Shown: one piece after another, positions 1-64,000 of the stretch | How the letters are laid out: the number at the start of each line of letters is the position of its first letter | Position numbering within the stretch: the first letter of the stretch is position 1 | Source of the DNA: Polytrichum commune | Lineage: Eukaryota; Streptophyta; Polytrichopsida; Polytrichales; Polytrichaceae | Assembly (NCBI GenBank): GCA_950295325.1 | Contig: OX485807.1 | Location: forward strand, 17,387,001-17,451,000 | Length of the DNA: 64,000 nucleotides | Direction of reading: 5' to 3' | Made by a program: the position numbers and the translations under genes | Notes under the pieces: model-generated | The model's database searches: none | The model's input: only the letters and a program-made list of their open reading frames with translations | What the model was told of the DNA's origin: nothing

Positions 1-1109
1 CTTCTTTTCAATTGTCTTCATCTCTTCTTCCCCAAATATAATTTTATTTAAAAAATGATTATAACTACATTTCTCTACCATTTGTTTTCTTATACTAGAG
101 GACCTCTTTTACCCCTCCACCGCAAAACCCGTTGGACCATGTCAATGGATAATGTAGGCCTTAAAATACGTCGTTTGAGAACCTCGAACTCCATGGTCAC
201 TCTGACATTTTTTCCTCGGTATAAACCGAAGTGGTCCTGGGACGAGTTCAACAACCAATCACATAGTTTACAGGGCCTTGATGACACTCATAATTGATCA
301 TATTCATGACATGAATATTATGAACATATATTGTCATGGTTGATGGATGTGTTCATGCATTAATTTGGCCAAATTCATACCAGGTCCTTATCTTGTTACC
401 AACTTGTAATAAAAAATGCGGCAATGGATGGTTGAAATCTGGAGATTGTAGCCCAAGGTATATGGTGCAACAACCAACATCCTCACTTCTTGTGCAATAA
501 ATACGCACTGTTTATGAAAATGCAAACCACGTTAAGTTACCCCTAAATGGCCTATCACTACCCCATAACGATATGAAGGCCCTATAGGAAAGGTTTGATT
601 CTCTGCAACGTTTTTATGTCATTGCATCCAATCCCCTACCATCATGTACATTATATTACATGTTGCACGTGTAATGTAAACACTAAACCCTAAACCCTAA
701 ACCCTAAACCCCTATGAGGTCCCCACTATCTTTAGAATAGCCCAAAATTGCAAAAAAAAGTTCCAACATGTTCAATATATTGTGAGTGGTATTAACTAGA
801 GCCCATGTGGGAAACAACATTATGTAAAATGCAACAATCTGCTTTCATGCAAGTGACATACTATGCCAGCGGGTTTTTTAACTATTAATCACAACTCGTA
901 TCTGATGCATTATTTTGATTATCTAGTATTTTCACAACTTGTATGTGATGCATGATTTTGAACATAGGTCCATGCATATATTAATAATAGCTTGGCAAGG
1001 ATGAACTACACCTTAAACTCCGTAATATCAACCCTCGTGAAATCATTCTCATTTTCACACTTCTTATTGCACCATTGTGTGAAATATGTGGAGCGCGACA
1101 TTCTTGTTC
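1..1109. other. Gene-free AT-rich sequence
   Basis: No convincing coding region is seen. The short ORFs at 55-297 overlap on both strands, have no recognisable motif and are not continued by plausible exons. The stretch holds a short telomere-like run and otherwise low-complexity AT-rich DNA up to the left end of the Harbinger element. Confidence 0.6.
684..711. repeat. Interstitial telomere-like repeat (TAAACCC)4
   Basis: Four perfect head-to-tail copies of TAAACCC, the C-rich form of the plant TTTAGGG telomere repeat. A run this short is more likely an interstitial telo-box or repair product than a chromosome end, because normal sequence continues on both sides. Confidence 0.9.
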
Positions 1110-1112
1110 TTA

Positions 1113-1140
1113 GGTCGATACCAGACTGCCGGCAGGCAGC
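1113..1140 (+). repeat. Left terminal inverted repeat of Harbinger element
   Basis: 28-bp TIR directly after a TTA target duplication. It contains the internal palindrome CTGCCGGCAG. It pairs with 5020-5047 with one mismatch. Confidence 0.93.
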
Positions 1141-1574
1141 GCAGTCTGCTGCCTGCGATTGGCCAAGGCTGCGGTCCACGTACCACACCTGCGGCAGCCA
1201 GGTGGGCGGCAGTCCCATGTGGCAGTGGCGAGCGGCAGCCGCTGCTTACCAGGGGATACCGCCCGGCAGCCAACGCCTCCCGGTGCCACATCGACGCTAC
1301 CTCCGACGCTCCCTCGCGACGAGCCCTCTCTCTGCGCACCGGTGCTCTCCTCCCTTTTGCCCAGCTCCCGCTTCAGCTCCCCTGCCTCTGCCGCAAGTGC
1401 TCCAGGTCCACAGCTGCCGGCCGGCACATACAGGCGCCTGCGCCAAGGTATGTATTTGGTTTTCATTGTTTTTTGGTTTTTTTTGGTTTGATTTATCCAA
1501 TTTTCTCCTCTCACAGCTGCTACTAGTGCTTATGAAAATTTCCAATTTTTTTGTTAATTATAGGACTACATAGT

Positions 1575-3263
1575 ATGGACTCCCAAGGGTCAATGCAAGA
1601 GGCGAGTCCGTCCAAACAGGGTGGCGCATCGAGCGCATTTCCTCCCGTACCAAATGTCGAATTGCCCACTCAACGGCAAGCCATGCCACCGCCACCATAC
1701 TTCCAAGGATTCCCACCCATGCCAAATCAAATGCCATTTCTTTTCCCGCATTCCTTCATGCCACATGTTCCAGGAATTGGATTCCCGCACCCTGCCCATG
1801 GCAACGCTAACGCACCCATCAATTTGTCGGATGTGCCCCATAAACGTGGACCACAGGTATGTGTGATTGATCAATCCAAGCCTGCCAAGAAACGCAAGAC
1901 TCCGAAGAAAAAACCCGAAATAGTGGAATTGGATGACGGCAATGAGGATGTGGAGCTCTCGAAGAATATCGGGCCTTGGAAGGAATTGGGTCATACAACT
2001 CATCAGCATAAGAGGGGAGATGCAGAACACGTTCAGTGCACCGCCCAAACAAGGTATCTTGTTTGCCCTTATATTTGGGATGTTTATATCGAATGTGTAA
2101 AGCCACTGTGTGTTGGCATTGCCATTGCAATGTCCCAGAACTGGCACATTTTTATAAGTCCAAAGTTTATCCCCTGCAAATTACGAAGTGTCCGAAACAG
2201 AGCCAAAATTTCAATTTGATTGATTTTTAGGGTATTCACAAAATCCGGCCAGCTTCTTCAATTCGGAAATACTGCATGTATTTCTTACTACTGCCACTGC
2301 ACCAGTATGCAGCCTGCAGAGTAGGCAGCACAGACCCCGCCCCACAGTCGAAGACATTTCTGTTTGTTTTTTTTTTTTGGCAAATTCGGTGTTATTTTTC
2401 CCTGCAATCAGTTTTTGGGCTGCTGTAACAAATGCCAGCACTGCTGCAGTGCTCTGCACACAGCACAGGGCAGCCAGCAGTTGAGAATTTACTGAAATTT
2501 CGACCCTGCTGTCAGTTCGCCTCCAGTCCCGAATTCACTGTATTTTTTACCTGCTGTCTGCTGCTATTCTCTGCAGACAGCACAGGCCACGTGGCAGTCG
2601 CGAATTAATTTTTTTTTCTTTTGTCCAATTATTTTTTGCTCGTAAGAACAGCAAGGTAGGAGTACATTTCTGAAATACGCAGCGAAAGTGTTGCACGTTT
2701 TTTTTTTTTTGGTGTTGTGTGCGAGTGCCCTCACATTTCACATTCCCGCATAACATGTGATTCCGATTGTGCTTGCAGGTGTGGACAACTGGTCCAGGGT
2801 GCACACGAAGCTTGTGTCACTTTGTCCGGACTTCACGAAAGATAGCGAAGCGTGTCGGAAGAAATGGAGTGCGATCTACAATGAATACAAAGAGGATAAA
2901 GCCATGAACCTCAAGTCAGGTTCCCAACGCTCCGAGAAGTGCAGGTGGTATCAGCTCGTAGACGAGTTCATGTACGACAGGGCCAACGTCGTTTCGCACG
3001 CACATGCCAGTGCGTTCAATCCGGATGGGGATGCAGTCACTGACACATCGCAAACAAATCCAGCGGAGCATCGAAGTGGTGAAAGCACTTCGAAGTCTCC
3101 TGAACCTAAACGGAAGGAGGAACTGTTTCTTGAACGGTGCATTGGCAAGATGGAGGAGAGTAGTGATAGAATTATGGAATCCATGAAAGCTTGCGAAGAA
3201 ATGAAGGTGTCTTTATTTATGAGCTTGCAGCAGACAATACAGAAGTTGGCAGATAAGCTCTAG
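1575..3263 (+). pseudogene. Harbinger Myb/SANT-like (trihelix) accessory protein, one frameshift
   Basis: In PIF/Harbinger elements this protein binds the element ends and helps bring the transposase to DNA and the nucleus. The start is ATG 1575. Exon 1 runs to 2053 and exon 2 from 2779 to the stop at 3261-3263, with a GT-AG intron between. Exon 1 has a Pro/Met-rich N-terminus, a basic nuclear-localisation-like stretch KPAKKRKTPKKKP (residues 102-114) and the beginning of the SANT/trihelix domain. Helix 1 (WVIQLISIRGEMQNTF) lies in a different frame from the upstream ..NIGPWKE, so there is one surplus base near 1984-1987. Exon 2 continues the domain (NWSRVHTKL, ACRKKWSAIYNEYK) and ends in a helical tail. 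The exons total 964 nt, exactly one more than a multiple of three; without that base the product would be 320 aa. A 5' UTR intron (1448-1563) is plausible. The family call is by motif only. Confidence 0.8.
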
Positions 3264-3275
3264 GTTGTATTCCTA

Positions 3276-4682
3276 TCAATCGCTGTTTGTCGGGAACGTT
3301 TGTGCCACGCAGGCCTTGGTCTTTGCCATCCAAAGGCTTCTAGCAATACCATTTCTCCTTGCACAAAGTTCTTTTGGCGTCTTGCCCCCCGTACTCATTG
3401 CAATTTCAAACTCCCTGGCACATTCTTGCTTAAGGTATTCTAATGTTTCTCTAGAGCTGTCATCTATGCCCGCCAATGTGTGCAAGGCGTTGTTTGCCAC
3501 AGCCATCCTCTCTTGTCCAGATGCACTTGATGCGGTTCCATTGGCCAATGCGTCATGTACTTCGTCTGTAGCCTCCTGTAACCACTCATTTTTCCAGAAA
3601 GAATCTCCGAATATAATGCATATGTTGTATAATAACAAGCACATGCTCACAAGATCCGGGACGTTCTTTAAGTGCACATCCACGCGTTTTAAAAGAATTT
3701 GCCACCTACCTTTAAGCATGCCGAAAGCCCGTTCAATGCACATTCGCGTGGAGCTCTGCACGTAATTCCAATGGTATTCCTCTCTCGACAAACCGTCTTT
3801 ATGGCCCTTGAACGGAGCTAGCATCCACGGACGACAGGGGTACGCGGCATCTCCAACCAAAACGTACGGTGATAGTCTTCCTGCCTCGCAAAATCTCCCT
3901 ATATGTGTCCTTGACCACAAATTCGCATCATGCATAGAGCTTGCCCAGCCTATATCAAAGTCCCAGAATAAACACCTGCTAGATACCACACCCTGCAAGA
4001 GTATAGAGTGAAAACCCTTGCGGTTATAGTAATCGGCCGCATGCAAGCGCGGGCCAATTATGGGTATATGTGAGCCATCGACGGCCCCCACAACGTATGG
4101 AATGCCGTGTAGATTCTGGAATTCTTGTGCAAATTTGTCCATAACAACCGCTGAAGGCCACCTGATAAATTTCCTCAACAACACTTGCTTCATGGCGCCA
4201 GTAAATTGGGAGACCGCATCTTGACTTGTGGAAAGACCTATTTTATACAAATCAGCGATACTTTGCATAGAATTACCTGTGGCCAATCTTGATATGGACA
4301 CTGCCACCTTAACCTGAACCGGGACGGCTAGCCGCAAGTGCGTATCTCGCCTAGTCAGGAAGGGTGCAAGAGTGCTACACAAATATTCGAATGTTGACAC
4401 GTCCATGCGCATTCGACCCTTGAACTCTCTCGCGTTGAAAGATCCCAACAAATTTTGATCGAAGAAACCTGGCCGGTGCAATCCCCTATCGTGGGCCCAC
4501 ACACTTCGTGGTCGCGACGCGCGAAGTTGTTGCCAACCCTGAATTGCCAAGAGAAGGCAACGTGCTCGATGCCGTTGCCATAGAAGCAAATGTCCGTGTT
4601 CTGTTGCTAGGGTTTCGAAGGCAAGCCACATTGACAACTGAAGAAATAACAAAATTACAAGCCTATGCACCTCTCCTTCCAT
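3276..4682 (-). CDS. PIF/Harbinger (HARBI1-type) DDE transposase
   Basis: An intact single-exon ORF of 468 aa, a normal length for plant PIF transposases. It catalyses cut-and-paste movement of the element, acting in the nucleus with the Myb-like partner. The catalytic triad is visible: D202 in VVGAVDGSHIPI, D278 in LVGDAAYPC and E317 in MCIERAFGMLKGRW, matching the DDE_Tnp_4 pattern. The N-terminal third (about residues 80-170) carries the usual helical region with FEYLCSTLAPFL and SRLATGNSMQSIADLYKIG. The start is ATG at 4682-4680, the first Met of the open frame, about 340 bp inside the right TIR. No stop or frameshift is present, unlike the adjacent Myb gene. The superfamily is secure; whether it is expressed is unknown. 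Confidence 0.92.
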   Translation of the reverse strand: MEGEVHRLVILLFLQLSMWLAFETLATEHGHLLLWQRHRARCLLLAIQGWQQLRASRPRSVWAHDRGLHRPGFFDQNLLGSFNAREFKGRMRMDVSTFEYLCSTLAPFLTRRDTHLRLAVPVQVKVAVSISRLATGNSMQSIADLYKIGLSTSQDAVSQFTGAMKQVLLRKFIRWPSAVVMDKFAQEFQNLHGIPYVVGAVDGSHIPIIGPRLHAADYYNRKGFHSILLQGVVSSRCLFWDFDIGWASSMHDANLWSRTHIGRFCEAGRLSPYVLVGDAAYPCRPWMLAPFKGHKDGLSREEYHWNYVQSSTRMCIERAFGMLKGRWQILLKRVDVHLKNVPDLVSMCLLLYNICIIFGDSFWKNEWLQEATDEVHDALANGTASSASGQERMAVANNALHTLAGIDDSSRETLEYLKQECAREFEIAMSTGGKTPKELCARRNGIARSLWMAKTKACVAQTFPTNSD

Positions 4683-5019
4683 GCTCGTAGTCTGTGGTGT
4701 GAAGTAAAAAAATTTAGCTAATGTTCTACCCGAAAAAGAAAAATGCGATGTGAGGGTCAGAGCTCTCTGTTTGCTGCAGACAGAGGCAGCTCTGTAACCA
4801 CAGCAGTCTACTCCGAAACAGAGGCCCCTGGAGTTTTGCGCTGGTCTTTCTGTGCCTGGGACCTGCTTGGATGAACGCTCCGGTTGAGAAAATTCATTCG
4901 TCGCAGGCAGGCACCTGCCGGGCTGCTTCGCCTCCCCTGCCTCTTTTGTGGTACCTGCAGTACCGGCAGTCCGACGTGGGTGCTGAGAGGCTACTGTACG
5001 GCCTAGCCTGTTCTGCCAG

Positions 5020-5047
5020 GCTGCCTGCCGGCAGTCTGGTAACGACC
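5020..5047 (-). repeat. Right terminal inverted repeat of Harbinger element
   Basis: Reverse complement of 1113-1140 with one mismatch, followed directly by TTA at 5048-5050. Confidence 0.93.
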
Positions 5048-5050
5048 TTA

Positions 5051-7212
5051 TTCATCTTGTTGATCACATGCCACTTGTCGAATGTTTGTGCGTGCATATG
5101 GCACATTGTCCAATAAGGCCAAGCGGTGTGGACCACACCAATAGACTCAAGTGAAAAGGATATGGACTTCAAATTCCATAGTGTTGTTTGCTACCCTATT
5201 CTATACTATCACACATCCATGGCAATATCGCATGCCAATTGGTTGCCACATGTGTGATACTACGGAGTGCATAATGTATATGCCATTAGGTCATATGCTG
5301 AAAAATGCCAAACCTAATCCTGAATGCAGATAGGAGCAATTAATAACCGCTTCCTTGTTTCTTTGGTGCTATTCTTGAGATGCCATGGTGGGTGGCATGT
5401 GGAGTTTGTTATGATAGGATTTATCATGTTGAATCCTAGGATAAATCACTATATGAACCCACTTTGATAAATCATTGACTTATTGGATGTTTGCCCTTTA
5501 CATTCACCTCAGATTTGCTAAATTTCAATAAGTTTCATGTCATTTGGTAGGTTTCATGTAAGTTTTGAAATTTTTGGATTGTCAAACCCCTACATATGTA
5601 GGAATGTTGGAAGTGTCCACATTAGGCACACTTACCTTATGTACACAATATTTACAAGTTCTCAACACTACCTAAATAGACTATTTCCTGCATCTATGTT
5701 TAGAAACATCAATTAGTAAATTATATTATTTAAACATAAATTATGTAACACTACCATCAAGTATGATAGTGATGATCGATATATTAAAAATGTATTAGCA
5801 TCCAAGATCGTCCCGTTGGATTGCCCTTGATTCACTGGATATATTATTTCAACATATTACGCGGAGGCGTTTCACTAAAATTATAATGTCCATCTGATCT
5901 TCTTGATGGACTCATCCGATTGTTTAATATGCCTTACGTGAGAGCCACGAATCCCTAGCCCTAAAAACGGACACCAATTGGCCAAACTTACTAGGCTCAC
6001 ATATATTGGTATTAGATTGGTGCCAAATATGTTAATAACATATATGTTAGATTGATCGGTAATTATGCACTGAAGTCGTCAACTTCATCCGGTTATTTCT
6101 TAAACCCAACCGGTTCATTTGTAACTAACTGCTGGTTCTCCCCGATCATTGCCTAGTAGTACATCAATCAGTGAGGGTGCGGAATTAGCAAATGTGATAC
6201 TAAATTCCTCTATTAGTGCCATCACAAGATCTAAGATCTAAGAGTTGAATGCATCGGGTTGCTCTGTATATCTCGGCACCATGTATTTCATGTATGTACA
6301 TGGTGTTTTTATTTATTTATTTGCAATAATTTAAAGCCATGATCTTTTGGACTTGAGTTTGGCACATGAGCTTCACTTATCAAATTCAAAAGTCCATTTC
6401 ATCCAAGTTGAGTGTGGTATATTAATAAATGTAAATGTGACTTGAGCAGAAGCCAAATCTAAGTGTGATATGATTTTCAAATAAATCCATGCATTTCATA
6501 TAGGTACGTGGCATTTTAATTTATATTATTTAAATAATTCAAATTCATTTAACCCCTAAACCCTAAACCCTAAACCCTAAAACAAACAATCAAATTATGT
6601 AACCGGCTGGAATTGGAAACACTAGGATCTTCACCAAAATTGATGGACTTAAACATAGTCAAATTTTACTTCAGTTCAAACCTATGATCACAGTCCATTC
6701 CTTCCTCTATGTCCCGTCCGATGCTATGTGATTTGGCATAGACATCGTGCTCAAAAAAGAAGTGACCTTCTTGTGGTTAGTTAACTTATTGACAAAGTTG
6801 TCACAACTATTGACTAGTCGGATCTACACTAAGGGTGGACAAGAATTGTCCGCATGGTTGTCTAAGCATCGACTCGAGTTGGTGGAGCACGAGTTGGTGG
6901 AGTATGACAAACGGGATAATTTTGGTACTCGGAAGGTTGTCTGTATGCCTCAAAATAGTTGGAGGTGCCTTCAAACTACCTTACCACTTGGATATTATTT
7001 ACATGTACGGAACATGTAACTTGTTACCATCAAATTTTCACAATGTCCATCTACATTTTGTCATATGATTTGAATGGAGATTTGATAAATGAAACGAACT
7101 CTAATTTCATTTTCACATATTGTTGTGGCTCAATACCACTTATGAGTCACATCCTATTATAATCTCCTACATAACATATCTTTGACGTTTTAAATTTGGA
7201 TTCTGGATAGTC
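5051..7212. other. Gene-free stretch between two DNA transposons
   Basis: AT-rich sequence without a recognisable gene. The ORF at 6747-7019 (90 aa) has overlapping open frames, no domain signature and no supporting splice sites. Another telomere-like run lies at 6557-6577. Confidence 0.55.
6557..6577. repeat. Interstitial telomere-like repeat (TAAACCC)3
   Basis: Three perfect copies of TAAACCC followed by a partial fourth; same unit as at 684-711. Confidence 0.85.
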
Positions 7213-7222
7213 GCCTCTATCA

Positions 7223-7541
7223 GGGCATAAATTTGAAGGGTTGCTTGTATTTCATAGGGAAGGGTAACTCAAAATTTTCCCTTTCAAAATGAAGGGTTAC
7301 CTCAAAAATTGCCCTTCATGTATGTATTGAAGTTTTTGTTGAAAGTGCACATTATCATGTTTATCATTTAAGCGATGTTGAAAACTATAATATTAGGGAA
7401 GGGTTACTTTTTTTTCCGTTCATTTTGAAGGGTTTATAAAAAATTAACCCTTCCTTTTTGAAGGGTTGCAAAATATTTTGAAGGGAAAGTGAAGGGTTGG
7501 ACCCCAAAATAAGGGTAATAGCCCTTCAAATTTACTCCTTG
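7223..7541. mobile_element. Mutator-like MITE with 10-bp target duplication
   Basis: Non-autonomous element of 319 bp. The ends form an imperfect inverted repeat sharing TAAATTTGAAGGG near each terminus. The ten bases GCCTCTATCA occur directly on both sides (7213-7222 and 7542-7551). A 9-11 bp target duplication is characteristic of Mutator-like elements. The interior has many TGAAGGG motifs in both orientations and no ORF. Confidence 0.75.
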
Positions 7542-8505
7542 GCCTCTATCATGCTAACATATATACAATTGGATTTGTTAAAAACAACTTTAGATCTTTA
7601 ACTACGGTTGTTGAAGTTGAGATCTTTAACTACGGTCTTAAATGGTTCCCTTTTATGACCAGCCCATATGTTTTACATCTTTAACTAGTCTTAAATGGTT
7701 ACCTTTTATGACCAGTCCATATGTTATACATCTTTAACTACAGACTTAATTGGTTACCCTTTATGACCAGCCCATATGTAACACATTTTTAATATGAGAT
7801 GGTTAGCACATCCAAATCAAGGGTATGCAATCTTTCCTCATATTAATATGTGTAAATCATATGTATGTTTTAATCATTACCACAACGATGATTATTATGA
7901 GAAAACATATTATGAGATCGTATTCTGTCATCTAGTTTTGTAAAGGATATGAAGTAGTATGGAATTTAGGAATAGGTAAGTGTACCCAAAAAATATCCTA
8001 AGGAATTGTGTGAAAGGACTCAATTTCCTCGAAGTTGGTACTTGCGTAACAATGTCAAAAAATGATTTGTGAGCATATAGTTTCCCCCATCCACTAAAAT
8101 TTGTATATACTATATAGTTGAGACATCAAATTGTTGTATATGGTTTGTATACTTAAGTGAAACTATAATGTACACATATTTTTGAGAACTTCAAACTTTG
8201 AGGTTGACTTTGTTCATGCCATAGGACAAGCCATATATATGAAGGGTTGGTAGCACCTAGTTGCATGGGCGAGGGATTTCAATCTTGGAAATATATGCAC
8301 ATGTGTTTGGGCGATGGCTACATAGGCAAGGTCTAGAAGTTTTAAGGCATGGTCTTATGGTCCATAGATTTAAACTAATATGATTCGTTGTCTCATGTTT
8401 ATTTGTCTGTTTTGAGTTTTCAATCCAATCTTTACATATTAAGTCATCACTTGCATGACATTGTATACAAATCAACATTATAACAACATATATATGTAAT
8501 ACTTA

Positions 8506-8506
<1 letters not shown>

Positions 8507-8542
<36 letters not shown>
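8507..8542. repeat. (TG)18 microsatellite
   Basis: Uninterrupted TG dinucleotide repeat. Confidence 0.95.
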
Positions 8543-8543
<1 letters not shown>

Positions 8544-9049
8544 TATTTAATAGTTACTTGTAAAAGAATTTCCAATATATATATGATCCAGCACGTAACT
8601 TGACGTCATTGAGGAACTTGAATTGAATTGAATTAAATTGAGGAAGCCAACTCTCAATTTGCAAGACAATTGCAAGCACCTTCATCGTTGTCCGCGATGA
8701 AGGTATACCCTGAAGGGTCGGGCGATTGTTAAAAATACAAATTCTTTGGTTGATATTGAGGTTGACAATATGTGTGGAAAAACCCTTTCATTTGTCGCAC
8801 ACGGACCCATAGATCATGGCCAGCGTCCGAAAAGTTTTTGAAGTTATAATTGCCTACCTCTTTAAAAGGGCATAGGCTATTTCCCTCATGGCATAGGTTG
8901 CATTCTACAATATCAAATTTTTGAAAGTTGAAACCCTCCGAGTTTTAAAGATACCCGCCAATTGCCTTCAAAACTAATTTTTAGTAGCTTAAAGTCCATA
9001 TCTTTTAATGTTGTAGGCTTTAAATTCAAAATTAGAGTACTAAGTGGTT

Positions 9050-9125
9050 ACGTATCCTTGCCAGGAATTGAACCTGGCTAAGCCCTTAACCACGTTTGAA
9101 GGCCAAGGATTAACCAACTCTTTTT
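9050..9125 (-). repeat. tRNA-like / SINE-head fragment (tentative)
   Basis: On the minus strand a T-arm-like hairpin, CCAGG-TTCAATT-CCTGG, follows a segment GGTTAAGGGCTT that resembles a pol III A box. A full tRNA cloverleaf with a clear anticodon arm cannot be drawn, so this is more likely a degenerate tRNA-derived SINE piece than a tRNA gene. Confidence 0.3.
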
Positions 9126-9640
9126 TAAAGAGTTGATTATAAGTCCTCACCATCTTCTGATTCAACCTGTACTCATCCTGCAAGATATTTCGAAGGATTA
9201 GTAAACAAGTATCGAAACTTTCTTGAATCCTTCCACAAAGAAGCCGCTTCCTGCAAAATAAACACAAATTTTTGGTTGGTCCTTCAATCGCCACCCGCAT
9301 CACACTATCCAATTGTGTTGTCATTCAATTCCTATTCTTCTGCTTGATGTTATTCTGCACAAAGATGAATGGCTAAAATCATCTTTTAAAACATTTGTAG
9401 GCAAAATTTCCTACATGTTTTTTATCACATAGGTTGATATCCTATATTTATAAATTGTCCATAGGCTCTTTGTCCTACACTTCCAAAATTTTGTAGGCTA
9501 AGTCACAAATTTTGTAGGCTGCATTTGTATTTAACTTAATAGGCTCTTGCCGGGCGCTCATCATGGCACCCATCCAATGGCCTCAATAATACTAAAAGAC
9601 CCCTCGGGCCAATAGGTAGTCAATCGACACATGTCGATTG

Positions 9641-10310
9641 GTACTCCCTAGACTAGCTATTAGTCGGTACATGTCATCATGGGAAGGGTAAGTTGATCCC
9701 AACCATCCATTATGACGGCTGAATCTCCACCGTCCAATCGGGCGGAGAGACGCCGGGTGGAGTCCCTTCGCATTGAGGACGACTCCTCATTTCTCTCTGC
9801 ACCTCCTCACTTCCTCTCTTCCTCTCATTTCCTCTTCTCATTTCCTCATTGACACATTTCCACGCTCCCGAAGAACCTAAACCCTATCTAGATTCTCCTT
9901 TGCATTGTGCTCAAGGATTGTTGCTACACCACTCCAGGTCGAATTCTTCCACTCCGCATTATTCCTCTTCCACTCCTGGTCGCATTCTCCCACTCCTGGT
10001 TGGTGCTCCATTCTTCCAAGATATCCCTGACTCGCATTCTTCCACTTCCACTCCTGAGATTTGCACGACGCTGCTTACAAGTTACAAGGTTTAGGTGTTG
10101 AGGTCCATAGCTGAGATCTGCCACAATCTCCAATATGCAATTCCAGCAACTTGGTAAGTAATCCTAAACTCCCTCAATGATACCTTCAATTCCAATCAGG
10201 GTAGTCTACAAGTTTATGCATATGTTGTATTCCTCTAAAGTAACTTGTCAATCATCTGCAATTGCAAATTCTTACCTTCATTTTGCGAGAATGTGTTGGT
10301 TTTGTATAAT
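9641..10310. other. Non-coding, pyrimidine-rich sequence
   Basis: Contains CT-rich sequence (about 9780-9850) and several imperfect copies of CATTCTTCCACTCC-like motifs (about 9940-10055) that create small overlapping ORFs. No domain or splice structure supports a gene. It could be a 5' flank of the genes downstream. Confidence 0.4.
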
Positions 10311-10516
10311 TTGCATGAATGCAATTGAATCTGAAGTTTTCTTTGTGCTTTCAAGTTTTCCTCTACTTTGAGTAATGCAAATTCCCCTGAATTCAGAAGT
10401 TTGCATGAATGCAATTGAATCTGAAGTTTTCTTTGTGCTTTCAAGTTTTCCTCTACTTTGAGTAATGCAAATTCCCCAGAATTCAGAAGTTTGCATGAAT
10501 GCAATTGAATCTGAAT
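10311..10516. repeat. 90-bp tandem repeat, 2.3 copies
   Basis: Copies start at 10311, 10401 and 10491 with TTGCATGAATGCAATTGAAT. The first two full units are nearly identical and the third is cut after about 26 bp. The exact 90-bp period keeps an ORF open on the minus strand, but that ORF is simply the repeat translated. Confidence 0.9.
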
Positions 10517-10784
10517 GCATGTTTGTAGTCTTATTTGTAACTATTATCCTTATTGCATTGCATTGCTTTCTGTTGCATCATTTTGTTATTCTTATTGCAA
10601 TGCATTGCATTCTTACCACATTGCTTAACATGCTTATGCTTATGCTTATGATTATTGCTTCTTTCTTAATCCAAGTGCTTGCTGATTACTGCAATGGTTG
10701 TGCTCAATGCAATGCTGCAATATATTGTATTGTACTAAAATATTGACAAATATTCTATTGTACGGATAGTCCGTATTGTACGGA

Positions 10785-11536
10785 CTATCCCCACCCACAT
10801 CCAAGCCCTTTCCAAAGGGCTCAACCCTCACTGGGAGAACTTCCACTCGGTCGAGTGGAAGTTCTCCCATTCCCACACCCAGGCCTCCAAAGGGGGTTCT
10901 CAGCCCTCACTGGGAGAACTTCCACTCGGTCGAGTGGAAGTTCTCCCACTCACACACCCAAGCCCTTTCCCACCCACATCCAAACCCTTTCCAAAGGGCT
11001 CAGCCCTCACTGGGAGAACTTCCACTCGGTCGAGTGGAAGTTCTCCCACTCCCACACCCAAGCCCTTTCCCACCCATATCCAAGCCCTTTCAAAAGGGCT
11101 CAGCCCTCACTGGGAGAACTTCCACTCGGTCGAGTGGAAGTTCTCCCACTCCCACACCCAAGCCCTTTCCCACCCACATCCAAGCCCTTTCAAAAGGGCT
11201 CAGCCCTCACTGGGAGAACTTCCACTCGGTCGAGTGGAAGTTCTCCCACTCCCACACCCAGGCCTCCAAAGGGGGCTCTCAGCCCTCACTGGGAGAACTT
11301 CCACTCGGTCGAGTGGAAGTTCTCCCACTCCCACACCCAAGCCCTTTCCCACCCACATCCAAGCCCTTTCAAAAGGGCTCAGCCCTCACTGGGAGAACTT
11401 CCACTCGGTCGAGTGGAATTTCTCCCACTCCCACACCCAAGCCCTTTCGCACCCACATCCAAGCCCTTTCCAAAGGGCTCAGCCCTCACTGGGAGAATTT
11501 CCACTCGGTCGAGTGGAAGTTCTCCCACTCCCACAC
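10785..11536. repeat. Palindrome array, left block (8 palindromes)
   Basis: Eight near-identical units each carry a 38-bp palindrome with arms TGGGAGAACTTCCACTCG and its reverse complement around a GT centre. The GGG triplets start at 10833, 10912, 11012, 11112, 11212, 11291, 11391 and 11491. Units come in two lengths, 79 bp (with CCTCCAAAGGGGG) and 100 bp (with an extra CCCACCCACATCCAAGCCC segment). The array continues after the solo LTR at 14057. Long open frames across it are a by-product of the repeat. No transposon family with this unit is known to me. Confidence 0.93.
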
Positions 11537-14056
11537 TGTGAGCCCAAAATGGTGCCCACATGTGGTGATTAACTCTTCGAAACCAATTTTAGTTTGACTT
11601 TGATATGTTATGATTATTCACAAAACATAAAAAGAGTGACGTGTGGTTTGGATTTAAGTTTAGGCTTTAGAATGTGTTGTGTCGCGCACCTCTGCATGAG
11701 GAGTGCCCGAAACACCATGGGCACAAGGGGGACCCCGGAGTAACACCCGGGACTTGTGGCGCCGTTGGTGAGAGGGCCCAAGTGATCCTAGTGTGGGTGA
11801 GGGCCCCGGGCGTTGGGAACGCCTCCCACCCACGGAGACTAGGATGCACAAGGGTAAGACCACAAGCTATGCGTAGCTCATGGCGTGGTGATTCTAGAAT
11901 GCTCAAGAACACCTCAATTGGAGGTGTGAGCTAGGAGTTATGGCCATTTGAGTGGGGCGCTGTCCCGGGACAGCGCCCTGGTACAGCAGTGCCTGGGAGT
12001 GATTCCCGGGACTGCCAAGGTTCAAACAGGCATTACTTCCTCAATACTTTCCCGAATGGGGCAAGTGAGGTGTCCATCGGCATCTACGTGAAGCGTAGAT
12101 GAAGATGGAGTGGTTGGTTGTTATGATCAGACATCATACAAGGAAGTTATGATGGTCTGAAGCTGCTGGGGGGGTTCTAGGCCCAGCAGCTAAAGGAAAA
12201 TGTCCACTTGGCCCCAACTCTTGGTAGAGAGACAAGAGGTTGGTTGGCGGTGGGGTAGGGGCCCCGTGTAGAGTCCTAGAGGCTTATATGGATGAGGTGG
12301 TGTGGCCTCACCCACCCGAGGCCGAACGGCACGGCCTCCATGGGCTTTGGCCCATTGTGAGGCCATAGTTGCCTAGTATGGTTCGGGTTGTTGTAGTGTT
12401 GCTCCGGCAACACGATGATCAACATAGGATTGGACTTCCATGGATGGAAATCCACATCAAAGAAATGGGTTACCGATTAAGGGGTGAGTCCCGAAAGCAA
12501 AGTAGGAGGGTTGGTTCCCCTTCTATGAACTATATGGTCCGGGGTAAGAGGAGATAACCATTAGCATGGCGGTATGCGAAGGGTTAGCGCTCGTAACCTT
12601 TGCTAGAAAGGAAAATTGGCAAGATTGTCAAGGGGGGCTAGCAAGGGTTGCGACATGTTGTGTGATTATTTCAAGGTTGAATTCAATAAGAGTATGCCTT
12701 GATAATGTGAGTAGGGGGTAAGGTGAAGCAAGGTGAGCTCCGCGGGTTAAATGCCCACTTTTGGATCCACCTTGTTAGTTTAGGAAGAAGGAAGCTTGGT
12801 GGAAGGGGATTAGTCCCTACTTTAGAGGTGAAGGTTAAGGGATTGTGATTGGAGGTGCTAATCCTCTCACCCTATCCTTACCTTTCTCTCCCTCTCTCCC
12901 TCTCTCCCTCTTTACTACTTAAGGTGGTTTCTCTCTTATTTTTCTCTCTCTCCATCAAGCGCTCTCAAGGGAGCAAGTTCTTAAGAGCTTGAGCCACGTG
13001 TGTAGGTTATTAGTTTTAGTGAAGTTAATTAGTTAAGCTCTCTCTCTCAAGTCCTCTCAAGGGAGGTGAGCTCTTAGAGCTTGGGGCCACGTGTGTGGAT
13101 TAGTTAATAATGTTAGGTAATTAGGTAGCTTATTAGCCGAAGAATAAAAGAGTTAGCAATTGTCCGATTAAGCATCTTGAGGGGATTACATTTAAGTGTG
13201 TAGCTAAAAGGCTCGCATGTGGGCCTTTGAGCAATTAGGTGATTAGGTGGTTATGGTGAATTTTAGTTTGGCTTGATTGAGCCTGAGTTGAGCCTAAGGA
13301 GGTCTAGCTGCTGGACTGTGGTGATTTCGGTCGAGGCTAAGCCCTGGAGCTGCCGACTGGGGTGGTTTCGGTTGAGGCTAAGCCCTGGAGCTGCCGACTG
13401 GGGTGGTTTCGGTTGAGGCTAAGCCTTGGAGCTGCCGACTGGGGTGGTTTCGGTTGAGGCTAAACCCTGGAGCTGCCCGAAAGGGGATTGATGTGAGAAG
13501 GCATTAAAGGTCAGTTATTTGGGGAGCCTAACCACATCGGATTAACATGAGAAGCTAGTCAAGGCTGGTCCTAAATAACCATACATTAGTATTTCTAGAA
13601 ACCATTACATTAGGTGTTTAGACTTTGTAGTGCAAGCCAAGTAGTTAAAGCATTAGTTTATCTAGAATCACGTGTGGCCTCAAAGGCAATTGTAATTGTG
13701 ATTAACCATTGAGGGAGTGTTTTTTCAACACTTACGTCCTTTTTGGTAAAACTCAATCACTTATAAAAAATGGATAAAGTGGAAGACTCTAGCAAGGGCA
13801 ATATGAAGGAAAAGATAATCAAAGGCCAAGGGGGAATATCCTTGAGAGCTTGTGTTGCCAAGGCCGCCGGTTGGACCCTAGAAAAGGCCAACGCGACCAC
13901 GAGCCAAGAGGCTACTTCTAATAAACAAAGTGATTCACAATGACATGAATGCTTAAGGATGTGAAGAGATCAATTTTCACGCTACATACACTACATGTGA
14001 TTCTCAAGACCATCACCCGGACTAGGACGCTTAAGGGTGGTGGGTTTGGCCTCACA
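11537..14056 (+). mobile_element. Solo LTR (2520 bp) inserted in palindrome array
   Basis: The sequence starts TGTGAGCCC and ends GGCCTCACA, so it has TG...CA ends within a 6-bp inverted repeat. It is flanked by a 5-bp direct duplication CACAC (11532-11536 and 14057-14061). Removing the LTR and one CACAC restores a perfect 79-bp array unit, which proves insertion. There is no internal retroelement sequence or second LTR, so this is a solo LTR left by LTR-LTR recombination. Its start (TGAGCCCAA.ATGGTGC.CACATG) and end (CCCGGAYTAGGACGC) match those of the LTR at 57752-60141, so it belongs to the same broad Gypsy-type group. It contains CT-rich tracts near 12890-12960 and a 41-bp tandem repeat at 13303-13480. 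No ORF of note. Confidence 0.9.
13303..13480. repeat. 41-bp tandem repeat inside the solo LTR
   Basis: About four copies of a unit containing GAGCTGCCGACTGGGGTGG, with copies near 13349, 13390 and 13431 (exact 41-bp spacing) and degenerate flanking copies. Confidence 0.85.
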
Positions 14057-14660
14057 CACACCCAAGCCTCCAAAGGGGGCTCTCAGCCCTCACTGGGAGA
14101 ACTTCCACTCGGTCGAGTGGAAGTTCTCCCACTCACACACCCAAGCCCTTTCCCACCCACATCCAAGCCCTTTCCAAAGGGCTTAGCCCTCACTGGGAGA
14201 ACTTCCACTCGGTCGAGTGGAAGTTCTCCCACTCCCACACCCAAGCCTCCAAAGGGGGCTCTCAGCCCTCACTGGGAGAACTTCCACTCGGTCAAGTGGA
14301 AGTTCTCCCACTCCCACACCCAAGCCTCCAAAGGGGACTCTCAGCCCTCACTGGGAGAACTTCCACTCGGTCGAGTGGAAGTTCTCCCACTCACACACCC
14401 AAGCCCTTTCCCACCCACATCCAAGCCCTTTCCAAAGGGCTCAGCCCTCACTGGGAGAACTTCCACTCGGTCGAGTGGAAGTTCTCCCTCTCCCACTCCC
14501 ACACCCAGGCCTCCAAAGGGGGCTCTCAGCCCTCACTGGGAGAACTTTCACTCGACCGAGTGGAAGTTCTCCTACTTCATTCCCAAGCCCTCTCCAAAGG
14601 GGGCTCTTAGCCTTCACTGGGAGAATTTCCACTCGACCGAGTGGAAGTTCTCCCAGTGAA
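14057..14660. repeat. Palindrome array, right block (7 palindromes)
   Basis: Continuation of the array at 10785-11536 after the solo LTR. Palindromes start at 14095, 14195, 14274, 14353, 14453, 14538 and 14619, again spaced 79 or 100 bp except for the last two (85 and 81). The last two units have diverged: the centre is CGACCG instead of CGGTCG, and the spacer is CTACTTCATTCCCAAGCCC. Confidence 0.93.
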
Positions 14661-14704
14661 GGCTAAGATCCCCCTTTGGAGAGGGCTTGGGAATGAAGTA
14701 GGAG
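14569..14704. repeat. Long near-perfect inverted repeat at array end
   Basis: The last array unit is followed by its own reverse complement. Arms of about 66 bp run from CTCCTACTTCATTCCC to the mirror GGGAATGAAGTAGGAG, centred near 14637 on the usual palindrome. Such a structure can fold into a hairpin with only a few mismatches. Confidence 0.88.
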
Positions 14705-14765
14705 AGCCATTTGGAAATTGTGGGAGAGCTCAGCCCTTAGAGAGACCTTGTGAGGCGAGTGGTGG

Positions 14766-14795
14766 AAGAACTTCCACTCGATCGAGTGGAAGTTC
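14766..14795. repeat. Isolated 30-bp palindrome of the array family
   Basis: A perfect 30-bp palindrome, AGAACTTCCACTCGA and its reverse complement, lies about 120 bp upstream of ATG 14912, separate from the array. The centre is CGATCG, different from the GT-centred array copies. Confidence 0.9.
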
Positions 14796-14911
14796 TCCAT
14801 ACTAACTTCTCTCCATTGCAGTTAGTATCTGTCTGTCTATCCACCTCACTGACTCCTTTCAACATTCTCATTGGCCTCATGATTGCCTGGTCATTGTCCC
14901 TTGTAGGTGAC

Positions 14912-17900
14912 ATGGACAAGGACGTGTTATGGACAGACCTTGTTGGGGAAATGCAAGTAGGGCCGAAGGGTGTCTACTGGGATTTGAGGGACACCCACTT
15001 GAGACGTTGGTCACTCCAAGTTAATCGAAAAAAAAGTGATTCCCCACTCAAATTATCATTTGTGTACCGGGTAGAGAAGAGCTGGATCCCAAACCCGGGT
15101 AACCCAATAACTGTAGCTGCGATTGGCGATCGAGACAAGCTAAATGTGTCGGTCCTCGAAGGACTCGAAGAACGCCTTCAGTCAATCGATTGCAAGAGAC
15201 ACATGTTTCACCGGGAGCCGTTTCTACAATCAATCTCAACACTTCCTCCTGCGGACAAAGAAGAAATGGAGAGAGTGATGACGTCTGGGGTGTCGAAGAA
15301 GGCAATCAATTTCATACTCGAGGCACTAAGTGATATCAATGAAAGGGAAGCGACTGAAAAGGAGGCTTCAAGGAAGCAAAAGAAAAAACAAGCGGAGAGT
15401 CTTAAGCCGATGACTGAAGATGGAGGGGCTAAGAAGAAGACACACAAGAAACATAAACCTGCTGAAGAGGATGTTGGAGGAGCAAGTGAGGCGGCCAAGA
15501 ACTCTATGGCTATTAACCCAACGCCTATTCAACGTCACAATCCACAAGAGACCGCAGGCGCAAGGAAACCCGTGGCCGCCAAGAGGACTTTATCTTCAGA
15601 GAGGAAGACAAAGCAAAAAAAATTGAAGGCTGATGATGCAACAGATGATACTCCCTTGGTTCTCACTGCAACAGAGAAGGGCAGAGTTATCTCGCATGGA
15701 GAGGAACCAAGTCTGGAGGAAGCTGCAGCGGACCGCAAAAAGTTCGTGCAATTGTTTGGGCATCTTTATCCTTTCGGTGTCGAGAAAGTATTCCAAGTCA
15801 ACATCAAAAAAATGAAGAGCGCCAAATCGTATCAGGTTACTCGTCCCTTAGATGACGCTGGAGTAGCGCTCATGAAAAATTATCTTGTTCAGACTCCACC
15901 AGCTTGGCCTCATCATAATTTTTGTCTCATGCCGAAGCTGAATAAGGGTGAAACTTGAAAAGAAGGGATGACTTGGGACGACATCAAAGATGGCCAATTC
16001 ATCATTATCAACGGTCAAGACAGTGTGGCTGCATCGAGGCAAATTATAGGGCACAAAGATACCGAACAATCATTGAAAGACAAATTGAAGATATGGCCAT
16101 GTACAATTGTCTGGACCGAGGATCAAAGCATGACAGTTCGTCTGTCTTATACCCTGAATAACTCGAATTCTTTCAATAAATTCACTCCTACATGGACAAC
16201 ACAAATCATGTATTGTCGTAGAGTGTGGGTGAAACTAGGGAGGCCTCAAAAACAATGTGCTAACGTTGTGTCAACAACGATGGATCCTAAAATGGTGGAA
16301 GCTTGGAAAGTAAGTTCTCCAAACTTGGCATTGTATTGACTTGATTTATTTTAGAGCTCTCAAATCTAGTACTCTTATGCACCGTTGGGGGAGAGAACTT
16401 CCACTCGACTGAGTGGAAGTCCACCCTGCCTCACTACGCTCACTTACACTACCTGATTTATGTTTGAAATCACATTGAAATCAATTTCAATATTAACACT
16501 CCTCCACATTGCAGAATTTTACGACAAGCATGGAAGCATCATTTACTACCATTGCTAGAGGTATCACACACGCAGATCTCAATGCTAAGCTCAACCTTAT
16601 CATGACCGAAGATCAAACCTCAAAATTGTGGAAGAAGATCTTCATCGCCCACGAGAAAGGGACCCTTATGAATCCCGACAAACCGGGGTCCACTTACTTG
16701 GAGGAATACCTCGAGGCTCAACAGAAACAACGAGCCCGCCACGAGAAGAAGAAATCGGCTGGACCATTCGAGGAGAAGCCCTATGTATGCAAACCCTTGA
16801 CTCGGGAAACGTTCAGGAACATGGCCGGCCTAACTAGGGCCGACTATCTCCTGTGTGGGCATTGAATACTCGATGTGAGGCTTGGCGAGGAGGTTCCTAG
16901 AGTAACTTTCAGAACTACAAATAATCCCAAAGTCTCGATTTTAAAGTCCTGGTGTAACTTTAGGAAGTGGAAGAACATTCTGCTGCAAGAGTTATCAGCA
17001 CGCGATCCGAAACATCTTGGCATCTGGGGCAAAGATTCGGAAGGTTTTGAGAGCCTTAACCGTTCCGTCTGGTAAAAAAAAAAGGGACCATGGTATCACA
17101 AGGGCCAAGTGGGCGAAGCTCTTCCAGGTTGCAGGTGATACTTGACTGAACAAGAAGCGGGCGCCCAACAACAAGTTCCTGGAGGCATCCCCTGCATGTG
17201 ATCGTTTGTTGCAAGAGTGGCTTCAGACAGACCTAGAAGAGAGTCATTCCCAGGTGATAACACGCTTTGTGGACTACAATTCTGTGAAGAAACAGTTGGT
17301 GATCCCTATCCACGATAGGGTTGACCGTGAATGGCTCTCGAAGTTCACGGTATCTGCGGGGTTTATCGACTTTAGATTTATCCCAGGGTGTGTCGATCAG
17401 CCAGTGTCGTCTTCGGTTGTGGAGTCCTTGGTGAAGCATATTGCCGATCCACTATGGTCACCGGGTCTGAAGACAATTCCCGCCTGGATGATTGTTTCTG
17501 ACTTACGCAACCACCTGGCAGCTGTGGAGTTCATCTCAACACTCCTTCGCAAGCATCTAGACACGTTTCTGAACGTCCCGTTGGTTTATCTGCCTTGTCC
17601 AACCGAAGATCTTCCTTATAACAAGGAAGTAGACAGCAAGAGGACTTCCCCCCTTCTGTACGTGGACTTCCTTACATGTTCGTCCATATTTCCACGCCAC
17701 AAAGTATTCCCTTGCCCGATGTTGGCGCCTTCGTCTCGGCGTTATGCCGTGAACCCGAAGCAGTGGTCTGAACTGTCTTACGAAGTGAACTGAGGTGAAT
17801 TGCAAATGGAAACCTACCTATCGTTTCTCAGCCACCTTGGAAGCTCGGGTGGAGTCGTGATAAATGTCTTCGGCGGGTTGAAGCCTGTTGTTGCGGCATT

Positions 17901-20900
17901 TATGAGCGACTTCAACGTGTTTTCATACATGGACTCCAGCTTCATTCACACGTTGTCTGAGAAGATAGAACACATTCGACCACTTTGGGCAGTGGACTTT
18001 GAAGAAGACGAAGTTGAAGACGAGGGAGATCAGCATTTTCATCCTCATGAACATGCACCCACACCACTGTTGTTGGTAAGTCCCCCCTTCGTTTTGTTTT
18101 GTCTTCTTTTGTTTTCTTTCCTCGCTTTTGACTTACACGCGCCTGAAAGTTCATTGCCATATTCATCCTTATATTGTCTGTTTCATAACAGGAGGATATC
18201 CCACAACATCGTTCACCCGTTGCGGACCTCGAGAACATGGACATTGATAGACACGACTCGGATTATGAGGAGCCTGAAGCCGATGACGACGATCGTGAGG
18301 CACCTAGCGAGCAAGATACTGACGAGGCCGCCAGTAGAGGGGAAAGCGACCATATGGACGCGCAGTCGGAAGAATGCGAGTCCATTCATACACAATCGTC
18401 ACCACGTGATTTTGGCACTTCCCCTATGCACGCCAGGGTCCTGGACTTTGCCGCTTCAAGTCAAGCCACCGGTCGGGATCATGTGACCTTGCTAGCCGAT
18501 GATCCAGCCGAGGAACCGTATCATGAGGTTTATCCGGAGGGTGCTCACGATGCTGAGGACAATCCCGGGGACGAGGACGACCACGAAGCCGGGGAGGAGG
18601 AAAGTGAGGAGGTCATTGAGGATGTTGAAGAGGCCGGTGAGGAAGAACAGGAGGATGACCAAGAGGTCGACCACGAGACCGTTGTCGAGGTATACACAGA
18701 CAAAGCCGATGCAGACAAGGACGCACCCGAGCTTCCAACGACCTCCCGACCAGCGTCGCCATCACATGTTCATGACAGTGATATTCCACCGCCCAGTCCC
18801 CCCAAACCCAAGGCGTCCAAACGAGGCAAGCACAAAGACCGGCAGTCGAGGCGTCACAGTTCCCGAGCTCAAGAACCTGCAATTACAGAGAGTTTATTAG
18901 AAGACAAAATTGTGGGGATCTTGAGCAAAACTTTGCCCAGCATGCTCTCGGGCTTGCTCCAAGAAGCAATGGGACTATCCCGAATTCCAACCCCCCAGCA
19001 AGCGCCGCAATCAGCACCTATAGTGGAGGTTGCCGTCGGATCCGGCGAACCCAAAATGGGGACCGATCAAGTGGTTGCAACGCAAGAGGTTGGCGTCCAA
19101 GGAATGGAGGTGGATCACGTGGATGGAGCTACGCACATGGATGCGTCACCGACTACCATGGACACCGACTACGCCGAGGCCAATGTAAGAATTCGATCCC
19201 CGTGAATATTTCAGCACTTTCTTTTGGCCTTTGTCAAGTGACTGAATCTCCACCTGGATGTTTGATCCAGGTCGGAGACGGCGCGGCATCTTGAAGCCTC
19301 TTGTCGACAATACATACAGTTAGGGGTGTAGGATAGTGTAGAATTCCTCCCTTGTGGGAAGGTCCCAGATGTGGGCCAATTTATTATAAATAAAGTGTAA
19401 TTATTTTCCTTCCACATGTACTATCTATTATGCATTCAAGTGTCTTTAATGATGTCTTGCAATTCTCAGGCGTCCTTGGACAACCCAGAACAAGTGGATC
19501 CACCACACTCTGCAACATTGTCTCCTCGAACGTCACCTACTATCAACGACGATCCCATGCCACTCTCGCCCATTATGGGTCCCTTAAACGTAACGGTGCA
19601 GAAGCGTGCTCCACCTACGGACTCAGACCAAGATGTGCCACCGATCATCGCTAATCCTGAGAATCCATTATCGCCAATCCCATCACCGCGGACGAACATC
19701 TTGCCAACTGGTGGGGAGGTATCGGTCCTCCCAGTGGCAGATTCTACTGAGGCTCTACATAAGCCCTCGGAGGTGGAGTCTGTCCAGCCAACATCGGTTG
19801 TCGTCGAGCACGCATCAAATCTCGGTGTAGAGGTTGCTAAAACAGAGCTTCATCCGGAGGTGCAGGCATCGTCAAGTGCCGTCAATATCATCCCATTGGA
19901 CTGCCACAATCCAGAAGCCACTATAAATGCCCCACAAGCAGTGAAGAGGTATTTGACACGTTGGCCACGTGGCGAAAAGGCGGCCCATCTTGTATTTGAC
20001 AACACCGAACTCCATGATTTCCGGACGATGCACAACAATCAAGATGAGGACAAACGGCGTGCCGCTCTTGCCAAAGTGGTGCCTAGTCATGTCAATGTAA
20101 GTTTACTCCATCCCTGGCTCAAGGTTATTAGTTTTGATTTATATATTTCTATTTCCACGTTTTCACTTCTCTTTCATTTATCCTCACGTAGTTTTGGGTT
20201 CAGGGTCCACAACACTCGATAACGCCCATGGATGCGCCTATACCAAAACACATTGTCTATGATAAGCTCTTTGTTTACGATGACACCTACCCAAATGTGA
20301 ATAGGCCTATCCGAGTATTCACAAGGGAGATGGGAATTGCGTGTGCTAAAAGACTAATGTCTAAGTATCCTGAAGATCCTTCCTTAGGGTACTCTGCTCG
20401 ATGGGAATTCAATCCGATACACTACGAGGTATTGGTCCGGGCCCATAAATCCATGCACGTTCGAGTTCGCCTATACATCTTCCCATACCACACGTGCATT
20501 TCCAATCAGCACAATCAAGTAATGAATGGTCTGTTCTATCATGCCTAGATTTGCAAGGTCATTCTTTTTTAAGTTCATTTTAGCAAATTTCAGAAGCTCA
20601 CAGTGGATTCATGTCGGCAGGCGCCTGCTGCATTGCCCGCCAAGAGGTTCATTGTGGTGTTCGATTTAAACGGCATATTTTGCCACTGTACCCCTCGTCA
20701 CAGCAATATGGGGTCTGTCCCCACTTGGGTAATGCACGATCGTGCACCGGACAAACTTCCTGGCTTGGTAGGGCCCAAGGTTGTCCTCCCTAGACTGGGA
20801 TACAAGGTGTTTTGGTACCGGATATCCACAATGTTCCATCTTTGCATATGGTCATCAATGAAAAAATCAACTGTCGATCTTGTGGTGGAGTATCTATTTG

Positions 20901-21397
20901 CCGGGCTGCCAAAACCTGCATTAGTACTTGGCCAAGAGGATTGCACCACATTCAAGGACATGTGGGGCAATGTCGTGACGAACCCTTTGAAGCCAACAGC
21001 TCCATTGTTTTTGAAGAGTCTGGTCAGGAAGTTTTGGTGGCCACCTATATCTTTCGATTCTGGGAGGATTACAACTACAGAGTCGAACACCATTCTAGTA
21101 GATGATTGCCCTTACAAATCTATTTGCAATCCGGACGAGTGTGGTATATTTCCCAATTCGTTCACAAATAATCGGGTCCAAGATGCAGACATGATGAAGG
21201 TTCTCCTCCCTTACTTTGAATCATTGTACTACTCACCAATGTCTGACGCATGCGATTTTGTGATCAGACGTAGATTTGGGCAACAGCCTATACCGCATAA
21301 CGATGCAGTGAAGATGGCAGTTATGCAATCCAACAAGTTCAATGGACCGGAGTTGCAACCTGTAGAGCTCAAGCCAATGGAAATAGTACATAAATAA
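14912..21397 (+). pseudogene. Chimeric multi-exon gene ending in FCP1/NIF-type HAD phosphatase domain
   Basis: Six exons are joined by phase-0 GT-AG introns: 14912-16309, 16515-18075, 18192-19184, 19470-20096, 20204-20428 and 20594-21397. They give about 1868 codons. The N-terminal part is basic and helical. A segment with IKDGQFIIINGQDSVAAS resembles the ParB/DGQHR-type fold, with H replaced by D (tentative). Exon 3 is strongly acidic and exon 4 is Pro/Ser-rich. Exons 5-6 carry an FCP1-like domain: motif I VVFDLNGIF (Asp-x-Asn, as in some plant members), WSS in LCIWSSMKKSTVD, and motif III ILVDDCPYK. Such domains dephosphorylate Ser/Thr, classically on the RNA polymerase II tail; the substrate here is unknown. 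The frame is interrupted by TGA at 15956, 16863, 17143 and 17791, and by a one-base frameshift near 17025-17030. The exon total is one base over a multiple of three, fitting that single indel. The last four exons are intact and could still be expressed separately. One gene versus two adjacent genes is not settled. Confidence 0.6.
16397..16420. repeat. Degenerate array palindrome in intron 1 of the chimeric gene
   Basis: Arms ACTTCCACTC and GAGTGGAAGT surround a GACT loop inside the intron 16310-16514. It is clearly related to the array unit but has lost its outer arms. Confidence 0.8.
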
Positions 21398-21948
21398 GTA
21401 GGTTCAATGGACCTTGAGTTGCAACCAGTAGGACTCGCTCCACTAGTAGGAAATAAATAAGTAGGATTGTATGGCATGTAACATTGTATTTTATGGCATC
21501 TCTAGTTTCCTCCTGCTGGGTACACACCTTCCAGTTCCACGCCCTCAGCTTTTGTGTGCCCGACATCGGGGCAGTCACGCAGTCTAATTGCGGCTTCACA
21601 CATTTCACAATCGAGCAAGACATTGGACGTGCCACCAGTGAAGATGTGTCACTCTGAAGGCCACTTGCACCACTCCCAATGGACTCATGGATCCACTATG
21701 GTAAATTTGTGTTATTTCACACTTTGACAATGTTATTGTGTACATGCTATTGTAATATCAAACACACATTTCATTTCCAATTGAGGCTCATTTGTATAAA
21801 TATAATTGAATGTGTATGGAATTGTGGTTCAGTTGCACCATTTTGTGTGGGGCATAAAATCGGGCTCAGTTGCATGTATGAATATATATTGGCTCCAAAA
21901 TGTAAATTAGTAAATCGGAGCCCTGCTTGTCCCTTTGTCACCGTGCAG

Positions 21949-22428
21949 GGTGTTGACCTGAATATGGAACCCGCAGTGGAAGAATCTGCACCCCCTTGTG
22001 ATACGTTGCCCATCGTGCGCTCCACCTCTACACGCGAGTACCAAATTTTGCTTATTGAATCAAGGGGCCCTAATTCAAGGGGTGTTCAGATGTTGCGTGC
22101 TGGATTGGCGAGCATTGGCAAAACATATGACCCACAACCCGTCACGGCCACAGTACCAACGATTCTTTTGAACGCGCAGGTTGCTGACCTCAATATGACC
22201 CCCCCGCGACCCCTTGCTACCCGCGAGCATCAAATTGCTCTTATCGAGTCAAGAGGCCCTAATTCAAGAGGTGTCCATCTATTGCAGGTTGGATTGGCTG
22301 ACCTTGCCAAGATCACACCCCCTCAACCCGGTCCGCCAATGGTCAGCCTACCCTTGGAAGCCCTAAAGGGGAGCCTTCCCTGTGATGGACAAATCTTCCG
22401 TTTGTACCCTAAATATGCTAGAAGTTGA
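21949..22428 (+). CDS. Uncharacterised protein with duplicated REyQI..IESRGPNSRGV motif
   Basis: A probable terminal exon: a splice acceptor (CCGTGCAG) precedes 21949 and the frame runs 159 codons to TGA at 22426. Any upstream exon has not been identified, so the product is probably longer. The peptide contains two copies of a roughly 75-aa unit beginning VDLNM / VADLNM. The best conserved part is REYQILLIESRGPNSRG in copy 1 and REHQIALIESRGPNSRG in copy 2 (21 of 30 residues identical across the extended block). No known domain is recognised. It lies 550 bp downstream of the phosphatase exon on the same strand and may belong to that gene's cassette. Confidence 0.45.
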   Translation, partial: GVDLNMEPAVEESAPPCDTLPIVRSTSTREYQILLIESRGPNSRGVQMLRAGLASIGKTYDPQPVTATVPTILLNAQVADLNMTPPRPLATREHQIALIESRGPNSRGVHLLQVGLADLAKITPPQPGPPMVSLPLEALKGSLPCDGQIFRLYPKYARS

Positions 22429-22781
22429 ACCATCCCGTACCAAATGTGTGCGGGAATACATATTGTACACAATTGTTAGTGCAATACATAATATATACAA
22501 GGTCACTAAACACTTGCACTAACCACTGCATTGTCTTGTCCCAAGTCGGTACACATGTCAACCATGCTCCCAATGTATGGTTCCTTATTGTCTTGCAACA
22601 ATACTTCACACGGAAGCTCCCAATGTATGGAACCTATTTGTCTTGCCCAAACACTTCGATGACTGGTCACAATGCATAGACCCTGTATGTCTTGCCTTAA
22701 CACGACCACGTGGGCTGCACATGTGTGGACCATGTTAATCTGCCCTTGTTGCTGAATTAATCACGTGTTGGTACAATTCAG

Positions 22782-23651
22782 GATGTCGTGGATGGGTGTC
22801 CCGCCCCCGCCCCCTCTCCAGCTCCCCGGCCAACTGGATTTGGGGAGTGGATCCGGAGAATGCAAACAGCTGATCCGGATCGCCCGTTAGACCCTACAAT
22901 GGAAATGAGAAGTATGGACGACGAGTTTATCAACTTAGCCAATGACATTGATGTGTGCACAGAACGGTTCATGCAACTACAAACAAATATGACCACTGCT
23001 CTAGATAGATGTCAAGGATGCCGCTTGGTTGGAATGGATGCACACATGCTTCAGAGATTGGTGCATGCAACTATCGATATGGGGCTCACCATCCCACAAG
23101 TGGAGTTCCTCCAACAACGTGTACCAGATTTATACTTGATAGAGCACTCCATGTGGGAAGCCACTCAAGAAATCCTACCTCATTTAGATGACCTACTCCA
23201 TCATGATTCCGAAGAAATGGTGAACCATGTATATGACAATGAAGAGGAGAACCTCCCAATCACAACACTGTTGGAAGCATGTCAGTTGGCCCAACCACAT
23301 GATGAGGAAAGAGGCCTGATGGAGCCCCCAATGGGAGAGCGTACAATTCAGGAGGAGTTTAACTACATAGCAGAGGAGATTGATGAAGTTACGGGTAAGT
23401 TTATGAGACTACAAACGACCATGACCACTGCTCTAGAGAGATATACGGAGTGTCTGTTGCTCAGCGATCGCATATACAACCTTGAGATGGTGGTGCTTGC
23501 GGCACAACATATTGGGTTTGACTCTCAACAACTGGCATATATTGAGAGCAAAATCCCAGACTTGGTGTACATGGAGAAAGTTACGTGGGAACAATCTTTA
23601 GAAATCAAACCTCATTTGGAAAACATATTTGAGTCCATGGCCAATCAATAA
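22782..23651 (+). CDS. Uncharacterised protein with tandem duplicated helical domain
   Basis: An open frame of 289 codons to TAA at 23649, preceded by an acceptor-like ATTCAG at 22776-22781. The first in-frame ATG is at about 22860. The protein has a Pro-rich start and then two copies of a roughly 100-aa helical domain. Copy 1 has DEFINLANDIDVCTERFMQL ... MTTALDRC ... VPDLYLIEHSMWE; copy 2 has EEFNYIAEEIDEVTGKFMRL ... MTTALERY ... IPDLVYMEKVTWE. The copies are diverged but alignable along their whole length, so the duplication is old and the frame has been kept, which argues for a real protein. No function can be assigned. Confidence 0.5.
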   Translation, partial: DVVDGCPAPAPSPAPRPTGFGEWIRRMQTADPDRPLDPTMEMRSMDDEFINLANDIDVCTERFMQLQTNMTTALDRCQGCRLVGMDAHMLQRLVHATIDMGLTIPQVEFLQQRVPDLYLIEHSMWEATQEILPHLDDLLHHDSEEMVNHVYDNEEENLPITTLLEACQLAQPHDEERGLMEPPMGERTIQEEFNYIAEEIDEVTGKFMRLQTTMTTALERYTECLLLSDRIYNLEMVVLAAQHIGFDSQQLAYIESKIPDLVYMEKVTWEQSLEIKPHLENIFESMANQ

Positions 23652-24396
23652 TTCATAGTTTACGAATGCCAAGACACAAATGTAGATTACTTCCAGTTCA
23701 GCGCATTAAATTGTATGATATTATACTTAGCACAACATCAAAAAATTACATATCTCCCAGGATAGACCTAGTGTTTCATTGAAGGACATTGTGGGTGCAA
23801 TTCCCATATTGTATGACAATTTATGTTTGATTATAGGTATCAACATGCAAGGCACTTAGTGGGGACCCATCACATAGGTCCCCAACGGCTTCATGTCGTT
23901 GGATACCCACATGGCTAATGCAATCAACCGGGGGAATCAAAGAGGAGTTGTCTTGCATGTGTTCTGCCCAGCATGTTCCCTGTGAGTTCCCTATAAGCTC
24001 CCAATGGGTTCCCAATGAGTTCCCCACTTACATCACAAAAGTCCCAAAATTACCCTAAAGTCCCATAATGTTTAATATCGTGTTCCTTGACATGAATCTG
24101 TACACATGTACGGAGGAGTTTCGTTGACGATGGTGATGCAAAAGTGACAACCAAGTCCTCGAAAGTGGGTTGAAAGGACTAGGCCCCAAGTAGTGTGGGT
24201 CAAAAGATGTGACACCGAACCAATTATTGTAGGTCAAGAGATGCTACACCGAATTGAAAATATTATGATGGCATGACAAAATTACAATACTAGACCACAA
24301 CGACAAAACGTCGAAAACGGACACAACCATGGAATCACCGTAAAGGGCGCTCGGGTTCATCAACTTCACCAATGCCAAACCAATTACCGCGTGGGA
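23652..24396. other. Gene-free sequence
   Basis: No gene is recognised. The segment 24135-24195 (CAACCAAGTCCTCGAAAGTG context) recurs in diverged form at 25447-25503, so the MITE at 24399-25349 sits between two copies of one dispersed repeat. Confidence 0.5.
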
Positions 24397-24398
24397 TA

Positions 24399-25349
24399 CT
24401 GTACGTTAAGGGCAGCTTCGGCGCTCTCTTGCCGAATAATTATTAAAAGTAAAAAAACAGTGTTCGGCGGCAAAAAAAAAATTACTAAAAATTTCGGCAT
24501 TTTAAATAGTTTAATAATGCAATTTCGGCACACATCCAAGAAGTTATTATCTAACAGTAAACAAGGATGTTCATTCACGATTTCACAATTTGTGTGAAGA
24601 GTTTCACAATTTGTGTGAAGAGTTGAGAATGCTCTGTGCTTTATACAAGTAGAGTGGAGTTGTGTTCAACAATGCATATGGGATATGTAAAGTTTGAGGT
24701 GAAGCACCTAGTTAGACTTCATTTTTATAACACGCATAACTTTTGCATAGAGTCTTCAAATGACATAAAATTTGTTGGAGGTGGAAGATTACTTGATTTA
24801 TAAACTTTTCTTAGAGCAACAAAATTCCAAAAATGTTGATCTTCTATGCACAAATGAGCTCTGAAAAACTGTTATGAACGCATTTTAATTTTTTGATCTT
24901 TACACGGCTGCAATGTTTTGTCCATATCTTTCGCATAAAGACTTATTTTGACACAAAACTTGTTGGAGGTGGAAGATTACTTGATTTCTAAACTTTTCTT
25001 AGTCGGACAAAATTCTATAAAACTTCATCTTCTATGCTCAATTGGGCTCCAAAAAATTGTGTACAACACATTTGAAAAGCCTCACTTAGAGTCTTGCTAC
25101 TTCTTGACCCATATTCTTTGTGGACTAATGTAAGTGAGCTTGATTACAAAAGGAGCACCTTCTCTCCTTCAGAATTCATATATGCTTCCAATGTAAGTAA
25201 AATTCTAGTGAGAAGTTAAAATTTCTTACTTTTCGGCAATTTTGAAAATTAATTAATTTTATATTCGGCAAAAAATGTCAATAATTTTCCAAAATTTTCG
25301 GCATCTATTTTTAGAATTATTTTGTGCCGAAGCTGCCCTTAACGTACGG
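24399..25349. mobile_element. Non-autonomous TIR element (951 bp), TA target site
   Basis: The ends are inverted repeats of 24 bp that begin CYGTACGTTAAGGGCAGCTT. They differ at one position (T at the left, C at the right). TA flanks both sides (24397-24398 and 25350-25351), suggesting a Tc1/mariner-type duplication. Several TTCGGCA/TGCCGAA motifs form subterminal repeats. The interior holds a direct duplication of about 190-bp period, with TTGGAGGTGGAAGATTACTT at about 24774 and 24962. No transposase is encoded. TTAA lies inside the TIR, but the homology continues outside it, which argues against piggyBac ends. Confidence 0.72.
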
Positions 25350-25351
25350 TA

Positions 25352-25779
25352 TATAATAACAATCTTAACCATTGTGAGCATGCCGCATGACGATTTGTTT
25401 GAAGGAAGAAGAATCATTCATTTTTCACAATAAGTTATGGAGCCCTTGACATGAAAGAAGTGGCAACCAAGTCCCCGAAAGTGGGTTGAGAGGCCTGGGC
25501 CCAGCGGAAGAAGGGGCCGGACTCCAGACCCGAGAGAGAGAGAGAGAATTAATTAATTAAAGTATTAAAGGAAGGCGGATCTCCGGAGTCCGGGCTTCAA
25601 AGTTCACATTCCTAGGAGTATGTTAGGCTGGCAGGTGGACCAAGCTCCTGCATACTGTGCTTCCCCAACACAATATAAGTATACTCTAAGTTAAAGCTAG
25701 AGATTGGGACCGGTGTCCGGGGAAGCTTTCAGGGTATATATAATTGGTCAAAATCCTAGTGCTTCCAAGTTCAGCTTGT
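25352..25779. other. Gene-free sequence with GA-rich tract
   Basis: Contains a (GA)n run followed by TTAATTAATTAA (about 25530-25560). No coding region is seen. Confidence 0.5.
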
Positions 25780-25782
25780 TAA

Positions 25783-26380
25783 GGGAGGGCCACTTCAGAC
25801 ACAAGGCTGAAGGCCCATGACCATGGCAATGGAAGAGCTCTCATTGGTTGAAAAGGCGGAGAGAGACCGTCCAAGTTCACTTCACACGAGAAGGTGAAGA
25901 CCTGAAGGCCCAAAGAAAAGTCCGTGGATGAAAAGTCTACATGGAGTCCTACATGACAGGTTGTGGATAAGGGTGCATGGTCTACCGGAATTTGCGTCAA
26001 GGAGACCATGATATTTTTATTTTTATTTTTCTTCCTTTTTTCTTTCTTTTTTTCAGCAAGATAAATTTCAAGACATATTGTAGGGCAGATTCCGTAACAG
26101 ATTCTAGGATAGATTCTAGGACAGACAAACACCACCAAGTGATTCTCTTAAGTTGATAGGGTTTGAGACATATTCCATTGAACCAAATCATCCCCTCTTT
26201 CTTTGCCAACAAAATATGAAATGGTCCTGCAACACGGTCCATTCTCACTTCACACTATGCTTGAGGGCCCGTGACTACATAAAATAGTTTTCCCAACACC
26301 CATGATACGGCCTTTGGATGAGAGTCAAGGGTCCTCACCATTACAAGGTCACGGCTCTTGGCTCATGTGTGAAGTGGCCC
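25783..26380. mobile_element. Tourist-like MITE, GGGCCACTT-type ends, TAA target site
   Basis: The ends form an imperfect inverted repeat: AGGGCCACTTCAGACAC at the left, and at the right GTGTGAAGTGGCCC, whose reverse complement is GGGCCACTTCACAC. TAA occurs directly on both sides (25780-25782 and 26381-26383), as expected for PIF/Harbinger-derived MITEs. The left end has an extra GGGA. Related elements are at 28496-29946 and 31467-31864. Confidence 0.6.
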
Positions 26381-26383
26381 TAA

Positions 26384-28084
26384 GTCACATGATATTATTA
26401 GGATATTCCGGTTTTTCTTTGTTAATTCGAGGGATATTCCATAGATACCTCTCACGATCAGTAAGTCTTGGGTCTCCTCTTTGATTGTTTGGGACTTGCT
26501 CATCAGTAAGCATACATTATCACTACAGTAGCTTTGAAAAGTCTCAAAGATTTGCTGTTCTTAATTAGTGCTGTTCTGACAAAGATTTTGCAAGTGTTTG
26601 ACATTTGACGCACATTTGACAGCTTAGGGAATTGACACGTAACTTAGTGTGATTAGTGTGATTGAATTTGAACCAATGTTTTCTCAAACTCAACCATTTC
26701 ATCTGTCATTAGCGGTTGGTTCTCCCCGTTCATTGGATCGGGTAGATTAACTTTGCCGATCCATATATTGCGTGTGAATTCATCCTTGTTAAGAGTGCAA
26801 TGGAGGCGCACTTCACGAATGTGGGCTTGGCGTATGTGGTGTCTATGTAAACTCATTTGTCAGAGATGAAGAGGTTATAATAGAAACAAACTTCCTACAA
26901 GTTGAGGGCCGACTCATTCTAATTTGATCTCACTAGACTAATTCAATGTGTATGATGCTATTTTTGGAGTCGGATCTTTTTAAAATATGTGATTCTTTGG
27001 AGCATGTTTGCTTTGGGTTGTTGCCCAAAGTGCTCTACTCTACACAACTAATTCTTACAAGGAGCGACACCCATGGACAAGAAAACTTGTCTCCTCATCC
27101 AAGTCTTAGTGACCTTTTACAATGATCATATTCACTTTGAAGCATTGTTCTCCTTGGTATCAAATCTAAATCTAAAGGCGACTTGCGCCTATCTCTTCTT
27201 GAAATATGCAAGAATCACTATGCCAAGTAGGAGACCTGGATGCTGATTTGATGTGGCGATTTAGAACACTCACATGGCAAAAGATGACCCCTCAGGTCAC
27301 CGGGTGCAATAAAGAGGGATATCAACCTCAGTGGTTTTGTCACGCACATGACTAATTCAGTGAAACAATGGAGGGACAAAATATTGTCTGACTATTGATG
27401 TGGGATGTCCACATTGTGGTTCCTTAGATGTTGGAGTTGTTGCCCATAGGATTTTTGAGTATCCTCTTGCCCAAAAGGGGTTGGAGATATGGAGCCATGC
27501 AATATTATTTGGTGGCTTTTTCTTTGACAACAATTCCTCAACAAAAGGATTTTGGAGCCTTGGTTTGATTAAAAGTGAAATACTTCTATAACACCTCCCT
27601 AACGCACCAGTGACCAATCTCATGGTTTATCGGAGATCAATATGTCCGGTTATGGGTACTACTATTCCATAGTTTTCTCCCTTGGAGGCCCCCGCTTTTA
27701 GGTTCTACCTCGCAACTGGTGGTACTTTTGTTCTTAGCAAATTAGCAATTGATTCATCTCAGTTTGTACCCCCCAAAAGTATCCATTTAAAATCAAAAGA
27801 AGGGCTTACTGACACACTGAAATCCAATGGTACATTATGGTTTCCGTGCAGTCCTTCAATGACAAGGATATTGGTGCAAATTTTAAATTTGTCTGTGAGT
27901 AAATTCTATGGAACAATTTGACCTAGAGAACCAGCTAGACAAGTTCATTTTTATTTAATTGGTGTGATGGGATTTACTGTATAGGTAAGGTCGAGTAATA
28001 ATGGGCTTCACAATTGTTTTTTTTTTTGAGACAGAAGGCTGACATGCCAACGTCAAAGCACAGGAGGCAGTTGACCACCTGCCA
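26384..28084. other. Gene-free sequence
   Basis: Only short ORFs without domains or splice support, for example 27400-27591 and 27682-27921. No recognisable repeat boundary was found. Confidence 0.5.
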
Positions 28085-28201
28085 AGTTTTCCGTCAAGTA
28101 GAGAGGAGATTTCACAGTTGGGATTCGAACTGCCAACCTCTTCCTTGAGATTTGGGTATCTCTCCACCATCATCCAGTAGTTTAAGGTCATCTCAGACCA
28201 G
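28085..28201 (-). repeat. tRNA-derived SINE, copy 1
   Basis: On the minus strand a pol III-like A-box region (GATGGTGGAGAGATACCC) is followed by a B box (AGTTCGAATCC). The low-coordinate side leads to a T-run at about 28018-28027, i.e. an A-rich 3' tail on the minus strand. The 117-bp core matches 40623-40737 along its length. Confidence 0.65.
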
Positions 28202-28495
28202 GGCTTCACAATTGTGAAGGGAGTACCTAGTTACAACTTGAACATGGTGGTGTATTTTAAACACCAGACAAGGTCGAGATTCTTTCAAGACCTATTTAGG
28301 AAAGCATTTGGTTTTATTAAATCAGAACCGCACCAGTGTATATTGTTTCACCAAAATAAGCAAGTTTAAAAGGGGTAAGCTGCTGCCTTTTACACATAAC
28401 AATTCTTGCTGGTCTAACAATTGCCTGATCTCCTCTCAACAATCAAGTGCTAACTTAGGAACACAACATATTCCAAGATTTCTTCCGTGTTCTCA

Positions 28496-29946
28496 GGGCC
28501 GGTTTACACTATGGACCATGAAGTTGGACCAGGGCTCCGCAAGGCAGCTGATTGGCTATTGAAGTTGTCCCGGGATAACTTCGGTTCACACTAAGGGAAA
28601 AATGGTAGAGGGACCATGGAGGTCGAGGTCCCCAGAATATCATTTTCAAGGCCTAATAAATGCACTGACATGGTCCAACGGGTTTTGCAGTGAGAGAGGC
28701 AAGAGAGGTGGTCTGGTAGGAAAGGGCAAGGGCCCGATGTCAGATAAATGCCATTTCAAGAAAATTTTAATGAATCAACCTTTTATGTGCCTTAATTATA
28801 TCATAGCCCATGAGATATACCAACACTACCTTGCCCTACTACTTAAACCGGCTCACGCGTGTTTCACCAAACAACACAAGACATCTAGAACTCAAGAATT
28901 CAAGTGCAGATTTGTTTTTTGGATATACCAACTACAATGTTTGGAATTTGGGGGCTTGTAATATACCGTTGGAAAGGTCTTGAAAATACCTTCCCAACGG
29001 TATATTACACACCCCAAAATGCTTAAAAAATACAGTTGAAAAGGACAAAAAGAAAAAATTGTAATGGTTTAGTGATTGTAGATCAGGGTGGTCAAAAGAA
29101 GCGCAATGGGAAATCTTCTAACACTAATTATCAAAGAATTGAAAATTAGTGTTGAGCAAGGTAGGGTGGTAAAAACATTAAATATAATCAAACACTAAAT
29201 AGGATATTTAGTGTAGTGACAACACAAGGTACATGTCACATGTACAAATTCAATTGCTCATTTTTTTTGTAAAAAATGTTGTGAGAAGATTTGCAAGCCA
29301 CATCTTTGACACATTTAACAAGAAATGAAGACAAGTGAAGCCCAAGAGAAGACAAGAGATGATCAAACTTGAATTTTTTTCAAAATTACCCTTTTTGGGC
29401 ATGTATTAAAAAATCAACACCTTCTCTTTTTGGTGCATGGTCATTCTTCTTGGTCCACATTTGGTTTCACCTTATGAGGGGCCCAAGGCTCTCAGAACTA
29501 TTTTTTTATGAAGTCGGACCATGGAAGTCAGACCATGAACTCGGACCATTGACAAAGGCCATCTTCCATGGTCCATAGTAGGCCCGGGCACATGGGCGGA
29601 GGGCCGCCTCCGCCCCAGCCTGGCGGAAGCCAGGTGGCCCTCCGTGGTTGGCCGGCGGGGGGGCCGGGGAGGTGGCTGACCAACCAGGCGGGTTGCCTGC
29701 GCACTGGCCCTCAGCCCTCCGCCCTCCGCCTCTCCTATCTGTCAACATTTTTTATTACATATAAATTTTTCCTTCTTGATTTGGTGTGGCTAATGGGGGA
29801 GGACCCGTCCCTTCCGGGCTGGGGCGGACGGTCCGCTCCGGCCCCACAGCCGGCGGAGGTCATCCAAGCCAGATGATTATCATCCTCCTCCGCCTGGCCA
29901 AGCGGCGGAGGAAGCTCATGTGCGCAGCACTAGTGTAAACCAGCCC
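28496..29946. mobile_element. Larger TIR element related to the GGGCC-type MITEs
   Basis: The left end is GGGCCGGTTTACACTA and the right end is TAGTGTAAACCAGCCC, an inverted repeat with one mismatch. TCA occurs directly on both sides (28493-28495 and 29947-29949). It is 1451 bp long, has a GC-rich right part (about 29580-29900) and contains the small foldback at 28946-29020. No transposase ORF is recognised; the overlapping ORFs in the GC-rich part have no domain. Confidence 0.6.
28946..29020. repeat. 75-bp foldback hairpin
   Basis: Arms of about 33 nt (ATTTGGGGGCTTGTAATATA... and its imperfect reverse complement) surround a 9-nt loop, with a few mismatches. It could be a tiny nested MITE or a small-RNA hairpin. 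Confidence 0.75.
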
Positions 29947-30470
29947 TCAGCGACCTGTTTGCCTCCATTCAAATTCAATGTCACGAACATGAGATAGGTA
30001 TTTAATTCATCTTGGCGTTGGCTGTGTTGGCCTTCTGTCTCAAGAACATATATATATATATATGAGATAGGTATAAGGATTCAGGATTCTAATCTGAGTT
30101 GCTGAGTGTCACATATGGTTCCTATCAACAGAGGGAAAAACAAATTGATTTTTTTTAACTAACTTTAAAATGCACGGATACTGGGCGTGAAGTGAGCAAT
30201 TTACATTGACATAAAAGATTGATGAGACAATCACTAACACCACCATCAAATAAATTCTGAAAGGGCTGCTGTCTCCAGAAATAGGAAGACCTGCATGCCT
30301 CATCTCTGTTCCAATGGCATTTATAAATACCTTTCTACAACACAGTAATAAAGTCACAACCTGTACACATGGCCCTTGGAACAGCCATTCTTTGATTGCT
30401 CACAAAGACTAGCGACTTTTCGAGTCAGTGTGATGCAAACTCTACCTCTGAATTGCAAAACTAGATGGTC

Positions 30471-33400
30471 CTATGTAGATTCAGCAGAGGACATTCGAAG
30501 CTGGTTTATTTTTTTGTGGAGCTCTTGATTTGATCGTCGCTCTACCTCAAGCGCCAGTTCCAACTGCAGAGAAAATACAATTAATGAGGGGTTAAGCATT
30601 CTACATGCCCAACTAAGACTCTCAAGGAAAATAAATTTTTTGGAGCTTAGCAATTGATTTGTCAACTGATAATGTAGGTGTCCTTCAACTCAATGGGACA
30701 TTTTTATAATTTCTATTGGTTGTTTTGTACGCTAAATCGATAATTTCTTTCCACTTGTGGGCATGCTTGAAGGTAGTATTTGAATTTGAATGAAGAGCAG
30801 CCTATTACATTCATTGAGGGCCAAACTCATTTTAGCACCTCTTGGCATGCCAAAGGCGTTCGACCCTCAATGAACTCATAAAGAATTTTCTTTGTTCAAA
30901 CCTTCACACTACCACCGAGCATGCACCAAAAACTTACTGAATGGAAAGTGTTGTATGCAGAACAACCAACTCTAATCATCACACAAAATAAAACTGAAAG
31001 CAATAAACTCAAGAAAAACTACTCTCTAAGGCATGTTTATATACTTGGACTTAAAAGCTAGTTTACATATCCTCATTGACATATACCTTAGCTGTGCGCG
31101 AGCTCCATTCATTGAGCATTGCACGAATTCTGTCATTTTCTTCAACATACTGCAACCAAGTAGTGTCTGTCAGATCCAAGACCATCAAAATGATTTTCAT
31201 GGATACCATTTTCCAAAACTGAGCAAGCCCTACTCCATCTAAATACAACTCAAGAACATTGTGTTCAACTCACTAAGGTGGAGGATTTGACCTGATCATT
31301 GATAGAGCGGACTTGCAAAATATCAGCATCACGCTCACCAATTAGACTCCGTGCAAGCCTCACCTCAGCTTGTAATTGATCCCTCTGTAATCATTCAATC
31401 AAAAATTGATTAGAAAAGTGAACAGATTGTACCTCCAAGTGATTAGGTACTTCCCAATGCATTTAAGGCCACTTTACACTACGGGTCAAGGGCTGTGACC
31501 ATGACATTGTGAGGGCCCTTGAAACTCATCTGAAGGCCATACCATGGAAAATTGAGATTGAATTTTGTGTGGTCACAGGCCTTCAAGTGTAACGTAAAGA
31601 CATACGCGACCAGGCTCTTGACCAAATGCTATTTTGTTAATGTCCTGTTCATGTGGGCCTCTTTGAAGTGGGCTTGAGGCAAAATCTGGTAGACCATGAA
31701 ACATTACCTATTGCATGCCATGTAGGTTTTTCATCCAATCAAACTCCCTGGGTCCCTTAGGCCCTCCAGCTCTAGTGTGAAGTGGGAGTCTCAGCCTTTT
31801 CCATTGATGAGAAACTTTAGATCACAATGGTCATTGGCCCTCAAGCTGTACTGTAAAGTGGCCCTAAGATCCTATCTAATCCCAAAAAGCATACCAAGGT
31901 ATTTCAACTCTTTTGATGTCAACCTGAACATCAACAATATACCATTGGCCATACACCAGGGTGAAAATTTGCAAACCTCGGCTGAAATGGCCCGCAGTTC
32001 TTGTTCCCGTGAAGCCAGCAAGTGCACCAAGTCTACCTGTGATATTTACTTAATAAGAATGACATAAAATATCCTTTTAAGTATCATACAAACAATATTT
32101 ACAGATGAATTTTGTTTCCTTTGTTTCCTTAGAAGAATTAGAGGTCCACAAAATGTATACAATGCTGTACAAGTCAGAAGGCATGGAGGTTCATAATTCA
32201 TGATAGCCAACGAAACTGAGAACTATGAGTAAGATGAACTTGCACCTGCGGAGTGTTGCCATCTTGAGTCTTCTCGTATTTACTTAAGATTTCCTGTAGC
32301 CGGAGAATCTACAACAAGAACACAGCGTCTGAGTGAAACCAGAACACAACTTGGAGATAATATCCATAGGTTACACTCCAGGTGCACACAGATTACTTAA
32401 GAACCCTTGGGTAGATTGGCAAAGTGATTTAAGGACTTCAAACATCACTTACTCTACATTCCTGTTGTTTTCAAATAGAGTCAATAGCAATAGACACCAG
32501 TCAAATTATGTACCATGAACCTCATTATCATGATATTGACCCCTAAGTGCCTAAGAGCCCATTTTTGGTCTCCACCTTCACAAGCCGGTTGAGGGTTCAA
32601 GGGTAGCTCTGATGTGGTTGGATTTCTTTTTGTTGGGTACGGTAAAGGCTTCAGGCTTAGTTCCACCCCTCCCCCCCCCCCCCAACCTCACCACAATGAG
32701 GTCAATTCTTAATTTTCAATATCTTGTCAAAGTCAGGCACACTCCATTTTTATAGTGTAACAGGATTGTCGCCAATAGCAAAGGATATTGACAAAAATGA
32801 CGGTTTTTGACACATGTAATAGTTTTTACCTTGCAAATTTTCAGGACATGAAATTTTTTTTGTATGCAAAAGTTCTACCAAAAAAGTTCTAAATTATATT
32901 TATGAGACATTTTCAGATAATAACCCTTTCACCATGCCCATAAACTATTGTAAGCTTCACTCTAAACATCAAGCGTATAGAATTGTGTACCAATCTTTTT
33001 TGAACTGTCCTAAGAAGTTCTCTCTTTCATAAAGAGCAAAATACTTTTTATAGCATATTTTGAAATTGCTCAAAACCCTCAGGCATATAGGGTTTAAATG
33101 CGCACATGTCGTCAGTAACAAAGAAAGAAAAAGGTGGGATTTTTGAAACAATAATAGAAACGAGGACTAACAACAGAGCAAGCTCTGATATGCGATAACT
33201 CTCCACTCGGCAAGTGTTCCAACTTTCATTTCTCATGAGCTCCAACATAATCTATGTTAGTGTAATGTAGATTTTAATACAAACCCAAAACTAAACTTTC
33301 AGCATTTAATGGATGCAAGTTATATATCTGCTCCACTTCAAATGTAGGCAACTAGATAGGATGCAAGTGATTTACGACTACAAAAGCACAAAGTTTCAGA

Positions 33401-36400
33401 CCATCATGCTCCTGGTACAAAATCACATGTGGAAATATGGGAATCGTTCATCCACACCTGTGTGACTGGGAAGTAAAGAAACAAACCTCTTTACTAAGAT
33501 ACTGTAAATTGTCTTGCTGATAATGTAGCAGGGCAGCTTGTTGCTCAGCCAAGCCCCCACCATCAACATATCTAGATAAAAACAACCACACATATACATA
33601 TTAAAAATATTAATGTCACAAGCTTCCAGAGCCAAAATTATGATGTAGAAGCAATAAAAGTGAAATAACATCATATATTCCTAATTAATGTGTCTTAATT
33701 GCATGATTGTCTTATTCTCCTGTAACATGGGCCACATTATGCTACCATGAAGAAAATTCTTACATAAATATAAAAGACATAATGTTAAATAACTACATTA
33801 CAAACCACTAGGTATAATTTTAGCTTGATAATCACATAATAAGTACAATATGCCTCATATGGTGCTTCTTTATACACCATCCTTTGGACATTTGTGATGT
33901 ATTCATCTGTCTACCAATCAGTCATGCGACATTCCACGCCACTTGATTGGACATATAGTTTCAGACACCCTCCACTGAACTTGTAAAGCACAAACACAGT
34001 CAAACAATGCTGCTAACCTTTGTTTCTTTTAGACTTATCCAACCTTAACATAACAACGAGAGGTCAAGTGGAATAAAAAAGACCTACCTGATGTCATCAA
34101 GGGCAGATGGAGGTCGTAATGGGGAGGAGAGACTGAACATTGCATCCGGATTGCATTGAGATTTGTTGTGTCCACGAACCTTGCCTACAAGATCAAATTT
34201 TAAAATGTTAGTTAACATGCTTAAAATTACAACCTCCTCTCTGATGACATTTATCTGGATGAATGGATGATAAATTTGACCCAACACAACCAAACTGCAC
34301 AAATAACCAGGTAACTAGTCCAAATATACCACAAACGAAGTGGCATCTAGCAACAGATAGGGGGTCTTCATGCAAATCTGAGAGTTAGACTATGATCAGC
34401 AATTTCAGATCTGTATACCTGAAACCTAGTTAAGAATCAATTAGAAAGGAGGCGATGTGACATACATATAAATATGCCAACCAGAGCACTTGTCCATGTT
34501 AGTTGCAATAATATAATAACCCTGCAAAATCAGAACAAAATTACTGAATCTTGTGTGCATTCAACTCTTCGAGGTGACTAGACAGCCAGCCAGCAACATG
34601 CCTCCTATATATATATCAAATCCAGTAGGCTTTTAAAAATTTACCCTTCAGGGTATGTAGGGCAGTGGAGGTCTGGCACCGAGTACACTTTAAAAGCATT
34701 CAATTTGAACACCTATTTCAATTGTGGACAGGTAAGTACCGCAATAGCAATAAATGTGGAATGCCAATTTTTTGTTGTAGTGTGTTCCAAGTCACCACCA
34801 ACAGAACTGCCGATGTTCCTGGAAAGAGAACCAAGCCACATAATATAGTGTGTATATAGACATAAGAAAAAAGGCGCATCTTTGTATAACATATTGAATG
34901 CATATACATATCAGTTTCCCCATAGAGACCTCAGCCTCCAGCTTCCAATGTTGGAAGCTCAGGGGTGTAAGGAGTAACAAAATTAATTAATCAATTACAG
35001 CTACTACATATAGCATAAAGGTACTCAAAATTCTTGACCAGAGAGTATCAAATTCCCAAGGTTTAACAAGATGACATCATGAAATTGAATTAACATTAGG
35101 GTGAAAGATCCTATCTATTGTCATACCATAAGCAACAGTCTGAAATGGTTGATTAACAACCCATTCTAATATTGCACTGAACTTCAGATAGCCCTGCAGT
35201 AACACGATTTCACAATGTTAAGTTTGGAAAGGACATCTTGGTGTGCACAAAGCTGAGACCACATGAGGTATAAGAAAAGACATAATGAGCACCTGTCGTT
35301 GTGATTTCTTTAGCTGTGCATTCATATGGTGTTGCAAAAGACCTGCCATTCAACAAACAAAAACGGTTGACAAATGGCAAAATAAAACCAAAGCAACCCA
35401 GAAAATAAATAAATAAATCATCGGGCTTTCTCTTTAGGTAAGGAAGGACACCATATGTAATCTATCACTGCAATTGTGATAAATCAGACATATACCATGC
35501 ACAACTTAAATCATGAAAGCTTCAATATAATTGGTAGGGGTTGCCTCCAAGTGAATATGCACCCTAAGAACAGTAATAAACAAGGGGGGGTTGACTGAAG
35601 GACTGGATAACGCAAGTTCCAAACACAACAAAGATCACTCCTTTTATTCAGAGAGTAAAATAAACTACCCTCCAAGTTAATTTGCTACCTTCATTCTTGA
35701 CCTTCATCCATAAATGAGGGTAATGAAAAGAAATTACTGACCTGTAAGAAGAAGTAGGAGGAGGTTACAGATAGAAAACAGTGCGATCGGAGTTATCGGA
35801 AGGTCCACCAGCAACGATGCAATGACAAGAATTGCATATCCTGCCTGTAAAAGTCACCAACCAAGTGACTCTTGAGTACTACCAAACTGTCTTAATAGCA
35901 ATGTCATCTCTCAGCAAGCTATTTCAAATACAGTTAGAATTATGATGACAGGTATCATACATATACGCCAGACTCTCCATCAACAAAGCTTTGTCAAGAT
36001 TGCAATATGACATGCTCTTGAAACTTGATGAGCATTCTTCCCAGAATAAATGTATCTCTTGTTCACTCAATATCCCGGTTTAAGACAAAATAAATTAGAT
36101 CTGGCCACCACACTCCTCGCCAACCATTGTGGCAACACCAGACTGTTTTTTAGAGACAATGAAATAATTTATTTATGATGATGTGTGATGGTGCTGACCT
36201 TTACGTGAAAATTAGTCCTGTTTGGTGACAACCAGAATCTCAAGTTCCCTTCAGAAACCACCCAATGAAAACCCTAAACCCTGAACCCTTGCATTTCACT
36301 TACTTTCAGATTGGAGACACATACAATCCGGTGTTGTCAACCGGAGTATTCTTTTAAAAGTGATGCATAGAGCAAGTAACCCACCAATTGAAACATACGA

Positions 36401-36828
36401 TTTCACCATCATCGCAGTAAATTAGGTTCACATACAGGGGTTTTAAATTGGGTATGACAAGGATAAAGGATCTGCACATACGAGTAATATACAATACAGG
36501 GAAGCCCAAAGCGTAACTGGTTTCTGCTGCCACCCTAACAATGGAGCCGCAATTGTTGTCTCCGTGAATCTGCACCCAAGCACACGTAAATTGTCAAGAA
36601 GCCGGATCTTCTGACCTCCAATCACAATATGAACGAAGTGCCGAATCGGCTCTTTTAACTGATTCCAAAAGAGAAGAAAAACAATGAGGTAAGTTCACCA
36701 TAACTTGGTTGAAAATTATTTGGTAAAGGAAATACACTTACAGTTCCGGGTTGACAGGCACATTGAAAGAATCTGAGTGAAGACGCTGGGCATTGCGAAA
36801 GTCTACCTCCGAAACTGAAGACTGCCAT
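30471..36828 (-). CDS. Two-pass membrane and coiled-coil protein (tentatively FIP1-like)
   Basis: Twelve exons in transcript order: 36828-36742, 36658-36482, 35844-35742, 35342-35293, 35193-35127, 34184-34088, 33571-33487, 32308-32246, 32036-31977, 31384-31292, 31149-31087 and 30563-30471. They close to a 345-aa frame. Two adjacent hydrophobic segments lie at about residues 77-101 (TLWASLYCILLAGYAIL..) and 106-127 (ITPIALFSICNLLLLLLTG). From about residue 180 to the end the protein is a helical coiled coil: YVDGGGLAEQQAALLHYQQD, ILRLQEILSKYEKTQ, VHLLASREQELRAISAE, ARSLIGERDADILQVR, LELALEVERRSNQELHKKI. This architecture and length recall plant proteins annotated FIP1 (FRIGIDA-interacting protein 1-like), but that name is from memory. 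The first 60 residues are the weakest part: an ATG at 36836 opens another frame that does not splice into the rest. A MITE sits in one intron. The strand and exon chain are well supported; the function is not. Confidence 0.72.
31467..31864. mobile_element. Tourist-like MITE in an intron, TAA target site
   Basis: A 398-bp element with ends GGCCACTTTACACTAC and, at the right, GTACTGTAAAGTGGCCC. It is flanked directly by TAA at 31464-31466 and 31865-31867. It lies wholly within the intron 31385-31976 of the coiled-coil gene and belongs with the elements at 25783 and 28496. Confidence 0.78.
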
Positions 36829-36836
36829 CTCAACAT

Positions 36837-39800
36837 GGCTGGAACGATTTTATCTACTCCGTGATTTCACTTATTTGGAAAGGAGCAGGATACTTGAAAA
36901 GCTTAATCATTTAAGTCACTTCAAAACCATCCGTGACATGAGGATCCCTTGTTGATGTTCTCGAGTAGTAAGCAGCCTCGGACAAATTCCAGGTGCCTAC
37001 AACACATTACCCGACATTGGCCTCTATGTTAACTTAACCCTTACACCTGTGCATGATTTTCTCTTGGTGAGGATGAAATGTGATTGTTGAACACAACATG
37101 TACTGCTGACGGAATTGCCCTGCCGTGTGTACCAACAAATACACCCCCCCCCCCCTCATGGGATTCGAATCCTTACCCACAGGAGCTCCAATGACGAAGA
37201 AACAGAAAATGGATTGGTCTGCGGTTTCAATTCAAGTGGGATCTCACATCTCACATGGGATTTTAGGCAACTAAAGGAAACTTGAGTGTTGATCAAACTT
37301 GCGTCAAGCAATCTTTACTTCATGTCGTTTGTCGAACAAAATCCGTAGGATGCAATACCTAACCCTCGAGCACAACATAGGATGGATGATGCTAATAAAG
37401 TTGAGGAGCCTCCGACAATCTGTCAACTAATCAGTTTACGCTCTGGAAAGTGCTCATCCTAAGTTGTCTGTAAGGGGAATCAGAAAAACAACAAGTGCAG
37501 CAAAAACTGCATAAAACTCACATAACTTGTTACATACACAGCCCCAAGAAAGAATCCCCTGCTTTTCCTTAAAAACCGTGGCGGAAATCTGAAATTTCTG
37601 AGAGAAGCCCAAAACAGAACGGCGCAATCTGATCAAGCTTAAGTTAGAACGAGACATTTCAAGCAGGTGCTGCAAGCGAAACAAGCGCCACAACTTACGA
37701 AGATTCTGCCCTTCTGCCTTCTGTGTTCAAGCAGAGACAGACAGAGAGGAGCCAAATCTATTCCTGTAGTAGATTTAATAGGATAAAGAGGGGGCTCAGT
37801 CTTCGTGAATCGTAGATCTTAAAGGACAGCCTCGAAAATACATGCTTCTTCATACTAAGTCTTGTTCCCCAGCCGGTGCCCTTAGAGTACCCTTCGAGAA
37901 GAAGAACGAATACATAAATCTACTGAGATATAGATTTGAGAAGAGAGAGAAAGAATCTTAGATCTAGGAAAGGTCTAGATCTCAGAATAAACTATTCAGA
38001 AAATATATGGTTATTATTAAAAATTATCGTTCCCCTAGTCGGTTCCCTAAGAGTTCCCAAGTTTGAGATAAAGCTTGAGCAGGCTTTACATCTGTCATCT
38101 TTGACTCCTCAATGAACAAGTGTCATTATGTATAGGTAGGCTAGGGCTAGATGTCTTGCTCTTTGAAGTGAGAGCCCCACAAATCCTACCTAAGGTGAAA
38201 ACGCAGTCAACTCTATTAGAACACGAATTTGCTTTCTTTAGCATATTGGAGTCTAGAAGTACCATCAAAGATCTCAAATTAGATTGTTGTGATGCAATTG
38301 GGATGTATTGATAACAAAATTGAGACAATATGTAGTTCTTTAGGTCAAAGAATTTGACCATGTAATTAGCATCAGAGACCCCAACTTAGTGTAGAAAGAC
38401 TCACTCCAAATGAATTAACCACAAATCTATGGTGAAGTCACGTTTTTGCTAGAACCCCTTTACCCTTGTTAATAGTGGTGGTGGTCATGGAGGGGGGGGG
38501 GGCAACTTAAAGATGTGGGTATCTAGCCTTGGCCGCATGGTGGGAGGAAAACAAGGGGTTACTAGATCTATTCTATCTCCTGGCAAGATTGATAGATGTG
38601 AGTTGGAGATAAACTTGTTGGGAACTCCTTAAATAATTCAAGACTCTTTTCCCTTTTTTGGGTTCTTGCCAAATTTTGAACATAGAATTTGCATTAGACC
38701 CCAAGTTATTTTGGTGATAATCAATTGGTATGAATAAGCCATACCACTAATCCCTTCATGGATAGATTGTAAAGCCCTTCGTGGATTGAATGTAAAGTGA
38801 AGGTTTAGAAGTTGATTGAAAGTTGAAGCTCAAACTATAGGTAATCCATTCAAGCTTTACCAACATTCTCACACTCGAAGCTTAATTAATTATAGTATTT
38901 AGCATGGGCCACGCTAGTTTGGAAATGCAAAATTGTTGTAGACTTCACATACTTAGTTGCTTTGCGAGAACATGCACATGGTTGTTTTGACTAAACTGCG
39001 TCAATCTTTACCCATGTATCCAAATTGTAGAAATAAATACCATATTTAGTGTTGTCTAAAGTTCTCATGATAAATTGCTTGACACGTGCTTTTTGTTTTT
39101 TTTTATCTTCATGTATTATTACTTGTAATAGAAGCGAATTCTTGGGCTCAAATAGACCACCCTCAAAGTATTGCCACTTCAAAGTACTTGGCACTCTTAC
39201 ATTGAAGGAAAACCACCACACTGGTTACCTCAAACTATTTAGTTATGTTGTGGTGTAGAAAGAGCACGCCATAGCCTATAAACTTATCTTGGTTTGTGTG
39301 TGGGATGCCAAGTGATCCAAGTCCTCTTATTGCCTCCAAGTTGATCAAAAGGAAAGGTGCTAAATGATTGAATTGGTCATGGTGCACAAATGAATTGAAA
39401 GGGTCAATTTTAACCCAAAACAAACTTCATCCTCCTTAGCCTTCCCCAAGGAGATAAAATATCTTCCGAACCATCATACTCAAAGGCTACTTCCTGTGTC
39501 AAATCCTAATAATTGTAGATAGCTTTCACAACATTACTCAACAATATGGTTTTGTATCATGGGGTTAGGAATATTGCAGGCATCACATCCCTGTTATGTT
39601 GGGGTTTCCATATAAAACAAACAATTTTCAATGTGAATATTGTTCATCACGTCACACTAAACCAACATGTGGGAATTTCAAGGCTTAAACCTTATTCAAA
39701 CTTTATGGGCTTAGCAAAACTTGCATGATTTTTATAGTGCCATGATATTGATATCAGGAGCCCATGTGTGTTGGGGGGGGGGGCACACATGCATGGTAGG

Positions 39801-40622
39801 TCACCGCAGGCCATGTATGTGGAGCTGAGAATTTGGTGCCAATATTCTTGATCAAAGAGGTAGCCTACCTAAACCCTTCTCCCTACCTATATCTTTTTAG
39901 AAAGGGACCTATGCATGTATGCTTAATAATGTAGCATGCAAATTCCAACCTCTCGAGTTCTTTACGAAGGCAGATGCTTTCACTCTACAAATATCCATAA
40001 GGTAGATATTTCAATGAGTATAGCTTGATTATGTAGCTTCACAAGGCTTGGTCACCTTGTATACCATTATTCAACCAAATATACATATTCATATTCTTTG
40101 GAATAAGTCCAAAATAGATGCGTTGAGATTGGGAAATACAATTATTGAGTTGTTGAATATTGACAATATTTTGATATCTTAAAAATATATGATTCCAAAG
40201 GGAGGGACGAGCAAGGGAAGATTGTGCATGAACATTGTTTCCACAACACATAGTTTGTGCCCCTAAATTTTAATTTTAATTTTAAAAACCCATTTATCTA
40301 AAAATGGATGCCAAAATTTATGGGTAGTTTTTTTTCATTGTTTTCCCCCATATCCATCTTAATTTATCTTTCATGATTGTCATGATATGTGAAAATTACC
40401 ACTTCCACAAAACATGTAGATTTTGTTGGTAATCAATAATGAGGATTGATGGAGCAAAATCGACCTTGTAATAAGTAGATAAATAAATAACCAAGGTCAG
40501 GCAATCCGACGTTAAATTGAGCCCGTTGGCCCTACCTTGCTCGAGAATCTTCTCGGTGCAGGGTGGGTTTACTGCCTACCTTGCAGTGGGTATGCTCTTG
40601 GCTTCCTACCTACATAGCTAGT
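36837..40622. other. Gene-free sequence
   Basis: Upstream of the minus-strand gene. Several G- or C-homopolymer runs occur (about 37144-37156, 38492-38501, 39774-39783). The short ORFs lack domains and splice support. A GATTCGAATCC motif near 37162 resembles a pol III B box but has no clear partner A box. Confidence 0.5.
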
Positions 40623-40737
40623 TTTTTCCATCAAGTAGAGAAAAGATTTCACGGCGGGAATTGAACCGCCAACCACTCCATTCGGAAATGGGTACCTCTC
40701 CACTATCACCCGGTAGTTTAGGATCATCTCGGACCAA
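40623..40737 (-). repeat. tRNA-derived SINE, copy 2
   Basis: Homologous to 28085-28201. The minus strand carries GATAGTGGAGAGGTACCC (A-box region) and GCGGTTCAATTCCCGCC (B box within a T-arm-like stem). It differs by scattered substitutions, so the two copies are not recent twins. Confidence 0.65.
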
Positions 40738-41782
40738 TCTTGTACTAAAGTTTAACCCAACTATCTCCAAAGAAAATGAACTAAGTCCATGTGAAACTTG
40801 CAAGACCATGTCCTTGGCATGCTTTTCAAAGCTCATATTTATGTGTGCATGTACATCGCCAAGGGTGCATGTGCCATTGGAAAATGTGGGACATGACATT
40901 GTTTGTGCAATACTTCAAAAGCATGATTAAAAAACAAAAAAAAACAAAAAAACAAAACGTGAACATAGTGTATGAATATCTGTGGAATTTTGTTTTAGGA
41001 TCCACGCTTCCATTCATCCATTAGTGCATTTTCCAACCCATGTAAGACCCCCAACAATAGGCTAGCCCATTGCCTTGAAACCCCCATATGAGGATGGCAA
41101 AGCTCATTGGGAGATACTTTACCCCCCACCCAAAAAAAAAATTAAAAAAAAATCTATATATGTGCCTTGATTGGGGTTCCTAGGTCTCGAAGAGAGGGAA
41201 TTATCACATACAAACATATCTCCCATTCATCCAACATAAAACTTCTGAAGTAATATGCATCCCGAAAATAACATGCAACTCAATTTTTTTGTTATTTGAC
41301 AAGGGAATTAGCTCTAACGACCATGTATTAGTATAGTCCCAAGTGATTTGAGATGAATTGGCCAGAAACAGCAGGGGGGTCAAGTTTTTATGTTGGATGG
41401 ATGAGAGGCACGCTTGTATGCAATAATTCCATCTCTCCATAGGTTTTGATTACTCCCGATTTGGGGTGGATGACATGGGAGGAAGTGCCCAAGCGTGACC
41501 GTTGTGTTGTCATATGTGTGAAGAACCAACTTCAAAACCAAGTATTAGAATGAACACAAGCGGGTGTGGATTGTTAAATTGGCATCACATGTTGGTCCTA
41601 TCTAAACTTTCAAGTGAAACCATGCAAGCCGTTCATGACAAAGGGAAAGTTTGAGTCGTGTGTTTTGTTGGTCGGCCTTACGTACAAGGTTGGCCAAAGG
41701 AATGTGAACAATTCCATTGGTCCCACACAATCTAAGAGCATGTTGGGTCTTCATTAAGTACACCGCTAAAGCATACAACCTA
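40738..41782. other. Gene-free sequence
   Basis: No gene or repeat boundary is recognised. Contains two A-rich tracts (about 40928-40954 and 41134-41152). Confidence 0.45.
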
Positions 41783-42199
41783 CTCCCTCCGTTTCAAAAT
41801 AAAAGTTACGTTTGGACATAAACTGCGTTACGAAATAAAAGTTACATTTGGTGAAATTTCTCTCAAACTTTGCCAAACGAACTAGAATGTTGTCAGAAAC
41901 AATGTAAATGTTGTTGCTGATGAATCACCAAGTCTAATAACAATTTACACTTGTTTAACAATTGATATTTGGACTTGACGGCATCGACACACATCAATGC
42001 GGTTTTTCATGTGTGAGATCAATCGGTGTCAATCGTCAATGGCAATGAATGGGTGTTACTATGGACACCCATAGCTCGCCGGAAAGCGCTTAGTGCGAGC
42101 TATAATGCAACGCACGCAAGTTTCGTGCTGAAAGTGTGAAAAATGACCTTAAGCCCATGGATTTTCTGAAACGTAACTTTGATTATGAAACAGAGGGAG
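41783..42199. mobile_element. Stowaway-type MITE
   Basis: The left end is CTCCCTCCGTTTCAAAATAA and the right end is the reverse complement of CTCCCTCTGTTTCATAATCA. TA flanks both sides (41781-41782 and 42200-42201). CTCCCTCCGTTTC with a TA duplication is the Stowaway hallmark (Tc1/mariner-derived). The 417-bp interior has no transposase. Confidence 0.9.
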
Positions 42200-42201
42200 T
42201 A

Positions 42202-43249
42202 TAACTCAAACCCCTCTAGCTTTTGCAGTCACCAGGTCATGGGTACGATCCACAATTAGCTTAGGATGCCTAGTTTAGAAACATGGGGCCAAATTAGCTC
42301 TACGAAAACCACTCCAAGGTGTATTTCATTTTACATGAAGTTTTGCAATGCATATTTTAGCTTATATATAGGTCATGACATATGTTGGACCCAAACTTCC
42401 CTCTATGTCTTTTTATATATGCGGAGTGGTCCAATTAATAGGGTGCAACTGATAAGCTAAGTAAGATAACTATAGATGGGTTTAATTTTCATACAATCAT
42501 TTGCTACACATAAATATGAAGGTTTTAAACACCTCTTTACAATGTATGATAGTCTAAGTAAAAATGAACGTTAGCACTCGTTAAGAATCATACAAATTTT
42601 CACTTAGGTCGTGGGGGAGATATGTGCAGGTAAACAAAATAGTCACTAGAAAAAATAAGGTTGATAGAAAGGAAACAAAGAAATCTACCTCAGATCCCTC
42701 TTTATTGATGCATACATATTCTACAATATATTTTGGGTTATCTCCCTCAATAATAGGTGGCTAGATGACAATCCTACAACCCTATTTTTTTTTAAGGTGG
42801 AAGATCTTATTTTGCATAATGTTTATCAAAGGGGGGGGGGTCATTTTACGATGAATTGAATTGCCTAAAACATTCCCAAAAATTCGTAAAATTTGGATGA
42901 AATCATCAATGTTGGATGAATACATATAATATCATCCATACATGGCTTCATCACATAAACGTTTTTCTTTATTTCGGCTTTCATGAAAATTAAAAAAAAG
43001 AAAAGGGTTGGTCCAGAAGCTCTTTAAAAGGGTATACATGCTATTTTCCACATGCATATGCATCCGCAAAAGCATTAAAACATTGATTCCACCAATATTG
43101 GAACTTGTGACTTGGAAAAATTTACATATATATATATATGTACAAATTTATTTATAATCTCGAGTTTAAAAAGGATCTTTCTATATAGTAGTTAATTTAG
43201 AGGCAAATAATCATCAACTACACCAGATACCGCAATTAGTTACATTAGG
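42202..43249. other. Gene-free sequence
   Basis: No gene is recognised. Contains a G-run (about 42832-42840) and short AT microsatellite sequence (about 43127-43138). Confidence 0.5.
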
Positions 43250-44218
43250 GAGTGTTTTGGTTAAGTGTGTAGTGTTTGATGAAGCAAGGGGAAGGGCCTT
43301 GGATTTAAATGTTTGATTTAGAACATGTTCTTGTTGGTTTAGGGGTGAGGGTTTAGTGGATAGGATAAGGTCCTACTAAGTAGGAGAGGGTTTAAGGGGC
43401 TTGTGGTTTTGTGGTTTTGGGAGCCTCCTCTCTTTTTCTTCTTCCTCTCTCTCTCTCTCTCTCTCCCTCCTCTCTAGGAATTTTGAGCTCTTAGAGTTAG
43501 AAAAAAATGTGGGAATTAGGTAGGGGCTTAGTGGAATTAGTGGGTTTAGTTAGGGTAATCAGGTAGGGGGCTTGGTAGAACTAGGTAGAGACTTAGGAAC
43601 ATGCTGGTTTAGCAAGACTGTGGCAGCTTAAGGCATGTTGGTTTAGCAAGACTGTGGCAGCTTAAGGCCTGCTGGTTTGGGCAAGACTGTGGCAGCTTAA
43701 GGCCTGCTGGTTTAGCGAGACTGTGGCAGCTTAAGGCCTGCTGGTTTGGGCAAGACTGGGGCAGCTTAAGGCCTGCTGGTTTAGCGAGACTGTGGCAACT
43801 TAAGGCCTACTGGTTTGGGCAAGACTGTGGCAGCTTAAGGCCTGCTGGTTTGGCGGCCGGGTATGGACCCTTGATGGGCCCAGTCGCGAGCTTGATCGGA
43901 TATGGCAAGGTCCAAGGGCCACGGGCCTAAGGCACTAGGGGAATTTAGTTTCACATAAATAAGAGAGGGCATAAGGGAATAAGTCTTAGTAGGGATTTGA
44001 TTGTGGGGTTGTGAATTAGTGTAGGAGGAAAGGGATAAACAGAGAAGAGCATTTTTCAATGCTTGTACTCTTATTATGGAATAAATTGGTGTGCAAGAGT
44101 TGATGGGAAATGTAATGGATTTTTACGAAATTAGTAAGATGGAGTTATGTGAACACGAATGTGATACCCATGCCCTCACCCGGACTAGGACGCTTAAGGG
44201 TGGGTGGTTTGGCCTCAC
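43250..44218 (+). mobile_element. LTR fragment, same group as the solo LTR
   Basis: The right end (CCCGGACTAGGACGCTTAAG ... TTTGGCCTCACA) is almost identical to the end of the solo LTR at 11537-14056. Upstream it shares the layout: a GGGG-rich segment, a CT-rich tract (about 43435-43475), a GAGCTCTTAGAG motif and a block of short tandem repeats. No matching TGTGAG start is seen upstream, so the left boundary is approximate and the copy is probably 5' truncated. Confidence 0.6.
43600..43855. repeat. 35-36 bp tandem repeat, about 7 copies
   Basis: Repeated unit with CTGGTTTAGCRAGACTGTGG and GCAGCTTAAGGCC. Alternate copies differ at TTTAGCGAG versus TTTGGGCAAG, suggesting amplification as a dimer. 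It lies inside the LTR fragment. Confidence 0.88.
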
Positions 44219-44434
44219 AACCTTCAAAATGAAGTGCACTCAATATGAGTTATATGGATAAGTGGCCTTCAAGAATGCAAAGGATTAGGCCAGGGTCAGG
44301 GGATTAGACCAAGGTCGGGCCATGCCAGGCTCGGGTTATTTCGGTGCTGCCCTTGCCCGACGAGTGCAACGCTCCTTGTGGGGGGTATTTAAGTGCCCAA
44401 TTAAGTGCTCAATTAAGTTAAGTAACCGAATTAG

Positions 44435-44463
44435 CACGTGTACCTAAACCGAATTAGCACGTG
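44435..44463. promoter_or_regulatory. Two G-boxes in a short tandem repeat upstream of CRY-DASH
   Basis: CACGTG occurs at 44435-44440 and 44458-44463, each inside a repeated ACCGAATTAGCACGTG unit, about 240-270 bp upstream of the CRY-DASH ATG. G-boxes bind bZIP and bHLH factors such as HY5 and PIFs in plants. A regulatory role is inferred only from sequence and position. Confidence 0.4.
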
Positions 44464-44571
44464 CTAAACCGAATTAGTGACATGGAAAGCCCTGAATTCT
44501 CCAAGTAAGCAAGTGGCTGTGTGGGTGTTGGTTAGGCGGCCACATCTTGTGCATTCCGAAACCTTGCGAGG

Positions 44572-44579
44572 TGACGTGG
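44572..44579. promoter_or_regulatory. TGACGTGG ACGT element upstream of CRY-DASH
   Basis: A C/G-hybrid ACGT box 125-132 bp upstream of ATG 44704, of the type bound by HY5-class bZIP factors in light- and UV-responsive promoters. No TATA box or transcript start could be assigned. Confidence 0.35.
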
Positions 44580-44703
44580 CCTGACGCCGGAGGCCGCAGC
44601 TCAACCCACGTAGGAACTTCGGAGCCCTCAATTAGACGGGCACAAACTGCCGCAGCCGCTTCCTCGTCTCCTGCTTTCTTCTTCCTGGCACTCCTCTCTA
44701 GCC

Positions 44704-47700
44704 ATGCCTTCGCTGCTGGGCGCCCTCCCTTGCCACACCTCTCGCTGCCTCGGATCTGCCTTCCTCCCTTCCATCTTCGACCTCGCATCGCCATCTTACC
44801 CGCGCACTCACCTACCTGGTGAGCCTAAAATCTTTCAAAATGGTGCACTATTGAGGTTTTCCCAGCTCAAAGAGTGAATCATGAGTAAGCTTAGGATGTG
44901 TGGTTATGTGTTATGTGGTGGCATCTAGATATGAGTTTTCAACTGGAATTTTTGACTTGATGTTATGTTAGATGAAAAAGTGAATGATGAGTAAGCTTGG
45001 AATGTGTGGTGATTTGGTGGCATTTGGACACGAGTTTTCAAGTGGACTTTTGGCATTGAGGTTTTGGCAACTCAAAGAATGGATGATGAGTAAGCCTAGA
45101 ATGCGTGGTTATGTGGTGGCACTTGTTTATGGATGTTGAAAGGGAGTTTTCGAGTTGATGTTCTTCCAGTTCAAAGAGCGAATGATGTGTAAGCTTGGAA
45201 TGTGTGGTGGTGGTGGCATGTGGACACGAAATTTCAAGTGGTCTTTTGGTATTGAGGATTTGCGAGCTCAAAGAGTGAATGATGAGTAAGCTCAGAATGT
45301 GTGGTTATGTGGTGGCATTTGGATATGTGTTTTGAAGTGGAATTTTGTGAGCTTAATGAGTTTGAGCTGAAAGGGAGCTTGAGCAATAGAGTGAATGTGA
45401 TCATCTTGTTAAGAGCGACAGTTTGGGGTGGCATTTTGAGCGAGGTTAGGAGTTTTATTAGGGAGATTGTCAAGAGTTGTGTCAACTGGCGATATTTGAA
45501 TTTGTCTTCCAAAATGCTGCAGGATGTGGTTTGAGGTGAAGTGGATGTGTGGTTGGGTATAATTTAGGATATACGGTGATTGAGCTCTCTCGTGCATGTA
45601 AATGTTGTGTCAGATTTGAGGTTTTTTCAATTTTGTGGGTTGAAGCTAGAATCTGGAGTCATGTGAAGGCTTGGGAGTTAGAGTAGGTGGATTGCGGACG
45701 TTGAAAGTGAGGCTTCGAGGTGCAGGATATGGTTCCCTTTGAAATCACTTGTGGTCGGAACTACTATGTCTAACGATAGAGTTGTCGAGTGTGTTTAAAA
45801 TTGCGGAAAAGGTTGCATGTCTTTGAATGTTGCCAAATTGGTGTAGAATTGAGGTTTAGCTGGGATGGAGCTAGAGCAGTATTGCATGTGAAGAGCTCGG
45901 ACCTGCATTTCAAGCCAGCATTGGGAGGTAGAATAGGTTGATCGTGTGGAGAGGTATGTCATGCTTGTTGATATTTTGTATTTGAGTTTCGAAATGGTGC
46001 GGGATCGATGGATTGGCGGTAAAGTGAAATTGTCGTACGTCAAGCGAACTCTCTTGTATTTGTCAATACGGTGCAGAATTGAGTTTTTGTGAGCTCAGGG
46101 AGTTGCAGCCGAGAGCTAGAGCAGTAGAATGTGTGACTATGTGAAGAGCAATTTGAGCGAGGCTTGAGAGGTAGAGTGGGTTGATCGTAGAGAGGTGTGT
46201 AGTGCGATAGCATGTGAATGTGTGGAATGGTGTGGGATTTGGTTCCTGTTGCAGTGGAGTTGCTGTTGGAATTGGATGTCTGGTTTGTGGTTTCTGTTTG
46301 TGTTTAGATTGCCGTAAGTTTGATTTCTTCAGGTCATTCTGTATCAAGAGGATTTCTAGCTTTTTTTCTTTGATGTTCTTAACGGCAGAAATTTCACAAA
46401 CTAAGTTAGGTAGGACTTAACTGATACTTCATCAAGGATTAGCTGACATAATGTTCCAGCTTCCCTAACCTTCACCAATGGTAGTAGGACTACATTGATC
46501 AAGTAGATTTTGCAACCCCCTTTTGATCTTTACGTAATGTCCTCACTATATTCCATGAACTCTGAATTGTTATTCACATATTCGGAACAATTTTATATTT
46601 GTTGTACGATCCATTGCAGCTGTTGGATTATGGAATTCTAGTGTTGAGTTACAAGGGCTGGACTCATATTTGTTTTGAGAAGTCTTGCATCAATTGGCAA
46701 TAACCTTAAAGTTCGTTTGATTTGACACGAGCTTAATTTGTTTTGCCATAGCAGGAGTCTGGAAAGCTCGGAGGTACGCTGTCGCAGTGACTGTTTCTGC
46801 TTCCTCACCCGGAAACCAATCAATGACATCCCAAAGAAAAGGTTCGGGAACCACAATTGTGTGGTTCCGAAATGATCTTCGCATTTCAGACAACGAGGCT
46901 TTGTTGAAGGCGTGGCAATCCTCGCAGACGGTGGTGCCCCTGTACTGTGTGGATCCGCGCTTGTATGGCTCCACTAACGTGTTCGGGTTTGCAAAGACTG
47001 GAGGTGAGCGATGGTTTGGGGTTTAGGGTTTAGTTTCTCTGCACATCCAAGTTATTTTCTCTGCTAATGAAAATGGAATGAAAGAGAATGCTACTGATGT
47101 TTGTGACCCCGTGATGTCATGCCAGAGTTCGCTCTTTCGTTGAACATAAAGCTAGACACATGGAATAGGGTGGCTTGAACCCAAGGCTTAATCCAAATCA
47201 CATGAGAACTCCGAGGTTAACCCTCCTAAGGATGGAATAGTGCTCGGATAGGTGATCTTCCTAACACTTGATTTCTGGTGCACTCTACCACCTTTGGTCC
47301 ACCCAATCATAGTGGGGGTATTTGGGTGAACTGGATATTTACAGCCTACCATGTGGTAACCTAGACGCTTGCACTTGTGGGGATAGGTGCAGGCTGGCTT
47401 GTCTGCGCCAATTCAAGGTGTGTACCTTTGAGAGGAGGCAGTAGTCTCCAGGGATCTCTAACTCTTGTGATGCCCGTTTCTGGATTACATATAGACCTAG
47501 ACCAACTTGAAGTGAAACAACACCAAATTCGCACTGGTGGCAACATCAGAGTCATCTTTTTAAAAAAAAAACACATGGATGTCATCGAGAAAGATTGTCT
47601 GAGAATGGTGCCTCGCAACTATTGACTGCCTGCCAAATACTTGAATTGTAGTGTGCATATGCCAGGAGGCTGAGAATTGGAATGATCCAATTTCATGCTC

Positions 47701-50700
47701 TCTAAGAGGGGTGCTATTTGTACACTTTGACGATGGATCTGGTAATTAGTAATCCCCGCAGTCTAACCACGAGGTTAGGCTCTTGACAATGCAACAGAGG
47801 AAGGGATCCACCTGAGTGTTGGACCAATTGACATGACTTTCAACAACATAAGTCTGATTCAATTATGTGTAAAACCGGTTTGCATGTAGAATTGCGCGCG
47901 CAGTTCATTCTGGAGAGTGTTGCGGACCTTCGAAGCAACCTGCAGCAACGAGGGTTGGATCTGATTGTTAGACAAGGAAAGCCTGAAGACATTGTTCCTG
48001 CTATTGCGAAAGCAACGGGTGCTCACACAGTAATATCACTATCTCCTCTACAAATCTCCTGTATGAATGTCTGCATTGTGAATTGTGGATTCTTAGGATA
48101 CCACTTCAGCCAATTATGATCGACTTGTCTTTATTTGGATTTTCTGCATTTTCCAGCAGAGTGTCGAGTTAGTTAATTTTTTCTTTTTTCTTCTTTCTTT
48201 CAGTTGAAGCATTGTTGTTTCTTTGTTCTGAGCTAGTTTTCATTCAGTAAGTTCCTTGCAGTGCTATTAACATTGCGTGCTTTGTTGAAGGTGTTTGCAC
48301 ACAAGGAGACTTGCAGTGAAGAGACGAGTGTAGAAAGAGGTGTAAAAAGGTGCCTTGCAAAATTGGAAGGAGGGCCACAACTAGGAGTTGGTTTGCAGTT
48401 TGTGTGGGGCGGCACATTGTATCATTTGGATGACTTACCTTTCAGTACAGCCGAACTTCCGGACGTTTACACTCAGTTCCGAAAGGTAAAACAAGTTTTT
48501 CTGGAGGGACTGTCAATTGGCCAGAAGATCTTCCTTGCTGTAGGCAGTGTTAGAACGCCCAGTTTGAAACTGTGTTCCAATCATCGCTCAAAACGGGATG
48601 ATTTTTCCCTAAGATTGAAAAACCACGTGTGTATAAAATCGGTACAAACAAATAATCTTTTTTTCTTGATCTCCAAGTACAGAGAAAGAAATTGAATCAA
48701 GGGTGTGGTCTTCCACGACTCCATCTTATGTAGTTTGTCTTCAAACAGTTCTCTGCACAAGAATGTGGTTTCTTCTATCATGGGTAAATTCTGGCCAGAG
48801 TTGGGTGATTTTAGCTGGTGATGCTCCACATCGATAGAGTACAAATGAGAGAAGAGTATCAATTGCAGATCATTACACCTGTTGAGACTCTTGTTGCTTT
48901 TGTATGACTCAAAGTTCTAGATATGGATGTTGATCACTATTAACTGAGGCGTTATTTTTTGCAGGGGGTTGAATATAACTGCAAAGTTAGGCCAGCTCTC
49001 AAAATGCCAATGCAGATGGGGCCTTTGCCAGAAGCTTTGACTGAAAAAATTGGAGACTCCGGAGAGATTCCTAATTTAGCAGAACTTGGATTAAAATATC
49101 GTGAGCAGGTATGTGAATTGTAGCCGTATTCTGATTGACTAAATTTAAGTGTCCTACGCCCTTGGTGCACAAAGGACATTAGTACATACTTGATTCTTTA
49201 AACTGGTCAAGATGTTGTAAAGTTTTCTTAATGAGGATCAAGCACCTGGGGATGGAAACATTGCTATCGTGGTCGATTTAAATTGCTTGAGCTTGATTCA
49301 GTTCTTTTGATGCAGAGCCCACTTGGTGTCATGCCCTTTGAAGGTGGTGAAACTGCTGCCTTGGCTCGCCTCCAAGATTATTTCTGGAAGAAGGCAAACA
49401 CTTCAACCAAACATTTTGCATATTTAGCAGCTACTGATTTTCCAGGAAGGCAGTGAGATAGAGATAAAATGGAGTAAAATCTGATGATAAAACAGTTCGA
49501 GAAAGAGTTCCAAGGTTCTTTTTCTTGAATTTTCAATCTGATTTTGTTTGTTTGTTTTAAAAAAAAAATCTACGATCCATTTTCATGTATCCAGATTATG
49601 GCAACATAATATTATATTTCTGTTATTTCAGGATTTGTTAAAAGTATACAAGGAAACTCGGAATGGAATGATTGGGGCTGATTACTCCACCAAGTTTTCT
49701 CCTTGGCTTGCCCATGGCTGCCTCTCACCAAGGACAATACATGATGAGGTTGTACCAAGTTCTTGTTCGTTCATTTTTTTCAATCTGAACTTGCGCATTA
49801 TATTTTATGTATGATCTTGGAGCAGTCTCTTTGGCCTCTGATCAAGTTCCATGTTACTGGTTGGATGCATACAGGTAAAGCGATACGAGAATGAGAGGGT
49901 TTCCAATGATTCCACATACTGGTAAAAATGTACTCTTTTATAAGACTACTCTAGTTTATGTTATTTGTAGTTTCACCCTTCAAGACTAGGGATACCATGT
50001 TTGCTTTTAGAAGTTTGGATGCTCAATGGCCGCTTGCTTTCATGGCAGGGTATTATTTGAACTTATATGGCGTGACTATTTTCGATTTGTGTCTATCAAG
50101 TATGGGAATGCAATCTTCCATATAGGTGAGTTGTTCATGATGCCTTATTTTATCAATGCTTTGTGATATTTTACAATTTGGTGTGTTAGAATGACACTTG
50201 CGCTGAATTCATGGAAGATTCTAAACTTCGAAGAGGTAGAACACCTAAATATTCCTAGAAGTGAAATCTTAGAGCCGATTGGTCTTTGATAGGCACTGAC
50301 ACACGTTGTATATGTGATTATTTATTGTGCAGGTGGACCTCGAAAAGTTGTAGGAAAACTGTGGAGTCAAAATAGAGAACGATTTGAAGCATGGAGAGAA
50401 GGACGAACTGGGTACGTGTTCATCAGTTTTTCATCTTTCCAAAACTTATGTGCACAGAAGTGTCATGTAGAGTAAGATAGGCATGTGCTCTCAACACTCT
50501 ATGAGGAGTGACTAGAACTTTGAACCTTGAACTGTGACTCATTTATATTCTATGTTATACTATGTAGTGAAATATGAAATTGGACATGTAATCAGCTCAA
50601 GGATATCTAATATATGAACGGACTGTTCATCAGAGTTTCTTCTGCCTTTTTGAAGTAGAAAGTGGATAAGAGGATGAATGTACATCAGAATACATGCAAG

Positions 50701-51922
50701 AAGTGGGTTCTATGCTTAGCTAGGCAAATAAAGAATTAGATGGGTGGCTCTTGATGTCTTATTCCTCTTTTGTGGTGTAAATCATATGTAGGTATCCCTT
50801 GATTGATGCAAATATGAAGGAGCTTGCCTCTACAGGCTTTATGTCCAACCGTGGACGTCAGGTAGGACAACAAGTAGCTTCAGTTTAATTCATGTAGAAG
50901 TTAAAAACAAAATTTAGATATTGTATCATGTAATTGTACTGTGAGTTATGTTAAATTGACCATCCCAGAAACCATCAGGCAGCCTGGATAAGACTTTGGG
51001 CATGCTGTCAATTGCCACGAAGTCTGTATAGGATGCTGTTTGTATGGCTCCGCATAACATACTCTATAGTAATTGAAGCATATCGTTTTTTAACAGCAGG
51101 ACAAGGTCTAACATGGCCATGCCTCGTCTGCAGATAGTATGTTCATTCCTGGTCCGGGATTTAGGTTTAGATTGGAGGATGGGAGCTGAATGGTTTGAAA
51201 CATGTCTTCTTGATTATGACCCTTGCTCAAACTATGGTAACTGGACATATGGTGCTGGTAAGCGATTTCAATGCAGAATTTCCTACTCATTTGGAAGTCT
51301 TTGTTTATTGCTGTACATTAATGTGATTTGAGCCTTGCTACCTTAGGTTCTTCTTTCCCTTTTCTTTTCGTTCTTTTTGGTTTTGGAAGACTTTGATGAT
51401 GGAATGTTCAGTGTCTAGGTTTTTGCAAATTAGCTCTACTGAGATGCAATCTCGAGGGTCATCTGGTTCAGTTTTGGTGTTTACTTCAACTTGTCACTTA
51501 AACTTATTTGGCAAATTTGAGAACCTTACATGTCGTGGAATGATTTACAGGTGTAGGAAACGATCCTCGAGAAGATCGGTATTTCAGTATTCCAAAGCAG
51601 GTAAATGAACTGCCTTCTTTATTATGTCTTTATTGACCTTATCCATAGTGAATTCATAATCCCATGTCACGATGTTTATATAGAGGTCAAAGTGATGGTA
51701 ATTTTCTTGCTTGTTCAGGCATCCAATTACGATCCGGAGGGTGAATATGTAGCTCATTGGTTACCAAGTTTGAAGCAGTTGCCTCCAAAACAACGGAACT
51801 CTCCAGGTGACGCCTATTTGAGGCCCATTGTACCATTGAAATTTGGTATGGGTGGTGGAGGAAAGCCAAACTATGATCGGTTTGGTAAGAACAAAAATGT
51901 TGGTAAGGTCAGTAGACGTTAG
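44704..51922 (+). CDS. Cryptochrome DASH (CRY3-type), organelle-targeted
   Basis: A blue-light flavoprotein that repairs cyclobutane pyrimidine dimers in single-stranded DNA, usually in chloroplasts and mitochondria. Fourteen exons: 44704-44818, 46755-47003, 47890-48029, 48291-48485, 48965-49108, 49316-49393, 49632-49748, 49875-49921, 50049-50125, 50333-50411, 50792-50861, 51134-51257, 51551-51600 and 51719-51922. They sum to 1689 nt, a 562-aa protein, close to plant CRY3. Exon 1 encodes a Ser/Leu/Pro-rich transit-peptide-like start. The photolyase antenna domain begins near residue 72 ([10 protein letters not shown]). FAD-domain signatures are [29 protein letters not shown] (428-437), [20 protein letters not shown] and [26 protein letters not shown] hallmarks include [10 protein letters not shown] and [10 protein letters not shown]. 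Every junction keeps the frame. Intron 6 (49394-49631) starts with GC, not GT. Tandem repeats fill part of intron 1. Upstream ACGT boxes suggest light regulation. Confidence 0.96.
44871..45340. repeat. Diverged ~100-bp tandem repeat in CRY-DASH intron 1
   Basis: Five copies of a unit containing CAAAGAGTGAATGATGAGTA and GTGTGGTTATGTGGTGGCA, with ATGAGTAAGC anchors at 44881, 44987, 45086, 45185 (ATGTGTAAGC) and 45282. Spacing is 97-106 bp. Downstream, looser copies may continue to about 46200. Confidence 0.8.
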
Positions 51923-52865
51923 ATAGACAGAGAGATAGACAGAAACGTTGGCTCCCTGAGAAGCAAGTTCAAATGAAGAGCCTCTCCCCCCGCAGGCTGC
52001 TGCCACCTTCCAGTGTACGGCTGACACTGGAGACCAAAGACCAAGCTGACCAGATGGACCTGGCTCTTCCATCATAGGGAAGATGGAGGGGCCTATGGAG
52101 TACATAACCGGTGAGGGAAGAGTGGATGACGCGCTGATAATAGTGAGACGTCCATGTTCTCAAGCCGTTTATGGGACGTAATTGGTCTGCTCATGGACAT
52201 AAACCAAAGGTTATGGATGAAATGTTCTCTGCGTGAGTAGAAACGTACAAGAGAGTTGTTGAAAATGCTCTCCACTTGGATGAGCTACTGGTTATTGTGG
52301 TTATTGTTGACTGATTTTATCAAGGGTTTCCTAAGGGGTTTCCTAAGGGGTTGGGGTCACGTTAGGTTTGTGTTGCAAGCAGTGGGGGGGGGGGGGGGGG
52401 GGGCTATTGGTTGGTTACAGAGAGGATTAGGGGTTTGAGTCCCTGAGAGACCAACTATTAAGCTAGGCCTGGGCGGGTGTTAAAGATTAAAGTGGCTATG
52501 AGCAGCTCCCAGGGGTTCAATAAGTAATGTGTTCTCATGTGAAGTTGGGAAGAACTTTTATCTTGTGAAATTTGTCATCATAGAGATTGTGTATCATTTG
52601 ATGTAGCTAGGTTGGTTAAGAAATTTTGACCTCATAGTCAAATCTCTTTTCAACATGTTTGTTTGGTGTTCATTCTTAGATTCACATCCAACTATACACC
52701 ATTCCAATAGAAGTGTTTGTATAAGGGCAAACACCAAAGTAGGTACATCTACCTTACCAACCCAAATGGGACATGGTTCACATTGTTTTGATATGTTGGA
52801 GGAAAACAAAGGTACCTGTTCAAGGAATAGTCGAGCAGTACGCCTTGTAAAATAGCTGGACCTTA
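51923..52865. other. CRY-DASH 3' flank and gene-free sequence
   Basis: Includes the probable 3' UTR and a poly-G tract at about 52384-52402. No gene is recognised; the ORFs at 52594-52890 are domain-free. Confidence 0.5.
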
Positions 52866-53830
52866 CAGAAGTTCTCCGCAGCTGATGCAATTCTCAACCG
52901 TTTTGAACGGCGTCTTGCAAACATTCTGCAGGTTACCATGGCAATCCCCAAACAACTCAATGATCTTTTTGTTAGTTGCCCAGTCCGTCCAATATGCATG
53001 CGGTGAAAGTACAATTCAAGTTCACAATGCAGCCCCCACAGTATTGGGTGGGGCACATTTTGTGTTACATCCCCCACAATTGTTGCTATTGTTCTGCACA
53101 TTTGTCTCACACCCATTGCTTGCAGTTCTGTCACAATCCTTGAACCCAGGGTTACCACAAACCCCACTCAGTGAGCTGGAGCAAGTTGCAATAGCATTGT
53201 TTTCGGGAGGGGGTGGGGGACACCTGGCCCTCCACCTCTGACAATAATTCGGGTCATGGTTTATGTTGGTTTTGGGGTCATTCGTGTTTTTGCCATCGCA
53301 ATCCCTCCACTCTTGGATTGTGCAAATGAAGATACAATTGTCATTCTTGCACCTTCGTTTACTGTGAGGTCTGTGGGGACATTTTAAGCTGCATCTGCCA
53401 CAATTGTCGGTGTCCCAGCTCACGGCCATCTCCCATACGTCCTTGATGATGTTATTATTGTTGCAAGTTGCAAAGTTGTTGCAACAAGCAAGCCCTATGT
53501 TTTGTTTGCACAACGGAGGCATGAACCCACAAAACCTTCCCGAGTAACCTACAGTGGATGCACCCTTCTTAATCTTCGTATGCAATGAATCTCCAATTGC
53601 CGCACAATTCTTAACCAACCACAATTCATCAAATTTCTTCTTTGATGCTCTCATTTTTGCCTGCATTTGCTTGTCAGCTTCTTGTTGCATTTTCTCTTAT
53701 TGTCTCTTTGTCTTGTGCTTTTCCATTTCCTCATTTTGCCTTGCTCTCTCGTTCTCCGTTTCATTTTTTTCCTGTGCCTTCTCATGCAATGCTTTGATGT
53801 ACTCATCATTGTCATGAGCCATGACCTTGA
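52866..53830 (-). pseudogene. Cys-rich repeat protein with coiled-coil start, broken
   Basis: The minus strand reads a charged helical segment (KALHEKAQEKNETENE...), then TAA at about 53697, then an open 222-codon frame (53690-53022). After MQQEADKQMQAKMRASKKKF comes a Cys-rich part: FCGFMPPLCKQNIGLACCNN, DTDNCGRCSLKCPHRPHSKR and then FKDCDRTASNGCETNVQNNS / NNCGGCNTKC. The last resembles the 'DCd..nGCEt...nCG.C...C' repeat of many secreted proteins and, loosely, plant STIG1-type domains. A further degenerate unit (DCHGNLQNVCKTPFKTVENC) follows in the same frame beyond two stop codons, so the gene is truncated. There is no visible signal peptide. It lies next to a pogo-type transposase relic on the same strand; the relation is unclear. 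Confidence 0.5.
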
Positions 53831-54139
53831 GTAGTCAATTGTAGGTGTGGTGGTTGTCTCCCTTCTTGTGGGAGCTTGGGCAACTTGTAGTAATGTCAAG
53901 AATGAAGTAATGACACTTCTACCTTCTTCTTTGATGATTGACGAATTCACAATATTGGCATGGGATTCTCCTTTTTCTATAAATTAGTGGCATAGCGTCA
54001 TCCCATCCTTCACATCTATGATGTCGTCCACATCCTTGATTCACACTACCTCCTCCCTTTCCACGTGTCTCCATGCCTTTGAAGGTATGTCCATAGTTCT
54101 CTTCTCCGATGGCTATATCCCCGTAGCTGTGAATCATTT

Positions 54140-55230
54140 TTTTGATATTTTTGGAGGTGAATGTTTTCTTCAATCCTCTTGCTATTAAACTTGCAAGATC
54201 CTCCTCCTTGGCACCCACACCTTTGTGTGTGTCAATGTTCAAGAATCGCGACATGCATAGAATGCTATTTTAAAACTCTTGAAGCAAGACACATCAAGAG
54301 GTTACAAGGCATGTGATGTGTGTGAAGGCAAAGTAATAACATCCAATCCAATGTTTTTTTGCCTTCGTCACAACTTCAACCATGACATAGCTAGCATGTC
54401 CATCCATGATCAAGAGACGTTAGTTCTCCATTGACATGTTGACTCCCATCTTTTGCACACAAGCCACAAAGTGATCAAGCAACTTGTCAAATAGGAATGC
54501 AGTCATCCAAGGACATGGGTGCATAGCCATGCACGCTCCCTTTTCACACTTTTTGATGTGCTTCCTCCAAAATTGCATACCCTTGAAGATATAGAAATTT
54601 GGAATGCTCTCTCCATTCACATTGATGCAAGAGAGCACAGATAGGTGCTCTCCCTCATTAGAAATTCGTTGGTGTATTTGTCTTGCAGCTTTTGCAGACA
54701 CCCTAGCTCCACTATTGTTGCCACTTGAGCTCCACTCTCATCAACATTCCAAATGCGGTGAGCATCATAATTTTGCCAAGCATAGATATTTTCAAGATTA
54801 GTGAAGAGCATGTTTACGTTCTCCAAACAAAGCCCCTTGGTTATAGATGTCTTAAGACCTTATGTAACCCGCAATGATAAATCCTAGTGCTGAATCCGGA
54901 ACCATTTTGCCCAACTCCACCCATGGAATTGGTCAGCATTGAATCATCTCCACCACCTTCAATCGGAGTTGCAAGATTGTTAATGGATATCCAAGATTTG
55001 CCACTTTCTCGAACAAGTTCCTTCTCCAACAACACGAGGACACTGAGCATTCCTCTCTTTTGTCATGTGGTGGCGCCAAACAATGATTTCTAATGTGGAA
55101 CAAAGAATCCCAAAATCATAAGCCGCCATTCTAATTTTTGTGCCAACTTATGTTGCATCCAATGCGGCATCTAGTTGCTCCATGGTCCACCTCAAAATTG
55201 GTTTAAGAACTTTGAGCCCTCTCTTCTTGT
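54140..55230 (-). pseudogene. Pogo/Tigger-type (DDE_1) transposase relic
   Basis: The minus strand shows the domain order of a pogo-type transposase in pieces: an N-terminal helix-turn-helix (WTMEQLDAALDAT, AAYDFGI, STL; about 55090-55200), the first catalytic region IWNVDESGAQV (about 54740), the linker VLSCINVNGESIPNFYIFKG (about 54570-54630), the second catalytic region LLIMDGHASY (about 54395) and a degenerate HITCLVTS*CVLLQEF*NSI segment matching the usual SHttHvLQPLDv..F stretch. Several stops and at least two frameshifts interrupt it, so it is inactive. No TIRs or TA duplications were found. Pogo-type transposases insert at TA. Confidence 0.75.
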
Positions 55231-57751
55231 CTTCCTAGAGTCCAAATCCAAAAGTTGGAGAGTGTTTGCTTGAGCCCATCATGCAACCTCCCCCTCTTTG
55301 TCCGCTTCTACCTCTGAGGCACATAGATTAAGCTCAAGCCAATTGGCTCTTTGGGTATCCTCGTACAAGCAACCGAGATTGTTTTCATGCTGTCTCGGAA
55401 ATGTGTTCTTCAAAAGCAAGTGTTAAGTGTCCTCGCTTGTACAATTGTCAGCCAATAGACATTGAAACGAACTGAAGCTAAATGGATGTGAAGTGTGTCT
55501 ATCATTAATAATTTGTGGCACTCACTAAGGTATGAATTGTGGCAATTGGGACCAAGGGCTTTTGGTTGTATGGCTCAATGATGAGCACATCATGGGCAAG
55601 TGAGGTGGTTGTGTGGCATGAATGCCATAGAGATTGTGGCGTACCACACTCATTAATAAGCTTTGGGGATAGCTTGGTGGACTCATAGAATGTTGGAGGT
55701 TGGTTCTTGGTTGCGCCATCGACGGCTATAGTGTAACTCCAAAAATGGTCCATGATGGATCTATTTTGGCCTTTTTTTTATGATTTTCGAGTGGGTGGTG
55801 ACAAGCTGTGATATTTTGGGGGTTATTGACTCTTAAGGATCAGTAATTAACCACTTGCAGGGCAAAAAGTGGGGTCCAAATAAGAAAATGAACCACTTAC
55901 CACCCACATCCCTTATCTACAACTTAGATCTTAGAAATTTATATAAGCAAGCATCGACATCTATGTGTACTTTTGACAAAGTTTTTGCAAGTTTTTTACG
56001 TTGAGCAACAAAAAAAAAAAAAAAAAAAAAAAAACGCTTCAATTGACACACACAATTTAGAATTTGACATGTAGTGTGACTTGTGAAGAAAATAGCCACA
56101 CATTAATTGACACATTAAAAATTGAAATGACACGTACTACTAGGCATTTGACATTGAGGTGACATTTTAGAAGACAAAGTAGATGTCAAATGACATTCAT
56201 TGTTGTTTTTGAAAATGTCACCTGACACTTTGGGTTTGAAGTTGATCACCAAATGAAATTTGTCAAACATACACATTGATCAACATGGAATATCCATCAA
56301 CAAGCTTAGCTTAACTTAACTTATGTGTGGCCTATTCAACTCTTTATGGAACAACATTTTATCTCTATCACATGGCGTGACCTTGAAGATCTACTGATTT
56401 TGGTTTCTAGTCTCAGGATCTTGTTTTTTGACAGTATGAATGTTGCAGTAACAAGTACACACCATCTGTAAGGTCAACTATATATATATATATATGATTT
56501 AGTGTGGCATTAAAAACTAATGTGCCATGTTCATTAGAGTGGCACGCATGACTTGTCTTGTAGCTGCAAGTGTCTTATGTCCACCTATTTTGGTTGCCAT
56601 GCAATGATTGATTGCAAGATCATGTCCGTGGGACAATCATGAATAGTATGGGGCCACCACACTAAATTAGATGTTTAGTGTAGTTGAAAGTTCAATGAGT
56701 GAATTAAGCCTTTTCCTTGATGGATGATTCCCAATTTATGTTATGTGCACATGTTAGTTTGAATTCCACAAGTGGGTATTCACATAAAACTCAACCACTG
56801 AATTTTAAGGTTCATTGGGCCTTTCAATCTCCAATTTGGAGTCATGTTGAGGGGGAGGCCACACATTTTTGAAAACACCGGTTTCAAAATGGAGATTGGT
56901 GGGTCAAGATTAAAAATTTAATTTTAAAAAAAAAAATCGGTCTTGACATTGCTTGGCCTTGAGGAGCTTGGTTTCAATGATGGTCCCTCTTTAATTAAAA
57001 TTGTTTGCTTCAACAACTTTGCCATTTTGGATTGGAGTAGAAAACACACATTTAAACCAAAGATTTAAAATAAATAAAAAAGACAAAGAGAGACTAAACC
57101 TGAAACCAAGCTCTCCAAAGTTAGGCACATATCAAGGTTGAAGTTCTTTAACCTTCACCAACTGATCTCCATTTTAAATCTAATGTTCTTGAACTTGTGT
57201 GGCCTCCACATGAGGAATGATTACATTCAACCACACTTGTTTAGAATGACAAAGACCCTTTTCAAGGGTAAGTCACAAAAATTATAACCTCAATGCTGAT
57301 GAGGGTTTTGTAATATTTTTTACTTCCAAGTTAATTACATGCTTTATTGATGGTTTCACTTCAAAAATGAAATCCCAATCAATTGCTTACTTACTCAATA
57401 GAATTGAACATATATTTTGGATTTTGGACCTTGAAGATGAAGTGCACTCAATATGGGACAAACGGCCTTCAAGAATACAAGGGCAATCTTATTTTTTGAA
57501 GTCGGGCGGAGCGGACAGGGAGCATGGGCTCATCTAGGCAGTGAAGGAGGCATGCCCGGCCGCGTCACTGAGGCGCAGATTGGGGCCTCGGGCCTGTGGG
57601 CGGCTCGCGCAATCTGAGCCGCTCATCATTGAGCTTGATCCTAGGGTTGTGGCGATCCTAGGTGGCACGGGCACACTCGGTTTTCACAGTCTCTGAACGT
57701 CCAAGCAACTAACTGTAAGCAAAGTATTTGAAGGGCTTAGTATTTGCAGGG
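55231..57751. other. Gene-free sequence
   Basis: No gene is recognised; the minus-strand ORF at 55505-55753 has no domain. Contains a poly-A run (about 56009-56034) and a short AT microsatellite (about 56479-56494). The segment 57425-57478 matches 44219-44275. Confidence 0.5.
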
Positions 57752-60141
57752 TATGAGCCCAATATGGTGCTCACATGTTAACTTAATCACAAAAAATACT
57801 AAAACCTTAATATTGTGCTTTCTTGAGTAGTCAAAAAGATAAGAAAAAGGGTGAGGAGTTCAAGTCTAGATTAAATTGAGTTAAGTGGTTAGTTGGAAGT
57901 TATGTAAGGCAAGAGGCCTAGGAGAATTAATGGTGGGTCAAGTAAGTAGTTAAAGTGTGAGTTCTAGGGGGAGGTAAAATTAACTAAGGAATGGGGAAGT
58001 GGAGTCTTACAAGGGGAAGGGCCAAGGAAAGAGGCCTAACCCCATTTTTCTTTTCGGGCGGCCCGGAAGAAGCCGGGCAACGCGAGAAAAAAGGAGAAGC
58101 TTGGAGGGGTCTCGGGAGGCAAGGAAGAGGAGCCTCATTATGCAAGGAAGTGGAGTAGAGGAAGAGAGGAGGGGCGAAGCCCTGCCTCATTGGGGATTGA
58201 TGCTAGGACTAGGAGCAAGGAAGGAAGAAAACAAGAGGTTGCAGGCATACGTCCGGTTGTTGGGGACGGCCTCGGGAGTAACCAGTCGGAAGGGAGAGAT
58301 CTGTGCGCAACGGGCCTGGAAACCGGAGAGGGGAGTGGTTCGAGGCCCCCAGATGGAGGAGGTTGGCTAGGATGCGGTCAATTGATTGGTGGCCCTCCGA
58401 CGAGGCTCGAGGTGCAACGGCCTGCTTCTGGTTTGTTGTTAGCGGTTTTCTTTGCATTTTCTCTCCATGTGCCTGAGTGTGTGCAGGGGTGTTGGGACAG
58501 TGAATGAGATAGCAGTGTTGTGATGGGAGTTGGTGGAGGTAAGAGTAAGAACTTAAGACATGTAGCTCCTTCGCATGTGGGGGAAGGGATCCACACTAGC
58601 GAATACAACCTTTAACTGTGGATCCTGAAGCTTAGAGCATTCCCGAAGTCCAACGTCCACTACCACCAGCGTTACACAGCAGCAAACCCAATGATTCATT
58701 CCCTAATTTAAAGTCCCCTCCTCAAGCTAGCGAGAAGTTGTAGCAAAAATAGCAGCAAGAACCCACCCTGATCGTTGGCAGTTAGAAACTCAACTCTGTG
58801 TTTTGGTTGCGGAATCGGGGCGAGGTAGAGTTTGGGAAAAAGTCTGTCGGTGCTACCCAATTTTGATGCAGCCACCGCAAGAGGTGACGAGGGGGGCTCA
58901 CTGCAGGAGTGGAGTGGTTTTGGTAGCATTCGAGGCTACAGAGTGGAATAAGTTTCTTTGGTTGAGCGTTTGTTGTTGTGTTGTCGGGAGGAATCTGTAC
59001 CTGAGGAAAGAGCATGCATGAAAAAAATAAAAATAAAATGCAATTGTAGCAGCTACCACTAGTGGGAATAACGGGAATGGGTAGGGAATGATCAGGGGGG
59101 TTGATGAACGGACAACAACTCTCTGGGTGATGGAGTGAGCACTTCATGTTGCTTGACTCGATGTGTCCAAGGTAAGTTTGGTAATGATGGTGAATTTACC
59201 ATCTGCAACCCCCACGCAACTCGGTACTTTATGAGTTCAATGGGGAGATGAGTCTGTTGGGCTATACTACAACTATATTGGAGAGGGTAGAACGCTGGCC
59301 GCCGCAGATTGAATCTCTAAGTTGCTTAGTAATTCCGCATCGAGAAGGGGTTCATAGCGTTGGGAGGAACAAGTGATGGGAGAAACGTGGGCTAAGTGAA
59401 TTGGCTCATCACCCAGGGCATGATAGAGTGCCCCACCGTGAATCGTTACCACTTGCATGTCATTCTCGTTCGCAATCTTTCGTGGTTTTCTTTTGTGGAA
59501 ATAATTGTAGGACAAGGTGGTGCGCAGTTGGAATCAATTGTAGGGTCGGTTTCGGTAGGGAGGCGACTGCTACATGAGTTCGAGGGCAATCTCCGCGATG
59601 GTGAGGGGGCAAGAGGAGACCGGGAAGAATCGCCATCACTGTCGCATGTAAGGGCTCCCAAGTTGGCATCCTCGGACAGCAGGAGCCGCTAAGGCACATC
59701 TTAATGGTGACGGGCTGGGAGTTTACTAAAGAGGCCTTGGGGGGAGATTTCAATGGTTGTTGCTACATGGGGTTGAGGACAGGGCCGACCCCCAACTTCA
59801 CTGATTACATTTAACTTTGCATTCCGCTTATAAGGGGCACGGACAAGAGTTAGGCAAGGGAGTAAGGGTTGGTAGGTAATGGAAATGCAAGCAAGGGTAA
59901 CATTAGGGTGAGGCCAGTGGGCCTAGAGTTGTAGTGACCTTGTATGTCCTCAATGGATTTGTACCAAAACCAAACATTTGTAAATGCTCGCACGATCTAA
60001 TGCAAAAAAATGTGTTATACACACCACTTATCCCAATTCCTTGATTATACTTGCACATGTGAATGATATACTTGAATGTAGCACATGATCTCCAACCCGG
60101 ATTAGGACGCAATTGAAGGGTGAGGGTGATTGTGGCTCACA
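57752..60141 (+). mobile_element. 5' LTR of a Gypsy-type retrotransposon
   Basis: It starts TATGAGCCCAATATGGTGCT and ends GTGGCTCACA, with an inverted-repeat-like TGAGCC...GGCTCA. The start and the CCCGGATTAGGACGC near the end match the solo LTR at 11537-14056, so the two are diverged relatives. The 2390-bp length is inferred from these matches. Internal ORFs around 57999-58370 are without domains. The 3' partner LTR lies beyond the window. Confidence 0.7.
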
Positions 60142-60144
60142 TAA

Positions 60145-60162
60145 TTGGTGCGTCCGCCGGGA
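60145..60162 (+). other. Probable primer-binding site
   Basis: TTGGTGCGTCCGCCGGGA starts three bases after the LTR end, the usual place and style for a plant Gypsy PBS. The tRNA primer could not be assigned by eye. Confidence 0.5.
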
Positions 60163-61904
60163 GCGAGGGGGTCTCAATTGTTGGAAGCGGATGCGGTGGT
60201 GGAAGAGGACTTCGATTGAGGTAAGCAACCTTAACTCCAACTTGCACATTGCTGATTTGACTGTATCCAAGTAGGAGTAATGACGAATTTCAATTAATAA
60301 TAACAATAATAGCAAAAGAAATATAAAAGTAAAAAGAAGTTTAATTACTTAAATGATTAGATAAGTAACTAGGTAATTGGTTAGTTATTTGAATAGTCAA
60401 TTAATGAGTTAATTAGTGAATTAATTAGTCATTGAATTAATCACTTAATTAAAAATGAATGAATGAATGAATTATTTATTTATTTATTTAAGTGAAATTA
60501 ATTCAGAGTTATTTTTAGTCAATTAAGTTACTTTAGAGTTTTACCGCCACTTTTTGACCGCGGCCGCAGAGAGTTACAAGGTAAGTCCCTTCATCGTAAT
60601 TTTTGTTTTTACTGCAGTAAAAATTTAATTTTTATTGGGCAACAACGCACAAATTTACTTTCTTTCTTTTCATTTTCTGCTTTAGGATTATAGTGTAATT
60701 GCTAGCTGCAATCAGGTGGGGAGTTAGGGGGGGAGTGTGAATTCACTCCGATCTCCCAACACTAGCATTTAGTGTTGGGAGGATCCCCCCTACCTCTTGT
60801 GCTAGGGTCAAGCGAGGGGGCTTAGAGGTGAAAGGTGGAGGCCTTCCCACGGTTGATCTAACGAGCAACCAGTAGCCTCTAAGCCAACGGGGGGAGAACA
60901 TGTGCCTGGTAGGGGACAAGGGCGTTCTCCCCTTCCCCTCCAAACTTGATTGACCACCAAGGTAAGAGCGGTGAGTTTATTTTTATTTTTTGCATTTGTT
61001 TTCCGAAATTCTTGCAAGTGGAATTGGCATGAAGGCATGAAGGGGTCGAGTGGAAGGAGCACGGCGCTAGGTAAGTTTCCCCACCTTCTCAGGATGGCAT
61101 AATCAAGATCACAATTAATAGGATGATCGGTAGAACACTAAAACCTACTGGGGGATAATTAAAACTTAGGCCGAAGTAACTTAGGATATAACCTAGGATG
61201 AAATTTCCAAAATAATTAACCCTCGGTAAGTAATTTTATGTTTTACCTTACGGTAAATTCCTAAGTTTTACCTTTAGGTAATTAATTGGAGATTTTACCT
61301 TAGGATAAGAAATGCAAGTTTTACCTTGGGTAAAACTTTTTATTTACCAAGGTCATCTGAAGTTCCATCCAGTACTTAGGAAGTCCAGCAGAGAAATGGC
61401 TATGCATTAGATTAGTAGTAGCCGAAGAACGACAATTTAGGATTCGCGCATGAGAGAGTGCTAACTTGCAGGTAGCGAGGATAATTGCTTGAAGTAAGCC
61501 TTTATACAAAGTGAAAATGATAAGTAATTAAAGAAGGATTTTTGTAATTGCCGTTGTCGTTATCCGGGGTAGAGGGTAATTCCCTAGTCATAGTGCCATA
61601 TCGGAGACGAGAGGGTGATGTCTCAGTCTCAACATAGTGCATAACAAAGGTTAGCCTCTCGCCTTGGTATTGTGACAAGTGCCAACTTAAAGGAGAATAC
61701 GGAGGTGATTCTCCGACTCGACCGATAGTTGGTATGAGCGTGTTATCCCCTGTTTGGGATTTCCCAACCTAAGTGGTTTGCAAGTTCATTTTTTCCTCAC
61801 CTCCTCAATATTTTAAACAACATCAAGATAAGTGGGAACATAATTGGAGAGAAGGTAGTGAGGGGTATGCTTGGTCAAGTGAGGGTCAATCAATTCTTTA
61901 GTAG

Positions 61905-63850
61905 ATGCATGTTAGGACTCGATCGCAGAAGCCGAAATTAATATTAGAATTAGAACGGGCTATACGTCGGAAGAGGCTACCAAAAATTATCGAGGTCATA
62001 GACGAAGTAGAAGATAGGGGAAGAAGTAGTAGGAACGTAGGAGGTGTATGCGAACCTTTGCTGGGAGATTTAGAAGTAGGAGCTCAACTAGAGAAGGAGG
62101 CAACTCCTTACCAGTTGAGAGGCGAAATAGTATCAGAGACTAAAAAGAACGAGGAGGAGACTTCGTTAGAGGCTAGTAGCGGGGTGGGAGTTGATACACC
62201 GGTCGTCACCATAGTCCAGGAAGGGAAAAGAGGGGTTCCACCCCTTATTCCACCCATTGACCCCTTGGTCTCCCAATTGTGATCCCGTGGAACTTGGCGG
62301 CTGTGGATATGCCCTCTAACCTCCCTAAGTTTTGGGGAACGAAGGATGAGGATTCCTCAAGGCACATGGAGCGGTACATCGAGAGGTTAGCTAGTTCCCT
62401 AATCACTAACCCTGGATACTGGTTGGTGTGGTTCCCTACCACTTTGGAAGGCGAAGCCTACGAGTGGTACATGGACCATCCCGAGGGTCATTTTAGATGT
62501 TGGGAACAAATGCAGAGGGACTTTTTGAACGAGTTTAGGCCGGAAGTAAGGCAGAGTACCGCCTTAAGAGCATTAGCTTCTTTAAAGCAGGGGAGGGACG
62601 ACGAGATCTCTGCTTACATTAGGAGGTTTAATTTGGTATGTATCCGCTTCGTTGGCACGATGTTTAATGACGACACACTAAAGCAATTCTTTATTTAAGG
62701 TTTTTTCAAAGCGGATACGATACGAAGAGTGTTCGAGAGAAACCCTCAGACTTTAGTAGCCGCTAGGGAGATGGAACATATAAACATGGATTATAAGAGA
62801 CTATGGCGGAAGGAAGATGAGTCAATCCCTCAGTTCATTGTCATCCGCCTTAGACCGTTGGAGAGAGACTCAGGGAAGAATGTAGGTCAAGCCCCACAAG
62901 CATTTACTGATTCGAGACCATGGCCATTAGCAGTTAGAGAGCCGGTGTCATTACTACCTTTGCCAGCTCCTCGGGTGGACACTGAACTCGAAGATCTGGA
63001 GAAGAGGTTGGAAACTAGTCAATTAGGATTTTAGGAGGCCATGATGAAGCAAATGCAAAGTTTGACGGATCAGATGTCCTTGATGATTAGAAGTTAATAG
63101 TCTGATCTTCCACCTCCGGTAGAGTCAAGAAGACACGCTTCGGGGTTGTGGTGTGTCAAGTGCGGCCAACTGGGCCATACGAAGCAGTTTTGTAGAGTAG
63201 GGCAGAATCACGAACAGAGAATGGTAGGTGGTCCACCTTCACACAACCAAGGAAGACAAGGCCAAAATCAGTATGGTCAGGGTAATTTTAGGGGACCTCC
63301 TAGAGGACAAGGTGGGCAGAGTGGTGTAAGAAATGAATTTCATCCTTTTTGTGGAAGGTGTCACTCCCTTGGATAATGTTGGTCGGAAGGACAATGATAT
63401 GGTTGTAGCAATTGTAGAGGTAACCATCCTTCCGATGAATGCCGTTAGCCGGACAAAGTCATTAGGTTGCCTCACCCTGTGGCCAATCTGTACCAAGAAG
63501 CGAAGGACAATTTGAGAGGTGTTAGGCCACAGGGGGACCTCCTAACGAACTAAGGCCTCCTAAGCTCTATTATGACCACGGAAATGCTAGGCAGACATTC
63601 CATCCTCCGGCGGGTTTACAAACGGCGAATGGTTATATTTCTATACAAGGTAGACCCGTAGGTCCACATATTCAGGACAATAAGAGGCAAGGTCTATCCA
63701 ATGACTCACGACCGTCAAATTCTCAGAATGTCAGGTTCATGGGGGTACCTACGGATTCCCATCCGTATGAGACTTTTCTTCTCCAATTGACACATGGGGA
63801 AGAGCAAAACCAATGGCCTCCTAATGCGAACGTGATCACTATGAGTTGAG
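61905..63850 (+). pseudogene. Decayed Gypsy-type gag polyprotein
   Basis: Capsid-forming protein of the retroelement. The N-terminal acidic/basic part (61905-62282) is in one frame and the retrotransposon-gag domain (from 62279) in another, so there is a frameshift near 62270. The gag core is clear: WLVWFPTTLEGEAYEWYMDH, CWEQMQRDFLNEFRP, LRALASLKQGRDDEISAYIR. The same frame is then interrupted by TAA (62696), TAG, TAA-TAG and others, but continues recognisably to a CCHC zinc knuckle CVKCGQLGHTKQFC (about 63152-63193) and a second, altered knuckle CSNCRGNHPSDEC. After another frameshift, an open Pro/Gln-rich stretch without stops runs 63541-63848. No protease or reverse transcriptase motif is reached. 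Confidence 0.85.
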
Positions 63851-64000
63851 AGGTTTTGATGAGGAGGCTAAACCATTAGCTCCGGCAATCTTCAAGCCGA
63901 GAGGGAAACAAAGTTAAACATAAGACTTTATTTTAAAAAATATGCCTACCAAACAATCAACAAATTCAAAGTTCATCAATTGTAGTACAAAGCATCGAGG

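Follow-up and report, generated by a model that had tools for sequence, protein, structure and literature searches.

A tandem array of fifteen palindromes, a likely minisatellite, inside a putative leader intron at a gene-like locus of Polytrichum commune

The array and its genomic setting

The window, meaning the whole 64,000-nucleotide stretch of Polytrichum commune DNA that was analysed, contains fifteen near-identical 38-bp palindromes (P1 to P15) that form one array at 10832-14655. A donor-like GTAAGT is located at 10154, acceptor-like sites precede 14822 (with a TACTAAC) and 14907, and an ATG lies at 14912. A putative first (leader) intron on the forward strand, delimited from consensus sites alone, would span 10154-14906 and enclose all fifteen palindromes. 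This arrangement suggests that the array is located in the leader intron of a gene-like locus reaching to about 23.6 kb, and the array probably occupies noncoding sequence in the 5' part of that plant locus. A simple splice-site filter also returned six more donor-like and twelve more acceptor-like sites, three of the acceptor-like sites being inside array spacers. Two lone, diverged palindromes, P16 and P17, lie 3' of the array. In the inferred gene structure P1 to P16 precede the ATG at 14912, and P17 is inside the next intron-like gap, 16310-16514 (GTAAGT at 16310, TGCAG ending at 16514); the ends of this gap were read by eye and were not among the sites listed by the filter. A recent 90-bp tandem duplication (99%) is found at 10310-10515, just upstream of the array and within the putative leader intron.

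The structure of the gene-like locus at 14912-23651 was inferred entirely from consensus sites. A NIF-like phosphatase domain (5.5e-9) was the sole family above its cut-off in the pieces of the locus that were scanned. The motif of this domain is DLNG, the usual form being DxDG. The locus carries an in-frame TGA at 15956, and its frames are broken near 16.9-17.1 kb. It also contains internal protein duplications, and these differ most at third codon positions, with 60 differences vs 48 and 40 at the other two positions in one comparison (117 codons) and 18 vs 10 and 9 in a second (41 codons). For this reason coding constraint has probably acted on the locus.

Several other features were identified in the window. 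At 2754-5051 a reverse-strand ORF with a DDE_Tnp_4 domain accompanies a forward-strand ORF whose Myb/SANT match fell below its cut-off; we take this pair to be PIF/Harbinger-like. A cryptochrome-DASH gene at 46721-51922 consists of a photolyase N-terminal exon and a weak C-terminal exon with a FAD domain that fell below its cut-off. The exon at 46.7 kb matched solved plant-type CRY-DASH chains best, at 85 bits vs 46 for the next protein, and these chains are presumably those of Arabidopsis. A self-complementary stretch of about 200 bp at 28883-29083, with a 36-nt hairpin, is possibly MITE-like, and short TAAACCC runs are also found in the window. The cryptochrome-DASH exon and these runs suggest that the window is nuclear DNA of a plant.

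Palindromes, spacers and the split unit

The left part of the array (10832-11527, forward strand) contains P1 to P8, which start at 10832, 10911, 11011, 11111, 11211, 11290, 11390 and 11490. P9 to P15 form the right part (14094-14655, forward strand), with starts at 14094, 14194, 14273, 14352, 14452, 14537 and 14618, and P14 and P15 are more diverged than the others. Perfect 18-bp arms surround a 2-nt centre in nine of the 15 palindromes, P13 has perfect 17-bp arms, and the remaining five have at least one mismatch. The initial annotation had described fifteen near-identical palindromes repeating at 79 or 100 bp, and 11 of the 14 raw intervals have these lengths; the others are 2604, 85 and 81 bp. 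Its view that each unit can fold into a strong hairpin was borne out by the single-stranded DNA fold of the 38-mer (-18.9 kcal/mol, z -8.25). The 15-bp arm word, with up to three mismatches, occurred 36 times in the window (30 times in P1 to P15, four times in P16 and P17, and twice elsewhere), compared to a mean of 1.6 and a maximum of 5 in shuffled sequence, and none of 100 shuffles matched or exceeded the observed count. Every one of the 13 perfect palindromes found in the window (arm of at least 12, loop of at most 4) lies within 10764-14796: ten are array units, one is P16, one is at the 5' edge of the array and one is inside the insertion described below. No such palindrome was present in any of five first-order-resampled windows. 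A chance origin of the fifteen-palindrome array is excluded.

The palindrome at the 5' edge (10764-10790) has 12-bp arms and a 3-nt loop and is unrelated to those of the array. Array homology begins about where it ends, the reference copy of the repeat family starting at 10790. Exact searches gave no match for a 28-bp palindrome pattern in the viral_contigs collection or for a 34-bp pattern in genome_contigs, a prokaryote collection, as would be expected of plant-like DNA. Two 15-letter arm words had no match in open-access papers, in which a 13-letter arm word alone was matched, once in each of seven papers, and a narrow search of open-access titles and abstract openings found no published description of this repeat.

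The 14 spacers comprise seven of 62 bp (L), five of 41 bp (S) and a last two of 47 and 43 bp. Their order, S LLL S LL S L SS L followed by 47 and 43, is irregular and not the alternation of two unit lengths proposed initially. Nor is the difference between the two types a clean, removable 21-bp segment, as had been supposed; L contains an imperfect 22-bp tandem duplication, and L and S differ further outside it. Units are closely alike, with 0-4 differences per 100 bp between L units and 1-5 per 79 bp between S units, and no difference separates units 4 and 6. Longer blocks, of 279 and 379 bp, are also repeated within the array; units 3-5 and units 6-8 form the same L-L-S triplet, with six differences between them in 279 bp. 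Support was mixed for a derivation of the arms from the CT-rich leader at 9800-10153, the score of the alignment being reached by 0 of 300 shuffles for the S unit, 15 of 300 for L and 5 of 300 for the palindrome alone. The array is mostly open in all three forward frames (10770-11597 and 14035-14610). These open frames are explained by composition, since nearly half of the shuffles of a unit were also free of stop triplets (906 of 2000 and 954 of 2000, for one L unit and one S unit), and a coding array was rejected.

The 2604-bp interval between P8 and P9 contains a 2520-bp insertion (11537-14056, forward strand) inside one of the five S spacers, with ends TGTGAG...CTCACA and a copy of CACAC on both sides (11532-11536 and 14057-14061). 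Removal of the insertion and one CACAC copy reduces the interval to 79 bp and leaves an ordinary S spacer. Neither a long terminal direct repeat nor an ORF of at least 120 aa wholly inside the 2520 bp was found. Partial relatives of the insertion occur within the window at 43244-43476, 44153-44219 and 57754-57859. Its 3' end matches 44153-44219 at 87%, and in a 4.7-kb search its start matched 57754 at 64% over 109 columns (E 3.5e-5) and its end matched a stretch ending at 60141 at 79% over 47 columns (E 0.013). With TG...CA ends, a short target duplication, a single LTR and related LTRs elsewhere in the window, the insertion would most simply be read as a solo LTR; a short non-autonomous element is a less likely reading. 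The array consists of 15 tandem units of two main subtypes, and an insertion that bears the hallmarks of a solo LTR later interrupted one unit.

Members of this long-LTR family are located at 11537-14056, 44153-44219 and 57754-60141. A gag ORF at 62261 (Pfam PF03732, 2.5e-11) lies downstream of the copy at about 57754-60141, and the Ty3 capsid model fell below its cut-off on this ORF. A candidate primer-binding site follows that LTR copy. A perfect 24-bp palindrome, GGGCGCTGTCCCGGGACAGCGCCC, at 11955-11978 inside the putative solo LTR is unrelated to the array palindrome.

Variation within the array and in the diverged copies

Changes were counted in P1 to P13 and in the twelve spacers of 41 or 62 bp; the count excluded the more diverged P14 and P15 together with the spacers of 47 and 43 bp. 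Singleton changes were about as frequent in arms (4/468) as in spacers (7/639; Fisher p = 0.77). When shared differences were included, the arms tended to vary less than the spacers (4/468 vs 15/639; p = 0.064), which is the direction expected from the initial claim of conserved arms and variable spacers and falls short of significance. Special arm conservation within the array is therefore not supported. Covariation of the arms, also raised at the outset, did not exceed shuffles in the 17 copies of the window (10 distinct): one arm pair was changed on both sides, a count reached by 145 of 500 shuffles. Selection for an RNA helix is not supported, compensatory arm changes being no commoner than in shuffles. 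The array is too young to reveal constraint, and the change counts reveal none.

Divergence is highest at the 3' edge (P14, P15 and P16). The palindrome centre reads GGTC in P1 to P13, its reverse complement GACC in P14 and P15, and the symmetric GATC in P16. A near-perfect 138-bp fold-back with 68-nt arms (97% complementary) is centred on P15 at 14568-14705. To the right of P15 stands an inverted copy of the spacer, and this copy extends to the last bases of the P14 arm. As single-stranded DNA the fold-back gave -80.8 kcal/mol (z -22.8). P16 (14767-14796), at the 3' edge, is a lone perfect 30-bp palindrome just 5' of a TACTAAC...CAG acceptor-like site, and P17 (16392-16425) is a lone diverged palindrome in the intron-like gap.

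Cores and flanks of these copies were compared with two array units in ungapped, centre-anchored alignments, and the figures for the nearer unit are given. P14 matched at 25/26 core and 37/52 flank positions (p = 0.015), and P15 at 25/26 and 30/52 (p = 0.0004), its right flank being the inverted spacer. The contrast was greater for P16 (26/26 vs 9/52, p = 2e-13; 7/52 with the other unit) and P17 (24/26 vs 18/52, p = 7.5e-7), and the p values of these two are biased because both copies were found by a core search, which would miss copies with decayed cores. In gapped alignments the left flank of P16 matched a unit with a score reached by 1 of 200 shuffles. No match to a unit was obtained for the right flank of P16 (166 of 200) or for the two flanks of P17 (196 and 63 of 200). 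The core therefore has boundaries of its own on the right side of P16 and in P17, and these may reflect constraint, transfer or insertion.

Origin of the array and comparison with known systems

The head-to-tail units are 10-100 bp long and highly alike, and the order of their subtypes is variable. We consider the array to be a palindrome-bearing minisatellite that arose by unequal exchange or slippage together with template switching at hairpins, with no function of the array needed, and give this reading a probability of about 0.6. It is favored by the two main unit types in irregular order, by the block repeats, by the alignment of P16's left flank to a unit, by the similar singleton rates of arms and spacers, by the lack of covariation beyond shuffles, and by the position of the 5' array edge at the end of another perfect palindrome. 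Replication slippage and unequal exchange would have multiplied an older palindrome and its spacer towards the left, at times copying whole blocks such as the L-L-S triplet; growth from the 3' edge is proposed because P14, P15 and P16 are the most diverged. The hairpin would have favored template switching, which would have produced both the inverted spacer on the right-hand side of P15 and the flip of the centre between P1-P13 and P14-P15. Template switching at inverted repeats is described in the available text of PMC8604942 as making arms identical and inverting the centre without selection. The symmetry can therefore be explained without selection, and would be a by-product of the repeat's origin and mutation; the initial annotation, in supposing that ordinary satellite DNA would have no reason to preserve a palindrome, did not take this process into account.

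Several observations weigh against this reading. The cores of P16 and P17 are matched far better than their flanks, a contrast biased by the core-based finding of both copies, and the arms tend to vary less than the spacers. Template switching keeps symmetry and not identity with a distant copy; core transfer, insertion or constraint would therefore also be needed. Only two events of the template-switch type were seen, and two separate point changes from GATC could instead account for the two centre states. The array is a real feature of an ordinary kind, with one loose end, namely the two lone core copies in intron-like positions. As a minisatellite it offers a compact case of a tandem repeat with near-perfect palindromes and no evident selection inside the array, and with signs of hairpin-driven rearrangement in the inverted spacer, the flipped centre and the palindrome at the array edge.

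The foremost alternative, which we nevertheless regard as unlikely, is an array of binding sites. The palindrome core would be a dyad for a DNA-binding protein, which the neighbouring multi-exon locus may encode if that locus is a large DNA transposon, and by analogy with VANC targets tandem repetition in noncoding sequence would raise the density of the motif. The core-flank contrast of P16 and P17 fits this proposal, with the bias already noted, as does the placement of P1 to P16 in the putative leader intron and of P17 in the next intron-like gap. The VANDAL21 targets, according to the available text of PMC5735166, are likewise tandem repeats, in the introns of VANC21 and VANB21 and upstream of VANA21; the string "palindrom" does not occur in that text. 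In the 10 scanned ORF pieces, which cover part of the locus, no transposase or DNA-binding family exceeded its cut-off (HNF-1_N, at E 2.4, stayed below), and none was found in the five of these pieces that were compared to NCBIfam, a prokaryote library. The predicted fold of the first ORF was uninformative (mean pLDDT 40), and the in-frame TGA and broken frames of the neighbouring locus also argue against a source of such a protein there.

Next in probability, and also doubtful, is an origin from a fold-back or hairpin MITE. The P15 fold-back would be the founder, a nearly loop-less hairpin element of which the array is an amplified half, and P16 and P17 would be other remnants of such elements. 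The long, 97% complementary arms at P15 and the existence of two lone copies are consistent with this origin, although the near-perfect arms fit a recent inverted duplication equally well. No target-site duplication was seen by eye around P15, P16 or P17, among the window copies alone, and beyond the left flank of P16 the two lone copies have only the core in common with the array.

A further proposal, improbable and placed after both of these, is that the 26-28-bp core is a self-contained module, either a dyad to which a protein from the neighbouring gene-bearing element binds or a very small mobile hairpin, which was placed in separate intron-like positions and amplified in the leader intron. 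If true, the module would be a palindromic counterpart, in another plant lineage, of the VANC-target system, and a dispersed, bound core would represent a novel type of control site for plant transposons. A source of hairpin small RNAs, in which array transcripts would fold and be processed to 21-24-nt RNAs, is very improbable: the predicted folds are strong and a correct leader-intron model would imply transcription of the array, but the window gave no Rfam match at gathering score and a Dicer precursor would normally have longer stems than the 17 bp of the common unit. Neither this role nor one as transposon ends, both suggested initially, gained support from the window.

The array resembles the VANC-target repeats (PMC5735166 and PMC10398659, in the text available) in that tandem repeats carrying a motif lie in noncoding sequence of a plant locus with several exons. 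VANC21 recognises a short, non-palindromic 9-mer, YAGTATTAY (PMC5735166), whereas the motif here is a palindrome, and the present locus yielded neither VANC nor transposase in the 10 ORF pieces scanned, nor any element ends. A second parallel is the phBglII400 satellite of the clam R. philippinarum, whose junctions map in its palindromes, a property found for only one of the satellites examined in the available text of PMC5139131. Both consist of tandem monomers with a palindrome, and the edge of the present array abuts a palindrome. The palindromes of phBglII400 are 10 and 12 bp long, compared to 38 bp here, and the present array differs further, to the extent described in that source, in having only 15 units, two unit types and lone core copies nearby. 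The closing comparison is with mutation by template switching at quasipalindromes (PMC8604942, as far as its available text goes), with which the array shares the identity of the arms and the inversion of the centre between near-perfect arms. That work concerns single inverted repeats in yeast genes, whereas the present case is a tandem array in which a whole spacer is inverted at P15.
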